Positions 1 to 64,000 of a DNA stretch of 64,000 nt are shown here, one piece after another. How positions within the stretch are numbered: position 1 is the stretch's first letter; every line of letters begins with the position of its first letter. The position numbers and the translations under genes were made by a program. The DNA lies in NCBI GenBank assembly GCA_900318175.1, contig ONJQ01000006.1, positions 36,843 through 100,842 on the forward strand. Direction: 5' to 3'. The DNA comes from an uncultured Bacteroidales bacterium (GTDB taxonomy: Bacteria; Bacteroidota; Bacteroidia; Bacteroidales; P3). Below the pieces are notes generated by a model that saw only the letters and a list, made by a program, of their open reading frames with translations, was not told the DNA's origin and did not search any database.

Positions 1-81
1 GGGCATTTCTAAATCTGCTTCGCTTGCAAATGCAAAAACTGGTAGGGCAAGGGAGGCGAGAGTAGTTGCTAATTTTTTCAT
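1..81 (-). CDS. N-terminal fragment of a signal-peptide protein, possibly a membrane-bound pyrophosphatase
   Basis: The reverse strand opens with ATG at 81 and stays open for 27 codons to the window edge. The product starts MKKLATTLASLALPVFAFAS and continues EADLEMP: two lysines, a hydrophobic stretch and an A-x-A-like site, so a signal peptide or first membrane segment. The stretch FASEADL resembles, from memory, the start of some Bacteroidetes sodium/proton-translocating pyrophosphatases (HppA), but 27 residues cannot prove that. A TATCTTTG promoter box lies 43 bases upstream. Confidence 0.6.
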   Translation of the reverse strand, partial: MKKLATTLASLALPVFAFASEADLEMP

Positions 82-123
82 AGACAGATTTATCAATTAA
101 ATGTTGTTGTTTTGTTAGGAATA

Positions 124-131
124 CAAAGATA
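124..131 (-). promoter_or_regulatory. Bacteroidetes -7 box for the leftward gene at the window start
   Basis: The reverse strand reads TATCTTTG, an exact TAnnTTTG match. A TTTG (150-153) lies 18 bases upstream in the -33 position. Transcription would start just before the ATG at 81. Confidence 0.6.
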
Positions 132-162
132 CTAATTTTCTCAATGATACAAAAAAAAATTG

Positions 163-170
163 TATTTTTG
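163..170 (+). promoter_or_regulatory. Bacteroidetes -7 box for argS
   Basis: TATTTTTG fits TAnnTTTG and lies 37 bases before the argS ATG at 208. No clear TTTG is seen at the -33 position. Confidence 0.5.
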
Positions 171-207
171 CAATTTGAATTTACATCAAGAAAACACAAA
201 AATTGTT

Positions 208-1998
208 ATGATAGAGCAGAATCTTCAGCAGGCTGTGGCCGACGCCTTGAAACGGCTTTACGGAATGGAAGTGGCACCCGCAACAGTGGTGCTTCAGGCA
301 ACGAAGAAGGAGTTTGCGGGAGACTACACCGTGGTGGTGTTCCCCTATGTGAAACAGGCACGCAAGTCGCCGGAGCAGCTGGCCAACGAGCTGGGTGCAG
401 CGGTGAAGGAGGCCGTGGCCGAGGTGGCAGACTACAACGTGATAAAGGGTTTCTTGAACTTTGTGGTGGATGACAGCTACTGGGTGCGCTTTGTGACGGC
501 GGAGGCTACGGACGCCAACTACGGCCTGAAGCAGGCCCAGCCCGACGAGAGCCCCGTGGTGGTGGAATACTCGTCGCCCAACACCAACAAGCCCTTGCAT
601 CTGGGACATATCCGCAACAACCTGTTGGGATGGTCGGTGAGCGAACTGCTGGCCGCTAATGGCGCGAATGTGAAGAAGGTGAACTTGGTCAACGACCGCG
701 GCATCCACATCTGCAAGTCCATGCTGGCATGGCTGCGTTTCGGCAACGGCGAAACGCCTGAGAGCAGCGGCATGAAGGGCGACCACCTGGTGGGCAAGTA
801 CTATGTGGAATTTGACAAACATTATAAAGAGGAAATCCATGAGCTGACCGCCAAGGGCATGGATGAGGAAGAGGCCAAGAAGCAAGCCCCGCTGATGGTG
901 GAGGCACAACAGATGCTGAAACGTTGGGAAGAGGGCGACAAGGAAATCCGCGACCTGTGGAGCAAGATGAACGGATGGGTGTATGCCGGATTCGACGAGA
1001 CGTACCGCAAAATGGGCGTGGGATTCGACAAGGTGTACTATGAGTCCAACACCTATCTGCTCGGCAAGGAGCTGGTGCAGAAGGGTCTCGACATGGGCGT
1101 GCTGTTCCGCAAGGAGGACGGCTCGGTGTGGTGCGACCTCACGGCTGACGGCTTGGACCAGAAGCTGCTGCTCCGCAAGGACGGCACCTCGGTCTATATG
1201 ACGCAGGACCTCGGCACGGCACTGCTGCGCCACAACGATTTCGGCGCCGAAAGGCTCATCTATGTGGTGGGCAACGAGCAGGACTATCATTTCAAGGTGC
1301 TGAAACTGATACTCGGCAAATTGGGCTTCGATTGGGCGGACAAGGTTTACCACTTGTCGTACGGAATGGTGGAGCTGCCCAACGGCAAGATGAAGAGCCG
1401 CGAAGGCACCGTTGTGGATGCCGACGACCTGATTGCCGAGATGGAGGTGACGGCTGAAGAGATGTGCCGCGACCACGGCAAGAATGACGACATGAGCCCC
1501 GAGCAGCTGAAGGAGCTGTACCACATGCTGGCATTGGGTGCCTTGAAGTATTTCATTCTGAAAGTGGACCCCACCAAGAACATGCTGTTCAACCCGGCTG
1601 AGAGCATCGACTTCAACGGCAACACGGGCCCCTTTATCCAGTACACGCATGCCCGCATCCACAGCATTGTGCGCAAGGCCGCAGAGCAGGGTGTGGACCC
1701 CGCGCAGGAGCTGTCGGCACCCATCGAGCTGACCGACAAGGAACGCGCAGTGGTGAAATGTCTGCACGACCTGCCATCGACAGTGGCTTCGGCAGCGGCA
1801 AACTACAGCCCCGCCATGGTGGCCAACTATGCCTTTGACCTTGCAAAGAGTTTCAACAGTTTCTATCAGGACACCCCCATTTTGAGGGAGAACGACCCGG
1901 TGTTGCGCCTGTTCAGGGTGAAATTGTGTGCGCTGGTGGCCCTGTCGCTGAAGAACACGATGCACATTCTTGGCATCGAGGTGCCGGAGCGTATGTGA
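208..1998 (+). CDS. argS: Arginyl-tRNA synthetase
   Basis: Class I aminoacyl-tRNA synthetase that charges tRNA-Arg in the cytoplasm; 596 residues, normal for the family. The N-terminal domain is followed by the HIGH-type signature NKPLHLGHIRNN near residue 130, the KMSKS-equivalent KMKSREG near 395, and a DALR-type anticodon-binding end. I chose the ATG at 208 (MIEQNLQQ): it follows the -7 box, while an in-frame ATG at 160 would overlap the promoter. Ends with TGA. The thioesterase follows after 68 bases that contain a GTGTTAATGCTTGAATG word repeat. Confidence 0.97.
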   Translation: MIEQNLQQAVADALKRLYGMEVAPATVVLQATKKEFAGDYTVVVFPYVKQARKSPEQLANELGAAVKEAVAEVADYNVIKGFLNFVVDDSYWVRFVTAEATDANYGLKQAQPDESPVVVEYSSPNTNKPLHLGHIRNNLLGWSVSELLAANGANVKKVNLVNDRGIHICKSMLAWLRFGNGETPESSGMKGDHLVGKYYVEFDKHYKEEIHELTAKGMDEEEAKKQAPLMVEAQQMLKRWEEGDKEIRDLWSKMNGWVYAGFDETYRKMGVGFDKVYYESNTYLLGKELVQKGLDMGVLFRKEDGSVWCDLTADGLDQKLLLRKDGTSVYMTQDLGTALLRHNDFGAERLIYVVGNEQDYHFKVLKLILGKLGFDWADKVYHLSYGMVELPNGKMKSREGTVVDADDLIAEMEVTAEEMCRDHGKNDDMSPEQLKELYHMLALGALKYFILKVDPTKNMLFNPAESIDFNGNTGPFIQYTHARIHSIVRKAAEQGVDPAQELSAPIELTDKERAVVKCLHDLPSTVASAAANYSPAMVANYAFDLAKSFNSFYQDTPILRENDPVLRLFRVKLCALVALSLKNTMHILGIEVPERM

Positions 1999-2066
1999 TG
2001 GTTGGAATGTGTTAATGCTTGAATGTGAAAATGTTTGAGTTGATTGTCCGTTAAATATTAAGGTTG

Positions 2067-2801
2067 ATGTATTATACAGATACTGTTACAATTCCTAATT
2101 ATCTGTGCGACTGCCATGACAGGCTGACAATGTGGGGCATGGCACGGCTTATGCAGGAGTCGGCAGGGCACCATGCCGAGACCGCAGAGTTGGGTTTCCG
2201 CCAGCTGATAGAGAGGGGGAAGGCGTGGGTGCTGTGCCGCATGTATTTTGTGGTGAACCGCATGCCGATGGAGAGCGAGACGGTGCAGGTGAAGACGTGG
2301 AGCCGTGGGACGGACGGATTGTTTGCTTTCCGCGATTTTGAGTTGATAGACTCGCAAGGGGTGGCAGTCACTTGCTCCACTTATTGGGTGATTATCGATT
2401 TCGAGAGCCGCAAGGCCATGCGTATACATGAGTTCTGGCGCAACATAGAGACGCATCCCGACTGCGCCACAGACCGCGACCATCTGGACCGGCTGCGCAT
2501 ACCGCGCGACGCGGGAGAACCCCTCACAGCAGCCCAGTTTGCCGTTAAGCCCTCCATGTTGGACCATACTTTCCATGTCAACAATGCGGAGTATATCAAA
2601 TGGGTGTTTGACAATCTGCCCGCTACGGCACCGCAGGAGGCCCCTTTCCGTTTTGCCATCGAGTTCCTCTCGGAGACCAAGCCGGACGAGACCATCGCGG
2701 TGCAGCTCTATGCCGCTAAAGACGAGCAGGGGACAAGCTACTACAAGATTACCAACCCCCGCACCACAGCCGTGGTGGCTGCATTGATGCCGCAATCATA
2801 A
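2067..2801 (+). CDS. Acyl-ACP thioesterase (FatA/FatB-like, double hotdog)
   Basis: Hydrolyses acyl-ACP to release free fatty acids in the cytoplasm. The 244-residue protein has the two-hotdog layout of bacterial Acyl-ACP_TE proteins: an N-terminal half with WGMARLMQESAGHHAE and GKAWVLCRMYFVVNRMP, and a C-terminal half with SMLDHTFHVNNAEYIKWVF, which aligns with the plant D-x-N-x-H-V-N-N catalytic block. Here the Asn position looks like Thr, a variation also expected among bacterial members. ATG at 2067 is preferred over TTG at 2064. The S41 protease starts 23 bases downstream, so the two may be co-transcribed. Confidence 0.88.
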   Translation: MYYTDTVTIPNYLCDCHDRLTMWGMARLMQESAGHHAETAELGFRQLIERGKAWVLCRMYFVVNRMPMESETVQVKTWSRGTDGLFAFRDFELIDSQGVAVTCSTYWVIIDFESRKAMRIHEFWRNIETHPDCATDRDHLDRLRIPRDAGEPLTAAQFAVKPSMLDHTFHVNNAEYIKWVFDNLPATAPQEAPFRFAIEFLSETKPDETIAVQLYAAKDEQGTSYYKITNPRTTAVVAALMPQS

Positions 2802-2824
2802 TTGATTCACACAATAACACATTC

Positions 2825-4474
2825 ATGAAACGATACATTGCATTGATACTCCTCTTCGCATTGGCTGCGCCTGTGCAGGGGCAGGGGTTGAAAGGGCTTT
2901 TCCACAAGAAAAAGGAGGTCGCCGCGGACACGGTGGCGGGCCTGAAAAGGATAGAGGAGGTGATGGGGCTGTTGAGCAAACAGTATGTCACCGACCCGAA
3001 CACCGACAAACTGAGCGAGGATGTGGTGCGACACATGCTCCGCACCCTCGACCCCCACAGCATCTATATCCCTGCCAAGGAGGTGGAGAGCACCAACGAG
3101 GCCTTGTTGGGCAGTTTTGAAGGGGTGGGAATCGCCTTTTCCATAGTGGACGACACGGCAAGGGTGCAGGAGGTTCTGCAGCAAGGGCCCTCTTATAAAG
3201 TAGGTGTGCTGCCGGGCGACAAGATTCTGCGTATTGACGGGTTGGCAGCCACGGGCGACAGCGCTAAACGCTCGTTCATCTATCGCCATCTGCGCGGCAA
3301 GAAGGGCACTGAGGTGGTGACCGATATGCTGCGTGGCAAGGATACGATCACCTTCCACATCATTCGCGACGTGGTCCCTATCAATTCCATCGAGGTCTCC
3401 TTTATGGAGAAGGACTCGATAGGCTATATCGCCTTGCTGCGCTTTGCCCGCACCTCGGTGGCGGAATTCCGCAAGGCGGTTCGCGAACTGAAAAAGCAGG
3501 GCATGAAGTCGTTGGTGCTTGATTTGCGCGGCAACTCGGGTGGCTACCTCGACATTGCCTTCGGCCTGTCCAACGAGTTTATCAAGGCCGGTAACTTGGT
3601 GGTGTACCAGCAGGGACGCGCACGGAGCCGTCAGGATTTCAAGGCCAACAGGAGCGGCTCGTTCAAGGAAGGCAATCTGGTGGTGCTGATCGACGAGGGG
3701 AGTGCCTCGGCATCGGAGATTGTGAGCGGTGCGGTACAGGACTGGGACCGCGGCCTGTTGATAGGCCGCCGGAGCTATGGCAAGGGTCTGGTGCAGACCA
3801 TGTACCGTTTGAGCGATGGCAGTCAGGTGCGCATCACCACGGCACGCTACTACACCCCTTCGGGTCGCTGCATCCAGCGCCCCTACGACAAGGGAGCGGA
3901 TGCCTATAACCGCGAAACGCAGCGGCGCTACAACCACGGGGAACTCTTCTCGGCAGACTCTATCCACCTGCCCGATTCATTGAAATATAAAACTGCCGGC
4001 GGACGCACGGTGTATGGCGGCGGCGGCATTATGCCGGATGTTTTTGTGCCGATAGACACTACTCCTGCTACGAAGTACTATACCGAATGTCGGCGCAAAG
4101 GCATCCTCAACCAGTTCCCGCAGTATTGGGCTGACATCCATCGGGAGGACTCAGCGGTCAGCACTTTCGACACCTTCTTGGCCAGCTATGAACGGCTGGG
4201 AGTGGACACCCTCTTTGTGGCTTACGCCGCCGGCAAGGGAGTGGCGCTGGACAGCCTGGTGCCACAGGCCGACACTACGTTGCCTGCCGTGCCGGACAAC
4301 CGCACGCTGGCCGAGCGCGACCCCTTCCTGCACATCCAAATCAAGGCCCTTCTGGCCGATTGCCTCTTCGGCCGCGGCCATTATTACCAAATCATGAAGG
4401 ACCGCGACCCCGTCTACCAGAAAGCTCTCTTCTACCTGAGGGAGCGCCCGGAGACCTTTGAGAAACTCCATTAA
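2825..4474 (+). CDS. S41 family C-terminal processing peptidase
   Basis: Periplasmic tail-specific serine protease of the Ctp/Prc type. A signal peptide (MKRYIALILLFALAAPVQGQ) is followed by a PDZ domain at about residues 90-170 (VGIAFSIVDDTARVQEV; GDKILRIDG) and the S41 catalytic domain. The serine is in DEGSASASEIVSGAVQ near 293 and the lysine in GRRSYGKGLVQ near 316, so the Ser/Lys dyad is intact. It has 549 residues with an extended C-terminal region, as in other Bacteroidetes members. A strong terminator follows the stop. Confidence 0.93.
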   Translation: MKRYIALILLFALAAPVQGQGLKGLFHKKKEVAADTVAGLKRIEEVMGLLSKQYVTDPNTDKLSEDVVRHMLRTLDPHSIYIPAKEVESTNEALLGSFEGVGIAFSIVDDTARVQEVLQQGPSYKVGVLPGDKILRIDGLAATGDSAKRSFIYRHLRGKKGTEVVTDMLRGKDTITFHIIRDVVPINSIEVSFMEKDSIGYIALLRFARTSVAEFRKAVRELKKQGMKSLVLDLRGNSGGYLDIAFGLSNEFIKAGNLVVYQQGRARSRQDFKANRSGSFKEGNLVVLIDEGSASASEIVSGAVQDWDRGLLIGRRSYGKGLVQTMYRLSDGSQVRITTARYYTPSGRCIQRPYDKGADAYNRETQRRYNHGELFSADSIHLPDSLKYKTAGGRTVYGGGGIMPDVFVPIDTTPATKYYTECRRKGILNQFPQYWADIHREDSAVSTFDTFLASYERLGVDTLFVAYAAGKGVALDSLVPQADTTLPAVPDNRTLAERDPFLHIQIKALLADCLFGRGHYYQIMKDRDPVYQKALFYLRERPETFEKLH

Positions 4475-4506
4475 CCCTTATTCCGTAGCGGTGGACTGAC
4501 CGACTC

Positions 4507-4560
4507 AAATCAAATCCGCAAACAAAGATTCAGAATAATTTGTTGCGGATTTGATTTTTT
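4507..4560 (+). terminator. Rho-independent terminator after the S41 protease
   Basis: A perfect 15-base-pair stem (AAATCAAATCCGCAA at 4507-4521 with its complement at 4543-4557) is followed by a run of T. It sits just before the leuS promoter and isolates leuS from the upstream genes. Confidence 0.88.
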
Positions 4561-4564
4561 TTCG

Positions 4565-4572
4565 TATATTTG
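4565..4572 (+). promoter_or_regulatory. Bacteroidetes -7 box for leuS
   Basis: TATATTTG is an exact TAnnTTTG match. A TTTG at 4539-4542 lies 22 bases upstream, overlapping the terminator stem. It gives leuS a leader of about 125 bases. Confidence 0.6.
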
Positions 4573-4629
4573 CACAATGTCATATTTTACGGATAGTATT
4601 GTAAAATATTTTGGCACAACAAGTAATTG

Positions 4630-4644
4630 ACGGAGAGGCTCCGT
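4630..4644 (+). repeat. CGGAG-nnn-CTCCG hairpin in the leuS leader
   Basis: ACGGAG-AGG-CTCCGT, a 6-bp perfect stem with a 3-base loop, 61 bases before the leuS start. The same hairpin type occurs in the yajC (9045-9059) and corA (63641-63657) leaders. Confidence 0.6.
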
Positions 4645-4705
4645 TGTTATTTATGAAAAAGAGTATTAGAGAGCGCGGCCAAGCACCGCAGGTATTATAA
4701 AAACT

Positions 4706-7552
4706 ATGGATTATAACTTCAACGAAATCGAGCCGAAGTGGCAGAATTATTGGCGAGAGCACCACACCTACCGGTGCCTCAACGAGTCCAGCAAACCCCA
4801 TTATTATGTTCTTGACATGTTCCCTTACCCCTCGGGTGCTGGACTGCATGTGGGCCATCCGCTGGGCTACATTGCCAGTGACATCTTTGCCCGCTACAAA
4901 CGTCTGCGGGGCTTCAACGTACTGCATCCGATGGGCTATGATGCTTACGGTCTCCCTGCCGAGCAGTACGCCATCCAGACCGGCCAGCATCCCGCCATCA
5001 CCACGGAGCGCAACATTGCGCGCTACCGTGAGCAGCTGGACAAACTGGGCTTCTGCTTTGATTGGGAGCGTGAAGTGCGCACCTGCGACCCGCAGTATTA
5101 CAAATGGACACAGTGGACGTTTGTCCAGCTGTTCAACCATTACTACGACCAGAAACTGGACAAGGCACGCCCCATCAGCGAGCTTGTCAAGCAACTGGAG
5201 GACGGCACAATGCCCACCACCGTCGACAAGCCCTGGGCCGAGATGAACGACGACGAGCGTCAGGACTACCTGATGAACTTCCGCCTGGCCTACCTTGCCG
5301 ACATCCCCGTCAACTGGTGTCCCGAGTTGGGAACGGTGCTGGCTAACGACGAGGTGGTGAACGGCCTCAGTGTGCGTGGCGGCTATCCCGTCGAGCGCAA
5401 GCTCATGCGCCAATGGAGCCTCCGCATCTCTGCCTACGCCCAACGCCTTGTCGACGGGCTGGAGGAGGTGGACTGGTCCGACTCTCTCAAAGAGATACAA
5501 CGCAACTGGATTGGCCGCAGCGAGGGCGCCGCAGTGTGGTTCCCCCTCGACGTGAAGCCCAACGCCAACGTCCTGCCCGGTGCACAGGCCTACATCAGCC
5601 AGTGCGACCCGCAGCCTGTGCCCAGTTTCGAAATCTTCACCACCCGTCCCGACACCATCTACGGCGTCACCTTCATGGTTCTCTGCCCGGAGCATGAGTT
5701 GATAGACCTCATCACCGCCCCCGAGCAAAAGGCCGAAGTCGAAGCCTACGTCACCTGGGCCAAGAACCGCTCCGAGCGTGAGCGTCAGGCAGAGGTGAAG
5801 AAGGTGAGCGGTGTCTTCACCGGGGCTTACGCCATCAACCCCCTCACCGAGGAGCGCATCCCCATCTGGGTGTCCGACTACGTGCTGGCCGGTTACGGCA
5901 CGGGTGCCATCATGGCCGTCCCCGCACACGACAGCCGCGACTTTGCCTTCGCACGCCATTTCAACCTCCCCATCCGGCAGGTTGTCGCCACCGACCCGCA
6001 CAACCTCACCGACCCCGCCTCCTGGACCGAGAGCCTCGACAGCAAGACGGGTTTCAGCGTCAACAGCGGTTTCGTCACCGGCATGAAAGTGAAGGATGCC
6101 ATGGCCGCCGTGATTGACAAGATTGAAGAGATGGGCATTGGCCACCGCACCGTGAACTACCGCCTCCGCGACGCTATCTTCAGCCGTCAGCGCTATTGGG
6201 GAGAACCCTTCCCCGTCTATTACAAGAATGGCCGACCCTGCACCCTCCCCGAGGAGTGCCTGCCCCTCTGTCTGCCCGAGGTGAGCGAGTTCAAGCCCAC
6301 CGCCACAGGCGAGCCCCCGCTGGGCCACGCCACCCGCTGGGCTTGGGATGAGAAGAACCGCTGCGTGGTGGAGAACAGCAAGATTGACAACATCACCGTC
6401 TTCCCGCTCGAACTGAGCACTATGCCCGGCTTTGCCGGCTCCAGCGGATACTACCTCCGCTATATGGACCCCCACAACGACAATGCCTACTTCAGCCCCC
6501 AGGCCGTCAACTATTGGCAGAACGTAGACCTCTACGTCGGCGGTGCCGAACACGGCACGGGACACCTCATCTACGCCCGTTTTTGGAACAAGTTCCTCTT
6601 CGACATCGGACTCAGCATCAAGCAGGAGCCCTTCCGCAAGCTTGTCAACCAAGGCATGATCCAGGGCCGCTCCAACTTCGTTTATCGCAGCAAGGAGGAC
6701 AACAACCTCTTCCTCTCCAAAAATATCCCAGGACGCGAAGAAAAGACCGTCCCCATCCATGTCGACATTAATATCGTCAACAACGACATTCTTGACATAG
6801 AAAAGTTCAAGGCCTGGCGCCCAGAGTTTGCCGATGCCCGCTTCGAACTGGAGGATGGCAAATACGTCTGCGGCTGGGAGATTGAGAAGATGTCCAAGTC
6901 CATGTTCAACGTCCAGAACCCCGACGACCTTGTGGCCCGTTACGGTGCCGACACCCTCCGCCTTTACGAGATGTTCCTCGGCCCCGTCGAGCAAGCCAAG
7001 CCCTGGGACACCAACGGCATCGAAGGTGTATTCCGTTTCCTCAAAAAATTCTGGAAACTCTCCGAGACTTGCACCGACACCCCTGCCGACAAGGAGCAAC
7101 TCAAGCTCATCCACCAGACCGTCAAGAAAATCACCGACGACATTGAACGCTTCTCCTTCAACACCTCCGTCAGCACCTTTATGATCACCGTCAACGACCT
7201 GTTGGCCAAAGGTTCTGTCTCCAAGGAAGTGATGGAAACCCTCGCCGTGCTCATGGCCCCCTTTGCTCCGCACATTGCCGAGGAGGTCTACCATCAGCTT
7301 GGCCACGACACCACCGTCTGCGATGCCGTTTGGCCATCCTACGACGAGAAGATGCTTGTCGAGGATTCCTTCACCTATCCCGTCTCCTTCAACGGCAAGA
7401 TGCGTTTCACCCTCCAGCTCCCTAATGGCATTAGCCAGCAGGATGCTGTAGCCGCTGTCAAGGCCGATGGCCGAAGCCAGAAATGGATCGACGGCAAGGA
7501 ACCCAAACGCATCGTCTTCGTCCCCAACAAGATTATCAACATAGTTGTCTAA
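4706..7552 (+). CDS. leuS: Leucyl-tRNA synthetase
   Basis: Class I synthetase for tRNA-Leu; 948 residues, typical of Bacteroidetes. HIGH motif HVGHPLGY near residue 48. CP1 editing domain with [12 protein letters not shown] near 311 and [16 protein letters not shown] near 398, so post-transfer editing should be intact. KMSKSMFN near 728, then the anticodon-binding domain. It has its own promoter and a structured leader. nusB begins 18 bases after the stop, so leuS probably heads a transcript that includes the nusB-coaE run. Confidence 0.98.
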
Positions 7553-7570
7553 CAATAACTCCCCTTATAC

Positions 7571-8554
7571 ATGTTAAGTCGCCATTTCCTCCGTTCAAAA
7601 GTTCTCCAGACCGTCTACGCCGTCCATGCCGACCCCGTGGATAACGTTGTGGCTGAGAAAAACTTCAAGCATCACATCTCCCGCTTTAACGACCTTGGTG
7701 CCCTCCAGCTCTCCGCCTTGGTTCATTTTGTCGAGGTGGCTGGCACCATGATTGACGAAGCCCAGCACAAATATCTCCCCACCGAGGCCGAGCTTAACCC
7801 CAATCGGCGTCTGCCCAACAACATCTTTGTCTCCCGTCTTGCGGACAACTACGATTTCCGTCACCATTGCAAGGAGAGCAACGTCAACTGGGGTGGGGTG
7901 GAGTATGACGAGATGTTCCGCCAAGCCTATTCAGCCTTGGCCAAACTGCCCGACTATGCCGAATACCTTGCCTCCGAGCAGACCTTCGACACCGACCAGC
8001 AGTTTGCGCTCAAGCTCTTCAAATACATTATTAACTACGAGCAGCTGCGCGATAATCTTACCGCTCAGAGCCTGATGTGGGAAGACGACTTCGACCAGAT
8101 AGCACAGTACAACTTTATGATGCTCAAAGCTCTCGACGACTCCTTAGACGAGTCCACCGTCATCCCCCTCATGAACGATTCGCGCTTTGAGAAGGATGTC
8201 GAAGCCTTCGACTTTGCCCGTCGTCTGCTCCTCGTCACGCTTCGTCATGGCAAGGAGGTGGAGGACATGATTCGCAGCCACCTCAAAGGGTGGGAGTTTG
8301 AGCGTGTGGCCGGCATGGATGTCCTGCTGCTCAATATGGCTGTGGCCGAACTCACCGAGTTCCCCTCCATCCCCGAGCGCGTCACCGTCGACGAGTATAT
8401 CGAGCTTTCCAAGGAGTTCAGCACCGAGCGCAGCAAACTCTTCATCAACGGCATCCTCGACAAATTCATCATCGAGCTCCGTTCTGCCGGGCGCATCAAC
8501 AAAACTGGCCGTGGTCTCATTGACCCCTCTATGGCCGCTGAGGAGGAGGAATGA
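7571..8554 (+). CDS. nusB: Transcription antitermination factor NusB (long Bacteroidetes form)
   Basis: RNA-binding factor that joins NusE/S10 on boxA RNA for rRNA antitermination. The 327 residues greatly exceed the roughly 140 of E. coli NusB. The N-terminal half (MLSRHFLRSKVLQTVYAVHA onward) is an extension seen in this phylum. The NusB fold is in the C-terminal half, ending GWEFERVAGMDVLLLNMAVA, VDEYIELSKEFSTERSKLFI and NGILDKF. Position directly before DUF1573, yajC, YbbR and coaE is conserved in Bacteroidales. Its TGA overlaps the next start in an ATGATGA junction. Confidence 0.92.
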   Translation: MLSRHFLRSKVLQTVYAVHADPVDNVVAEKNFKHHISRFNDLGALQLSALVHFVEVAGTMIDEAQHKYLPTEAELNPNRRLPNNIFVSRLADNYDFRHHCKESNVNWGGVEYDEMFRQAYSALAKLPDYAEYLASEQTFDTDQQFALKLFKYIINYEQLRDNLTAQSLMWEDDFDQIAQYNFMMLKALDDSLDESTVIPLMNDSRFEKDVEAFDFARRLLLVTLRHGKEVEDMIRSHLKGWEFERVAGMDVLLLNMAVAELTEFPSIPERVTVDEYIELSKEFSTERSKLFINGILDKFIIELRSAGRINKTGRGLIDPSMAAEEEE

Positions 8555-9006
8555 TGAAAAAGACACTTCTGCTCATAGCCTTCCTGCCCCTGCTATGGCT
8601 CTCCTCATGTGGAGGCCAAGGCTCCTCTTCTGATATTGATGTGGACCTTATAGACAACCCCAACAGCGCCTCCGGCTACGACAATTCAGCCCGCGTCCCG
8701 GTTCTCACTTTCGACTCCGACTTGCACGACTTTGGCCGCATCACCCAAGGCGAAAGCATCTCCTACAGTTTCCATTTCCGCAACACGGGTAACTCCGACC
8801 TCGTCATCAGTGGCTGCTCTGCCACCTGTGGCTGCACCGTGGCCGACTATCCCCGTGGTCGTATTGCCCCGGGTGGTGAAGGCTACGTCACCGTCTCCTT
8901 CAACTCGCAGGGCAAAACCGGACAGCAGTACCAGGAAGTCACCGTCAACTCCAATGCCCAGCCAGGCCGAGCCGTCCTCAAAATTACTGCTCAAGTATCC
9001 TATTGA
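8551..9006 (+). CDS. DUF1573 lipoprotein
   Basis: Secreted lipoprotein of unknown function, 151 residues. MMKKTLLLIAFLPLLWLSSC is a lipoprotein signal with lipobox LSSC; a single immunoglobulin-like DUF1573 domain follows (FDFGRIT-type start, then GCSATCGCTVADYPRGRIAPG with its usual Cys cluster). It overlaps the nusB stop (ATG at 8551, or 8554), and the nusB end supplies AGGAGGAGG just upstream. A scaffold or binding role in the envelope is only an inference. Confidence 0.85.
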   Translation: MMKKTLLLIAFLPLLWLSSCGGQGSSSDIDVDLIDNPNSASGYDNSARVPVLTFDSDLHDFGRITQGESISYSFHFRNTGNSDLVISGCSATCGCTVADYPRGRIAPGGEGYVTVSFNSQGKTGQQYQEVTVNSNAQPGRAVLKITAQVSY

Positions 9007-9044
9007 GAATAAAAAATAATCAAACAATTATAATGTAATTATCC

Positions 9045-9059
9045 GCGGAGGCACTCCGC
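9045..9059 (+). repeat. CGGAG-nnn-CTCCG hairpin in the yajC leader
   Basis: GCGGAG-GCA-CTCCGC, a 6-bp perfect stem with a 3-base loop, 22 bases before the yajC ATG. Same type as in the leuS and corA leaders. Confidence 0.6.
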
Positions 9060-9081
9060 AGCATTAACACATCAAAACAAC

Positions 9082-9393
9082 ATGAACACACTTTCTATTT
9101 TACTCCAAGCACAAGGTGGTGGTGGCGGCAGCATGCTCATTTGGCTCATCCTCATCTTTGTCGTCATGTGGCTCCTCATGGTCCGTCCCCAGCAGAAACA
9201 GGCCAAGAAAGAACGTGAATTCCGCGAAGGCCTCAAGAAAGGCGACCGTGTCAGTTTTAGTGGTGGCATCTATGGCAAAGTCCACGAGGTTGCCGAACAC
9301 ACCATCGATGTTGAAATCTCCAACGGCGTCATCGTCACCGTCGAGAAGAACATGGTGCAACCCATACCGGAACAACCCGCTGCTAAGAAATAA
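9082..9393 (+). CDS. yajC: Preprotein translocase accessory subunit YajC
   Basis: Small inner-membrane protein that associates with SecDF-YidC. It has 103 residues: a Gly-rich start (QAQGGGGGS), one membrane helix (MLIWLILIFVVMWLLM), then the diagnostic VRPQQKQAKKEREFREGLKKG and a basic beta-rich YajC domain (GDRVSFSGGIYGKVHEV). It lies in the conserved nusB-coaE run. Confidence 0.95.
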   Translation: MNTLSILLQAQGGGGGSMLIWLILIFVVMWLLMVRPQQKQAKKEREFREGLKKGDRVSFSGGIYGKVHEVAEHTIDVEISNGVIVTVEKNMVQPIPEQPAAKK

Positions 9394-9493
9394 TGTGACA
9401 GTGTTGTATCGTGTACTCCTTATGCCCTTAGTGGGATAAGCGGTTCACGCATCCATACATAGGCACATTAATAATCTCAACCGTTAAGTCAGC

Positions 9494-10438
9494 ATGTTCC
9501 GGCACAAGTCGTTCTGGATCATTCTTGTCATCACAGCTTTTGCCTGGGTCATAGCCGCGATGTCTGAGCGCAGTGACCATTCTGTCACTCTGCGCCTCAG
9601 GTGGGCCGGGTACGACACGGCCCGCTACGTCGTCTCACGTGCCGACACAGTCCTGCCCGTCACCATCAAAGCCAACACCTTCCAGGCTGCTTCCTTCGTT
9701 CTTGCTGCGAAGGATAATCCTTTTGTCCTCAGCGTCTCTGGCGACACGGTGCTCAAGGTCAACTCCGTCCTACTCAACGAGGCGCTCAGGCAGTACCAGA
9801 CTGCTGGCGTCAAAACCATCACGTCGCCAGTGGAGACCCTTCACATCAAACTCTCCGAGCGGGAGCGTCGTGGCTATATCCCCACGCTTAGGAACGTTGA
9901 GTTCCGTTTTGCCGACCGTTGTGGGCTTTGTGGCAATCCCGTCGTGGAGCCGGACACCGTTTGGCTCTATGGCGACCCCGTCTCCCTCGACAAGATTGTT
10001 TCCCTATCCGCTGCCCCTGCGGTCGTTAGCGACATTACTGACAGCGGTTGGTTCACCCTCGCCCTCGACCCTGTGTGGAGCAACTTTCGCGACGTCCACT
10101 CTTCTGCTGACAGCATCCGCGTCTTTATCCCCACGCTCCGCTATGTCGAGACCGCCCTCACGGTTCCCATCACGCCCGTCACTCCAACGGGATCGCCTGT
10201 CAATACCCCCGGCGGTTCGCTGCTGCGCACCATCCCCGAGCGGGTCAATGTCACCCTGTGGGTGCCGGACGATTATCCTGTAGCCCCTACGGCAGCACAG
10301 ATTCAAGCTGTTGCCGTCTTCAGCCCCGACAATAACTCCGACCTCCTGCCAGTCCAAATCACCCGCTTCCCTGCTGGTGTGCGCATCAAGAGCATCTTGC
10401 CCTCACAGGTGCAGTACGTCATCATCAAGAAAAACTGA
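9494..10438 (+). CDS. YbbR-like domain protein, membrane anchored
   Basis: 314 residues. The N-terminus MFRHKSFWIILVITAFAWVI is a membrane anchor; the rest is beta-rich and compatible with two or three YbbR-like repeats (LRLRWAGYD; PVTIKANTFQAASF; MSERSD at the membrane exit). Called mainly from the conserved yajC - YbbR - coaE order in Bacteroidales plus the anchor. YbbR proteins in Firmicutes (CdaR) regulate diadenylate cyclase; no cyclase gene is in this window, so that link is not shown here. coaE starts 6 bases after the stop. Confidence 0.72.
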   Translation: MFRHKSFWIILVITAFAWVIAAMSERSDHSVTLRLRWAGYDTARYVVSRADTVLPVTIKANTFQAASFVLAAKDNPFVLSVSGDTVLKVNSVLLNEALRQYQTAGVKTITSPVETLHIKLSERERRGYIPTLRNVEFRFADRCGLCGNPVVEPDTVWLYGDPVSLDKIVSLSAAPAVVSDITDSGWFTLALDPVWSNFRDVHSSADSIRVFIPTLRYVETALTVPITPVTPTGSPVNTPGGSLLRTIPERVNVTLWVPDDYPVAPTAAQIQAVAVFSPDNNSDLLPVQITRFPAGVRIKSILPSQVQYVIIKKN

Positions 10439-10444
10439 CCCCTC

Positions 10445-11077
10445 ATGCCTAACGACTCTCTTCCCCTCCTTGTTGCCCTCACGGGGGGCATCGGTTGCGG
10501 CAAAACCACTGTTCTGGACCGATTCCGCTCCTTGGGTGTTCCCTGTTTCATTGCCGACCAGGTTGCAGGAGCCTACTATCAAGACCCCACTTTCCTTGCC
10601 AGCATCCGCGACCTCTTCGGCAACAGTGTCTTCACCCCTGACGGCGTAGCCGACAAAGCCGCCATTGCCCGCATCGTCTTTGCCGACCCCGACAAACTCT
10701 CCCAACTCAACAGCCTCATCCATCCCCGCGTGTGGGACGACTTCCAACACTTTGCCGCCACCCATGCCGCTTCCCCATACGTCATTTTTGAAAGTGCCAT
10801 CATCTATGAGGCCCACTTGGACCACCTTGTCGACAAGGTGGTCTGTGTCTACCTCGGCCTTGATGAACGCATTGCTCGTCTTATAGACCGTGACCATGCC
10901 ACCCCTGAGCAGATACATTCCCGCATCCGCCGCCAGCTCCCTGCCGAAGAAGTCATGCAACGCGCCGACCACGTCATCCTCAACTACGAAGGCAACCCCC
11001 GTGCCCGCCAAGTGCAGCACATTCACAGCCAGCTTCTCGTAGCCGCAGAAAAAAAGGCTAAGCTAATGTGTCGGTAA
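10445..11077 (+). CDS. coaE: Dephospho-CoA kinase
   Basis: Last step of coenzyme A synthesis: phosphorylates dephospho-CoA in the cytoplasm. 210 residues. P-loop ALTGGIGCGKTTVLDRF near residue 12, acceptor-binding FIADQVAGAYYQ, then the lid region with HPRVWDDF and ERIARLIDRDHATPEQI. It ends the five-gene run begun by nusB. Confidence 0.96.
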   Translation: MPNDSLPLLVALTGGIGCGKTTVLDRFRSLGVPCFIADQVAGAYYQDPTFLASIRDLFGNSVFTPDGVADKAAIARIVFADPDKLSQLNSLIHPRVWDDFQHFAATHAASPYVIFESAIIYEAHLDHLVDKVVCVYLGLDERIARLIDRDHATPEQIHSRIRRQLPAEEVMQRADHVILNYEGNPRARQVQHIHSQLLVAAEKKAKLMCR

Positions 11078-11268
11078 GTGAACTTGTCATTGGCTGAAGG
11101 TGTCAATAAAATAGTTCGTTAGCACCCATACCCTCCACCGATTCCTCCATTCTCGAATTCACATATTTCCCCATTAACGCATTCCCCCATTCCCGCATTC
11201 ATTTATTCCGATATTCTACCGTTCCTGCATCGCAGCATTAACGCATTCCCGAATACCCGCATTTCTTT

Positions 11269-11312
11269 CTATTTACTTTCTATTTATTTTCTATTTACTT
11301 TCTATTTTATTT
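11269..11312 (+). repeat. Tandem 11-base repeat, four units
   Basis: Units of CTATTTACTTT, CTATTTATTTT, CTATTTACTTT and CTATTTTATTT follow one another without gaps. Confidence 0.8.
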
Positions 11313-11621
11313 CTGCAGGAAAAAAGAAAAAGAGGATATACAAAGGGTAAACCGAAAGGTTTAGGCGACGCTTCGGATAAGCAAATAGCAATAAATGGTG
11401 TCCGATTAGGACAATCTTTTTTTGTCGGCAATGGTCCAGTAGACCTTGACAAGCTTCTCTTTCCTATGCTGTTGAGAAAAAAAGTCGCCCTGAATTTGTG
11501 AAAAAAAATGTTGATGTCACTTTTTAGTCCCATTGTGGCTCTAAAGGGAGGAACAGATTACAAATCCGTATTCTTCCCTAAGGGGTGAAGGGTGATTAGT
11601 AAAGTGTTAAAAAAAGGGTGG

Positions 11622-11655
11622 TTTGGTGATTAAATCAAAAAATAAAGTATTTTTG
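11622..11655 (+). promoter_or_regulatory. Promoter of the giant T9SS gene
   Basis: TTTG at 11622-11625, a 22-base spacer, then TATTTTTG at 11648-11655: a full Bacteroidetes -33/-7 pair, 46 bases before the ATG. Confidence 0.65.
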
Positions 11656-11701
11656 CATAATAAAAAAACGATTATTGTTGAAATAATAAAATCAAAATAG
11701 A

Positions 11702-14700
11702 ATGAAAACGAGACGTTTATTGGTTGCAATAATGGCAATGATGGCTTTTTGCGTAGCAAAAGGGCAAGGCATCTGTCCCTCTGGTTACGGATGGGTGGAC
11801 ACGATAGTGTTGAACGGAGTCAGCAATTCGACTTACGTGCCGCTGGGGACGTTGTCGAATTCGTCGCATTATTACCACACGTTGTGGACAGTGTATACAC
11901 GCGACGAGATTGAGGGTGTGGGCATATACCCCGGAAGTAAGATAAAAGAGGTGGGTTGGCAGTACATGTCGTCCACTGCGTATGGTGCGCCTGAGTTGAG
12001 TATTTATATGAAAGAGGTGCCGGCTCGGTCGGTTGAGGCCGTGACGGACAGCATACCGTTGGACAGCATGACGCTGGTGTATACCAGCAAGGGTTCCGGT
12101 TCTGTGACGTTCCTGCAAGGATGGAATTACATCCAGCTTGACACTGTATTTGAGTACAGCGGGCATGGACATTTGATGATTGCCATGCAGCGCAATGGAG
12201 GGGCTGGAGGCATTGCGGGCCGCACATTCCGTGCTGCAAGTGGCAAATCGGTGTCGCGCTACAAGGCTCAGTATTATGGTACTACATATTTCAGCGAAAT
12301 GCGGACAGGAAACGGCCGGGCAGCATTGGCATTGAGGGCCTGCGCTGGTCCGGATGTGTGCCCCCGCCCTGAGGTGCAGTTCACGGCTACGGAAAACAGC
12401 ATTACCGTCCATCTGGGCGAGCACGACAGCCTGTACCATGTGGTGTTGGGCAGTGTCGGATTCCAGCCGGATACGGTGGGAATGTTCTCGCCACATAGCT
12501 GGCTGTCGTGGGACGACACGGTGCGGTGCGACATGCTGAACTCTCACACGAAATATGATATCTACGTGCGTCAGCGGTGTGGCGACTACTACTCGTTGTG
12601 GTCGGGGCCGCACACCGTCAGCACGTTTTGCGGTGTGCAGGCGCTACCGTATATACTCTCGACCACCCAGTCGACGACAGCCACTGCGCTCGACTCGTGC
12701 TGGGTATTGCACGATGCGGTGTTGAACGGAGTGAATCTCCTGCCCCGTGCTGCCACGCAGGATGAGGTGGACAGCGGCGTGGTGGTGAAGGCGGTGGCAG
12801 TGCTGCCCGAGTTCGACGCACCGCTGAATAGGCTGCATTTCTCATATAGTGGACAGGCTTTGTTGTTGAGGGAGATAGGTGTGGTGACCGACGCGGATGA
12901 TCCGTCCACTTTCATTCCCTATGACACGCTGGATTTGGCCGACTTTGGAACGGAGACAGACTTTTCGCGCTACACTGGTCCCACCGGGCGTGTGGCGATA
13001 AGGTGGGAGCAGGGCAGGGCTTTTGGCAATTTGACGGTGGACACCATCATCGGCTGCTATGCACCCTATCAACCTTCTGTGAGCATAGTGGACACTACTG
13101 CGTATGTGTCGTGGCACAGCCGTACTCAGCGGGCTGTTCAATGGAGGGTGAGCTACTCTACCCATCCCACTGATTACACTCAAAACACAAACGTGTGGAC
13201 GGATACTACCGCACTGCAGATAGACAGTTTGCTGCCCCGCCGGTATTATTATTTGCGCATAAGGACGATGTGCGACGACTCGGCAATGAGCGGCTACAAC
13301 AACACGGTAAAATTCCTGACGGGATGCCGACCGATAGACCAGCTGCCCTACCGTATGGATGCCACCATGAAGAAGTACACATCTGGCGAGATGCCGTGCT
13401 GGACAGAGGTGACGGACACGGCGACGAACCTGAAGTATTTTATCTCACCACGGTTTGACACAACGGCAGTGAGGATGGACCAGTTGAAGCTGACGGTGGA
13501 CTATGGCTACACCCATGCCGCGATGTTGAGGGTAGGGCTGATGGACGATGCCTCGGATTTGACAACCTTTGTCCCCTTCGACTCATTGGAGACAGTGGCG
13601 TGGCGCAATGTCTTCTATAATAATGTGCGGTATGGTTGCCATATAGCATTCTGTGTGGCAAATAATGCGGTGTTCAGATTGGACACGCTGATTGTGGAGC
13701 GCAATGCGGTACACCCCGTGGCAGATTTGCACAGGACGGCTTGCACCCCCACCTCTATAACGATGGACTGGACTGAGCAGGGTCAAGCAACAGAATGGTT
13801 GGTGCGCTGCTACAGCGAGGATGACAGTGGGGACACGGCTTTTGTCGCCACATCGAAACCGGCAACCATCAGTGGCCTGCAGCCCTACTCGGCATTGGAT
13901 TTAAAAGCATATACTATTTCTGTAAGTGCCATACATGACGGCGACACCAGTCTGCCCGTGCAGGGCAGATTCAGCACTGCCCCCGACGAGCATCACACAG
14001 CGTTGAGAATTGAGACGGATACTTTGGGCAGTGCAGCCAGCACCTATCAGCCTTTCAACAGGACAAACAAACACACCTGGACACAGATACTTTACTCTAT
14101 GACGGAATATGGCACTGCAGGCTGGATAGACACCGTGTGGTTCCACTCCAGCAGCCGGATTAACTTGAATGTGGATCAAGACACTTCGGTGACTCTGTAT
14201 ATGGGTATCAGCGATTTTGACCATGCCGAGGGTCCCTTTGACTGGGTGCCGGAGGAGCGTCTGCACCGGGTTTGGCACGGACGTACCGTAACGGCGGATT
14301 CCAACAATATGTGGGTGCCGATAGTGCTTGACACGGCATTCTATTATGACGGTATGGGGACGCTGGCCTTGGTGTTCAGCCGGAGTTTCTTCCAGCAATA
14401 CTATAGTTTCGACGCGTTCAACTATACTTATAGACAGCCGGGGGTGGTGCTGTACCGAGCGGGAGGAGATACGACCTTTGCCCAGTATCCCAGCACCATA
14501 GGAAGCCGGAACGGTACGCTCTACTCCAACCAGCCTGTGGCACGTTTCTCATTCTACACAACGAGCTGCCGCAATGTGGACAGTTTGCGGGTGGTGAATA
14601 CGCACTTTGACAGTGTGACACTGGCTTGGAAAAACCAGAGTGGGGCGCAGAGATGGCAAGTGGTGTATGACAATGAGAATGGCAATAGCGACTCTGTGGT

Positions 14701-17200
14701 GGTCACTGGCATAGCGCAGGCTACGCTGACCGGATTGCATGGCGATGGCATGTACCGCTTCAGGGTGCGGCCGGTGTGCGACACGGCTGATACAGGTCTG
14801 TTCTATGGCGAGACGATGTGCCGAGTCACCTCATGCCCTGCACCGGAAGGGTTGAATGTGGCGGAGGTGAGCGACAGTTCGGCAACGCTTGAATGGAATG
14901 ACGATGCACCGTCGCAGCTTTATCAAGTGGTGATTTGGGCACTGGAAGGCTCATTTGTTGACTCCATGATGGTAAGCGGGGGTGTAGCGGCCTTTTCGGG
15001 CTTGATGCCGCGCAGCTACTACATTGCCAAAGTGCGTGCCATTTGTGCGCCGGGCGACACAGGGAACTACACGCGGCCCCTGACGTTCAGAACAGCGGGT
15101 GAGGGCATGGAATATTACGATGTTTGGTTAGGCGAGCCCGAAGGCCCTCACACCAACGGGTCGGCTCCGTTCCAATGCCTCTTCAAGCATGCCTGGACGC
15201 AAACCATTTATCCTGCCGACGAGATAGAGACGTATGGCTACATTGACACCCTCTGGTATTATGCCACGGAAGTGGGCACCGCGAAGCCGGACACGAGCGT
15301 CACCATATACATGGGACATGTGGACTCGGACTATCATACATCCGACACTGCATGGCTGCCTGAGAGTGAACTGACGATGGTTTACAAAAGCCCTACCGTG
15401 TTGCCCACAGACACAGGGTGGTTCCCGATTGCGTTGAATTATCCCTTCCTATACAACGGGCGCGACAATCTGGCCGTGGTTATATCTTACCATGGGTCCA
15501 ATTGGACCAACCAGTGGAAATTCTTTTCCCGGAACGATGAGCCGGCCTCCTACCTCGACAGACGAAGTGACGACGATGAGAGCTATGGTCGGCATCCCGG
15601 CATGAATCATGGCAACCTCGCCAATGCAAGACCCATAGCAAGGCTTTCGATGGCTGTGGATACCCTTGCACCGCCATTCTGTATGCCAACACACAATGTG
15701 CGTATCGTTAGGGACACAACGGGTGCGGCCACCCTTGCCTGGAGTCCATATCCAGCCGACTCGTTGTACATTTGCAACTATCGGGCATTTGATGGAACTG
15801 ACAGCGGCCTGTATGTCACCAATATGACCACAATGTCTCTGGAACGGCTGCTGCCTCGGAAAGTCTACATATTAAAGGTGCAGACGCTGTGCCGCACAGG
15901 TGAACTGACCGAGGCTGTGGAGGAGTTGTACTCCACACCTTGCAGCAAGATTGATGTGCTGCCGTTTACTGACGGGTTTGAAAACATCGAGTTCGGTGAG
16001 GGTTATTCGCCTCGTTGCTGGAGGTTGTTCAATGTTGGACGTGTTTGGTCCGGCCAGTCGCAAACAAATCCACATTCGGGCTACTATTGTTTGAGAATGG
16101 TTGCTGACTCAGTGAGCAATCCCATCGCTGTGCTGCCCGAGGTGGACACAACACAAATCGAACTGGGGTCTGTGCTGCTCTCTTTCTGGGCAAAAAGCAC
16201 AGAGGGGGATGATGGAGTACTGGTCGTCGGCACCTTGCTTTTGGACGGCGGATCTCCCATTTTCACCCCATTGGATACAGTGGCTGTGGCTGACGAGTAC
16301 ACCCGCTACATGTTCCCCTTCTCACACTACGAGATTCCAGCCGAAGGCCATAGTCTCATCGCCGTGAAGGCACTTGGCACTTCAGGCTGCCAGCTTCGCA
16401 TTGACGATGTAGAGCTGACCACCATCCTTGCACCGGAGTCCGTGGTCGTGGATTCGGTGGGGAGCCACCGGGCTGTGTTGAGTATTGTGGACGGCAGTGT
16501 GACGTTGGGCTATAGCGTGTTGGTGAGTACTGAAGGCTTGGACGATTCACTTTTCTTTGTGAATGATGTTGGGCAGTTCACGTTGCAGGGATTGCAGCCC
16601 ACAACAACCTATTGTGTGAAGGTGCGTAGTGAATATGAAGGCTACCACAGCCGTTGGACGGTCCCCGCCTGCCTGACCACACTGGATGAGGTCCACTATT
16701 ACACTGCTCGTGGTGTCAGCGGCAACCCGCAGTGGGGTGAGGTAGTGTGGCAGTGTTTGGAAGGCTGCGACAGCTTGGCTCAGCAAGGGCTTTATGCCGA
16801 AGGCAGTGTGATAGAATTTGAGGCTCGACCCCTCGGCGACCGTGTGCGGTTTGCCAATTGGAATGATGGCAATGGCGATAATCCGCGCCGCGTGGTCCTC
16901 ACACAGGACACCCTCCTGACAGCACACTTCGAGGAGGTGATTGGCATAGATGCAGTTGCCGACGCGGGTGTGATCTGCTGGCCCAATCCCGCCTCGGGGA
17001 TGGCCGTGCTGAGTAGCCGTTCTTTGATGAAGATTATTGAATGCCGAGATGCAGCCGGTCGTTGCATGGCACAATTCACACCCTACAGCATGGAATACAA
17101 GATTGACGTGAGCGACTGGCAGACTGGTGTGTACTTTATCAAGACGATTACCGAAGAGGGATGCTCAATCCTGAAAATACTTGTGAGAGCTTCAAGATAA
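11702..17200 (+). CDS. Giant fibronectin-III-like surface protein with T9SS type A sorting domain
   Basis: 1832 residues. Signal peptide MKTRRLLVAIMAMMAFCVAK, then many repeated beta-sandwich modules with fibronectin-III features (VNLTW-like strands such as ATLEWNDDAPSQLYQVVIW, and YYLRIRTMC or YRFRVRPVC strands with a paired Cys), interleaved with domains ending AIRWEQGRAFGNLTVD that look like glycan-binding sandwiches. Near 1690-1760 is an InlB-like module (FANWNDGNGDNPRRVVLTQD). The last 75 residues are a Por secretion tail (VICWPNPASGMAVL to TGVYFIKTITEEG), so export through T9SS and surface attachment are expected. The ligand is unknown. A paralogue lies at 57817-62529. Confidence 0.88.
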   Translation: MKTRRLLVAIMAMMAFCVAKGQGICPSGYGWVDTIVLNGVSNSTYVPLGTLSNSSHYYHTLWTVYTRDEIEGVGIYPGSKIKEVGWQYMSSTAYGAPELSIYMKEVPARSVEAVTDSIPLDSMTLVYTSKGSGSVTFLQGWNYIQLDTVFEYSGHGHLMIAMQRNGGAGGIAGRTFRAASGKSVSRYKAQYYGTTYFSEMRTGNGRAALALRACAGPDVCPRPEVQFTATENSITVHLGEHDSLYHVVLGSVGFQPDTVGMFSPHSWLSWDDTVRCDMLNSHTKYDIYVRQRCGDYYSLWSGPHTVSTFCGVQALPYILSTTQSTTATALDSCWVLHDAVLNGVNLLPRAATQDEVDSGVVVKAVAVLPEFDAPLNRLHFSYSGQALLLREIGVVTDADDPSTFIPYDTLDLADFGTETDFSRYTGPTGRVAIRWEQGRAFGNLTVDTIIGCYAPYQPSVSIVDTTAYVSWHSRTQRAVQWRVSYSTHPTDYTQNTNVWTDTTALQIDSLLPRRYYYLRIRTMCDDSAMSGYNNTVKFLTGCRPIDQLPYRMDATMKKYTSGEMPCWTEVTDTATNLKYFISPRFDTTAVRMDQLKLTVDYGYTHAAMLRVGLMDDASDLTTFVPFDSLETVAWRNVFYNNVRYGCHIAFCVANNAVFRLDTLIVERNAVHPVADLHRTACTPTSITMDWTEQGQATEWLVRCYSEDDSGDTAFVATSKPATISGLQPYSALDLKAYTISVSAIHDGDTSLPVQGRFSTAPDEHHTALRIETDTLGSAASTYQPFNRTNKHTWTQILYSMTEYGTAGWIDTVWFHSSSRINLNVDQDTSVTLYMGISDFDHAEGPFDWVPEERLHRVWHGRTVTADSNNMWVPIVLDTAFYYDGMGTLALVFSRSFFQQYYSFDAFNYTYRQPGVVLYRAGGDTTFAQYPSTIGSRNGTLYSNQPVARFSFYTTSCRNVDSLRVVNTHFDSVTLAWKNQSGAQRWQVVYDNENGNSDSVVVTGIAQATLTGLHGDGMYRFRVRPVCDTADTGLFYGETMCRVTSCPAPEGLNVAEVSDSSATLEWNDDAPSQLYQVVIWALEGSFVDSMMVSGGVAAFSGLMPRSYYIAKVRAICAPGDTGNYTRPLTFRTAGEGMEYYDVWLGEPEGPHTNGSAPFQCLFKHAWTQTIYPADEIETYGYIDTLWYYATEVGTAKPDTSVTIYMGHVDSDYHTSDTAWLPESELTMVYKSPTVLPTDTGWFPIALNYPFLYNGRDNLAVVISYHGSNWTNQWKFFSRNDEPASYLDRRSDDDESYGRHPGMNHGNLANARPIARLSMAVDTLAPPFCMPTHNVRIVRDTTGAATLAWSPYPADSLYICNYRAFDGTDSGLYVTNMTTMSLERLLPRKVYILKVQTLCRTGELTEAVEELYSTPCSKIDVLPFTDGFENIEFGEGYSPRCWRLFNVGRVWSGQSQTNPHSGYYCLRMVADSVSNPIAVLPEVDTTQIELGSVLLSFWAKSTEGDDGVLVVGTLLLDGGSPIFTPLDTVAVADEYTRYMFPFSHYEIPAEGHSLIAVKALGTSGCQLRIDDVELTTILAPESVVVDSVGSHRAVLSIVDGSVTLGYSVLVSTEGLDDSLFFVNDVGQFTLQGLQPTTTYCVKVRSEYEGYHSRWTVPACLTTLDEVHYYTARGVSGNPQWGEVVWQCLEGCDSLAQQGLYAEGSVIEFEARPLGDRVRFANWNDGNGDNPRRVVLTQDTLLTAHFEEVIGIDAVADAGVICWPNPASGMAVLSSRSLMKIIECRDAAGRCMAQFTPYSMEYKIDVSDWQTGVYFIKTITEEGCSILKILVRASR

Positions 17201-17241
17201 GAATTGGGTAGAACCAGTTTTGACACTACTGGTATCACAAA

Positions 17242-17283
17242 AAAAGCATCGGGCTGAGCCATACGGCAAAGCCCGATGCTTTT
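17242..17283. terminator. Bidirectional terminator between convergent genes
   Basis: AAAAGCATCGGGCT (17242-17255) pairs perfectly with 17270-17283. A T-run follows on both strands (TTTT on +, seven T on -). It serves the T9SS gene on + and the glucan synthase on -. Confidence 0.88.
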
Positions 17284-17298
17284 GTATATACAGTTGGG

Positions 17299-20200
17299 TT
17301 AGTGGATGACCACCTCGTGCGTCTGCCCGTCGTCCACAAGGTTGATGACATTGGGCGTGGCATAGGGTGTTCCAGTGCGTTGGTAGCGGATGATGTACAG
17401 CGCACTGCCGAAACGGTAGCGGATGGTGAACTCCTGCCACTCGGTGGGTACGCGCGGTTCGAGCGTGAGCTGGTTGCCCTGCTTGCGGAAGCCGAGGATG
17501 TTCTCGATGCCAGTTTTGTAGGCCCAAGAGGCGGAGCCGGTGTACCATGTCCAGCCGCCACGACCCGGATGCTGCGGGTTGCTGTAGATGTCCGCTGCAA
17601 TGCTGAATGGCTCGACCTTGTATTTGAGCACATCGGCAAGGGTCTGCGTGCGGTGGATGGGGTTGATGAGTGAGTAGAGGAAATAGGCCATGTCGTAGCG
17701 CCCCTCCTTCAGCTGGGCCATGATGTACCACATGGCACCATGTGTGTACTGGCCGCCGTTTTCGCGCACACCCACGGGGTAGTTCATGATGTAGCCCGGC
17801 GAAGGTTGCGAGTGTTGGAAGGGCGGTGTGAGCAGCTGGATGATCTCGTGCTCGCGGTTCACCAGGCGGTTGTCCGTCTCGCGCATGATGGTCTCCTTCT
17901 GTGCCGGTGTGGCCACGTCGGTCAGGATGCTCCACGCTTGGGTGATGAGGTCTATTTGGCATTCCGTGTTGTTGCGGCTGCCCATCGGGTCGCCGTTGTC
18001 GTAGTAGGCGCGCAGGAACCAGGCACCGTCCCACGCATTGTCCTGAATGGACTGGACAAGCTGCGTGTGGAAACGGCTCAGTTCTTCGCAGTAGCTGAGG
18101 TCCGCACCCGGTGTGCGCTGCGTCAGCTCCTCCATCTTCGGCAGCAGGTCGGCAAGGAACAGCGCCACCCAGACGCTCTCGCCCTTGCCCTCAACGCCTA
18201 CATGGCTCATGCCGTCGTTCCAGTCGCCGCAGCCCATCAGCGGCAACCCATGGATTCCGATACGGTGCATGGCGCGGTTCATGGCGCGGCGCAGATGCTC
18301 GTAGAGCGAGGCATACTCGAAGTTGGAGTTGTCTGGGCTGTCGGGAAGGGCGTAGTTTATGCAGCGTTCGGCCTCGCCGGGTCCCAGCTGGTCCGACTGG
18401 CAGAATGCCACGCGCTGGTTCAGGATGCTCTCGTCACCCGTCACTCGCAGATACTGGTAGGTGACAAACACAAGCCACAGGTAGTCGTCGCTGAACGTGG
18501 TGCGTGTACCCAGGTGCATGCTCTCATGCCACCAGTGCAGCACGTCGCCCTCGGCAAACTGGTGTGCTGCATGGTCCAGTATTTGGCGGCGGGCAGCCTC
18601 CGGATCGCTGTAGAGGATGCTCATGACATCCTGCAGCTGGTCGCGGAACCCAGTGGCACCGCCCACCTGATAGAACCCCGCGCGGGCAAAGAGGCGCGCC
18701 GCGTACACCTGGTAGAGGTACCAGTGGTTCAGCATGTGGTTCAGTGCGCGGTCCGGTGTCTCCACCTGTATGGTGCCGAGCTTTTCGTCCCAGTGGTTCC
18801 TGACGCGGCGGAACTCATCATTGATGCCCTCAATGGTGAAACCCTGGGTCGGTGCCTCACCGCGGCTGTGGACGGAGATGATGAATGCCACCTCGCTTTC
18901 CCCTTCGGCGGGGACCGTCAGCCGGATGCCCAACCGCTTGCGGTTCGGGTAGTCGAGGCTGTAGTCGAGCCTGCCCGCGGTTCTGCCGTCCGTGATGGCA
19001 TTCAGCTGAAGAACCTGGTCACTGTAGATGGGGTGGTAGACGTTGCGCGTCAGTATGCTGCCCGAGGCCTCGTCCCACACCGAGTACAGATAGCGTGCTG
19101 TCTGCTCCTCGCACACGCCCAGCACCAGTTTGTACACCATGTCCATTTGCAGGTCGAGGGGTTCAGCCGTCTTGTTGCTGACGCGAATCTGGTAGTAACG
19201 CTCCATGCGTTCAAGGGCTACGAAGGTGCGCACCTTGACCTCCATCTGGTCGTAGTCCGCGTCGAAGGCGGAGTAGCCCTGGCTGTGGCGCGCCGTGGCG
19301 GGGACGAACTGCTGCCGGTTGATCAGCAGCATCTCGCTGGCGTTGTCGCGCACCATGTCGTTGCTCCAGCCCGTCAACTTGAACTGCTGGGCGTTGTGGG
19401 CAAAAGTGAAGCCCGCCATCGTCGAGCTCACCACACAACCGAAGTGCGGATTGGCTATCACATTCACCCAGGGCATTGGCGTGTTCGTGTTCGTCACCAC
19501 ATAGTCGCGCCCATTGTTGTCGAACCCACCGTATTGGTTGTAGAATTCAAGGCTGCTCCACACGCGGAACTGCCGTCCGGTCTGAAGCACAGGGTATTCG
19601 ATTTTGTCCTGATAGTGGAGGTTTACGGCTTCGAGGTTGTGGAGCTGCTGCTCAATGGTGAGGCCCTCGCGGGTGTTGAAGCCGAGGCGTGCCACGGTGC
19701 GGAGCAGGGTGCGCTCGGCATCGGAAATCTCGTCACCGTTGAGGACGTAGACATGACCGGCTTCGGGGTGTGAGGCCCACAGGTGTTCGGTGTTGGCCAT
19801 GTTGCGGATGAAGTGGGTGAGGCCGTCGCGGTCCTTGTTGCTCTCGTTGGCACCGGCATTCTGGCTGCTCTTCACGTCGTTGATGATGACGAGGTCGAGC
19901 AATAGGCCGTGGACCTTGAAGTATTCGAAGGCACGGAGCAACTCCTTGGCAAAGCCAGAACGGTCGGCACGGTCTATTTCGAGCAGCAGGATGGCAAGGT
20001 CGCCACTGATTCCGAAACGCCATAGGCTGCTTTGCGAGAGGGTGTTCTCAGCCAAGATGGCCTGGCGGTTGTTGCCAAGCGTGGCTGTTTGGGCCATGTA
20101 TTTGGAGATGTTGTTGTAGAGCCTCATCTGTGCCCCCTTGAGCAGCGACATGCTGTTGCGCATGTTGTTGAATACCGAGGAGGTCTTGAAGGCATGCTCT

Positions 20201-23200
20201 ATATCCACAGGGCTTTGATACTGCTCGGTGAGTTGCAGCAGATGCTCGCGGGCTTTGGCAAAGCCAGTGATGATGAAGGCGAAACTCTGTTTGCCGGCAG
20301 CGACGTGTATTCTGCGGCGCATGCTCATGATGGGGTCAAGCGTTGTGCCGACGGTACCCGTCAGGGTGCGGTGACTCTCAATGATTTCGGCGTGGTGCAG
20401 ACTGCCTCCACGTCCCAAGAACTTGAGTCGTGAAGTCTCGTATTCAATAAGTGACGACCAGTCGCTCTTTTCCGAGGCATCGGCGTTCTCAATGGCCCAT
20501 AGTTTGTGGAGCATGAATTGCTGGCTCTCGTTTGAGGATGGACGGCTGAATATTAGGGCTTCATGCTCTTGGTCGTATTCGCTGTGAATCTTCATGCCGT
20601 TGAAGACACGGTGATTCTCGTCCTCGATGCTGGGTGCAAGTACCACCTCTCCGTATGTTGTAATCTCAAGGTCTATGTCGGCATCCGTGTTGTTGGTGAA
20701 GGTGAATCTCCTAATCTCCGCCGAGCGGTCTTTCAACACCGTGACTTCTGTCTTGGTCTCGATGCCATCGTCAATGCGGGTGTAGCTAATCTTGTCGCTG
20801 GCAAAACTGACGTGGTAGTTCTCCGGCATGGTGTCGAGCGGGGAGTAAGTGGCACTCCACAACTTGTCGTTTTTTAGGTTGCGGATATAGAGATAGGTGC
20901 CGTAATGGTCGGCACTGATTTTGCGGTAGCGGTTGAGCATGATGTCGCGGTAGCGCGAGAATCCGGAACCGCGGTCGTTCAGCAATACGGTATACTGCCC
21001 ATTGCTGATGACCCCGATTTCAGGCACGTTGGCAATGGTGTCGTAGTCGCGGGCATCGCTCTCTGTTTGCACCTTCGAGTACTGGTAGCGTTTGTACTGC
21101 GTCACCTTCAGATCTATGTATGGCTTCACTTGTGCCTTCTCCTTCAGCAGGGTCTCCATGCTGCGCATCGTCGGTTCATGCATGAAATAGTGTTGCAGAC
21201 AGTGGTCGGACAGATAGTTTGTCAGGCTGGCCAGAATCATACCTTGGTGGTGGGCGTAGTGAGCCTGCACCGCCACATGGTCCTCTTCGTCATAGCTTTC
21301 GAAAAGGCCGAAACTGCCCAGGGCGCCCTCCACGCGGTGAGGCGAGGAGTACATGCCCAGAGCCTTGAACCGTTGCAGGTTATCATACACAGCTCGGTCG
21401 TCTATTCCTATTGTCATCAGCGAGCTGTAAGGAGAGATGACTATGCGGTCGGGAGTGGTGTTCTGGAACTTGAGGTAGGGTACACCAAAGGCGTGATATT
21501 TATAGTTTTGTGCGTCATCCAGCTCGTTGTAGGCCGTCTCCGAAATACCCCAAGGCAGCTCTACTTTGCCCCGTTTCACCTGTTCGGCAAATGCCTTCTG
21601 TGCACGTATGGCAAAACTGTAGGTCTCGTCCATAAGGGTGTGCTTGTATGTGGGCAGGAAGATGAGAGGCATGAAGTATTCAAACAATGTGCCGTACCAC
21701 GAGGCGACGCCCTTGTAGCCCTTGTATTGCACAAGAGTCTTGTCAAGGCAGAACCAGTGCTTGTATGGGGCATCGCCCTCTGCAATGGTCATGAAGCTGG
21801 TCAGTCGTGCTTCGGAAGCAAAGTTGTTGTAGTGGTAGGGTAGCAGCGTGTATGTGCTGTGGTCATAGCCAATGCTGAACACATCCAGATCGTGGTTATA
21901 GAGTTTGGAGAAGTCCGTCTGTGTGATGAGGTGTTGTACCTTGTTCTTCAAGTTCTTGATGGTGTTGGCAGTGCGGGTCTCCATGTCGGGAGCAGTTTCA
22001 ATCTCGGTTAGGAATCCTTTCACCACATACAGGCAAGCCACAAAGTTGCCGCTGTCGCAAGTGGAGATGAAGTAGTTGGGCAAGGCTATCAGTTTCTTAA
22101 CATGATACCAGTTGAACAGGTGTCCATTCCACTTCTCCAACCGCGACACGGTGTCTATCACGTGTTCCAACCTGTCCACGGCCTCCTTGTCGGTGATAAA
22201 TCCCAGCTTGGCGGCGCTGACAATGGCCGTCAGGGAGTAGCCGATATTGGTCGGCGAAGTCTTGTAGTCTGTCTTCACCTCGCGGTTCAGCTGGTAGTTG
22301 TCCGGCATCAGCCAATTGTTCTCCTGGTTCATCAGGCTGTCGAAGAAGTTCCATGTATCCTTAGCCAGTTGGCGTATCTCGTCAGTCTCTTTCTCGGTGA
22401 GGGTTTGCTTGTTTTGGGGGAATTTCTTGCCCAGCCAGAACATCAGGAAGGGAGCTCCACACCATGCCACCACGCAGAAGAGGGTGGCAATAAGGTCAAT
22501 GGTTGAGTCGCCTACCAGAATGAAGAGAAGCACCATGACGGCAGACATCACATAGTTGAACCAGAATTTGTTAATATAGTCACCCAAAGTGCCCTTTGTG
22601 CTCTTGGCGGCCTCGTCGCTGGTCACCCAGTTCAGCAGGTTCTTGTGCGAGAACCACATGCGGTAGCAGGCGCGCACTGCCGCGTCGGTGTACATCCACG
22701 CCTCTTTGGGCAGCAGTGCAAACTGCACCAGCGAGCGGTATACAATGACGGTGAATCCCCGCATCAATGTGGCGTAATAATGGTAGCGTTTGCCGAACCT
22801 GGGCAGCTTGGTGACTTGTCCCAGAATGAAATAAACAATGGGGCTTGCCACGGTCACCAGAGCCAACAGCAGGAACCATGCCGAGTGTACCGGTACGCAT
22901 CCGCTGAATCCAATTAGCAATGTCACTATCAGCGCAAGGCTCAGCATCGAGCGGCGCAGGTTGTCGAATATCTTCCACCGTCCAATGGTGTTCACCTGGT
23001 TCTTCACCTCGTCCCCACGTTCATTGCGCACCTTGTTGCGCAGCCAGCCTATGATTTGCCAGTCGCCTCGGGTCCAGCGGTGGTGTCGCTTGGCGTCGTC
23101 GATATAGTTTGAGGGATTGTCGTCAAACAGTTCCAAGTCGTTAATCAAGCCGCAGCGTATATGGCAGCCTTCAATCAAGTCGTGGCTCAGAATCAAGTTC

Positions 23201-25008
23201 TCAGGGAAAGTGCCTTTGAGCACTTGCTGGAACACCTTTAGGTCATAGATGCCCTTTCCGCAGAACGAGCCCTCGTTGAAGATGTCTTGATACAGCTCAA
23301 ATGACGCGGTCGTGTACACATCCAAGCCGCCCAATCCTGCAAACAGCTGTGCATAGCGGCTTTTGTTCGTCACTTCCACATCCACGTTCACGCGGGGCTG
23401 CATAATGCCGTAACCGGCATCCACTCTCCGCCCGTCGGCACTCAGTCGGGCACGGTTCAGCGGGTGAGCCATGGCTCCGATGAGCTTCTGTGCCGAATAG
23501 AGCACCAACTCAGTGTCCGTGTCGAGGGTGATGATAAATTGGATAGGGGGCACAGGGCCTTCCAGCCACTCGCTGATAGTCTCGCAACGGAACCGCTTGG
23601 CCTTCTCGGCATCACTGGTCTGTCCCAGCACCAAGTCGTTAAAGTGCAGGATGGCTCCACGCTTGCGCTCGTGGCCCAGCCAGCAGTTCTCTCCATCGCT
23701 CCAGGCGCGGCGGCGATAGACGAAGTTGAAGATATGGGCACCGTATTTCTCGTTCAGTTCCTTTACCTTCTCCAATCCGGCTTCTACCACTTCGTTGTCC
23801 CACGGCATGTCCTCGGAAGGTCCTGCTGCGGCATCGCCTATCAGGGTGTAGTACAGGTTCTGAGGGCGGCTCTCCAACCGTTGGCCATCGCTGGCGCGGT
23901 TGATATTGGACAGGTAGTACACCTCCAACTGCTCCAGCAACTCGATGGTCTTGGCTCTGTTCTTCAGGATGGTGGGCATGATGACCATCGTGGCGTACTC
24001 CTCCGGTATCAGACCGTCCTTGAACTTTATCTTAAACGTGTTCTGCGGGCGGTGAATGCGGTACAGCAGTTGGTTGAAAAGGTCTATTATCACTTGGCTT
24101 GCAGGTATCCATATCAGCACAGTGAGCAACACCGTCAGCCACATAGACCCGCTGTAGTTAGCCCAGGCGGCAAACAGGAAACTGATGCCCAGTGTCAGAA
24201 ACACCACAATCCACACATACAGGTGGGCGCGTAAGTCCCACTTTTTGGGCGGGAACAACTGCCAACCCACATGCTCGCCACGTTCGTCGGCCTGCTCCAC
24301 CAGTTCCTTCACCAAGTCGTACTCCTTCATCTTCCGTTTGCGGGACAGGCGGACTATCTTGGCGCGGTAGTCATCCTTAGTACGGTCGTACATCTCGTCG
24401 TACATCCCCGCCTTCTCACCTTTCAACATCTTTTCGGAAAAACTCACGCTGTCTATCACTTCGGCCACGGGCAGTTTTGTCATCTTTTTCAGCGAGTTGA
24501 AGATGTTCATAATCAGCAGGTTCTCCTGTGCAGCTTCGTCCAGCCGCTCCATATCGGCCTGCGACTTGTCCGTCAGCGAGTAGTGGTAGGCATGCTTCGC
24601 CTCCATCTTCCGGCACAGGTCCGCCAGCTCCTTTATCAGCAGGGTTTTCACCATGGGCAGCATTGCGCACACTTCGGGGTAGGTGAGGTAGTCCTTCTGT
24701 TTTGATTGCAGCTGCGCCATGAAGCGGAACAGCAGCCCTTTGTCTATCTGGAAATGGCTTCGGCTCAAGCAGTCGTAGATGGCTTCCGACAGCTGCTGCA
24801 GCCTTTTCCCTTCCAATCGGCGGAAATCACGGCTTTTCAGATCCACTTTCAGCACTTTCTCCTGCTCACTGATCATGTAGAAATTGTCCAGCACCCACTC
24901 GTTGGTGCTGCCCACAAGCCGCTGCGACTTGGTTTCGTCCACCAGCAGCAGATAGTAGTGCGTTATCTCCTTTACGCTCTCTTTGAAAGTATTATACATA
25001 TTTTTCAT
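17299..25008 (-). CDS. Cyclic beta-1,2-glucan synthase-like protein (GT84 + glycoamylase + GH94)
   Basis: 2569 residues, close to the 2.8-kilo-residue NdvB/ChvB/Cgs proteins that polymerise, cyclise and trim beta-1,2-glucan from UDP-glucose at the inner membrane. Order: soluble N-terminal helical region; membrane helices near 265-310; GT84 domain with the DxD block TLDTDTELVL near 495 and RHHRWTRGDWQIIGWL (QxxRW-like) near 645; more helices near 690-750 and 815-860; glycoamylase domain (SWYGTLFEYFMPLI near 1100; YAHHQGMILASL near 1250); then tandem GH94 phosphorylase-like domains with the catalytic block GDWNDGMSHVGVEGKGESVW near 2265. Stands alone with its own promoter. Linkage specificity is inferred from the family. 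Confidence 0.87.
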   Translation of the reverse strand: MKNMYNTFKESVKEITHYYLLLVDETKSQRLVGSTNEWVLDNFYMISEQEKVLKVDLKSRDFRRLEGKRLQQLSEAIYDCLSRSHFQIDKGLLFRFMAQLQSKQKDYLTYPEVCAMLPMVKTLLIKELADLCRKMEAKHAYHYSLTDKSQADMERLDEAAQENLLIMNIFNSLKKMTKLPVAEVIDSVSFSEKMLKGEKAGMYDEMYDRTKDDYRAKIVRLSRKRKMKEYDLVKELVEQADERGEHVGWQLFPPKKWDLRAHLYVWIVVFLTLGISFLFAAWANYSGSMWLTVLLTVLIWIPASQVIIDLFNQLLYRIHRPQNTFKIKFKDGLIPEEYATMVIMPTILKNRAKTIELLEQLEVYYLSNINRASDGQRLESRPQNLYYTLIGDAAAGPSEDMPWDNEVVEAGLEKVKELNEKYGAHIFNFVYRRRAWSDGENCWLGHERKRGAILHFNDLVLGQTSDAEKAKRFRCETISEWLEGPVPPIQFIITLDTDTELVLYSAQKLIGAMAHPLNRARLSADGRRVDAGYGIMQPRVNVDVEVTNKSRYAQLFAGLGGLDVYTTASFELYQDIFNEGSFCGKGIYDLKVFQQVLKGTFPENLILSHDLIEGCHIRCGLINDLELFDDNPSNYIDDAKRHHRWTRGDWQIIGWLRNKVRNERGDEVKNQVNTIGRWKIFDNLRRSMLSLALIVTLLIGFSGCVPVHSAWFLLLALVTVASPIVYFILGQVTKLPRFGKRYHYYATLMRGFTVIVYRSLVQFALLPKEAWMYTDAAVRACYRMWFSHKNLLNWVTSDEAAKSTKGTLGDYINKFWFNYVMSAVMVLLFILVGDSTIDLIATLFCVVAWCGAPFLMFWLGKKFPQNKQTLTEKETDEIRQLAKDTWNFFDSLMNQENNWLMPDNYQLNREVKTDYKTSPTNIGYSLTAIVSAAKLGFITDKEAVDRLEHVIDTVSRLEKWNGHLFNWYHVKKLIALPNYFISTCDSGNFVACLYVVKGFLTEIETAPDMETRTANTIKNLKNKVQHLITQTDFSKLYNHDLDVFSIGYDHSTYTLLPYHYNNFASEARLTSFMTIAEGDAPYKHWFCLDKTLVQYKGYKGVASWYGTLFEYFMPLIFLPTYKHTLMDETYSFAIRAQKAFAEQVKRGKVELPWGISETAYNELDDAQNYKYHAFGVPYLKFQNTTPDRIVISPYSSLMTIGIDDRAVYDNLQRFKALGMYSSPHRVEGALGSFGLFESYDEEDHVAVQAHYAHHQGMILASLTNYLSDHCLQHYFMHEPTMRSMETLLKEKAQVKPYIDLKVTQYKRYQYSKVQTESDARDYDTIANVPEIGVISNGQYTVLLNDRGSGFSRYRDIMLNRYRKISADHYGTYLYIRNLKNDKLWSATYSPLDTMPENYHVSFASDKISYTRIDDGIETKTEVTVLKDRSAEIRRFTFTNNTDADIDLEITTYGEVVLAPSIEDENHRVFNGMKIHSEYDQEHEALIFSRPSSNESQQFMLHKLWAIENADASEKSDWSSLIEYETSRLKFLGRGGSLHHAEIIESHRTLTGTVGTTLDPIMSMRRRIHVAAGKQSFAFIITGFAKAREHLLQLTEQYQSPVDIEHAFKTSSVFNNMRNSMSLLKGAQMRLYNNISKYMAQTATLGNNRQAILAENTLSQSSLWRFGISGDLAILLLEIDRADRSGFAKELLRAFEYFKVHGLLLDLVIINDVKSSQNAGANESNKDRDGLTHFIRNMANTEHLWASHPEAGHVYVLNGDEISDAERTLLRTVARLGFNTREGLTIEQQLHNLEAVNLHYQDKIEYPVLQTGRQFRVWSSLEFYNQYGGFDNNGRDYVVTNTNTPMPWVNVIANPHFGCVVSSTMAGFTFAHNAQQFKLTGWSNDMVRDNASEMLLINRQQFVPATARHSQGYSAFDADYDQMEVKVRTFVALERMERYYQIRVSNKTAEPLDLQMDMVYKLVLGVCEEQTARYLYSVWDEASGSILTRNVYHPIYSDQVLQLNAITDGRTAGRLDYSLDYPNRKRLGIRLTVPAEGESEVAFIISVHSRGEAPTQGFTIEGINDEFRRVRNHWDEKLGTIQVETPDRALNHMLNHWYLYQVYAARLFARAGFYQVGGATGFRDQLQDVMSILYSDPEAARRQILDHAAHQFAEGDVLHWWHESMHLGTRTTFSDDYLWLVFVTYQYLRVTGDESILNQRVAFCQSDQLGPGEAERCINYALPDSPDNSNFEYASLYEHLRRAMNRAMHRIGIHGLPLMGCGDWNDGMSHVGVEGKGESVWVALFLADLLPKMEELTQRTPGADLSYCEELSRFHTQLVQSIQDNAWDGAWFLRAYYDNGDPMGSRNNTECQIDLITQAWSILTDVATPAQKETIMRETDNRLVNREHEIIQLLTPPFQHSQPSPGYIMNYPVGVRENGGQYTHGAMWYIMAQLKEGRYDMAYFLYSLINPIHRTQTLADVLKYKVEPFSIAADIYSNPQHPGRGGWTWYTGSASWAYKTGIENILGFRKQGNQLTLEPRVPTEWQEFTIRYRFGSALYIIRYQRTGTPYATPNVINLVDDGQTHEVVIH

Positions 25009-25034
25009 GCGCAGAATAGTGTTAGTTCATTCTA

Positions 25035-25042
25035 CAAAAATA
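25035..25042 (-). promoter_or_regulatory. -7 box for the glucan synthase gene
   Basis: The reverse strand reads TATTTTTG, 27 bases before the ATG at 25008. No convincing -33 TTTG at the usual distance. Confidence 0.45.
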
Positions 25043-25524
25043 CGAAATAAAATCAAAACGGCAATAATTATTTTAAGATTCTTTATGAATAATACACTTT
25101 CTTCGCCTCACCCTGAGCGCTTTTCCCCCACGCTGATGAACACAAAAGTATGATTATATGCCTTTTAATACACCCCTGTCAAGCGATTCAGTATGGCACC
25201 AGATAATTTGACAAGCTAATCAGTTTAACCTGCAAAAATCTGTCATGCGATTTCAGGAAAACACAGTTCTGTCTTCCCTCGCTCTTCCTTCGCTCCTTGT
25301 CCCTCAGTTGTTCCTCATTTGTTCCTCATTTGTTCCTCTTTCCTTAGATAAATGAACGATAACTGTATTTCGCCATAGGGAGAAGGAGCGAAGCGAGTCC
25401 GAATGAGCGAATTCTTGAATGTGTGAATGCTTGAATTTTTTAATGCGTTAAGGCGTGAATCAATTTTCACTGTCTCCCTTTTCACTTTTCAAAAATGTAT
25501 TTTCGCTTATTGAAAAAAAATGTG
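25043..25524. other. Non-coding spacer between divergent genes, with 11-base tandem repeat
   Basis: About 480 bases. It contains three 11-base units of TTGTTCCTCAT (25308-25340, the third with one change) and a word-repeat run at 25408-25460 (GAATGTGTGAATGCTTGAAT, TTAATGCGTTAAGGCGTGAA) followed by CCCTTTTCACTTTTC. No gene or RNA seen. Confidence 0.55.
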
Positions 25525-25532
25525 TATCTTTG
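25525..25532 (+). promoter_or_regulatory. -7 box for dnaX
   Basis: TATCTTTG, an exact TAnnTTTG match, 25 bases before the ATG at 25557. A weak TTTTCG lies about 20 bases upstream in the -33 position. Confidence 0.65.
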
Positions 25533-25556
25533 CATCGGATTATAGTATCTAAGAAA

Positions 25557-26657
25557 ATGGAAAACTTCATAGTATCAGCGCGAAAGTATCGTCCGGCCAC
25601 GTTTGACAGTGTTGTCGGGCAGCAGCATATCACCACTACCCTGAAGAATGCCATCCGCACGGGGCAGCTGGCACAGGCGTTCCTGTTTTGCGGACCCCGC
25701 GGGGTGGGCAAGACCACCTGCGCCCGCATCCTTGCCAAGACCATCAACTGCACCAACCTCACGGCGGAAACGGAGGCGTGCGGCGAGTGCGAGAGCTGCC
25801 GCAGCTTTGCCGACGGCGGGTCGATGAACATCTTTGAGCTCGACGCGGCCTCGCACAACAGCGTCGAGGATATCCGCGAGCTGGTGCGCCAGGTGGGCAT
25901 CCCGCCGCAGACGGGTCGCTACAAGGTCTACATCATTGATGAGGTTCACATGCTGTCGCAAGCGGCATTCAACGCTTTTCTGAAGACTCTTGAGGAGCCG
26001 CCGGCCTATGCCAAGTTTATCCTTGCCACCACTGAGAAGCACAAAATCCTGCCCACCATCCTGTCCCGTTGCCAGGTGTTCGACTTCAAGCGCATACAGA
26101 CCGAGGACATTGTGGCTCACTTGAGGGGCATTGCCGAGAAGGAGGGCGTGAGCTATGAGGAGGAGTCGCTCCACATCATTGCCCGCAAGGCAGAGGGCGG
26201 TCTGCGCGACGCGCTCTCGACGTTCGACCAGTTGGTGAGTTTCACCCGCGGCAACCTGACGCGGCAGCTATGCAACGAGAATCTGAACCTGCTGGATGCC
26301 GACTACTATTTCCGTTTGGTGGACTATTTCCGCGCGGGCGACCTGAGCAACACCCTGCTACTTTACCAGGAGGTGATAGAAAAGGGCTACGAGGGACAGC
26401 ACTTCATAACGGGGCTGAGCGAGCACCTGCGCAACCTGATGGTGAGCATTGACCCCGCAACTCACAAGCTTATGGAGGTGAGCGACGCCCTGCGCGCCCG
26501 CTACGGCCAGCAGTCCGCAGCTTGCGGGCTGGCGTTGCTGTTGCGCTGGCTGGACATATCAAGCGACTATGAATACCGCTACAAGGAGGCCGGAAACAAG
26601 CGCCTGTTTATTGAGGTGGCATTGATGAAACTGGCCACAGCGGTGACCAACCCATAG
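25557..26657 (+). CDS. dnaX: DNA polymerase III gamma-like subunit, ending at an in-frame amber codon
   Basis: Clamp-loader ATPase of the replicative polymerase. This part has 366 residues: MENFIVSARKYRPATFDSVV, Walker A GPRGVGKTTCARIL near 45, a four-Cys zinc site (Cys near 64, 73, 76 and 79), Walker B IIDEVHML near 127, the SRC sensor (LSRCQVFDF) near 170, then the lid and collar domains. ATG at 25557 is chosen because it follows the promoter and starts the conserved region. The frame stops at TAG 26655-26657 but is open again in the same frame to 27317, where the tau C-terminus lies. The stop falls right at the end of the collar domain, so the product matches a gamma subunit. Confidence 0.93.
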   Translation: MENFIVSARKYRPATFDSVVGQQHITTTLKNAIRTGQLAQAFLFCGPRGVGKTTCARILAKTINCTNLTAETEACGECESCRSFADGGSMNIFELDAASHNSVEDIRELVRQVGIPPQTGRYKVYIIDEVHMLSQAAFNAFLKTLEEPPAYAKFILATTEKHKILPTILSRCQVFDFKRIQTEDIVAHLRGIAEKEGVSYEEESLHIIARKAEGGLRDALSTFDQLVSFTRGNLTRQLCNENLNLLDADYYFRLVDYFRAGDLSNTLLLYQEVIEKGYEGQHFITGLSEHLRNLMVSIDPATHKLMEVSDALRARYGQQSAACGLALLLRWLDISSDYEYRYKEAGNKRLFIEVALMKLATAVTNP

Positions 26658-27317
26658 ATAGCAAGATCGCCTCAGGCGGAGCACGGGCAGCAGAGAACTG
26701 CAGATGTGAAAGGACCGGCCCCAACGGTTGATGCCGGGCGTGGGGAGCAGCCACAGGCTGCTGCCGCCGACGCCTACGGCAGCACTGTGTCGGCACCAGT
26801 TGCCCAGAAGGCAGAGGCAAAGCCCCCCGAGCCCGAACAGTCGGCGACCATAGGGAGGGTGCGCCGCGTGGGAGGCATCAGCATCAAACCCAACGAGCCC
26901 GTGGCACCGGCCACAGTGGCTGCAATGGTGGGCGCGGAAAAGCAGAAAGACCTGCCACCGCTGACCACGGAAATGCTGGAGCCCTACTGGGAAAAGGCTT
27001 TGCAGCAGCTGCGCACTGCGAGGTCCAGGCTGGCCGACACGCTGGCGGGCCGCGAAGTGCGCATCGACGGCGAAGACCACTTCCTGATAGTGGTCAACAA
27101 CTCGTACACCGAGTCGGAGATAAAGCCTCACCTGGTGGGGCTGCTGAGCATGCTGCGAAGGGAGATGAACCGGCCGCAGCTCAACTGCAGCATCGAGGTG
27201 GAGTGGGAGGAGAAGGAGGCCGTCATCTATACGCCCCGCGACAAGTATGACGCCCTTTCGGCCAAAAACCCGGCACTGGGCATGTTCAAAGTGCTATTCC
27301 CTGAGGTGGACTATTGA
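26658..27317 (+). pseudogene. dnaX: tau-specific C-terminal part of dnaX, downstream of the amber codon
   Basis: Same reading frame as dnaX with no further stop (219 codons). It starts with a Gln/Pro/Ala-rich linker (IARSPQAEHGQQRTADVKGP), then a folded domain with LTTEMLEPYWEKALQQLRTA, EDHFLIVVNNSYTESEIKPHL and DKYDALSAKNPALGMFK, which matches the tau C-terminus of Bacteroidetes DnaX. This part normally contacts the polymerase and helicase. It could be made by amber readthrough, by initiation at GTG 26706, or not at all. Conservation of frame and sense argues the break is recent or bypassed; a base error is also possible. Confidence 0.8.
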
Positions 27318-27375
27318 TATATGTGAAATATGAAAATGAGATGTGAAAACTGAAAAATGACAAATTGAGAAGACC

Positions 27376-28644
27376 ATGACCTTTATATTCCTTGGAGTTT
27401 TGATATTCTGCGCCCACTTGTTCAACGCCTGGTTCAGCAGGCGGCGCATCCCCGATGTGCTGTTGTTGATGCTGATAGGCATACTGGTGGGGCCGGTGGC
27501 AGGATGGATAACCCCGGCACATCTGGACGATGTGGGGCCCGTGCTGGCATCCTTGACGCTGCTGTTCATCCTGTTCGACAGTGGCATAGACATGCGGATA
27601 GACATGATTCGCCGCTATTGGAGCGGTGTGGTGCAGGTGACGTTCCTCTCTTTCCTGGTGTCAATGACCACGGTGACGCTGATGGCCTACTTCCTGGTGG
27701 GGCTGGAGTTGCAGGCCAGCATGATGCTGGGCTCAATGGTGGCGGGAACGGCAGCGGCCATCGTCATACCGCTGGTCAAGCAGATGCGCGTCAGCGACAA
27801 GACGCGTGTCACGCTGACGCTGGAATCGGCCATCTCCGGGGTGCTGTGTATTGTGATCTCTTTGGCATTCATCGAAGGCTACAAACTGGGCAATATAAGC
27901 ATCGGCCCCATGCTGGGACGTGTGCTGGCTTCGATATTGATGGCTCTCATCATTGGCGTGGTGGGGGGCATAGTGTGGTCGTCGCTGATGGAGCGCGTGC
28001 GCAAGTTGCAGAATTCCATGTTCCTGACACCGGCTTTCGTCTTTGTTATCTATGGCGTGGCTGAGTTGCTGGGCTACAGCGGTGCCATCGCGACGCTCTC
28101 CTTTGGCTTGGTGCTGGGCAATCCGGAGTATTTCGAGATGTCGTTTCTGAAAAAGCTGCATCTGCACGACATGACCCCTCTGGAGGAGAGCGAGAAGAGT
28201 TTCTTCAAGGAGTTTGTCTTCATCCTGAAGACCTACTTCTTTGTCTATATTGGCATCTGCATCCCGTTCACCAACGTGATGGCACTGGCCTACGGACTGA
28301 TTATAGCGGCGGCGCTGTTTGTGGTGCGTTTCGGGTTGGTGGCATTGGTGGGACGGAAAAACACGCCGGACGACAGGCTGACGGTGTCGATGATGATACC
28401 CAAAGGATTGGTGTCGGCGGTTCTGGCCTCGATGCCCGAGCAGGTGAACACCGCTGCTGGATACACTGTGGTGCCCGGTGCGGAGACGATAAAACATATA
28501 ACCTATTCCGTCATCTTCTGTTCCATCATCATCTGCTCGGTGTTAGTGCTGTTGAGCAGTAGGCGGTTGGTGCGTTCGGCTGCCGAGGTGGCACAGACCG
28601 AGGCGGAGACAAACCTGTTGCAGAATGAGAATAACCTTCAGTAA
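27376..28644 (+). CDS. Cation:proton antiporter (CPA family)
   Basis: Inner-membrane exchanger of 422 residues with about 11-12 hydrophobic segments: TFIFLGVLIFCAHLFNAWF, then IPDVLLLMLIGILVGPVAG, the typical first core helix of NhaP/Kef-type exchangers, and LTLLFILFDSGIDMRID, the usual LLFxxG block with an acidic residue. It lacks the long C-terminal TrkA-N domain of KefB/C. Whether it moves Na+ or K+ cannot be told. Its end overlaps dapF by 20 bases, so the two are translationally coupled. Confidence 0.85.
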   Translation: MTFIFLGVLIFCAHLFNAWFSRRRIPDVLLLMLIGILVGPVAGWITPAHLDDVGPVLASLTLLFILFDSGIDMRIDMIRRYWSGVVQVTFLSFLVSMTTVTLMAYFLVGLELQASMMLGSMVAGTAAAIVIPLVKQMRVSDKTRVTLTLESAISGVLCIVISLAFIEGYKLGNISIGPMLGRVLASILMALIIGVVGGIVWSSLMERVRKLQNSMFLTPAFVFVIYGVAELLGYSGAIATLSFGLVLGNPEYFEMSFLKKLHLHDMTPLEESEKSFFKEFVFILKTYFFVYIGICIPFTNVMALAYGLIIAAALFVVRFGLVALVGRKNTPDDRLTVSMMIPKGLVSAVLASMPEQVNTAAGYTVVPGAETIKHITYSVIFCSIIICSVLVLLSSRRLVRSAAEVAQTEAETNLLQNENNLQ

Positions 28645-29422
28645 GTACGACGGCGCCGGGAATGATTTTGTGGTGATAGACAACCGAAACGGCGTTGTGA
28701 CCCTCAGTGCGGAACAGATTGCCCACCTGTGCCACAGACGGCGCGGCGTGGGGGCCGACGGGCTGCTGCTGCTGTGCAAGGCGGAGGGCGACTACGACTT
28801 TGCCATGCGCTACTACAACTCCGACGGCTATCCCGCCGACATGTGCGGCAACGGTGGCCGCTGTATTGCCGCCTTTGCCCACCGCTTGGGATTGGGAACC
28901 ATGGTTGAGGGACGCCCAAGGTTGCGTTTTGTGGCCGACGACGGCCCTCACCTGGCCGAAGTGGTGATGTGGGACAAGGAGTCGCGCTTAGGCATCGTGA
29001 GCCTCGGCATGAGGGAGGTCGAAGCGGCCGGGGTGGTGCGCTGCATGGAGGGCTGGCTGCTGAATACGGGTGTGCCACACTATGTGCAACGTGTTGAGGA
29101 CCTCGAACACTACGACGTGGTAGGGGAGGGGAGACGGCTGCGCCATATGCCCGAATTAGGATCCGGGGGAGCCAACGTGAACTTTGTGGAAGACCTGCCC
29201 GACGGACGACTGATGGTGCGCACATACGAGCGCGGCGTGGAGGACGAGACATGGGCTTGCGGCACGGGAGTGACGGCATGCGCCATAGTGACGGGCAACA
29301 GGTTGCTGCGCACCCGCGGCGGCGACTTCAAAGTAGACTTCACACCCACGGGAAAGGCTTTCACCGATGTGCGGCTGATAGGCCCTGTGTCACTCAATTT
29401 CGAAGGCGAAATGGAAGTCTGA
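28625..29422 (+). CDS. dapF: Diaminopimelate epimerase
   Basis: Converts LL- to meso-diaminopimelate for lysine and peptidoglycan synthesis. 265 residues. Start MRITFSKYDGAGNDFVVIDN is diagnostic. Both catalytic Cys are present: MCGNGGRC near residue 73 and WACGTGVTAC near 210. It starts inside the end of the antiporter gene. Confidence 0.97.
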   Translation: MRITFSKYDGAGNDFVVIDNRNGVVTLSAEQIAHLCHRRRGVGADGLLLLCKAEGDYDFAMRYYNSDGYPADMCGNGGRCIAAFAHRLGLGTMVEGRPRLRFVADDGPHLAEVVMWDKESRLGIVSLGMREVEAAGVVRCMEGWLLNTGVPHYVQRVEDLEHYDVVGEGRRLRHMPELGSGGANVNFVEDLPDGRLMVRTYERGVEDETWACGTGVTACAIVTGNRLLRTRGGDFKVDFTPTGKAFTDVRLIGPVSLNFEGEMEV

Positions 29423-29460
29423 AACGGCTTCGTTTTCTAAATAAAAAACAATTCCGATAA

Positions 29461-31542
<2,082 letters not shown>

Positions 31543-31579
31543 TTGCGGGCGCTACTTTTCCCAAATCAAAAAAAACACG

Positions 31580-31587
31580 TATCTTTG
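31580..31587 (+). promoter_or_regulatory. -7 box for the GH25-like gene
   Basis: TATCTTTG, 54 bases before the ATG pair at 31642/31645. A TTTTC at 31556-31560 is at -33 distance (19 bases). Confidence 0.6.
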
Positions 31588-31641
31588 CAAAAAAAATAAT
31601 ACATGTATGGTGGTCTTTTCCACCTCAATAAAATCAACATA

Positions 31642-32316
31642 ATGATGAACAACAGCAATACTCGTTCAAGGTGGTTTGCCGCCGCACTTTCATTGATGAT
31701 GGCTCTTCCCTTCATGGCCTCAGCACAGACAACTGCCCCGTTAGGCATATTGGTTTCGCAAGATCAGAACACCATAGACTGGCCCACGGTAAACGAGGGG
31801 AATGACCTTGATTTTGTATATGTCATGGCTACTACGGGAGCCGCTATCACGGACACCCGCTGTGCCTTCAACCTCACCCAGGCCCATAAGGTGGGAATGC
31901 CCGTGGGCGCTGTGCTCCGTTACGACCGCCACTATTCGGCACAGGGACAGTTCGACAACTTCCAGGCAGCCGTGAAAGGCCACCATCTGGACCTCCCCCC
32001 TGTGGTTTATGTGGTGCCTGACAGCCCCTTCGACATCAATGTCAAGCGGCTTGACATGCTGCTGCAGCTGCTCGAACAGGCCTATGGGGTGAAGCCCCTC
32101 ATCATGGCTAACCAACAAGCCTACCTCAAATACTTCAGCTTGGAGCGTTATGCCTCTTATCATGTGCTTATTGTCAGCAACGGATTGCGCTTCCCCGACA
32201 CCCGCTACACCATTTGGCAATACACCGACAAGGAGAAGGTGGCTGGCATTCTGGAGTATGTCCCCGGACTGAAACTCCATCCCACCTACAACCTCAAAAA
32301 ACTGAAGAAGAATTAA
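31642..32316 (+). CDS. Secreted GH25 lysozyme-fold protein with degenerate active site
   Basis: 224 residues with signal peptide (SRWFAAALSLMMALPFMASA). The rest follows the GH25 muramidase pattern: LGILVSQDQNTIDWPTV for GIDVSxxQGxIDW, FVYVMATTG for FVYxKATEG, then VGMPVGAVLRYDRH, and a C-terminal TIWQYTDKEKVAGI matching WQYxDxGKVPGI. The aspartate of GIDVS is Leu and the glutamate of ATEG is Thr, so the known catalytic acids are gone. Likely a non-catalytic glycan binder or an inactive relic. Start chosen at the ATG pair after the promoter. Confidence 0.75.
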   Translation: MMNNSNTRSRWFAAALSLMMALPFMASAQTTAPLGILVSQDQNTIDWPTVNEGNDLDFVYVMATTGAAITDTRCAFNLTQAHKVGMPVGAVLRYDRHYSAQGQFDNFQAAVKGHHLDLPPVVYVVPDSPFDINVKRLDMLLQLLEQAYGVKPLIMANQQAYLKYFSLERYASYHVLIVSNGLRFPDTRYTIWQYTDKEKVAGILEYVPGLKLHPTYNLKKLKKN

Positions 32317-32461
32317 TGTGAATTGAAAATTGAAAGGTGAAATAGGAATGTGTGAACGTGATAACGTGTTAATGCGTTAGTCCCTGGCGCATCAAAGATT
32401 GACGAATTAACTCATTTACGAATTAACGTGTTCAATGTCATATTCGTATATTATTCTAACC
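32317..32461 (+). repeat. Word-repeat spacer
   Basis: The spacer starts with GAAAATTGAAAGGTGAAAT, then GAATGTGTGAACGTGATAAC, GTGTTAATGCGTTAG and ACGAATTAACGTGTT. These are the same degenerate words found in other spacers of this window. No TAnnTTTG box seen. Confidence 0.5.
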
Positions 32462-33193
32462 ATGAAGAAGACTTTGCTTATCGCCTTACTGCTGATTTGC
32501 ACTGCGCAAGCGAGTGCCCAGATGATTGTGGGAGGTAATCTTCGCTTCAACATGGCGAGTTACAGTCGCACTGTGGGCTTCGACCCCACGCTGCCTAAGG
32601 GAATGTCCTTGCAATTTACCCCTCAGGTGGGTTACTCCTTTTCCTCGGGCGTGATGATGGGTGTGCAGCTCAGCATCGCAAACCAGCAGTATTTCTATAC
32701 TAACGGATACTACAATGCCTCTGCCGGAGAGTGGCAGAAGACCGTCGTCACGGGCAAGACCCTCGCCTCTTTTGGTGGCGGATTGTTTTTGAGGGTGCGC
32801 TGCTTCGAGTTCAAGGACTTGTCCATGAGCATGGAGCTGTCGGCAATCTACAGCTACGGCATCGGAGCCGTGCGCGACACCCAGTACGTCGACGCCGGCC
32901 ACTTCCCCATAGTATTCGAGTCACCCTTCCGCACACGCCAGTGGGACGTGAAACTTGTTCCCGTCCTCAGCTACCAGCTGTCGAATCATTTCAGTGCCGA
33001 GGCACACGTCGACCTGTTGTCGCTCCTCTACACATACTCCGTCACTGACAAGTACAAGATGTTTGAAAAAGACTCTTTCATCAATACGTACAACCCTGTA
33101 TTAGACAACACCACGTCCTCTTCAGACTTAACCGCGGGCTTTAACTCCTTAACATCACAACTCCTCACAATTGGATTCATCTTCACGCTCTGA
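32462..33193 (+). CDS. Outer-membrane beta-barrel protein
   Basis: 243 residues. Signal peptide MKKTLLIALLLICTAQASAQ, followed by alternating strands (MIVGGNLRFNMASYSRTVGF; MSLQFTPQVGYSFSSGVMMG; WDVKLVPVLSYQLSNHFSAE) ending in LLTIGFIFTL, a classic barrel end with alternate hydrophobics. Resembles the 8-10-stranded OmpW/porin-family proteins common in Bacteroidetes; ligand unknown. Start at 32462 rather than 32435 because the signal peptide begins there. Confidence 0.78.
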   Translation: MKKTLLIALLLICTAQASAQMIVGGNLRFNMASYSRTVGFDPTLPKGMSLQFTPQVGYSFSSGVMMGVQLSIANQQYFYTNGYYNASAGEWQKTVVTGKTLASFGGGLFLRVRCFEFKDLSMSMELSAIYSYGIGAVRDTQYVDAGHFPIVFESPFRTRQWDVKLVPVLSYQLSNHFSAEAHVDLLSLLYTYSVTDKYKMFEKDSFINTYNPVLDNTTSSSDLTAGFNSLTSQLLTIGFIFTL

Positions 33194-33245
33194 CACGAAA
33201 GAGACAGGCGAAACTATTATCGATTTTAAATAGAATAAAAATATA

Positions 33246-34718
33246 ATGGCAAAAGATTTTGTAAAACGCTCAGAAAACTACTCCGAATGGTACAACGAAC
33301 TGGTTGTACGGGCCGACTTGGCCGAGAATTCAGCCGTGCGCGGATGCATGGTCATCAAACCCTATGGCTACGCCATCTGGGAGAAGATGCAGCGCGCCCT
33401 CGACGATATGTTCAAGGCCACAGGCCACCAAAACGCCTATTTTCCCCTCTTTATCCCCAAGTCCTTCCTCAGCCGTGAGGCCGAGCACGTTGAAGGCTTC
33501 GCCAAAGAGTGTGCCGTGGTGACCCACCACCGCCTCATGAACAACCCCGACGGTAGCGGTGTTGTTGTCGACCCCGCAGCTCGCCTTGAAGAAGAGCTTA
33601 TTGTCCGCCCCACCTCCGAGACCATCATCTGGAGCACCTATAAGAACTGGATCAAGTCCTATCGCGACTTGCCCATCCTCTGCAACCAGTGGGCCAATGT
33701 CGTCCGTTGGGAGATGCGTACCCGCATGTTCCTCCGCACAGCCGAGTTCCTGTGGCAGGAAGGCCACACCGCCCACGCCACCCGCGAGGAGGCCGAAGAG
33801 GAGGCCCGCCGCATGCTCGACGTCTACGCCGACTTTGCCGAGAACTGGATGGCTGTCCCGGTGGTCCGTGGTGTCAAATCGCCCAACGAACGTTTCGCCG
33901 GTGCTCTCGACACCTACTGCATCGAAGCCATGATGCAGGACGGCAAAGCCCTTCAGGCCGGTACTTCTCACTTCCTTGGCCAGAACTTTGCCAAAGCCTT
34001 CGAGGTACAATTCCTCAACAAGCAGAACCAGCTGGAATATGTCTGGGCCACCTCGTGGGGCGTTTCCACCCGTTTGATGGGAGCCCTCATCATGACCCAC
34101 AGCGATGACAACGGCCTTGTCCTGCCTCCCAAGCTGGCCCCCATACAGGTGGCCATCGTCCCCATCTGCAAGAACGACGAGCAGATGGCCGAGCTCGACG
34201 CCCACATCGCCCCCATTATCGACGCTCTCCGCGCCAAGGGCCTTACCGTCAAGTACGACAATCGCACCGAATATAAACCCGGTTGGAAGTTCAACGAGTA
34301 TGAGTTCAAGGGTGTGCCCGTGCGTCTTGCCATCGGTCCCCGCGACCTGCAGAATGGCACCTGCGAAGTGTGCCGCCGCGACACATTGGAGAAGATCACC
34401 ATGCCCATCGAAGGCATTGCCGACCACGTGCTGAGCCTGATGGACGAGATACAGAAGAGCCTCTTCCAGCGTGCTGCCGACTTCCGCGCAGCCAACACCC
34501 GCAAGGTGGACACCTGGGAGGATTTCCAAGTCGAGATTGAAAAGGGTGGATTCCTCCTCTGCCACTGGGACGGTACCACCGAGACCGAAGAGCGCATCAA
34601 GGAACTCACCAAAGCCACCATCCGTTGCATCCCCTACGATGCACCCCAAGAGGAAGGCCACTGCATCCTCACAGGCAAGCCCTCCCACCGCCGCGTAATC
34701 TTCGCCCGCGCCTACTAA
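33246..34718 (+). CDS. proS: Prolyl-tRNA synthetase, short archaeal/eukaryote-like type
   Basis: Class II synthetase for tRNA-Pro, 490 residues. It begins [20 protein letters not shown] and lacks the bacterial INS editing insertion between motifs 2 and 3. Motif 2 region is [20 protein letters not shown] near 158, with RPTSETIIW before it. The anticodon-binding domain and a C-terminal domain ending in Tyr (VIFARAY) follow, as in ProRS type 3. A terminator follows. Confidence 0.96.
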
Positions 34719-34742
34719 CCCCGGTGAGACACCGGAAAAAGT

Positions 34743-34785
34743 AAACAGCGACGCTCACACGTATTCGTGCGGGCGTCGCTGTTTT
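34743..34785 (+). terminator. Terminator after proS
   Basis: AAACAGCGACGC (34743-34754) pairs with GCGTCGCTGTTT (34773-34784); an inner CACACG/CGTGCG stem extends it, and TTTT follows. A smaller hairpin CCGGTG-AGA-CACCGG (34722-34736) lies directly after the proS stop. Confidence 0.82.
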
Positions 34786-35697
34786 ACCCGGATCGGTCGT
34801 TAGGGTTTTTGGCACGATGTGTGCGACACCGCACACCTTAGGGCTGGCAGACAATAGGCAGAGATTGAAAACCAAAGGGGTGCGCTGACAACCACTCAGG
34901 GGTTGCAGGATGCTATAACGCTGCAACCCTGCAGGGTTGTGGATTTCTGATGTGGCTTTACAGAGGCGATGCTCCGCTTGTCATGCCTATGGTCATACTT
35001 TTTTCTCCATGTTAGAGGGTCGCAGAGTACCAAAGTCACAACATGTCAAAGAACGCTCTGAAACAGAGCTCTACGACTTATAGCCCCTCTGCTCCGTTCC
35101 GGCTGCATAGAAACAAAGATTTGCTCTTAATAAAACATCTAACTACCCGTACTACGCAAAACCGTCCTCAACTATCCCATTCCTCACCATCCTTCTCGTT
35201 CCGAAATGACAGTTGATGGTAATTCGTGTTTGAGATTGTTTAGTGTCCGATAAACGTGCTGAAAGCACCTAATCTTATTAACCCCACACGAAGCGAAGTG
35301 CCGTATGGGGTGGGGACAGAGATACTTATTCTGCGTGCAGTAAGCACGCTACTTTGATGATTTTCATGTTGTAGCGTTTCTTAGAAACGCATAGGATGGG
35401 CATTATTCCCCACACTGCACACCTACGGTGTTTAGTGTGGGGTTAATAGGATTGTATGCCTTCGGCACACTCAAACCTTCGTAAATCAATATATGACATA
35501 TAATATTGATATTGCATAATTTACTAATGATTTGGTCCTTTCTGTCGGACACCAATGTTTAAGAATAATCGTAAGTCGACACCGAGCGTTACACCGTTAC
35601 AGGGTTGCAGTTGAAAAACACCATCAACCACAACAACGGCAAACAGGCTGTCAATCGCAACATCCTGCCAATTCACTTATTCCATGGGTGTTATAAT
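34786..35697. repeat. Chain of short perfect palindromes in a non-coding spacer
   Basis: No gene in about 900 bases. Perfect short hairpins follow one another: GGTTGCAG/CTGCAACC (34901-34928), CAACCCTGCAGGGTTG (34924-34939), GCTCTG-AAA-CAGAGC (35055-35069), GTGCT-GAA-AGCAC (35256-35268), GCGTGC-AGTAA-GCACGC (35333-35349), GCGTTTCT/AGAAACGC (35374-35390), ACACC-TAC-GGTGT (35419-35431) and TGCC-TTC-GGCA (35457-35467). From 35470 to 35697 the sequence is AT-rich with nothing recognisable. The pattern suggests REP-like repeats. Confidence 0.7.
35277..35447. repeat. 13-base perfect inverted repeat enclosing the hairpins
   Basis: ATTAACCCCACAC at 35277-35289 and its exact complement GTGTGGGGTTAAT at 35435-35447 flank 145 bases that hold three of the small hairpins. 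A similar TAACCCCAT/ATGGGGTTA pair occurs at 63804-63846. No transposase lies inside. Confidence 0.75.
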
Positions 35698-35727
35698 ATT
35701 GTTCCTACTTTATAGAACAGGAACAAT
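35698..35727 (-). terminator. Hairpin at the end of the DUF1848 operon
   Basis: ATTGTTCCT (35698-35706) pairs with AGGAACAAT (35719-35727). The DUF1848 stop codon falls in the loop. There is no long T-run, so it may be a weak terminator. Confidence 0.45.
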
Positions 35728-36858
35728 TAGTTCAGAATGAGGGTCAAGTCGATGACGGTGCCAGTTCTCTGTGGCCAGTTCCTTCGAGGCGTTGGCGTAG
35801 CAGTATTCGCACTGGTGCGGACAGGTGTTATACTGCCCGATGTCCTTGCTCACCATGCATCCACAGGCCGCCCGCTGCCCCTTGTCGGGCATCTTCTTCT
35901 TTTGTATGGCCACTGTTCCGTCGTCCAGCAGGATGACTCCCTCTTGTCCCCTCTTCAGAGGGGTGGCCGTCAGGCCGGGGTATGCCACCTCCTCATTGCC
36001 AAACATGTCTCTTTGAACAGGAACTATCGTCACACCAAGATAATCCATCAGCGCCTTGTCCCTATGGGCAAGACGGATAATCAAATCATGGTCTATGCAG
36101 CTGTTGTGTACCACGCCAGGCAGGTCAATCTTCTCTCCGCAAGTGGCAAGGGTGAAGCCCCATTTCTTGTTCAATTCCACAAGCCGTTTGGCGAAATCGA
36201 CCATGTTCGGCTCATTCCATTCAATATAGTTGATGTTCGACTCCTTCAGGTTGTGTTTCACCTTGCGATAAGAGGCGATGTCGGCAAAGCTGAACACCAG
36301 TTTCTCGGTATATCCCTTCAGTTGGTCGCCGATACGCTCAATCTTGTCAAGCAGCACATCGGTGTTAATGGCAGCCCGGCCACCGGGTTCTGTCAGCACC
36401 AGCGGATCAAACCGCCAGATTACACTCTCCTTTCCTAACCTGTCTACAAGTCTTTTGAATGTGTCGATTCGCTCTTGTATTGGTGGCACCTTCTTTTCAA
36501 GCCCATCAGCCTCATAGTCATTTAGGGTATATTGGATATAGCACCCGATACTCCCGTCCCCTCTTGAGAGGGGTGCCACGTTAGTGGCGGGGTATGTCAA
36601 CTCATCCAGATGCTCCAGCAGGGGCTTAGGATTCTTCGACCAGAAGACGATAAACCGTGTATCCTGATACGACACATATCCCTTCTTGTTATTGAAAGGA
36701 TTAATCCAAGCCGAATACCCTTTCTGCAGCCGATAGAAGAACCAGTCAGCATAAAACGCGGGAATATCCGTCGCCCGACTCGCCGACACAATCACCGGGT
36801 GCATAGCAGTCTCCACCACGCTCCCGTCATCAAGGGTGATATGTATCTTTTCAGTCAT
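35710..36858 (-). CDS. DUF1848 family Fe-S protein carrying two in-frame palindromic repeats
   Basis: 382 residues. The family body is clear: VIVSASRATDIPAFYADWFF, FIVFWSKNPKPLLEHLDEL, WRFDPLVLTE, TLATCGEKIDL, and the C-terminal cysteine cluster AACGCMVSKDIGQYNTCPHQ followed by CEYCYANA. This CxxxCxxC cluster resembles a radical-SAM Fe-S site placed at the C-terminus, as described for the family; the reaction is unknown. Two repeat copies add YPATNVAPLSRG (after LDELT) and YPGLTATPLKRG (before the Cys cluster). The start overlaps the stop of the 677-residue gene by 8 bases, so it is the last gene of that operon. Confidence 0.85.
   Translation of the reverse strand: MTEKIHITLDDGSVVETAMHPVIVSASRATDIPAFYADWFFYRLQKGYSAWINPFNNKKGYVSYQDTRFIVFWSKNPKPLLEHLDELTYPATNVAPLSRGDGSIGCYIQYTLNDYEADGLEKKVPPIQERIDTFKRLVDRLGKESVIWRFDPLVLTEPGGRAAINTDVLLDKIERIGDQLKGYTEKLVFSFADIASYRKVKHNLKESNINYIEWNEPNMVDFAKRLVELNKKWGFTLATCGEKIDLPGVVHNSCIDHDLIIRLAHRDKALMDYLGVTIVPVQRDMFGNEEVAYPGLTATPLKRGQEGVILLDDGTVAIQKKKMPDKGQRAACGCMVSKDIGQYNTCPHQCEYCYANASKELATENWHRHRLDPHSELIVPVL
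35946..35984 (-). repeat. Palindromic repeat copy B inside DUF1848
   Basis: Two hairpins in a row: CCCCTC-TTCA-GAGGGG (35948-35963) and GGCC-GTCA-GGCC (35965-35976), ending GGGGTATG. Read in frame as YPGLTATPLKRG. Same layout as copy A, with different but complementary second-stem bases. Confidence 0.8.
36556..36596 (-). repeat. Palindromic repeat copy A inside DUF1848
   Basis: Perfect CCCCTCTTGAGAGGGG (36558-36573) followed by GCCAC-GTTA-GTGGC (36575-36588) and GGGGTATG. Read in frame as YPATNVAPLSRG. It interrupts the family sequence between LDELT and IQYTLNDYE. Confidence 0.82.
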
Positions 36859-38884
36859 TACTGCAATATAACGATAAAAGCCGTTGTTTTATTTTGTCTC
36901 TAAGGTCTTGAGGAAAGTATTTTGCATCCTCTTTTCCGAAGCTACCATCTTTAAGTTTACAAAAGATGGTTATTGCATCTCTGTTTGATTCTCGTTTCAC
37001 TCTAGAATAATACTTACTATTGCCTTTCTGTAGTTGTTGTTGAAACCATTCCAAGTCTTTTCTTAATTTGTTGGCATCGGACGGCGGCACAAGGTCTTTT
37101 ATCTTATCCCAACATCCATTATCATTGTAAAAATATAGTTTATCGGCAAATAATGATGGTTGTACAATCTTATTACTATTTTCTTTCTTGCCTTTCTTGC
37201 ACATGTCAATAAGACCTTTCCATCCATCGTTTTTCTTCTTTGTCAATGCCTTAATGACATTCCAATCAGTTAATCCGCTACTTATTATTTCACAGTAATA
37301 TGCCTCATACCTGTTACTCTTTTCACCTGCAACTAGTTTGATTTCATCTACAATTTTTTCTGATGGGCTTTTCTCTTTAATACTTGAAATAATTAGTATG
37401 TTTTCTTCTACAGGCTGTTTTATGATAGGTTTTTGCCTTAGTGGAATCATATCTTCTCCATGAAGTTGTCCATAGAGTTCTTTATATAGCAGGGAAAAGT
37501 ATTCTTTTGAAATATTATCACAAAAGGTATCAACAAGGTCTCTGGTCATACTGGCATAGCCTGTCAGTGCACCATACATGGCAAATGCCAATCGGTAGTC
37601 GTACATTCCTTTGTTTTGCATAAACCGTAGCATTTTGTCCCATTCTTCACCATGAAGTATCACCGCTGCAATGGAACAAAGTGCTTTATTATTCCACTCC
37701 ACATCCAATGCATCTCCATTGCCTATATGGTGGCGCAACTTATTGAGAAACGCTCTTTGTTGGCTTTTTCCCCAATCATTGCCTAAAAATGATATAGTTG
37801 CATCGGTTATTTTTTCTGCCAATTCCATTCTGTTCCAACTGGCAATCACTGGTGTGGATTCTTGTAATAATACTTCGTTAAACCAATGTTTCACTATGTC
37901 TTGCTCATCTGAACATGTAATGGTCATTAGGGTGTCTCCATTAGTAAGTATTCCTTCAGAATCAAGGCTTTCAGCTTTCCTTGTTTGCTCCATATTTTTA
38001 ATATGGTCGTTAATGCGTTCCTCTATCCATTTCATTGCTGGGTTTGTTTCACCCTCTTTGGTTGGTTCAGTAAGGAATCCAATATAATTATACAACCCTA
38101 AATTCTCTATGGGTAGTTTGACCCTATAATTCTTCAGTAAAGCAAGCACCTCATCCACATTCGGAGTAATACTTTTTAGCTCAACATACAAAGGAAATAA
38201 CTGTTCCCATCTTTTTGATAGTTCTCTTAATTCACTCTCCTTGTTTTTCCCACTTGAAATAGCGGTTGAAAACACGTTTTGCACATCAAGCAAAATTCCT
38301 AACCTCTTTACCTCAGTAATGTTGGTCGACAACCAGGCTCCCAAATAGTAGCCGTACAGCATTCCTTTCAGCCGATTTCTTTTGTCGTCATTTGTAAGTT
38401 CATTTGCATAAGTGTTAGTTGGTGGAATTACTACTTGTGTAAAGTCATATTCACTTCTATAATTTTCAATGTACATTCGGGGAATGTATAGATGTGATAG
38501 TTTCACCTCTAAACTATGGTCAGAAAGGGACTCAGTTGTGAGCCTGTCTTGTTTGTTGAAAAAAATGAAACGTGTATTGTATGGGGTAATATAAATAGTC
38601 CTGTTAATGGAGTAGAAACCATTGCCTAATGTAGTGACATCTTCCTCATCCAAATATACTTCTATAAGCATGGGGTGGTCCTCTAAGTCAGAAAGCGGTC
38701 GGCTGAAAAGAGCTGGTTGATCTGCTAATAGCGTCACATCTGCCCATTTCCCCTCAAAGATATCAGTAAATCGTTTCATTCCAAATGTTCTTTTGTAATA
38801 GAAACTAGCTGGTGATATACTTTCGCTTGCAACAATGCTATTAAAGTTGAGCGAAGATGTTGGTATGTAATAAAGTTTCCTCAT
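36851..38884 (-). CDS. Unrecognised 677-residue protein of the methyltransferase-helicase operon
   Basis: I do not recognise the family. No signal peptide, membrane helix or known catalytic motif is seen. The N-terminal third is beta-rich and starts MRKLYYIPTSSLNFNSIVAS; the middle and C-terminal parts are mainly helical (EDMIPLRQKPIIKQ linker, then KKKNDGWKGLIDMCKKGKKE). The conserved-looking start (LNFNSIVASESISPASFY) suggests a real protein family. AT-rich codons contrast with the housekeeping genes around the island. It starts 11 bases after the helicase stop and overlaps DUF1848. Could be a sensor, nuclease-like or scaffold component; nothing proves which. Confidence 0.8.
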   Translation of the reverse strand: MRKLYYIPTSSLNFNSIVASESISPASFYYKRTFGMKRFTDIFEGKWADVTLLADQPALFSRPLSDLEDHPMLIEVYLDEEDVTTLGNGFYSINRTIYITPYNTRFIFFNKQDRLTTESLSDHSLEVKLSHLYIPRMYIENYRSEYDFTQVVIPPTNTYANELTNDDKRNRLKGMLYGYYLGAWLSTNITEVKRLGILLDVQNVFSTAISSGKNKESELRELSKRWEQLFPLYVELKSITPNVDEVLALLKNYRVKLPIENLGLYNYIGFLTEPTKEGETNPAMKWIEERINDHIKNMEQTRKAESLDSEGILTNGDTLMTITCSDEQDIVKHWFNEVLLQESTPVIASWNRMELAEKITDATISFLGNDWGKSQQRAFLNKLRHHIGNGDALDVEWNNKALCSIAAVILHGEEWDKMLRFMQNKGMYDYRLAFAMYGALTGYASMTRDLVDTFCDNISKEYFSLLYKELYGQLHGEDMIPLRQKPIIKQPVEENILIISSIKEKSPSEKIVDEIKLVAGEKSNRYEAYYCEIISSGLTDWNVIKALTKKKNDGWKGLIDMCKKGKKENSNKIVQPSLFADKLYFYNDNGCWDKIKDLVPPSDANKLRKDLEWFQQQLQKGNSKYYSRVKRESNRDAITIFCKLKDGSFGKEDAKYFPQDLRDKIKQRLLSLYCSND

Positions 38885-38895
38885 ATTTATTATAA

Positions 38896-39948
38896 TTATC
38901 TGTCCCGAACGATTGTTTCAGTTGAAGTTTCATAGCAGTCCTGTGGGGCATCCTCAAGAAGATTGGGTTTACTGCCACTATACATCATGTAAAGATAGTG
39001 ATATGTACGAGTCATGGCAACATACAATGCAGAGCGTTTGTCATCATCAATAATGGAGGGAAGCAGTGGTAGGAAAACAGTTTCAAATTGTAGCCCTTTA
39101 GCACTATGATAAGTCATCACTTTTGGATGTGGTGTGTTAAAGTTAAGGGTGTCATATGTTTGCTCGTCTTTTCTATATCTGTATTGTACATTATCTATTC
39201 CTAGTTGATTGAACAATTCTACTATGTGTTCTACGCTGGAATTGTCGGACATAAAAATCCCAACATCGTTGAATTCCCTTTTTTTGATGATTTCTGCAAT
39301 GCTTATAATCTGTTCGTTAATTCCGTTATATTTTAATAAAAAAGGTTTTTGTTTTTCTTTGCTCTGATAAATGGATTCAACAAAAGGCGGCAAATCTTCA
39401 CCGACATATTGTGCGAGCCTTGCTACCTGTAAGGGTAGACGGTAATTACGATATAAGGGAAATTCCTTTGTTGTGGGTTTTATTTCTGGGAATGAAAGTC
39501 TGATATCCTCAACAGGCAATGTGTCCCTAAATGGTTTATAAACAGATTGGGCAGTATCTCCGAAAAAGAAGAATTGTTTTCTTGTTGCAGCGATAAATTC
39601 CTCAATCTCTTCTTGGGTGAAATCTTGTATCTCATCCACAATTGTATAATCTGCTCTTGGCATACCGAGTCGGTTTTTCCACCACCAATGGTAGACAAAG
39701 TTGTTAACCAGTCCCAGTTCTTCCCGTCCAGAATTCATATAGCCGCATAGGGCTTTTGTGTAGACTATTATTTGATAGTCGTTCCCCCTTTCTTTCTGAA
39801 TGCGTTGGGCTTTTATTAGTGCAAGTACTGATTTTCCACTGTCTGCGCAACCAGAAACGATACAGGACTTGTCCAATGTTGCATTAAATACGTTTAACTG
39901 GTCATCATCCAGGTCATTTTGTTTTACCATCCAATCTTTTTTGGGCAT
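38896..39948 (-). CDS. Small superfamily-1 (UvrD/PcrA-like) helicase or ATPase
   Basis: 350 residues holding all core SF1 motifs but little else: motif I GCADSGKSVLAL near 33, motif II TIVDEIQDF near 103, motif III FFGDTAQSVYKPFRD near 128, motif IV-like NYRLPLQVARLAQ near 170, motif V VMTYHSAKGLQFETVFLP near 280, and motif VI ALYVAMTRTYHYLYMM near 305. At about half the size of UvrD it lacks large 1B/2B insertions, so it may act as a switch or translocase. Four bases separate it from the methyltransferase stop. AT-rich codon use. Confidence 0.88.
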   Translation of the reverse strand: MPKKDWMVKQNDLDDDQLNVFNATLDKSCIVSGCADSGKSVLALIKAQRIQKERGNDYQIIVYTKALCGYMNSGREELGLVNNFVYHWWWKNRLGMPRADYTIVDEIQDFTQEEIEEFIAATRKQFFFFGDTAQSVYKPFRDTLPVEDIRLSFPEIKPTTKEFPLYRNYRLPLQVARLAQYVGEDLPPFVESIYQSKEKQKPFLLKYNGINEQIISIAEIIKKREFNDVGIFMSDNSSVEHIVELFNQLGIDNVQYRYRKDEQTYDTLNFNTPHPKVMTYHSAKGLQFETVFLPLLPSIIDDDKRSALYVAMTRTYHYLYMMYSGSKPNLLEDAPQDCYETSTETIVRDR

Positions 39949-39952
39949 ATTA

Positions 39953-40759
39953 TTAGTTTTTATGTATTATCATCCTCCAAGCCACTTTGCTTACATCATT
40001 GTTCTGGTGACTATGGGTTACAAATATCGGTTTATTATATCCTTCGTTCAAGTGGACTATCATACATGGTTGAGACATTATCCCTGCATCCAACATTTTA
40101 GGAAGCCATTCGTTTGTAACGTCGTTGTAACTGGTAATATCAACTATTAGCATTAGTCCATCTTGTTTCAGTTTTGGTAACAAGGTTTTTACAATTTGAT
40201 AATATGCATTATCCTTTTCAAACCTCTCTTTTGAAACAAACTCGCAGATGGCTTTGAATGTGATAATGATGTCGTATTTGTCATTAAGTACGCTGTCTAA
40301 TATTGATAAATCATAGAAATCATCAATGGTGACAGGTATTGGCTTGAAGAGAATGTTTATTCCGATATGTGTGGCAATGTTTTGTAACACCGGCTCACAT
40401 AACCTCAAAGCATGATGGTTGCCATCCATACCATACACTTTTACTTCTTTTAATCTCAAATTATATTGTTTGAGTTGAGTGATAAGCCCGCCAATCTCTC
40501 CCCCTGTACCACAACCAAAGTCAAATATGGAAATAGTGTCTTTCTCTAACAATTGAGGTCTGTTTTTGATGAAATAATCTCCAAATATGCAATAAGATTC
40601 TGCGTAACTCCTTGGAAAGTATGTGCCGAGATAATTGAGCATATCGCTCTTGTCCCAGTCGATGACTGTCATGTCTGCATTTGACCGGCAGTATTTTGCT
40701 CCCAGTTCATTAAAGATATAGTCGTCAAGCCACTTGGGCAATGTTACGTGGGTTTCCAC
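39953..40759 (-). CDS. Class I SAM-dependent methyltransferase
   Basis: 268 residues with the Rossmann methyltransferase motif I SIFDFGCGTGGEIGG near 80, an acidic motif II loop (VYGMDGNHHALRLC) and motif IV-like KYDIIITFKAICEFVSKERF. No DNA-methylase DPPY/NPPY motif is seen, so the substrate could be a small molecule, protein or RNA. GTG at 40759 is chosen because an in-frame stop lies 33 bases upstream and no ATG lies between; AAAAGGAAG precedes it. First gene of a four-gene operon, with a leader of about 300 bases. Confidence 0.83.
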   Translation of the reverse strand: METHVTLPKWLDDYIFNELGAKYCRSNADMTVIDWDKSDMLNYLGTYFPRSYAESYCIFGDYFIKNRPQLLEKDTISIFDFGCGTGGEIGGLITQLKQYNLRLKEVKVYGMDGNHHALRLCEPVLQNIATHIGINILFKPIPVTIDDFYDLSILDSVLNDKYDIIITFKAICEFVSKERFEKDNAYYQIVKTLLPKLKQDGLMLIVDITSYNDVTNEWLPKMLDAGIMSQPCMIVHLNEGYNKPIFVTHSHQNNDVSKVAWRMIIHKN

Positions 40760-41058
40760 TTCCTTTTTCAGCCCGACCCTCCAACGGAACGTTTACTATT
40801 AACAATAAGAAAAGGCATGAGGTTATGTACTCATGTCCGTCTTCTTATCAGGTATCGCCAAACACCTTTGTGGGTACGGGGTCTATGGAACATATCTCAC
40901 GCCTGAGGATATGCACGAGGCGTGAGCCTATAGCATACACATCAAGCGAAAGCATAATTGCTCCGTCCACCCACTTGAATCTTGGCGAAATTCGATAAGA
41001 AGGGACAGTATCGTAATGCTTTTCTTGCTTACCGCTTTCTATCTTTTGAAAACAGGTG
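40760..41058 (-). promoter_or_regulatory. Structured leader of the accessory operon
   Basis: About 300 bases between the -7 box and the methyltransferase start, without a credible gene. It holds a 9-bp perfect stem CTCACGCCT/AGGCGTGAG (40896-40904 with 40918-40926) and a CATGAG/CTCATG stem near 40816-40835. This could be a regulatory leader or a small RNA. The following 41067-41248 is AT-rich with nothing recognisable. Confidence 0.4.
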
Positions 41059-41066
41059 CAAATTTA
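41059..41066 (-). promoter_or_regulatory. -7 box of the accessory operon
   Basis: The reverse strand reads TAAATTTG, an exact TAnnTTTG match. A TTTG at 41093-41096 is 26 bases upstream, slightly far for a -33 box. Confidence 0.45.
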
Positions 41067-41248
41067 CACATTTTTTTTGTATTGTACACAGACAAATTTC
41101 AATTAAAGGTGTAAAAGACAAATTATCATTAATATAGCAATGATAAATTAATGACTAATATATGCCAATTCATGTTTCTTTCAGAGGGAAGAAAGGGAAA
41201 ATGGGGATGATCAAATTGTCTACTTTACCGTAAATGGCGGGATGTTGA

Positions 41249-41566
41249 TCATCTGTTGCTGTTCTCTTTGTGTTCCTTGGCAATCAGTATTGAACGATTC
41301 AACTTGTCTATGAACCATTGTTTTTCGGGCAGGCAGGTTAGGTATTGTGCTACTCTGATACGATCTTCGTCAAGCATCATCAGTTCGATGTGCTCCGTAT
41401 TTCCCTCGCTACAGAGTAACAAACCAATGGGAGGATTATCATCGGGTTGCATGTCGTCCTCCTGCATGTAATTCAATATGAAATGTCTTAACCTTCTTCT
41501 ATTTCTTGTCTCTCCAAAAGAAATGCTGAATACTTTCCATTTTTTTTGAATTAAAAACTCTTCCAC
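41249..41566 (-). pseudogene. C-terminal remnant of a YhcG/DUF1016 PD-(D/E)XK nuclease
   Basis: 105 codons, opening with GTG directly after a stop. ILNYMQEDDMQPDDNPPIGL, then LLCSEGNTEHIELMML, VAQYLTCLPEKQWF and NRSILIAKEH match the end of DUF1016 proteins, which are often linked to restriction or mobile islands. The first 24 residues do not fit, and the N-terminal domain and nuclease core are absent. A broken gene beside the accessory operon. Confidence 0.72.
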
Positions 41567-41616
41567 TTAATAATTAAGCGGAAAAGGGGAGAAACTCACG
41601 GAAAACAACAAAGGTG

Positions 41617-44190
41617 TCATCTCAGTAGCGTCACTGTGCCGGTGAGGGTTTTCCAGGATGCGTCGTGGGTGTCCATGTAGCGGATGTAGTAGACGTAAGT
41701 GCCTTGCGGGGCGGGTGTGCCGCCTGACGAGGAATTGTTTGGGGCATTAACAGTGCCGTCCCAGCTGCCGGTCATCCCGTCGAACTGTGCCACCCGTATG
41801 CCGCGTCGGTCAAACACCGTCACATCGGCTTTCAGGATATGGAGGCTGCACGTCAGGGCAAAGCGGTTGTTGGTCTCCGCGCCGGGAGCGAATACATTAG
41901 GCGCAAGCACCCATGTGCTGTCAATTGGCGGCTCGCCCCAGTTAGGGATGGCAATCAGTGTGTAGTAGATAATACTGTCGCATGTGTCGCCGATGTTCAG
42001 ATGGATGGGAGTGTCATATTGTTCGGCGCCAAAGACCCTGCCGTTGAAAGTAACAGGCATGTCGTCCGTGGACACCGTGTCGCGAACCCAGCGGCAGTGC
42101 GGGCAGGTGGTGAAGTCTATCCGCCACAAGGTGTCGCAGCTGCCCGATGGCCAAGAGGTGGTGATCTCATACATCCCTGAGGTGTCCAGTTCATGTCCAC
42201 GGAACAAATAGTTCCCTTCGCACACAAGGATGGGAAGCAGTGTGTCCACATCGCCCCGAATGTCCATTGTGACAGACACCGTATCCTGTTTCAGGGTGAA
42301 ACAGCCCTCGTCGGCATACTTGAATATGGCGCGAACGGTAATGCGTCCTGTCCGTTGGAACAGGTGTGATAGTGGTTGGTTGAAACCCTCGTCGTCACAA
42401 CTGAATGCGGCGTTGGTTCCGTCGCCAAAGTCCCACAGCAGACTGTCGCAAGGGCGGCGGTTAGAGGCTTGGAACAGCATGGGGTCATTCACACACCATA
42501 GTGAGTCCGCCGTCAGCGAGTCCGCCAACTGCCCATTCACCGTCAGCATCGTTCCTCCAGGCTGCACATGAGGCAGCGGGATGTAGTAGATGGAGAAAAG
42601 GCTTGCCGCAAAAGGTCCTCCGTTCCGGTTCACAATGTGGTGCGTTCCTTCGGTAGTAAACTGGCTCCAGCGACCAAATGAGGCATGGCTGTAGGGTGTT
42701 CCCTCAATGGGCTGGAAATAGGACTCCAGACGATAGTAGTCCATATACATGGCGTTCACATCCTCCGTGCGCACGTACAAGTGCAAATTCGGAATGACGG
42801 CATTCCTGTTGTGGTCTTCGGATACATAGGTGGGGATGTTGAAATTAATCTGCCCCCAGTGCCACCAGCGGGTAGGGGTGAGGGTCATAAGGCCGGTGCC
42901 GAACCATTTTGCCAGCACAGGGCGGTCTGAGGTGATGTAGAGGGGACCCTCTTCATCGTTTGAGTCATAGTAGGGTGGGGCAATCACAGCTGTGTTCCAC
43001 CAGTCTGTCTTGCCCGGAGCTATGGTCAATTGCCGGCTTCCAAAGCCTGGGTGTGCCATGTCCTGTATGGTGACATGTGTCTCCTCGTCCAAGGCTGTGA
43101 ATCGGATAAAATTGTCAGAGCCATCAGTTTGGAGATCAACAAAAAACTCTTGTCCGGCAAAAAAGATAGGCACCGACTGCTCAATCTTCACATTGTAGCT
43201 TGCCACCCCACGGCTGCCGCTTCCGCCCGATCCGCTGCTCTCGAACACTGCAATCCGTTTGCAGTCGCGAGCCTTGATGTGCGTTCCAGCCATGTCTACT
43301 GCAAATGTGTCCAGCATGTCCGTATGGCTGAAGAAAGTGTGCCTTTCGACAGGTACAGGGACAACTTCAGGCGAGTTCCATGTTGCGTGGTTCGGGTCGT
43401 AATAAGGTGCCAGCATGGGGTAGTACTTCTCCGGCGGCTCGCCGGCGCTGAGGTGGAACAGCTCGCCACGCTGCAACGTCACCGTCACCGTGGAGCCCGG
43501 CGGACGGTTCAACCAGTCCCAATCCGTCGTCACAATGTCCACCACCGTGCTGTCTTCCGCAGCGACAATATCAATGGACGACATTCCTGGCATATAATAC
43601 GGATAGCGAGGGAGGCCACCCAACTGAGGGTGATGGTACACAATGGGAGGCAGGGCAACATATTCATCGCGCAACAGCTCGGTGGGCAGTACGGTGCATG
43701 CCGTCTGGTGGTTCGAGGCCACAACAAGGAAGAGCGAGATGGTATCCGTACTCGTCACGTGGAACCCCCGAGGCTGCGGAAGGTCGCCAGGCACACCTCT
43801 GTAGTCCTGTCGAGGGTTGCGCGGAAACGTGTCTATAATGCTACTTGGTGTGGCCAAGTAGACGTATGGCACAGTGTCGATAATCCTTGTATAGGTAAAA
43901 GGTATCTCTATGAAATTGGTGTCGGCCCCGCACATCCGACGCCCCATTACGTGGTACGTCTGCCGGTAGTCCAACCGCTCGTTTGTCACCGTCACATCGC
44001 AGTCATGCTCACAAACCACCTGCAACTGTGAGTGGTTGGGCGACATGCCCCTCATCGCTCTGGGGAAACAGACCCAGAAATCCGTCCCTTGGGCTGCAAA
44101 CTGCACCCCACGATGACTCATCGGGTCCTCGTCCTGCCCCAACAGCGCGAAGGGCATCAGCAGGGTAATTATCAGCAGCCAGCGGTTCAT
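41617..44190 (-). CDS. Surface protein with PKD-like region and T9SS type B sorting domain
   Basis: 857 residues. Signal peptide MNRWLLIITLLMPFALLGQ (ATG at 44190; an earlier in-frame ATG at 44313 would lie over the promoter). The N-terminal region (GVQFAAQGTDFWVCFPRAM; VVASNHQTACTVLP) resembles IgGFc-binding N-terminal domains. A PKD-like segment follows (LWDFGDGTNAAF; LSHLFQRTGRITVRAIF). The last 95 residues are a gliding-motility-type C-terminal domain (NVFAPGAETNNRFAL; VTVFDRRGIRVAQF; GTYVYYIRYMD; TGTVTLL), marking export by T9SS. Probably an adhesin-like surface protein; ligand unknown. Confidence 0.87.
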   Translation of the reverse strand: MNRWLLIITLLMPFALLGQDEDPMSHRGVQFAAQGTDFWVCFPRAMRGMSPNHSQLQVVCEHDCDVTVTNERLDYRQTYHVMGRRMCGADTNFIEIPFTYTRIIDTVPYVYLATPSSIIDTFPRNPRQDYRGVPGDLPQPRGFHVTSTDTISLFLVVASNHQTACTVLPTELLRDEYVALPPIVYHHPQLGGLPRYPYYMPGMSSIDIVAAEDSTVVDIVTTDWDWLNRPPGSTVTVTLQRGELFHLSAGEPPEKYYPMLAPYYDPNHATWNSPEVVPVPVERHTFFSHTDMLDTFAVDMAGTHIKARDCKRIAVFESSGSGGSGSRGVASYNVKIEQSVPIFFAGQEFFVDLQTDGSDNFIRFTALDEETHVTIQDMAHPGFGSRQLTIAPGKTDWWNTAVIAPPYYDSNDEEGPLYITSDRPVLAKWFGTGLMTLTPTRWWHWGQINFNIPTYVSEDHNRNAVIPNLHLYVRTEDVNAMYMDYYRLESYFQPIEGTPYSHASFGRWSQFTTEGTHHIVNRNGGPFAASLFSIYYIPLPHVQPGGTMLTVNGQLADSLTADSLWCVNDPMLFQASNRRPCDSLLWDFGDGTNAAFSCDDEGFNQPLSHLFQRTGRITVRAIFKYADEGCFTLKQDTVSVTMDIRGDVDTLLPILVCEGNYLFRGHELDTSGMYEITTSWPSGSCDTLWRIDFTTCPHCRWVRDTVSTDDMPVTFNGRVFGAEQYDTPIHLNIGDTCDSIIYYTLIAIPNWGEPPIDSTWVLAPNVFAPGAETNNRFALTCSLHILKADVTVFDRRGIRVAQFDGMTGSWDGTVNAPNNSSSGGTPAPQGTYVYYIRYMDTHDASWKTLTGTVTLLR

Positions 44191-44302
44191 CTTTTCTGTA
44201 TACTTTTTGGGGGGTAGGATTAACTGTCCGTCGGAGCCGACACTGGGGTTGCCTTGTTGATTCCCGGCAGGACACCCCTCACCCATTAACTGAACGACGC
44301 TG

Positions 44303-44310
44303 CAAAGATA
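44303..44310 (-). promoter_or_regulatory. -7 box for the type B T9SS gene
   Basis: The reverse strand reads TATCTTTG, followed by a leader of about 110 bases to the ATG at 44190. Confidence 0.6.
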
Positions 44311-44348
44311 CAAATTTTTTTTGATATACTATCTTTTCTACCACTCAT

Positions 44349-44390
44349 AAAAGAGAGAGGTGAGAAAATACCTTTTCACCTCTCTCTTTT
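44349..44390 (-). terminator. Terminator after the M16 peptidase gene
   Basis: AAAAGAGAGAGGTGA (44349-44363) and its exact complement (44376-44390) form a 15-bp stem with TTTT on the 3' side of the minus strand. Confidence 0.85.
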
Positions 44391-44417
44391 CAATTATTCC
44401 AACGTAGGATTGTGTTG

Positions 44418-47327
44418 TCAGAAGCGGAACATCTGGTCGAAGTCAACTTTGACGGGTTTGACATCGGGACCCAGCAGTTTGGCAACGGCTGCGGGGTCGA
44501 ACTTCTTGGCGTTGCCCGCAATGGAGACTACGAGGGGCCGCCCTTTGATGTATTTGGCGTGGAAGGCGCGGAGGTCGTCGAGGGTGAGGGTGGCAATCTG
44601 CTCGGTGAGTTCGAAGCGGTGGTCACGCTGCCATCCCCGTTCCTCAACCCAATAATGCACCATGGAGGGCAGGTTGCGGAAGGTGATATAGCTGCTGTTG
44701 CGGCTGCTGACGAGTTTCATGATTGCGGGCTGAAGCTTTTCAGGGCGCTCAGGGAAGGTGACGATGAGGTCACGCAAGGCTTCGACTCCCTCAAGCGTCT
44801 TGTCGCACTGGGTGCCGAGGAAAGCGTATGTGTAGGCGGGGTTGAGGCACTGCATAGAGTAGGTGAAGTAACCGCGCGTGCTGTAGCCAAGGGAGCGGAA
44901 CTCACGTATCTCTTGGAAGATGACGCTGTTCATACCTGTGCCAAAATACTCGTTGAAGAGGGCTGCTGCAGCCTGGTCGGAGTATGTGCCGTCGGCTTTG
45001 TGCAGCAGGGTGTCAAAATCGGTCGAAGGAACAGTGATGTTGATGTTGGACTGGAGGAACTTCTTGTTGGTGGCATAGAAAAGCTGTGGCGAGGTGTACT
45101 GCTTCTCTTTATACTCGCGCGAGGAGGGCATGTCGGTTACGCTGTCCGGGATAAGGCCGTAGTTCACCAGTTTGAGGGCAAGGGTCGAGGGGTCCGTGTT
45201 GCCGGAGAAGGTGACGAAGCCATTGCGGGTGAAAATTTGCATCACTTCGCGGTGCAGCTCCTCGCCCGTGCGTTTGCCCCACTGCTTGTAGGGTGTGGTG
45301 CGGAGGAAGGAGGATTGATCGCCGTACGTGACGTATTCTTCGAGGGCACTGAACCAGCTGTCGGCATCGTTCTTGGCGGTCTTCTTGGCACTCTTCATGG
45401 CGTCGAGGATGATTTCGAGTTGTTTTGCGTCGTGGCGGGGATGGGTGAGCCAACGTTGGCAGAGGGCAAGGATGCTGTCCAAATGCTGTTCGAGGCCGCT
45501 GATGGAGAGGTTGGAATTGTCGTCGCCGCTGCTCAGAGAGAAGTGTGCGCCATAGAGGTTGAGTTGCTGGTTGAGCTGGAAGAGGTCGAGAGAGTCGGCA
45601 CCCAGTTCTTCAAGATAGTTGATGGCGTTGTTGATGTCGGGATTGTCAAGGGTTCCGTAGTTGAAACTGATGCGGAGGTTGAAGACGTCGTTGTAGGGGT
45701 TGCGGACGCTGTAGAGGGAGAAATGGTTGTTGATGGGCTGTATGTCGACATCGTGCTGGAAGTCGACAATCTGGGGCTTGATGGGGTCGGGCTGGTTGCC
45801 GGCAATGACCCGCGCAAAGGGGGAGGTGGCATCGCGGTTGGCCGGTTCGAGGTGTTCCCAGTCCGGCTTGACTGCGGGCTGCCCTGCGGGGAAGCCCATT
45901 TTGGAGCGTACAAGCGTGCAGTGGTCCGGGCTGAAATATTTGTTGGCTACGGCAATGATGTCCTCGCGCGTCAATCCCATCCAACGGTTGATGTCCTCTT
46001 TCCACTGCTGGAAGGTGCGCCCTTGTAGTTCGCACTGCAGCAGGAGGTTGGAGATGTTGGAGATGCCCTCAACATATTCCTGACGGCCAGCGTAGGTGGA
46101 CATTTTGATGCCTTCAATCAGGTCCTCGCTGAAATTGCCTTGCTTGATGCTGTCGAGGCAGTCCCACACCACCTGCTCAGCCTTGGCATGGCTCTGGAAC
46201 AGGAGGTTGGGAATGTAAAGGATGGCATTGGAACCCGCGTCTTGCAGCGAGAGGGTCATGTGTTGAGCCATGAGGAAACGCCCCTCGGAGGCGGCACGGC
46301 TCAACAGGCCTGTATTGCCGCCCAGAATGGAGCTGAGCATGTCGAGGGCCAGCTTGTCGGGATGGTTCTCCGGCACGCCGGGGAAAAGCATGATTCCCGC
46401 CTTGATGGGGGTCTGCCGCACTTTGATGATTTTCTGCTTGGCAAAATCGGGTAGTGTATAGGTGGGCTGTTGGGGCAGGGGGCCGGAAGGCCAGATGCTG
46501 AACTTGTCGGCCACCAGTTTCTTCACCTCGTCGGTCTTGAAGTCGCCCACCAGCAGCAGCGTCATGTTGTTGGCCACGTAGTAGGTGTTGAAGAACTTCT
46601 GCATCTCGCTGGGCTGGGGATTCTTCAGGTGATTTGCAAGCCCTATGACGTCGCGCGAGTAGGGGTGGTCGCCAAACGATTCGGTGAAGATGTTGCGGGC
46701 AAAGGCGCGCATCAGCTTGTTGTCGTACATGTTCTTCTCCTCGTAGATGGCTTCGAGCTCGCTCTGGAACAGACGAAAGACGGGGTTGCGGAAACGCTCC
46801 ACGTAGACATCCATCCAGTTGACAAGCTGGTTGGAGGGCAGCGTGTTGTAGTAGACGGTGTAGTCATAGCTGGTACCGGCATTCAATCCCGTGCAGCCCA
46901 TGTTTTGCAGTATGGCGTCCACCTCGTTGGGAATGGCATACTGCGAGGCCGCTATGCTGAGGCGGTTGATTTCGAGCTGTATGGCGTGACGCTCGTCGTC
47001 GTTCTTGGCGGCTTGCAGACGGTCGTAGGCTTCGCTGATGCTGTCCAGATAGGGTTTCTCCTTTGCCCAATCGGTGGTGCCAATGCGGTCGGTGCCTTTG
47101 AACATGATGTGTTCAAAATAGTGTGCCACACCTGTGGCGGCGGGGTTCTCGTTCTTGCTGCCTGCATGGACCACCACGCAACCATAGATTTTCGGCTGGC
47201 TGTGCTCCTCGCAGAGGATTACTTTGAGACCGTTTTTGAGGTGGAAAGTCTCTACGGGAAGGTCCACCTGTGCCTGTAGGGCAAGCGCGGCAACAAGTGC
47301 CATGCCCAGGATAAGGAACTTTTTCAT
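44418..47327 (-). CDS. M16 family zinc metallopeptidase (pitrilysin-like, two-domain)
   Basis: 969 residues, signal peptide MKKFLILGMALVAALALQAQ, so periplasmic or envelope bound. The first M16 domain has the inverted zinc site HYFEH near residue 69 (GVAHYFEHIMFKGTDRIG) and the downstream glutamate in SELEAIYEEKNM. A second, non-catalytic M16 half follows (FNLRISFNYGTLDNPDINNA; FVTFSGNTDP). It forms a clam-shell that degrades peptides. The membrane protein gene ends 21 bases upstream, so they are likely co-transcribed. Confidence 0.94.
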   Translation of the reverse strand: MKKFLILGMALVAALALQAQVDLPVETFHLKNGLKVILCEEHSQPKIYGCVVVHAGSKNENPAATGVAHYFEHIMFKGTDRIGTTDWAKEKPYLDSISEAYDRLQAAKNDDERHAIQLEINRLSIAASQYAIPNEVDAILQNMGCTGLNAGTSYDYTVYYNTLPSNQLVNWMDVYVERFRNPVFRLFQSELEAIYEEKNMYDNKLMRAFARNIFTESFGDHPYSRDVIGLANHLKNPQPSEMQKFFNTYYVANNMTLLLVGDFKTDEVKKLVADKFSIWPSGPLPQQPTYTLPDFAKQKIIKVRQTPIKAGIMLFPGVPENHPDKLALDMLSSILGGNTGLLSRAASEGRFLMAQHMTLSLQDAGSNAILYIPNLLFQSHAKAEQVVWDCLDSIKQGNFSEDLIEGIKMSTYAGRQEYVEGISNISNLLLQCELQGRTFQQWKEDINRWMGLTREDIIAVANKYFSPDHCTLVRSKMGFPAGQPAVKPDWEHLEPANRDATSPFARVIAGNQPDPIKPQIVDFQHDVDIQPINNHFSLYSVRNPYNDVFNLRISFNYGTLDNPDINNAINYLEELGADSLDLFQLNQQLNLYGAHFSLSSGDDNSNLSISGLEQHLDSILALCQRWLTHPRHDAKQLEIILDAMKSAKKTAKNDADSWFSALEEYVTYGDQSSFLRTTPYKQWGKRTGEELHREVMQIFTRNGFVTFSGNTDPSTLALKLVNYGLIPDSVTDMPSSREYKEKQYTSPQLFYATNKKFLQSNINITVPSTDFDTLLHKADGTYSDQAAAALFNEYFGTGMNSVIFQEIREFRSLGYSTRGYFTYSMQCLNPAYTYAFLGTQCDKTLEGVEALRDLIVTFPERPEKLQPAIMKLVSSRNSSYITFRNLPSMVHYWVEERGWQRDHRFELTEQIATLTLDDLRAFHAKYIKGRPLVVSIAGNAKKFDPAAVAKLLGPDVKPVKVDFDQMFRF

Positions 47328-47348
47328 GATAAAAATATTAATTGATTG

Positions 47349-48185
47349 TTATTCTTCTTGTTTGTTTTCTTGCTGTGCAAAGAGGCAGCACATGGCGGAT
47401 ACCGATGCGGAGCCGATTGCGGAGGCGCAGAGCCAGAAACGCGAGAGACGTGCCTTGGGGGCATCGCGGTAGAGCATCACTACAATGACAATCAAGAGGA
47501 CAAGCCCGAGCAGTGTGGGGAGTATGACCGAAGGGGGGAAGCCAAAGAGGGTGAAGGAGGCAGGTAGCGCGCCACAGATACGTTTGGCCAAGGAGATAAG
47601 GGCAATGGGGAGGAGGTATGTTTTGAGCCCAGCAACAGCGTTATCGGGATGCTCTGCATGGTGGAGCAGGAGCAATGCCAGAATGGCGACAAAGGGTTGG
47701 GCAAAGCAGGTGATGATGAGCAGGGCAGTGAGCCAGGCGGTGTCACGGTTGCGCGAAAGGGGAAGGCGGCCGAGGTCGCTGAGGACGAGGATGAGGGTGA
47801 GAATCTGGAAGGCGATGGAGAGGAGGTTAGAGTAGGTGGGGAGGAAATAGATTGAGGCCAGAAGCAGGAGTGTGTAGACAATGGCGACACAACCATATTT
47901 CCGCACCAAGGGGAGCCCGGTGCGCTGCATCAGGTATCCGGCAAATCCACATGTGGCGGTAAGCACCAGGCCGAAGGGGGAAACACGACGGGCAGCCGAC
48001 ATGTCGTGCCACAGAAAGATGGTGAGGATGAGGAAGGGGACGTAGTCGAGGAGGACGCGAAGCAGCGCCCGCAGATTGGGGCTGGTGTCCATGCTGAAAA
48101 GATAGGGGAAAAATGCGGCAATGACCAACATCGGCAGTTGGGCAACGGTGTATATCACCAGATAACGGGACAGGGAGTGTTGCAT
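47349..48185 (-). CDS. Polytopic inner-membrane protein, function unknown
   Basis: 278 residues, about eight hydrophobic segments (LVIYTVAQLPMLVIAAFFPY; FLILTIFLWHDM; IVYTLLLLASIYFLP; LLIITCFAQPFVAILALLLL; TLLGLVLLIVIVVMLY). Short polar loops, no recognised motif. Located just upstream of the M16 peptidase and downstream of glyS. No family assigned. Confidence 0.65.
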   Translation of the reverse strand: MQHSLSRYLVIYTVAQLPMLVIAAFFPYLFSMDTSPNLRALLRVLLDYVPFLILTIFLWHDMSAARRVSPFGLVLTATCGFAGYLMQRTGLPLVRKYGCVAIVYTLLLLASIYFLPTYSNLLSIAFQILTLILVLSDLGRLPLSRNRDTAWLTALLIITCFAQPFVAILALLLLHHAEHPDNAVAGLKTYLLPIALISLAKRICGALPASFTLFGFPPSVILPTLLGLVLLIVIVVMLYRDAPKARLSRFWLCASAIGSASVSAMCCLFAQQENKQEE

Positions 48186-48204
48186 GGCACTATGAATATA
48201 AAAA

Positions 48205-48257
48205 GCGAAAAGTGAAAAATGAAAAGGACTATTTGCCTTCCATCTCTCACTTTTCGC
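48205..48257 (-). terminator. Inverted repeat after glyS built from word repeats
   Basis: GCGAAAAGTGA (48205-48215) and TCACTTTTCGC (48247-48257) are exact complements with a 31-base loop. Probably ends the glyS transcript, though the loop is long and no strong T-run follows. Confidence 0.5.
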
Positions 48258-48267
48258 CTGAGGAGGA

Positions 48268-49785
48268 TTATTTCAGCTTTGAATGGAGGTAGCCGCTGAG
48301 GTTGTCAATGGCTACGCGCTCCTGCTGCATGGTGTCGCGGTGGCGGACGGTGACGGTGTTGTCGTTGAGGGTGTCATTGTCCACGGTGATGCAGAAGGGG
48401 GTGCCGATGGCATCCTGACGGCGATAGCGACGGCCGATGGCGTCCTTCTCGTCATATTGCAGCATGTAGTGATGCTTGAGGAGGTCCATGATTTCACGCG
48501 CTTTCTCGGGCAGGCCGTCTTTCTTCACCAAGGGCAGCACGGCGGCCTTGTAGGGAGCCAGCATGGCGGGCAGGTTGAGCACCGTGCGGGTACTGCCGTC
48601 GGGCAGCACCTCGTCCTTCAAGGCATGACTGAAAATGGCCAGGAAGGTGCGGTCCACACCGATGGAGGTCTCGATGACGTAAGGCGTATAGCTCTCGTTC
48701 AACTCGCTGTCGAAATACTGCAATTTCTTGCCGCTGAACTCGCTGTGGCGGCTCAGGTCGAAGTCGGTGCGGCTGTGGATGCCTTCCAGTTCCTTGAAGC
48801 CGAAGGGGAACTCAAACTCAATGTCCGTGGCAGCGTTGGCGTAGTGGGCCAGCTTCTCGTGGTCGTGGTAGCGGTATTTCTCAGCGGGGATGCCGAGGGC
48901 GAGGTGCCATTTCAGGCGCTCCTCTTTCCAGTAGCGGAACCACTCCATCTCGGTGCCAGGGCGGACAAAGAACTGCATCTCCATCTGCTCAAACTCGCGC
49001 ATGCGGAAGATGAACTGGCGGGCAACAATCTCGTTGCGGAAGGCCTTGCCGATCTGGGCTATGCCGAAGGGCACCTTCATACGGCCTGACTTCTGTACGT
49101 TGAGGAAGTTGACGAAGATACCCTGTGCGGTCTCCGGGCGGAGGTAGAGGGTGTCGCTGTCGTCGATGACGGAGCCCATCTTGGTGGCAAACATCAGGTT
49201 GAACTGGCGCACGTCCGTCCAGTTGCGGGTGCCGCTGACGGGGCAGACAATGCCGAGGTCGAGGATGAGCTGCTTGAGACCGGCGAGGTCGTTGGCGTTC
49301 ATGAGTTCGGCATACTTGGCACGGATTTCGTCAATCTGTTTCTGATGTTCAAGCACACGGGCGTTGGTGGTGACGAACTGTTGGCGGTCGAAGGCATCGC
49401 CGAAGCGTTTGTGCGCCTTCTCGCATTCCTTGTTGATTTTCTCTTCGATTTTGGCGATGTGGTCCTCGATGAGCACATCGGCACGATAGCGTTTCTTGGA
49501 GTCCTTGTTGTCGATGAGGGGGTCGTTGAAGGCATCCACATGGCCGGAGGCTTTCCAGATGCGTGGGTGCATGAAGATGGCGGAGTCGATGCCGACGATG
49601 TTCTCGTGGTACTGCACCATGCTGCGCCACCAGTATTGCTTGATGTTGTTTTTGAGTTCGGTACCCAGCTGGCCATAGTCGTACACGGCGGCGAGGCCGT
49701 CGTATATCTCGCTGGAGGGGAATATGAAGCCGTATTCCTTGGCGTGGGATACTACTTTTTTGAAGAATTCTTCTTGATTTGCCAT
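48268..49785 (-). CDS. glyS: Glycyl-tRNA synthetase (single-chain, dimeric type)
   Basis: Charges tRNA-Gly. 505 residues of the eukaryote/archaea-like alpha2 type: SHAKEYGFIFPSSEIYDGLA at the start, motif 2 region FRNEIVARQFIFRMREFEQM, GIHSRTDFDLSRHSEFS, and a C-terminal anticodon domain (YKAAVLPLVKKDGL; GTPFCITVDNDT). ATG at 49785 is chosen as the family's usual start (MANQEEFFKKVV). It follows the lipoprotein gene by 16 bases. Confidence 0.97.
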   Translation of the reverse strand: MANQEEFFKKVVSHAKEYGFIFPSSEIYDGLAAVYDYGQLGTELKNNIKQYWWRSMVQYHENIVGIDSAIFMHPRIWKASGHVDAFNDPLIDNKDSKKRYRADVLIEDHIAKIEEKINKECEKAHKRFGDAFDRQQFVTTNARVLEHQKQIDEIRAKYAELMNANDLAGLKQLILDLGIVCPVSGTRNWTDVRQFNLMFATKMGSVIDDSDTLYLRPETAQGIFVNFLNVQKSGRMKVPFGIAQIGKAFRNEIVARQFIFRMREFEQMEMQFFVRPGTEMEWFRYWKEERLKWHLALGIPAEKYRYHDHEKLAHYANAATDIEFEFPFGFKELEGIHSRTDFDLSRHSEFSGKKLQYFDSELNESYTPYVIETSIGVDRTFLAIFSHALKDEVLPDGSTRTVLNLPAMLAPYKAAVLPLVKKDGLPEKAREIMDLLKHHYMLQYDEKDAIGRRYRRQDAIGTPFCITVDNDTLNDNTVTVRHRDTMQQERVAIDNLSGYLHSKLK

Positions 49786-49801
49786 AAAGTGATATTGAAT
49801 A

Positions 49802-50242
49802 TTATGATTTAGGAGTAAGCGTGACATTTACATTCACATTGCCTTCGCCTTGATACCAATGACCGTCGCCACCCGAGAGATGTATGTCATGGGTGGGGAC
49901 TACCAGAGAGGTGTCGCGGTAGCTGCCGTTTTCGTTGCTGTCAATATCGGAGAAGGTAAGCCGGATAGAGTCAAGGCAAACTCTGTTGAGAGTGGCTTTG
50001 TAATTCCCTTGCGCATCGGTGGTGTCGAGAGGGGAACTATAGTCACTATGATAGCTCCGGCGATGTGAAACCTTTATTCCGGACACTGAACTGCCATTAG
50101 GAGCAGTGACAGTGCCTTTGACGTGGTAGGTAGCCTCAGGGGTGCCGTATTCGACAGGCATCTCACAACTGATATTCATGCCCAAGGCTGCGGCAGCCAG
50201 GGCAATAAGCCAGTGTTTCAGTTTGAGGTACAGGATACGCAT
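49802..50242 (-). CDS. Radical-SAM-associated putative lipoprotein
   Basis: 146 residues. MRILYLKLKHWLIALAAAAL is a signal with a Cys soon after (MNISCEMP), consistent with a lipobox. EMPVEYGTPEATYHVKGTVT and GSSVSGIKVSHRRS match, from memory, the Bacteroidetes lipoprotein family usually encoded next to a radical SAM/SPASM protein. That partner is not adjacent here: glyS follows and pta precedes. Also resembles a carboxypeptidase-regulatory-like (beta-sandwich) domain. Confidence 0.7.
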   Translation of the reverse strand: MRILYLKLKHWLIALAAAALGMNISCEMPVEYGTPEATYHVKGTVTAPNGSSVSGIKVSHRRSYHSDYSSPLDTTDAQGNYKATLNRVCLDSIRLTFSDIDSNENGSYRDTSLVVPTHDIHLSGGDGHWYQGEGNVNVNVTLTPKS

Positions 50243-50255
50243 GTTTTTTAATGTG

Positions 50256-50331
50256 TTAATTCGTTAATGTGTTAACGTGTGAATGTGTTAGTCGATTTGC
50301 AAGTTAACACATTCACACATTAACGAATTAA
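50256..50331. repeat. Long bulged inverted repeat between pta and the lipoprotein gene
   Basis: 17 bases (50256-50272) pair perfectly with 50315-50331; after an 8-base bulge (273-280), 10 more bases (50281-50290) pair with 50305-50314, leaving a 14-base loop. The arms are built of GTTAATGTG/GAATGTGTTA words. It may end the pta transcript. Confidence 0.7.
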
Positions 50332-50336
50332 AAAGA

Positions 50337-51344
50337 TTACTTTTTGGAAGCGGCCTGGGTGGCGGTGATAGCCACGACGTTGACCACATCCTCGACGCTG
50401 CAGCCACGGCTAAGGTCGTTGATGGGGGCGGCCATGCCCTGCATGACGGGACCCACAGCCTCGGCACCGGCGAGACGCTGGACAAGTTTATAGCAGATGT
50501 TGCCGCTCTGGAGGTCGGGGAAGACAAGCACGTTGGCTTTGCCTGCGATGTCGCTGCCGGGGGCTTTGCTGGCACCCACTTTGGGAACGATGGCGGCATC
50601 GGCCTGGAGTTCGCCGTCGAGATGCACATTGGGGTCGAGTTCGTGAGCCACGCGGGTGGCCTCGATGACCTTGTCCACCAGCTCGTGTTTGGCGCTGCCT
50701 TTGGTGGAGAAGCTAAGGATGGCTACGCGGGGATTCTCAAAGCCGGCAATGGCTTTGGCAGTCTGGGCGGAGACCACGGCAATCTGACCAAGTTCCTCGG
50801 CGGTGGGGCAGGGGGTGGCAGCGCAGTCGGCGAAGACGAACATACCGTTCTCACCGTAGGTGTTGTCCTTCAGAATCATGATGAAAGCACCGCTCACGAC
50901 GCTGACGCCGGGGAGGGTCTTGACAATCTGGAACGCAGGACGCAGCACGTCGCCAGTGGCGTTGCGGGCACCGGCCACTTCGCCGTCGGCGTCGCCGTTC
51001 TTGATAAGCAGGCAGGCCAGATAGAGCGGGTCGGCCACAAGGCGCATGGCCTCATCCATCTGCATGCCTTTCTTTTTGCGGATTTCGCACAGCATCTGTG
51101 CGTAGTACTCGCGTTTGGGATTGGTTTCGGGGTCGATGATGGTGGCACGGTCGATGTTCTTCAACTGCCACTGTGCAGCAAGACCTTTGATTTCGGCCTC
51201 GTTGCCTAAAAGGATAATGCGGGCGATGCCCTCTTTCAGGATGATGTCGGCTGCTTTCAGCGTACGTTCTTCAGTGCCTTCGGCCAGGACGATGGTCTTG
51301 TTGGCGGCTTTTGCTTTTGCGTGGATTTGTTCTAAGAGTGTCAT
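50337..51344 (-). CDS. pta: Phosphate acetyltransferase
   Basis: Interconverts acetyl-CoA and acetyl phosphate in acetate production. 335 residues, the short PTA form without the DRTGG regulatory domain. Start MTLLEQIHAKAKAANKTIVL, then EGTEERTLKAADIILKEGIA, MADP-like RLVADPLYLACLLIKNGDAD and the end block APINDLSRGCSVEDVVNVVA. Acetate kinase, often its neighbour, is not within the window. Confidence 0.96.
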   Translation of the reverse strand: MTLLEQIHAKAKAANKTIVLAEGTEERTLKAADIILKEGIARIILLGNEAEIKGLAAQWQLKNIDRATIIDPETNPKREYYAQMLCEIRKKKGMQMDEAMRLVADPLYLACLLIKNGDADGEVAGARNATGDVLRPAFQIVKTLPGVSVVSGAFIMILKDNTYGENGMFVFADCAATPCPTAEELGQIAVVSAQTAKAIAGFENPRVAILSFSTKGSAKHELVDKVIEATRVAHELDPNVHLDGELQADAAIVPKVGASKAPGSDIAGKANVLVFPDLQSGNICYKLVQRLAGAEAVGPVMQGMAAPINDLSRGCSVEDVVNVVAITATQAASKK

Positions 51345-51428
51345 GACTTAATAATTTTATGATATACTATTGATTCGTTGATGTGATTATCTTCTGTGAC
51401 TCCCGTTGATGGATGCAGGGATTTGGTG

Positions 51429-53594
51429 CTAATCGAAGAATTTCCATGTGATGCCGAAGAAGAAGCCGAACTGTTTGGAGGGGTAGTTGGGAAGCATGAA
51501 GTAGGAGTGCTCTTCGAGGAAGGAGTTGAGGTGCGCCGCCTTGGCATAGATGCTGGCACGCTTCACCTGCAGGTTGATGAAAAAGTCTGCCCACAGGTAG
51601 TTGCCCACCTCAACGTCGTTTTGGCGGAAGAAGGCACCCAGCACAGGGTCGTAGCCGTCGGCCTTGTAGGCCGTGTGGTAACGGACGTCGACGCCCACCT
51701 GCGTGTGAAGCACATTATGGAAAAGCTTGAAGTCGGCATAGACAGAATTCTTGGTGGCAAAAAGCGGCACGCGGATTTGGTCCTGGTCACTGCTGTATTG
51801 CAGATGATGCTGCATGTCGTAGTGCAGCCAGCCGGTCAGCTTGAGATTGAGATTCAAGCGGCCTTGCAGCAGCAGGGCACTCCCATCGGCCTGATTGGGC
51901 AGCAGGACAGTGGTGCTGTCGGTATTGGCCATCTGCTCAAACCACACGTTGTGGCTGATATGTTGTGCAGCCAAATGGACCTGCAAGAAGTCGCCACGCT
52001 TGTAGTCGGCCTCAATCTGGCGGATACCTATGGGTTTCATCTCGATGGAGTAGTCGCTCTTGCGGAGATAGTTCTGAGCGACGTAGATGAGTTCGGGCTG
52101 GTGGGCTTTGACCACTGCGTGAAAGGTGAGGTTCTGTGTGGAGAAGCCGTTGCTGTCGCGGAAGGGGAACTGGAGCCGCGCGTCAAGGTTATACTCAGAC
52201 AGATTTGGAGCCGCCTCGGCGTACAGGATGAGCTCCGCAGCGGGCCACGGGCTGATTTCCAACCGGGCAAAAGGATAGAGCGCAAGCTTTCGGATTGAGG
52301 TATCGGAATAGAGGCTGCTGTCCTGCTTCAGCCACGCGACTTCGGGACGCAAACCGCCATACAACTTCAGCGGGTTGTGCCAACGGCGGTCCAGATAGGC
52401 ATCGTTGGTCCAGAAAAGGGTGGCGGAAAGTTTGTTGTAGAGGGTGGAATCGCGGTAGCGGTACTTCTGGCGGTCCCACTGAAGCTCCATGCCCAGCACA
52501 CCAGTGTTGTAGACGTGCGGGTCGTGGGGCTGAATGGTGTCGTAGTCGACGATGGAATCCCGCGCCTCATAGCGGAAGGCGGTGCGGACCGAGTCAATCG
52601 TCACGCTGTCGTTCAGCGTGGTGTCGAAAAGGGTCAGGGTCAGCGTGTCGCGAACGGGGATGGTGTCGATAAAAGTCTCCTTGATTGGGCGGTACCACTC
52701 AAACTGGCGCACAGTGTTGAACGTCTGCCTGACAAACACGGTGTGGTCCCTCGTGTTGCTCATGCCGTTGGTGTAATTGACGGGGACACCGCTCAGACTT
52801 GAGGTGCGTTTGTTGGTGAAGATATCCTTATTGCTAAGGCCGCCATTCTCGCCCACCAGCATGCGCTGCCAAATGAAACCCGCAGCCACCTGATAGCGGG
52901 CATCGCGGCTATAGTAGTTCGTCGTCAGGTCTAAGAAATGGTCCGTGGCTCCGCTGTTGGAAAAGACCCCTTCGGGACTGATGAGGTGGTAGTCCATGGC
53001 CACGTTCCAGCGTGCGTTGATGTTCTGCGAGTGGGTGACATGCACCTGGTAGTCCTTGTCCAATGAACTGTTGTAGGAGAGCAGCGTGTAAGGGGTCTGA
53101 ACCTGATAGAGCGTGATGTTCTTTGGCGTTTTGTACAGCCCCGGAAAAACATTCGTCTTATACACCAAGCCGGGACTCGAACCGAAGGAGGGGAAGAGCG
53201 AAAGGTGGGGATGGCCCAACTCGGTTACTGTAAGGTAGTAGTCGCCGTTCATGGCGTCGAGACGGTCGGAGAACTGAGCACCCGTGGGGGTGAGAATTGG
53301 GTGGCTCACTTGATTGAACTTCACCTGAGCGGGCACCAAATGGAACATGAACACCTTGGCCTGAAGCACACTGTCGGGGATGTCGACATGATAGACTATG
53401 CCCTTGGGGCCCTCGGCGTTGGTGTCGGCGGTGTTGGTGCTGTCCGGCAGCATGGAGGGGGGCATGCCCATGGGGTTGTTGCCGTTGGTTCCAATGCTGG
53501 GGATGGGTTGAAGGTTGTTAATATCCACCTGCCCCCATGCGGTGATGGAGGCAAGGCAGAGGAAAAAGAGTATTATGACCTTGAAAGGGCGCAC
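51429..53594 (-). CDS. Putative outer-membrane porin
   Basis: 721 residues. GTG at 53594 gives a good signal peptide (VRPFKVIILFFLCLASITAW then GQ), 8 bases after trxB. After a Pro/Asn-rich linker (NPMGMPPSMLPDST) the protein is a large beta-barrel with alternate-residue strands and ends FGFFFGITWKFFD, an aromatic barrel terminus. Matches the Bacteroidetes putative porin (Porin_10-like) family. It is the only gene here with a plain TAG stop. Last gene of the panD - flippase-like - trxB operon. Confidence 0.8.
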   Translation of the reverse strand: MRPFKVIILFFLCLASITAWGQVDINNLQPIPSIGTNGNNPMGMPPSMLPDSTNTADTNAEGPKGIVYHVDIPDSVLQAKVFMFHLVPAQVKFNQVSHPILTPTGAQFSDRLDAMNGDYYLTVTELGHPHLSLFPSFGSSPGLVYKTNVFPGLYKTPKNITLYQVQTPYTLLSYNSSLDKDYQVHVTHSQNINARWNVAMDYHLISPEGVFSNSGATDHFLDLTTNYYSRDARYQVAAGFIWQRMLVGENGGLSNKDIFTNKRTSSLSGVPVNYTNGMSNTRDHTVFVRQTFNTVRQFEWYRPIKETFIDTIPVRDTLTLTLFDTTLNDSVTIDSVRTAFRYEARDSIVDYDTIQPHDPHVYNTGVLGMELQWDRQKYRYRDSTLYNKLSATLFWTNDAYLDRRWHNPLKLYGGLRPEVAWLKQDSSLYSDTSIRKLALYPFARLEISPWPAAELILYAEAAPNLSEYNLDARLQFPFRDSNGFSTQNLTFHAVVKAHQPELIYVAQNYLRKSDYSIEMKPIGIRQIEADYKRGDFLQVHLAAQHISHNVWFEQMANTDSTTVLLPNQADGSALLLQGRLNLNLKLTGWLHYDMQHHLQYSSDQDQIRVPLFATKNSVYADFKLFHNVLHTQVGVDVRYHTAYKADGYDPVLGAFFRQNDVEVGNYLWADFFINLQVKRASIYAKAAHLNSFLEEHSYFMLPNYPSKQFGFFFGITWKFFD

Positions 53595-53602
53595 AGAGGC
53601 AG

Positions 53603-54535
53603 TCAATTTTGGCTTTGCAGGAAACGCTCCACATCCATGGCGGCAATGCAGCCTTTGCCCGCAGCCACGATGGCTTGCCGATAGTTGGGGTCGCACACAT
53701 CGCCAGCGGCGAAGACACCGGGGATGTTCGTCGCGCTGCCGGGGTTCTGCACCTTGATGTAACCCTGCTCATCCAGTTCAACCTGGCCTTTGACAAAGTC
53801 GGTGTTGGGTTTGTGGCCGATGGCAACAAAGAAACCGGCAATGTCGATATGGCGGATTTCGCCTGTCTTGACGTTCTGAAGGTCGGCTCCCGTGACACCG
53901 TCCAAGTCGTTACCGCAAATCTCCTTGGTGGTGGAATCCCATATCATTTCAATCTTGGGATTGGTGAGGACGCGGTGTTGCATGGACTTGGAGGCGCGGA
54001 GCTCGTTGCGACGGTGGATAAGATAGACTTTGTTGCAGAGGGTTGCAAGGTAGTTGGCCTCCTCGCAAGCGGTGTCTCCACCGCCCACAACGGCCACATC
54101 AAGGCCTTTGTAGAAATAGCCGTCGCAGGTGGCACAGGCGCTCACCCCTTGTCCGTAGAGTTTCTGCTCGCTGTCGAGGCCCAGCCAGCGGGCCGAAGCT
54201 CCGGTGGCGATGATTACGGTGTCCGCTTCGATGACGTTGTCGTGGTCGTCGACGCAGCGGAAAGGACGCTGGGAGAGGTCGGCTTTGACAATGTAGCCAG
54301 GGCGCACATCGGTGCCAAAGCGTTGGGCTTGTTTTTTGAGGTCGGCCATCATGTCAGTGCCGGAGATTCCCTCGGGGTAGCCGGGGAAGTTTTCAATCTC
54401 GGTGGTGATGGTGAGCTGCCCACCGGGCTGCATTCCCTCATAAAGGATTGGATGGATATCAGCGCGACTGGTGTAGATGCCTGCTGTGTAGCCGGCAGGG
54501 CCGGAACCGATTATTAAGCAACGAGTCTTTTCCAT
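53603..54535 (-). CDS. trxB: Thioredoxin reductase
   Basis: NADPH-dependent flavoprotein that reduces thioredoxin. 310 residues. FAD motif CLIIGSGPAGYTAGIYTSRA near 6, redox pair CATCDGYFYKG near 133, NADPH-binding VAVVGGGDTACEEANYL, and C-terminal FAD block PGVFAAGDVCDPNYRQAIVA. ATG at 54535 starts the conserved domain. It sits in a panD-to-porin operon. Confidence 0.97.
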   Translation of the reverse strand: MEKTRCLIIGSGPAGYTAGIYTSRADIHPILYEGMQPGGQLTITTEIENFPGYPEGISGTDMMADLKKQAQRFGTDVRPGYIVKADLSQRPFRCVDDHDNVIEADTVIIATGASARWLGLDSEQKLYGQGVSACATCDGYFYKGLDVAVVGGGDTACEEANYLATLCNKVYLIHRRNELRASKSMQHRVLTNPKIEMIWDSTTKEICGNDLDGVTGADLQNVKTGEIRHIDIAGFFVAIGHKPNTDFVKGQVELDEQGYIKVQNPGSATNIPGVFAAGDVCDPNYRQAIVAAGKGCIAAMDVERFLQSQN

Positions 54536-54554
54536 AGTGTATAAGGATTTGTTC

Positions 54555-55595
54555 TTATGCTGATTGAATCTTTTTTGATTTCTTGGTGCTGAAATAGATG
54601 AGATAGGCTGCACCGACAACAAGGACGGCGGCTTGCTGACAGCCCCAAAGGAGCCAGCCACAGGCAGTGCCCACCTCCATACTGATGCCATAGATGCCCA
54701 AGGCCACCTGCACCAGCACGGGGTATACCCCTATGCCGCCCTGCGAAAAGGTCATGCCCACGGTGCCAAAAAGGTAGACCACAAAAGCGGCACGAAGCCC
54801 CAAGTGGCATGTCTCGCCAAAGGCATGGAAGATGACTAATCCGCCGAGGATGTAGAGCAGGTAAATGACAATGCTGTAAATAATGAACAACAACGTGCGC
54901 CTTCCACCCATGTGGAAGATGCTTTTCAGCCCGTCGATCATACCGCGGACCATGTCGTCGATTTTTTTGAAAAGGGGGATGGTGAGTAGCCTTTTCCACA
55001 ACAGTTTATAGCCGATGAATGCAAGCAGCACCAAGCAGAGCAGGACACTGACAATGACCGTCATGTTGGGCAGGTTGTCATACTTTTCGGAAAGGGTGTT
55101 GTAGAGCCAGTCTTTGGCTTGGCCAAACATGACCAACATGCCAATAATCACTACGATGGCAAAGGCCAGTATGTCCACCAATCGTTCTGTCACCACTGTG
55201 CCGAGGGATTTTTCTATGGGGATGTTCTCGCTGGTGCGCAGTGTGGCACAGCGAACCACCTCGCCGGCACGTGGGAAGGCGAGATTGGCTAAATAGGCCA
55301 CCACAACAGAACCGAAAGTGTTGTTGACATTGGGATTGTAGCCGATGGGTCGAAAAAGAAGACGCCAGCGCAGAGCCCTGACCAGATGGCTCAACAGGCA
55401 CACAGCCATAGCTACGCCCACCCAGGCGTAGTCGGCTTCGACAAACGACTGCCAAATGGAGGCTTTCTGCTCGGGCTCCAACTTCAACAGAAACCAGTAG
55501 ATAAAGAAGATGCCGATACCCAAGAAGACAATCATCTTCAGGATGTCGCCTTTGCGGCTCTTCTTTCTGGCGTTCTGTGTGTCGGCGGGGGTCAT
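54555..55595 (-). CDS. LPG synthase-like / flippase-like membrane protein (UPF0104)
   Basis: 346 residues, about eight membrane helices. The domain resembles the N-terminal flippase part of MprF without the lysyl-transferase part: LSHLVRALRWRLLFRPIGYN, AYLANLAFPRAGEVVRCATL and EKSLGTVVTERLVDILAFA are typical blocks. Role probably in lipid or isoprenoid-linked substrate movement, not shown. panD ends 7 bases upstream. Confidence 0.85.
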   Translation of the reverse strand: MTPADTQNARKKSRKGDILKMIVFLGIGIFFIYWFLLKLEPEQKASIWQSFVEADYAWVGVAMAVCLLSHLVRALRWRLLFRPIGYNPNVNNTFGSVVVAYLANLAFPRAGEVVRCATLRTSENIPIEKSLGTVVTERLVDILAFAIVVIIGMLVMFGQAKDWLYNTLSEKYDNLPNMTVIVSVLLCLVLLAFIGYKLLWKRLLTIPLFKKIDDMVRGMIDGLKSIFHMGGRRTLLFIIYSIVIYLLYILGGLVIFHAFGETCHLGLRAAFVVYLFGTVGMTFSQGGIGVYPVLVQVALGIYGISMEVGTACGWLLWGCQQAAVLVVGAAYLIYFSTKKSKKIQSA

Positions 55596-55602
55596 GGGAG
55601 GA

Positions 55603-55947
55603 TTATCTCAGGTGGTTGTTCTCAGGGAAAATGACGGTGGGATGCCACGTGCGGGCTTCCTCAAAATCCATCATGGCGTAGGAGGCTATAATTAGCAGTG
55701 AACCCACAGGAGCCTTGTGGGCAGCAGCTCCATTGATGCCAATAATTCCACTGCCACGTTCGCCCTTGATGGCGTAGGTGCTGAAACGTTCTCCGTTCGT
55801 GATGTTGTATATGTCCACCTTTTCGTTCTCAATAATGTTGCTTGCCTCCATCAAGGCTTCGTCTATAGTAATACTTCCGATGTAGTCGAGGTCGGCCTCA
55901 GTAACAGTAACTCTATGAATTTTAGATTTTAATACGTTTATGAGCAT
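55603..55947 (-). CDS. panD: Aspartate 1-decarboxylase
   Basis: Makes beta-alanine for pantothenate and CoA. 114 residues. Self-cleavage site YIGSITID with Gly24-Ser25, which becomes the pyruvoyl group. [20 protein letters not shown] and [20 protein letters not shown] are conserved. ATG at 55947 follows a TATCTTTG box. First gene of the operon that runs to the porin. Confidence 0.96.
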
Positions 55948-55962
55948 AGCCTGATTTTTTTG

Positions 55963-55970
55963 CAAAGATA
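55963..55970 (-). promoter_or_regulatory. -7 box of the panD operon
   Basis: The reverse strand reads TATCTTTG, 16 bases before the panD ATG. Confidence 0.65.
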
Positions 55971-56002
55971 CGCAATTCAAATCAATAATTAATATTTTTA
56001 AT

Positions 56003-56530
56003 TCAAGTCGCAAAGATAAGCATAAGTAGCAAGAAGACAATGAAGCAGTAGAGGATAATCTTGGTTCCAGAAATGGGCTTCATATAGTCGGTGTCGGAAA
56101 TGTCGAATCTTCGCTTTATTTTTATTCGATGTTGAGGCTGTCTGTATTTCTCCACCACAGCGTCAGCACTCTGTTGTTGCTCCTGATTGGTGGCAGTGGT
56201 CGAGTTGTCCTTCTGCATGCTCGCACCTGCCGAGAAACGGGGCTGGTAGTTGAACTTGGGCATCTCTCGTTTGCGAAACAGGTCGCGCCAAGTGAGGTGC
56301 GACGAGGCTTCGCGCTGCTCTCTGTCCAATGAGCGCACTCGCTGTTGGAAGTAATCCAAATCCGCCTCCTCGCCGCCATCCCCAGCGGCTGATTCCGCGC
56401 GTTTCCGCTCGGCTTCTTCTCTTTCCCGCTCTATGGCATACTTCTTCTTTAGAGCCTCCCATTTCTCTTTCTCCGGGTCATAGAATCGGGGCTCATAGTG
56501 GAATCGACGGGGTTTCTCTACTTCGAACAT
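56003..56530 (-). CDS. Small tail-anchored protein, function unknown
   Basis: 175 residues. Two related aromatic/Pro segments ([17 protein letters not shown] near 10 and [13 protein letters not shown] near 95) flank a charged helical stretch rich in Glu/Arg, likely a coiled coil. One C-terminal membrane helix ([20 protein letters not shown]) anchors it, so most is cytoplasmic. It lies just after fthC; no function assigned. Confidence 0.7.
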
Positions 56531-56563
56531 GTTGTAGAATTAAAAATTAACGATTATGTTCCT

Positions 56564-57100
56564 TTATTTTTCTGACACCACCTTGTTCATAGGCACGTCG
56601 AATGACTCTGTGGGGATTGTGTCGAGGATTTGGAAGTCGAATGCCACACCAACTTTGTAGGCATTGGGGGTGCTTTTCAGCAAGCGGTCGTAGAATCCTC
56701 GTCCTCGCCCCATGCGGTTTCCCATGCGGTCGAAGGCAACACCTGGCACGACGATGAGCTGCACGTGGTCCAAGTCGGTATACTCGGGTCCTGCTGGCTC
56801 ACCGATGCCGAACTGCTCGCCAGCCTTGAGGCATTGTGGCCCCGTGTACTGTCGCAGGCGTAAGTCGTCTCCGTCCACGCAAGGCAGCAGGAGGGTCTTT
56901 TGCCGATACCACCGTTCAACGAACTGGTGGGTCTGCACCTCGTCCTCCATGGACCAATAGAGCAGAACCGTGTCGGCAGCAATGAATTGCGGCAACAGTT
57001 CCACCTGGCTCATGATGTGCTCCGAGCGTTCTACCTTCTCACAAAATGGGACGGCCTTCTTGGCCGCCCTCATCTGTTTACGTACCTCTTTCTTGTCCAT
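56564..57100 (-). CDS. 5-formyltetrahydrofolate cyclo-ligase
   Basis: Converts 5-formyl-THF to 5,10-methenyl-THF with ATP. 178 residues. MDKKEVRKQMRAAKKAVPF start, then VLLYWSMEDEVQTHQF, LLLPCVDGDDLRLRQY, GEQFGIGEP, and the diagnostic IVVPGVAFDRMGNRMGRGRG with FYDRLL. Genes on both sides are on the same strand. Confidence 0.93.
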   Translation of the reverse strand: MDKKEVRKQMRAAKKAVPFCEKVERSEHIMSQVELLPQFIAADTVLLYWSMEDEVQTHQFVERWYRQKTLLLPCVDGDDLRLRQYTGPQCLKAGEQFGIGEPAGPEYTDLDHVQLIVVPGVAFDRMGNRMGRGRGFYDRLLKSTPNAYKVGVAFDFQILDTIPTESFDVPMNKVVSEK

Positions 57101-57178
57101 AAAATGATAAATGAAAAGTGAAAAATGAAATAGAACTCACGCATTAACATATTCGCAATTTCTCACTCTTCTTCTTAT

Positions 57179-57622
57179 TTAGAAGGGCAGGTCCTCGTCG
57201 TTGTTGAGGGGCGATGCAAAAGAGGGTGCCTGTGCAGCCGGAGCAGCGGGAGCCGCCGGGGCAGCGGGAGGTTGCATCTGCGTGGGAGCGGGAGCAGCTG
57301 GAGCTGCGGGAGGCCATGCATATCCAGTTGCTGCGGGAGGCATCTGCCCCGGCACATAGTTCTGGATGCGGCTGCAACGAAGGTCCGTGTACCAGCGTCC
57401 TTCGTACTCTCTCGACTCGGGATTGAAGTTGACCACTACGGGAGTGTTGAGGGGAATGGACTTGACCATAGCCAGACGATCCTCTCCAAAGGTGGTGAAG
57501 GCCACCTGACGGGGATAGTCGCCATCAGTCTCTATCACAAAGCCGCCTCTGACCCAGGGACCGCGCTGGCTCTCGCCGCGCACTTCTTGCAGAATCTTGA
57601 TTAATCTTCCTGTTATTTCCAT
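57179..57622 (-). CDS. DUF3127 protein with SSB-like acidic tail
   Basis: 147 residues. The first 95 form an OB-fold-like DUF3127 domain (MEITGRLIKILQEVRGESQR; FVIETDGDYPRQVAFTTFGE; PVVVNFNPESREYEGRWYTD). A Pro/Ala/Gln linker follows and the protein ends NNDEDLPF, much like the SSB tail that recruits partner proteins. This suggests a single-strand nucleic-acid-binding role. It has its own -7 box. Confidence 0.83.
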   Translation of the reverse strand: MEITGRLIKILQEVRGESQRGPWVRGGFVIETDGDYPRQVAFTTFGEDRLAMVKSIPLNTPVVVNFNPESREYEGRWYTDLRCSRIQNYVPGQMPPAATGYAWPPAAPAAPAPTQMQPPAAPAAPAAPAAQAPSFASPLNNDEDLPF

Positions 57623-57689
57623 TGTTTGCTATATTTTATTATTTAACAATCAAAAACTTACCCATCTATTTCTGCATAAATGAGAATTA

Positions 57690-57697
57690 CAAAGATA
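57690..57697 (-). promoter_or_regulatory. -7 box for the DUF3127 gene
   Basis: The reverse strand reads TATCTTTG, 68 bases before the ATG at 57622. Confidence 0.6.
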
Positions 57698-57764
57698 ATA
57701 AAAAAAACACAATTACCGACCTAAAAGTTTTCAACAACCATAATAAACTGAAAAGTACAAAAAA

Positions 57765-57791
57765 AAAGGATAAGCAACACGCTTATCCTTT
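57765..57791 (-). terminator. Terminator of the second giant T9SS gene
   Basis: AAAGGATAAGC (57765-57775), a 5-base loop and GCTTATCCTTT (57781-57791) form a perfect 11-bp stem with a long T-run on the minus strand. Confidence 0.87.
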
Positions 57792-57816
57792 CTCTTTTTT
57801 TGCCTTTCTTATAGCT

Positions 57817-60800
57817 TTATTTGATGATCAACTTTCTGACAGGACTGAGTAAAGTGTCAGACATGCGCACAAAATAGGTTCCAGGGGCAAGGACGCTCAC
57901 ATCGATGGTGGTGACACCCTCTTTGCAGACACTTCGGAGTGCTTCACGACCAGCAATGTCCATGAAAATGACCTCGCAATGCTGCCCGCAGGTGATGGCT
58001 ACACGACCTGTTGCAGGGTTGGGATAGAGGCTGAATGTAAGACGGTCAGCTGCTTCTATACCAATGGTGTCGTCCGGGGCAAAGAGTGCAGTAAAGGAGG
58101 TGTCCTGTGTAACCGTGATGGTGCGGGGATTGTCGGTGTTGCCGTCGTTCCATGAGTTGAAATGGCTTGCTGCCAAAGGTGTGGCGGTGATGGTAGCCTC
58201 ACTGCCCTCGGCATAGGTGCCGCCACCTGCCACTGTGCCGAGATTTTCGTCATTGGCAAGGAGGGTGACGGTGTAGTAGGTGAGGTCCAGGGTGCTGATG
58301 CCCAGCAGGGAGGCTACACTGTCGCTATACCAGTAATCGTCGCAATAGGTGGTGACGTATAGGTCGTAGGCAGTGTTGGGAGCAAGATTAAGGAGGGTCA
58401 TAATATGGCCTGTGACGGTATCGGATGTGCCAGTTCCTGGAACGAAACCGGCAGGACCGTATTCGACAACGTATTGTTGAGCCAGGGGGTGTTCGGTCCA
58501 TGCCACGGTGAGGGTGTTGGTTGTAGCACCGGTGAGTTCAAGACCTTCTGCCACGGGGCATCCACGCAGGGTAATGCTGATGTTGTCAACGGCTGCAGGA
58601 GGCTGTGTTCCGCCAGAGGCATCGTTGAGCCAGTAGAAGAGCAGATAATAATTGCCGGAGACAGGTATGTCAAAGTCGGTCTCAAAGGTCTGCCATGAAG
58701 TGACGTTGTTGCGGCGGGAGCCGCCGTCCAGAGCTATCCATCCTTGGGGGATTTCTGTAGCGTATGAGTTGGTAGTGGTGGTGCCGGAGGGGTTGCAGCC
58801 GGGGGTGAAGGTGACGCTGGAGGGCACAAGGAAGACCCGCATAAAGTCATAGATGCCTTCGCCTTTGGCTATCCAATCATAGCTGATGTGGTAGGAGGTG
58901 TGGGTCATCTGGAGTGTGCGGTAGGCATAGATGTGGGTGGTCTGCGTACGGAGGTAGTTGTGGGAGGCACCGCCGTCGTTGCTGACGTACATGGCGAGGC
59001 TGTCATCGCCCGTGGCATGGACTGCCGAGCCGATGCTCCAGCAGTTGGTCTGGGTGCCATTGTCCAGCTCCCAAGAGTAGCACTCCAAGCTGTCAGCAAA
59101 CGTGCAATGGTATGGATAGGCGGTGACAGGGAGACCGCGCAGGGTAGTGAAGGTGAAGAGGACGGGGTTGCTGCTGGAACCATCGTTGCAATAGGCGGTG
59201 ATGTAGGCATCATAAGTAGTGGCGGGAAGGAGGGAGGTGAGGGTAATGTCGAGGGTGTTGGTACTGTCGACAATGCCCGTTCCTGGAGTGAAGCCCGCTG
59301 GACCATACTCTACGGTGTAGGCAGCGGCATGGCTGACGCGCCAAGCCAGGGTGGCGGAGGTGGCGGTACGGGCAGCGAGGGTGACATGCTGCGGGGGAAT
59401 GCATTCTGTGATGACATCGACCACAAGGTCGTCCACAAACTGATTGGCATAGGTGGGACCAATTGAACGCAGGGCAAGGCGGGTAGCGGTGCCGGTGTAT
59501 TCTGTCAGGTAGACGGTGACTTGGCTTTCGTTGATGCCGTTGGTGTAGGGGATGGTGTCGATGGGAACAAATGTCGACATAAAGCCTTCGTCAACATTGT
59601 CCACGGTGCCGATAAGGAGTGTGGAGGTGCTGGGATAGTTCCTGTTAAGGTGGAACTGCACTTTGAGGTCGTTGAGGTTCTCGCTAAACAGGGGCAGTGT
59701 GGCGATGCCTGTGCCGTGGAACTGGAGACAATAGGAGCCGGAGGTGGCTTGGGTAGTGTCAGTGGTGTTGACTATGATGGGAACGGTGCCGTTGCCGGGT
59801 GCTGCACCATACCAGCAGTTGGGCAGCGTCTGGTCCGTATAGTCGGGACTCTGTATGCCTTCAAAGTTCATGACGTAGGGCAGCTGGTTCTGCAGGTCGC
59901 ACAGGGTGCTGAAACGTATGGGACCGAAGGCAGAGGCGGTGTCGGAAGCGCAGAGAGTGTAGATGTAGACATCGTAGTTGCTGCTGTGGTTCAAACTGCT
60001 GAGGCCAAGAGACGAACCGTATGTGGTCTGCATGATGCCAGTGCCGGGAACAAACAGGCGCGGACCGTACTCGACGATGTAGCTGATGGTCGAGGTGGCC
60101 TCGGTGGGCTCTGTCCAGTTCACCGTAGCCGTGGTGGTGGTGATGTTGCTGACGGTGGCATGTGTCACGGGCAGGCAGTCGGGGATTTCCTCGACAATGA
60201 TGTTGTCAACAAATTGATAGGCTCCACCCTGACGGGCCATGATGACGAGATGCCCCTCAGTTTCTCCCAGTAGGTTGAGAGGGTAGATGACAGTCGTGTC
60301 TATGAAGGTGAGAAGGCTGTCGCCATTGAGGAAGGCGAAGGTGTCGATGACGGTGGCAGTGGTGATGGTGTCGTCCATGCTGCCCAGCAGGGCCAACACA
60401 AGGACATTGTCGGCGGAACTCTGGCGGAGGTTAAAGCGTACCTGCAACTGGTCGAGGGGTGTGCTGAGTTGGGGCAGCACGATGTAACTGCCTCTGAGTT
60501 GGCAAATCTTGTTGGTGCTTCCCGCGAGGGTCACCACGGTGGGGTAGTAGGAAAAATAGCTTGTAGAGAGGCTGCCGGTCTTCCAGCATCCACGCTCGAA
60601 TCGGGTGTTGACCATCTGCGATTCGAAGTCTTCGGTATAGGGAACAGCCATGGAAAGGCAGGGCAGCATGGCACCGACGATGCCTGAGAGGGTGTCGCCA
60701 CCGCAAACGTGACTGATGCGCAGCTGATAGCTGTTTCCGGAGCTGAGACCCGCGAAACGGTAGCTGTTGCCAGTTGTGGCGCTGTCGGCCACGGTCCATG

Positions 60801-62529
60801 TTCTTTCCCCTGCAAGGCGGTAGGCGCAGGTGTAGGAGGCAAGGCTGTCACCGCTCCAAGCGACGTCAATATAGTCGTCCCCGACTTCGGCAACGCACAC
60901 AATGGGTCGGTCGCACTGCGGCAGTTGGCATCCCCGTGTGCCGAAGGTGATTCGGTTGACATAGCTGGCACGGGAGCCGAATCCCGGCGACGAGGGATTG
61001 ACGTCGCCTAAGGAGGTGCGGTAAAGGCCGCGATAAGAGGCACTGCCCACCACGAAGGAGGGCAGGGTGGAGGCCTCGTCGTCCAGATTGTTGTCAACGG
61101 CTACAAGCAGGTTGCTGTCCGTCGAGCGCACAAAGGGGGCGTCAAAACGGAGGGTAACCTCCCGTCCGTTGTTGGTGATGGTTCCATCGAAGACTTGGGT
61201 GAGCTGCCCTACCGGCACATAGTCCGTTCCCGAACTGAACTGGCTCTTGGCGATGTTGCCTAAGTAGACCACTACGGGTGTTGGGTCAATGTTGTATCCG
61301 TTTGCAATCCAGAAGGTCAGTCCCGTGATGGTGTCAATCCCGCTCATCTCGGATGCAAGGTAAATCTGTTGTGTGTAGCTGTTGTTACTGCTGTATGACA
61401 TGGGGAGGCTGCCATGCGTGCTGGTCGAGTCCTTCACCGTGGTAGTGCAGCCCAACGTGGTGGCATAGCCGGTGGCCGTCAGTCCCGTGCTGTCACCACA
61501 GAAGGTGGTGACGCGATAGTCATAAGGGCTGTCAGGGTTGAGTCCCGTGAGGAAGTAGTAGCGGTTTGTTGTCGTGGCGGAGTCCCACTGGGTGGCTGTC
61601 GCCAAGCGATATTCCACGAGGTAGCCCGTGGTGGGTTCACCGGCAGGGGGTGTGTCCCACGAAAGGCCTATCATCCGGTAGTCGCTCACGGCTTGCAGGT
61701 TCCGCACACTCCCGCAGTCGGCATTGGTCACAAAACTCACTCTGGCCTCGCTGCTGTAGCTGTCGCCGCAGTAGTTCATCACCCAAACATAGTATTGTTT
61801 GTTGCCACTCAGCGAGGTGAAGGTGTGTTCCCCTATGCCGGAGAGCACAAAGACGCTGTCGAATGCAGCCTGTCTGCTGTTGGTGTCGGCAATGTAGCAC
61901 ACGCAACCCAACGTCGAGCTTGCGCTCTCGTTCCACACTATGGTGGCGTCCGTGTTGCTCAGTTCCCTTACGTGCAGGTTTGTCACGGGGATGCAATTGC
62001 TCAAGTGGGAGATGGTGATGTCGTCTATCAGTCCGCTCCCCGTCCCATTGGCGTTATTGTAGGCAAAAACCAGATAACCCGTGTCCGTGATGCTCAGACC
62101 TGTGAAGTCCAATTCAAAGTATGCGTAATCATCACTCGACGGGATAGTGTCAATCCATTGCACGTTAGTTGCCGTCAGCGAAGTGACGAAGCCCACCCGC
62201 ATCAATCCCGGATTCCATGCCAAATCGGCATACCACAGGGTTACCCCTACCTGGTTCAACGGCAAGGGTATGCGGGGTGTGGCAATCTTTGACTCCGCTG
62301 ACTGGTAGTTGAGGGCAAGGATTTTGCTTCCTGTGTGGGCATAATAAACAAAGTCAAACGCGTATGCCGTTCCGCCAAGTACGGTCCAGCATGCGGGCGC
62401 CTGTTCCGAGGCGTCGGTCTCAAAACCAGTGCTGTAGGGCAGAGTGATGTTGCAGTTGGTCTGCCCGTGAATTACCAGTGGCAGGCAACATAACGCTGCA
62501 ATCATGAATGCTCTTACAATCTGTTTCAT
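57817..62529 (-). CDS. Giant fibronectin-III-like surface protein with T9SS type A sorting domain (paralogue)
   Basis: 1570 residues, signal peptide MKQIVRAFMIAALCCLPLVI. Repeating units start PYSTGFETD or PYTEDFESQ and contain a lectin-like sandwich (VDDLVVDVITECIPPQHV) followed by a fibronectin-III module (YTVEYGPAGFTPGTGIVDST; YDAYITAYCNDG). Near 1430-1500 is an InlB-like module (HFNSWNDGNTDNPRTITVTQ) almost identical in layout to the one in the 11702-17200 protein. The end is a Por secretion tail (SLYPNPATGRVAITCG to GTYFVRMSDTLLS). Surface adhesin-like role inferred. Confidence 0.88.
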   Translation of the reverse strand: MKQIVRAFMIAALCCLPLVIHGQTNCNITLPYSTGFETDASEQAPACWTVLGGTAYAFDFVYYAHTGSKILALNYQSAESKIATPRIPLPLNQVGVTLWYADLAWNPGLMRVGFVTSLTATNVQWIDTIPSSDDYAYFELDFTGLSITDTGYLVFAYNNANGTGSGLIDDITISHLSNCIPVTNLHVRELSNTDATIVWNESASSTLGCVCYIADTNSRQAAFDSVFVLSGIGEHTFTSLSGNKQYYVWVMNYCGDSYSSEARVSFVTNADCGSVRNLQAVSDYRMIGLSWDTPPAGEPTTGYLVEYRLATATQWDSATTTNRYYFLTGLNPDSPYDYRVTTFCGDSTGLTATGYATTLGCTTTVKDSTSTHGSLPMSYSSNNSYTQQIYLASEMSGIDTITGLTFWIANGYNIDPTPVVVYLGNIAKSQFSSGTDYVPVGQLTQVFDGTITNNGREVTLRFDAPFVRSTDSNLLVAVDNNLDDEASTLPSFVVGSASYRGLYRTSLGDVNPSSPGFGSRASYVNRITFGTRGCQLPQCDRPIVCVAEVGDDYIDVAWSGDSLASYTCAYRLAGERTWTVADSATTGNSYRFAGLSSGNSYQLRISHVCGGDTLSGIVGAMLPCLSMAVPYTEDFESQMVNTRFERGCWKTGSLSTSYFSYYPTVVTLAGSTNKICQLRGSYIVLPQLSTPLDQLQVRFNLRQSSADNVLVLALLGSMDDTITTATVIDTFAFLNGDSLLTFIDTTVIYPLNLLGETEGHLVIMARQGGAYQFVDNIIVEEIPDCLPVTHATVSNITTTTATVNWTEPTEATSTISYIVEYGPRLFVPGTGIMQTTYGSSLGLSSLNHSSNYDVYIYTLCASDTASAFGPIRFSTLCDLQNQLPYVMNFEGIQSPDYTDQTLPNCWYGAAPGNGTVPIIVNTTDTTQATSGSYCLQFHGTGIATLPLFSENLNDLKVQFHLNRNYPSTSTLLIGTVDNVDEGFMSTFVPIDTIPYTNGINESQVTVYLTEYTGTATRLALRSIGPTYANQFVDDLVVDVITECIPPQHVTLAARTATSATLAWRVSHAAAYTVEYGPAGFTPGTGIVDSTNTLDITLTSLLPATTYDAYITAYCNDGSSSNPVLFTFTTLRGLPVTAYPYHCTFADSLECYSWELDNGTQTNCWSIGSAVHATGDDSLAMYVSNDGGASHNYLRTQTTHIYAYRTLQMTHTSYHISYDWIAKGEGIYDFMRVFLVPSSVTFTPGCNPSGTTTTNSYATEIPQGWIALDGGSRRNNVTSWQTFETDFDIPVSGNYYLLFYWLNDASGGTQPPAAVDNISITLRGCPVAEGLELTGATTNTLTVAWTEHPLAQQYVVEYGPAGFVPGTGTSDTVTGHIMTLLNLAPNTAYDLYVTTYCDDYWYSDSVASLLGISTLDLTYYTVTLLANDENLGTVAGGGTYAEGSEATITATPLAASHFNSWNDGNTDNPRTITVTQDTSFTALFAPDDTIGIEAADRLTFSLYPNPATGRVAITCGQHCEVIFMDIAGREALRSVCKEGVTTIDVSVLAPGTYFVRMSDTLLSPVRKLIIK

Positions 62530-62686
62530 TGTGTTTGATTTTATGGAGTGATTATTCTTTTTTCAATCTGTTGATGAGCTGATATATAGATACACGTGAA
62601 TCGTTGGGTGTCAGTTACTAATGTATTGGCACTCTCACGGATTCACCAGATCAATTGGTTATAGCAGCTTCTGTTTTGCCTCGTGT

Positions 62687-63616
62687 TTAGCGATTCGTCC
62701 GCCGGTAAAAATAAATGATGAGGAATGTAGTGATTATCACCATAACTCCGATGATGCCCCAGAAAGCGGTGACGTTGGTAAGGAAAGGAAAGTCCACATT
62801 CATGCCGAATATTCCCGTCACAACGGTCAGCGGCATCATGGTGGTGGAAAAGTAGGTGAGCACCTTCATAATCTCGTTAGTGCGGTTGGCCTGCAACGAG
62901 TCGAACGTCTTTGACAAGCCCTCAATCAATTCTCCATAGTCTTCGATGGAGTCGAACATCTTCTGGTATTGGTCCAGTATGTTGCCCCAGTAGTCTTCCA
63001 TGTCCACCACTTCGGGGTCTACAAAGCCTTTGATGGTGCCGCCTTCGAACATGTGCAGCACCCGCAATTGGGGCTTGAACGTAGTGTTCAGCAGGATGAT
63101 GTTGCGCCGGGTGATGGAAATCAGCTCGATGATGCTCCGTGCCTTGCGGTTGAATATGTCATAGTTGATTAAGTCCACCTCCGAACCCACACGCATTATC
63201 AGTGTGTACGTCTCCAGCATAAGCCTGTCCAGGATGTGGTACAGCAGCAGGTCGCTGGACGACAGTTGCTCCTTCACGTCGTCATCGTCGTCCTTCAGGT
63301 CTTCCTGCATCTCGTCGAAGAGTTTCTTCACCACCCAGTGCGATTTCCCTATGGTGATAATGAAGTCTTTGCCCCAGAATATTTTCACCTCGCGGATACG
63401 GATTATCTTGTTCCCTTTGTCAAAATAAGGGAAGTGCAGTATGAGGAAGTAATAATCGTCGTATTCGTCAATCTTGGGACGTTGGTTGCTGCCTCGGCAG
63501 TCCTCTATGTCCAACGGGTGGAAATGATATTCATCCAACAGGTAGCGATACTCTTCTTCACTCGGATTGGTGATGTGAAGCCATTTCAGCGTCTGGTATT
63601 CGATAGTCTCAACCAT
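62687..63616 (-). CDS. corA: CorA family magnesium/divalent cation transporter
   Basis: 309 residues. Large cytoplasmic N-terminal domain with a long stalk helix, then two C-terminal membrane helices. The selectivity motif GMN is in TGIFGMNVDFPF, and the second helix WGIIGVMVIITTFLIIYFYR ends with a basic tail. Uptake of Mg2+ is the usual role; other divalents are possible. It has its own promoter and a leader hairpin. Confidence 0.94.
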   Translation of the reverse strand: MVETIEYQTLKWLHITNPSEEEYRYLLDEYHFHPLDIEDCRGSNQRPKIDEYDDYYFLILHFPYFDKGNKIIRIREVKIFWGKDFIITIGKSHWVVKKLFDEMQEDLKDDDDDVKEQLSSSDLLLYHILDRLMLETYTLIMRVGSEVDLINYDIFNRKARSIIELISITRRNIILLNTTFKPQLRVLHMFEGGTIKGFVDPEVVDMEDYWGNILDQYQKMFDSIEDYGELIEGLSKTFDSLQANRTNEIMKVLTYFSTTMMPLTVVTGIFGMNVDFPFLTNVTAFWGIIGVMVIITTFLIIYFYRRTNR

Positions 63617-63640
63617 GCGTTTAGTCCTCCTTTTTTATCT

Positions 63641-63657
63641 GGCGGAGCTTCTCCGCC
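63641..63657 (-). repeat. CGGAG-nnn-CTCCG hairpin in the corA leader
   Basis: GGCGGAG-CTT-CTCCGCC (7-bp stem on the + strand), 25 bases before the corA start. Same type as in the leuS and yajC leaders. Confidence 0.6.
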
Positions 63658-63707
63658 GCTGATGTTCAGTATTCTACATTCGAGTATTGTTTTTCGTTTT
63701 CAACTTG

Positions 63708-63739
63708 CAAAAATACGTTTTTTTTTTCAATCAGACAAA
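63708..63739 (-). promoter_or_regulatory. Promoter of corA
   Basis: On the reverse strand, TTTG (63736-63739), a 20-base spacer, then TATTTTTG (63708-63715): a textbook Bacteroidetes -33/-7 pair. Confidence 0.72.
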
Positions 63740-63803
63740 TCTTTTTTACCCCGGTAATAATCAACAGCCTTTTTATAGCTGCCCAGCAGCGTATAAATAC
63801 AAA

Positions 63804-63846
63804 TAACCCCATCTCGGAAACCGTAAAGTTCCGCAGTATGGGGTTA
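63804..63846 (-). terminator. Inverted repeat, probable terminator of the right-edge gene
   Basis: TAACCCCAT (63804-63812) pairs with ATGGGGTTA (63838-63846) and an inner CGGAA/TTCCG stem continues the structure. Resembles the ATTAACCCCACAC pair at 35277-35447. Confidence 0.55.
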
Positions 63847-63912
63847 CGGAGAGTGAATACAACTCAGTGTGCAGAAGGCACGCGCTCTCTAATTAATAGA
63901 ACCAACTTTCAT

Positions 63913-64000
63913 TCACTGCACCACCAACCGGCGGGTCTTCACGCCGTGGTCTAAATACATTGCCACGATATACACCCCTTTGGGCCATGCGCTTGCGTCC
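63913..64000 (-). CDS. C-terminal fragment of a T9SS type A cargo protein
   Basis: The reverse strand from the window edge reads DASAWPKGVYIVAMYLDHGV, then KTRRLLVVQ-like residues (KTRRLVVQ) and TGA at 63913-63915. WPKGVYIV followed by TRRLVVQ is the typical last strand pair of the Por secretion tail. The body of the protein lies outside the window. Confidence 0.8.
   Translation of the reverse strand, partial: DASAWPKGVYIVAMYLDHGVKTRRLVVQ

Follow-up and report, generated by a model that had tools for sequence, protein, structure and literature searches.

We found that four adjacent genes of an uncultured Bacteroidales bacterium form a recurrent set, in which a putative helicase (HEL) and a large protein without a named family (ORF3) constitute the core, a methyltransferase (MT) often joins them as a third component, and a DUF1848 protein is an exchangeable add-on. 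HEL and ORF3 are linked and have diverged together, the pair occurs inside BREX operons, and MT is fused to nuclease domains in some lineages. We interpret the set as an undescribed, horizontally moved anti-invader cassette, with HEL and ORF3 as its core, and put the probability of this interpretation at about one half; sporadic spread and low GC content were counted in favor of the anti-invader role.

The set lies in a stretch of 64,000 nucleotides (hereafter, the window), and its features are collected in Table 1. The genes are arranged in the order MT, HEL, ORF3, and DUF1848 along the leftward operon, and the ORF coordinates give gaps of 4 and 11 bases and an overlap of 8 bases, in agreement with the initial annotation of the window. 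That annotation had also described the first three genes as AT-rich. Their GC contents (MT 37.2%, HEL 38.4%, and ORF3 36.7%) confirm this when compared with those of the two flanking genes checked (55.8% and 58.6%); the DUF1848 gene has 51.1%, and the window as a whole 53.3%. The GTG start of MT is consistent with the aligned homologues. The neighboring reading frame upstream, formerly taken as a broken YhcG/DUF1016 gene, could be aligned with ORFs of 344-399 residues in two other loci (L029 and L036), close to their C-terminal ends, and is therefore a C-terminal piece. The name YhcG is that of the annotation itself; it is compatible with YhcG matches among the neighbors of other loci, which are not mapped to L029 or L036. 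Inverted repeats are present downstream of the operon, and a flanking gene of 898 residues is multicopy in the genus.

Table 1. Features of the operon and its surroundings in the window
Feature	Position	Strand	Description
MT	39953-40759	-	class-I SAM methyltransferase, 268 residues, GTG start; motif G-C-G-T-G-G; signature YLGTYFPRSY
HEL	38896-39948	-	predicted minimal SF1 helicase/ATPase, 350 residues; Walker A, Walker B, and motif VI arginine present
ORF3	36851-38884	-	677 residues, without a named family
ORF3 domains (approximate)			putative ART-like domain, residues 1-150; putative ARH-like helical domain, residues 151-482; then variable C-terminus
DUF1848 protein	35710-36858	-	382 residues; C-terminal cysteine cluster CxC...CxxxCxxC
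YhcG/DUF1016-like C-terminal fragment	41249-41566	-	105 residues; neighbor, outside the cassette
Presumed Bacteroidota -7 promoter box TAnnTTTG, TAAATTTG	41059-41066	-	just 5' of the leader RNA
Structured leader RNA	40800-41051	-	copy of a dispersed family; terminal hairpin, then T-rich stretch

Linkage, spread, and genomic setting

ORF3 was found in 10 of the 190 genomes of the window's family and in 4 of the 395 sampled genomes of the phylum, with the window's own genome counted in each case. This patchy spread bears out the accessory character that had been proposed for the set. In the nine other genomes of the family, HEL and MT adjoin ORF3 in all nine and DUF1848 does so in seven, and HEL adjoins ORF3 in all three further genomes of the phylum sample. 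In the genome G012, HEL is broken into two ORFs. All four genes are contained in a phage record (MT835661.1; from faeces, unverified). A search of viral contigs with the window's ORF3 as the sole query gave no relative, and ORF3, MT, and HEL gave no match among 72,556 plasmid records.

A scan of genome contigs with a 10-row ORF3 alignment yielded 51 named loci, eight of which were already in the family search. Because the scan was keyed on two N-terminal peptides, it misses distant forms of ORF3. Most of the loci are from Bacteroidales; three carry the name of a Flavobacteriia genus or family, and Desulfovibrio, Geobacter, and Chloroherpeton label one locus each. The co-occurrence of ORF3 with the helicase or the methyltransferase was checked in these loci: HEL is directly beside ORF3 in 51/51, and MT is present in 45/51 (two of the six misses are at a contig edge). 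DUF1848 is present in 40/51 (three of the 11 misses are at a contig edge), and the complete four-gene set in 37/51. Three loci (L064, L070, and L072) have the alternative order MT-DUF1848-HEL-ORF3. The juxtaposition of the four genes is not due to chance.

Between HEL and ORF3, pairwise distances are correlated with a rho of 0.79 (54 loci; none of 500 permutations as high). The distances of MT correlate with those of HEL (0.48) and ORF3 (0.50; 48 loci, 0/500 permutations as high in each case). For DUF1848, the values were 0.21 with MT, 0.30 with HEL, and 0.24 with ORF3, and 25, 4, and 12 of 500 permutations, respectively, were as high. Since the correlation is highest between HEL and ORF3, about 0.5 for MT, and 0.2-0.3 for DUF1848, we regard HEL and ORF3 as the core; the weak co-divergence of DUF1848, together with its different GC content, indicates a loosely attached and exchangeable gene. 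Of the four-gene system originally proposed, the linkage of HEL, ORF3, and MT thus holds, but DUF1848 is only loosely associated and does not belong to the core.

BREX or BREX-like operons host four of the 51 loci (L064, L065, L071, and L072), with HEL-ORF3 inside or beside the operon. In L065 and L071, the HEL-ORF3 pair is located between PglX and PglZ-BrxL, without MT and DUF1848; in L065, the pair shares this place with genes for a PLD nuclease and a small Zn-ribbon protein. In L064, MT-DUF1848-HEL-ORF3 follows PglX-PglZ-BrxL, and in L072, the set follows a gene with a PglZ domain (1e-6) and another with 31% identity to BrxL. The BrxC, PglX, PglZ, and BrxL of L065 had no match in the available flanking DNA of 46 of the 51 loci, and L073 has a weak partial PglX-like match only, about 8 kb away. 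PADLOC identified no BREX gene among the window's four. HNH, HKD, PD-(D/E)XK, TOPRIM/OLD, HEPN, PIN, and Schlafen are named as BREX accessory effectors in PMC12839542, the main text of which does not contain the terms ADP-ribosyl, ART, or DUF1848.

Outside BREX, the neighbors are mixed. Of 169 neighboring proteins listed, 137 were scanned, as 18 from L024-L027 and 14 that were very long or from BREX loci were dropped. Descriptively, and among the best 25 of 183 families, Schlafen AlbA_2 and AAA_14 were the Pfam families found most often (four each), followed by YhcG, DUF1016_N, BspA-type LRR_5, and recG-type HATPase (three each); among the best 25 of 87 PADLOC models, the most frequent were PDC-S01 (four), and PDC-S02 and PD_DExK (three each). 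The relation to defence suspected in the initial annotation is suggested indirectly by context, namely the BREX loci and the swapped nuclease domains of MT, but none of the models in PADLOC, Pfam, and NCBIfam assigns ORF3 to defence. The cassette was not recognised in the literature searched, which included the available parts of PMC12839542 and PMC12458937, and the term DUF1848 is absent from that literature; most subscription papers lie outside it.

Families and predicted folds of the four proteins

HEL matched Viral_helicase1 best in Pfam (1.5e-12), and UvrD_C at 1e-9. Walker A, Walker B (DExQD), GDxxQ, and the arginine motif of SF1 are kept in 57-65 of 65 rows, and the window's HEL has GCADSGKS, DEIQD, GDTAQ, and R314. 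By these motifs, HEL is predicted to be a minimal SF1 helicase. In the case of the DUF1848 protein, the match to DUF1848 was strong (5e-82) and Radical_SAM reached only E 0.04; five C-terminal cysteines are each kept in 47 or 48 of 50 rows, and the last three (CxxxCxxC) have a spacing resembling that of radical-SAM proteins.

MT matched Methyltransf_31 at 3e-5, below the family cut-off. Eight of the ten positions of its signature are kept in 56/56 rows, and the other two in 54 and 49. The motif [DNS]PP[YFW] was found between residues 100 and 330 in none of the 56 rows (48 distinct loci); thus, MT is not an ordinary N6-adenine or N4-cytosine DNA methyltransferase, and this assignment was rejected. 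Six long variants of MT (519-639 residues) were scanned, and each contains a match to a nuclease domain: PIN_4 in L019 (identical with locus L057), L059, and L067 (7e-18 to 9e-21), NERD in L053 and L069 (5e-8 and 1e-6), and HEPN_Swt1 in L041, the last being under the Pfam cut-off but with RNKYFH present. Besides these six, the MT of L066 has 604 residues. By eye, and against known nuclease active-site motifs, active-site-like residues are seen in all three types (acidic residues in PIN, ExK in NERD, and RNKYFH in HEPN). The two mid-length variants scanned (L020 and L022) gave no nuclease match, nor did the window's MT in Pfam. In L032 and L073, a DUF6035/CoiA-nuclease gene is directly upstream of MT.

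ORF3 gave nothing over the cut-off in Pfam or NCBIfam (in Pfam, only NdhS at E 0.09, under the cut-off), no PADLOC match at E<=1, and no PHROGs match at E<=0.01. No profile library among these four names the protein, in keeping with the earlier claim of an undescribed system. The ORF3 of L065 matched phrog_36607 at 7e-4 over 31 residues, which we took as chance. Comparison with PDB sequence profiles gave chance-level matches for the whole protein (E 1.7), and only chance-level coiled-coil matches for the N-terminal and middle domains.

A predicted structure of the whole ORF3 was confident, with a pLDDT of 87.4 and a pTM of 0.71 (47-row alignment), and that of the middle domain alone 91.5 and 0.88. 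In Foldseek searches with the whole model, the best PDB matches were ADP-ribosylhydrolases (ARHs); matches with an ART fold (TreTu and DarT) ranked lower, among unrelated chains, and no match of either kind was below E 0.001. TreTu, an ART toxin, matched the N-terminus of ORF3 at 3.1 A over 102 columns (TMt 0.47, E about 1.5), and DarT had a TMt of 0.41 (E about 1.5). With the middle domain alone, the top 13 PDB matches were all ARHs (probability up to 0.98, best E 0.024, TM 0.29-0.35, rmsd about 19-20 A); these are not independent because 12 are ARH3 chains from three species and one is DRAG. Among viral protein folds, nothing was found below E 0.2.

Profile comparisons of ORF3 by hhalign were not significant, either with an ARH alignment (P 0.037, probability 1.4%, reversed control P 0.18) or with a DarT alignment (P 0.17, probability 0.4%, reversed control P 0.57). 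In the non-significant ARH alignment, the ORF3 sequence from about residue 376 onward falls on the C-terminal part of ARH, as had been expected from a register set by eye. PF03747 had no match in ORF3 at E<=1, nor in four diverse relatives at E<=0.5. Membership of ORF3 in PF03747 or PF14487 is thus not supported by sequence, as there was no Pfam match and the profile comparison was not significant.

ARHs bind metal through the motifs GDALG at the N-terminus and GDxDT near the C-terminus. In the by-eye register, position 183, the counterpart of the GDALG aspartate, is alanine in 31/54 loci, and aspartate is outside its six commonest residues; at the counterpart of DxD, D429 is kept in 38/54 and R431 is found in 35/54. 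In that register, the ARH metal ligands have apparently been mostly lost in ORF3. The N-terminal domain is the most conserved part (49% mean column identity, versus 31%), and N13, Y29, R32, G35, and K128 are invariant in 54/54 distinct loci. No canonical ART catalytic glutamate was recognised in ORF3; a candidate, E126, is glutamate in 42/54 loci and aspartate in 4/54. The weak fold matches suggest that ORF3 joins an ART-like N-terminus to a decayed ARH-like domain, a resemblance at the level of fold and not of family membership.

Several known systems share features with the set. Gabija (GajAB) and Hachiman (HamAB) are likewise short mobile operons in which a helicase is paired with a large partner. 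However, HEL has only about 350 residues and low-score matches to many SF1 models (in PADLOC, best to a NERD+UvrD model at 2e-14, and to GajB models at 3e-13 at best), and ORF3 lacks any PADLOC match at the threshold given above. No model of GajA (OLD ATPase + TOPRIM) is among the PADLOC matches listed for the four genes (for HEL, the best 25 of 31), and to our knowledge MT and DUF1848 are not components of Gabija or Hachiman. DarT (PF14487) and the ADP-ribosylglycohydrolases (PF03747) weakly resemble the N-terminal and middle domains of ORF3 in fold, but ORF3 matches neither Pfam model and its ARH metal motif is apparently broken. Three of the proteins resemble PADLOC models from DRT loci: DUF1848 matches RTasDUF1848 (3.7e-37), HEL matches RTasHel (9e-10) and RTasNERD-Hel (1e-8), and MT has a weak match to the N-terminus of RT_UG35 (1e-7). 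No reverse transcriptase was found among the best 25 of 183 families in the 137 neighbors, and in a search of the phylum with RT_UG35, the matches listed cover only the RT region, with no full UG35 protein. In the case of MADS, which comprises mad1-8, MT has a partial match to mad2 (2e-4), and no other mad model is among the matches listed (for HEL, the best 25 of 31).

Possible mode of action and competing explanations

As an anti-invader cassette, the set might work as follows. HEL would spend ATP in moving on or remodelling foreign or aberrant nucleic acid, and would thereby act as the sensor that licenses ORF3. The ART-like N-terminus is the most likely active site of ORF3 and may catalyze NAD+-dependent transfer onto nucleic acid or protein, and the ARH-like domain, with its metal-binding residues lost, could serve as a scaffold or a ligand-binding regulator. 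MT would mark self or tune the target, and its fusions with PIN, NERD, or HEPN would also deliver a cut; DUF1848 may provide an optional redox or SAM-radical step. A more specific proposal is that ORF3 founds a new family, an ART-fold nucleotide-transferase joined to a dead ADP-ribosylhydrolase, in a motor-gated NAD+-dependent defence that differs from all named systems, is portable into BREX, and recruits various nucleases via MT. We regard this proposal as possible, although doubtful.

ORF3 might instead be the sensor rather than an enzyme, its ART-like and ARH-like domains both being degenerate binders of NAD+ or of ADP-ribosylated molecules, and the effector a nuclease fused to or recruited by MT. 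The apparent loss of the ARH metal motifs and the exchange of PIN, NERD, and HEPN on MT point in this direction. However, neither the window's MT nor the two mid-length variants scanned have a nuclease, two BREX loci have HEL-ORF3 without MT, and the N-terminal domain of ORF3 is conserved like an active site; we consider such a division of labor unlikely. The set could also be an operon for RNA repair or processing instead of defence, made up of an SF1 RNA helicase, a Tpt1-like ART-fold enzyme acting on RNA ends, an RNA methyltransferase, and RNases. It is consistent with Viral_helicase1 as the best Pfam match of HEL, with the lack of [DNS]PP[YFW] in all MT rows, and with PIN and HEPN, which are RNase families. 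The set is, however, rare and patchy (10/190 and 4/395 genomes) and associated with BREX, and scans of the four genes gave no match to an RNA repair family, so that this explanation appears improbable.

We judged it quite improbable that the set is a toxin-antitoxin or addiction module, in which ORF3 would be an ART-type toxin kept in check by a partner gene or, from within, by the ARH-like domain. The ART-fold PDB matches of ORF3, TreTu and DarT, are indeed toxins, and the operon is compact, patchy, and AT-rich, but addiction needs no four genes with a helicase, ORF3, MT, and HEL are absent from the 72,556 plasmid records, and the HEL-ORF3 pair sits in BREX operons. If the set is an anti-invader cassette, it would be a new module of gut Bacteroidota with a core protein that has no family name, and would bring together in a single operon SF1 motors, ADP-ribose folds, methyltransferases, and nucleases that can replace one another. 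The HEL-ORF3 pair inside BREX would then be a testable accessory arm of BREX.

Promoter box and leader RNA

The initial annotation had placed the operon behind one -7 box and a long leader. Both are present, but the leader RNA is not specific to the operon. The box fits TAnnTTTG, which we take to be the Bacteroidota -7 consensus, and its TA and TTTG are kept at this position in six aligned leaders. The leader is about 290 nt long, of which the structured RNA makes up about 245 nt, and has a minimum free energy of -88.1 kcal/mol with a z of -5.4 (computed on 40790-41055). A consensus of 29 copies contains 55 pairs, 11 of them with kept double changes. The window's leader scores 267 bits against the model (R1), of which it is one of the building rows. 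No Rfam match at E<=1 was found in 34700-41700.

The leader RNA occurs in 93 of the 190 genomes of the window's family. In the window's own genome, with one duplicate row from the opposite strand left out, there are nine full-length matches, three of which score no more than 45-57 bits, and a single partial one. Immediately downstream of 20 copies, the longest ORF is on the same strand in 16 cases and on the opposite strand in three, and is absent in one. Five of the 20 downstream proteins have no Pfam match; the others include BspA/DUF285 repeats, a MotA-like (under the cut-off) and OmpA pair, an Mrr nuclease, radical-SAM, and ATP-grasp. As the leader RNA is in 93/190 genomes, against 10/190 for ORF3, and precedes unrelated genes, we rejected it as a cassette-specific fifth part; it is most readily viewed as a regulatory leader shared by accessory genes across the lineage. 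One structured RNA family before many unrelated accessory genes raises the question of what common signal or protein reads the leader.

An exact 19-base stretch of the leader had no match in viral contigs. The leader of G012 is 98% identical to that of the window, whereas HEL and ORF3 there are 22-38% identical (aligned pieces), and four other cassette loci have leaders 81-89% identical. Among 57 cassette sources, a clear match beyond the rows of the model was obtained only in L052 (32 bits, E 3.8e-6), where it lies 34 nt upstream of the MT ORF.

Apparent exchange of the core genes, and the leader RNA family

At L021 (positions 1-6249), a relative of the cassette in another genome, the helicase and the 677-residue protein (ORF3) are only 22-38% identical to those of the window, the helicase being split into two ORFs, whereas the leader RNA (98%), the YhcG-like fragment (88%) and DUF1848 (83%) are conserved. 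On these sequence identities, the core genes appear to have been exchanged between conserved flanks.

The leader RNA belongs to a covarying, structured family of about 245 nt. A search of 190 related genomes located it in 93, and Rfam gave no match at E<=1. Genes downstream of its copies encode surface proteins, nucleases, RiPP-like products and other accessory functions. By eye, a different structured leader was read just upstream of the methyltransferase gene in one Prevotella and one Bacteroides locus (L028 and L034), with a common architecture and swapped stem sequences; it is possibly a second leader RNA family.

Neighbours and variants of the cassette

The hairpin array described beside the operon in the initial annotation was recovered as an inverted-repeat cluster (Table). 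In two loci a CoiA-nuclease/WG-repeat gene ends <50 nt from the methyltransferase gene; the two copies share 44% identity. All four cassette genes, followed by a Schlafen AlbA_2/HATPase gene, are present in MT835661.1 (labelled as a phage from human faeces; label unverified). At the BREX-like locus L072, the 914-aa gene gave a PADLOC SspC match (3e-12) and no match in a Pfam scan. Separately, a DarT-family gene directly adjoins an ADP-ribosylglycohydrolase gene in another genome (G284:C1:1272139-1273799), a possible writer/eraser pair.

Table. Coordinates of features at the cassette and its relatives
Feature	Location	Strand	Remarks
Leader RNA, structured	window 40800-41051	-	also L177-L196
Inverted-repeat cluster	window 35187-35468		downstream of DUF1848; arms of at most 37 nt with 81% complementarity
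DUF7830/DUF6035 CoiA-nuclease + WG-repeat gene	L032:5046-8024; L073:4982-7969		~995 aa
Second helicase-family gene	L030:12471-13505		between ORF3 and DUF1848
914-aa gene	L072:1-2745		upstream of PglZ-domain and BrxL-like genes
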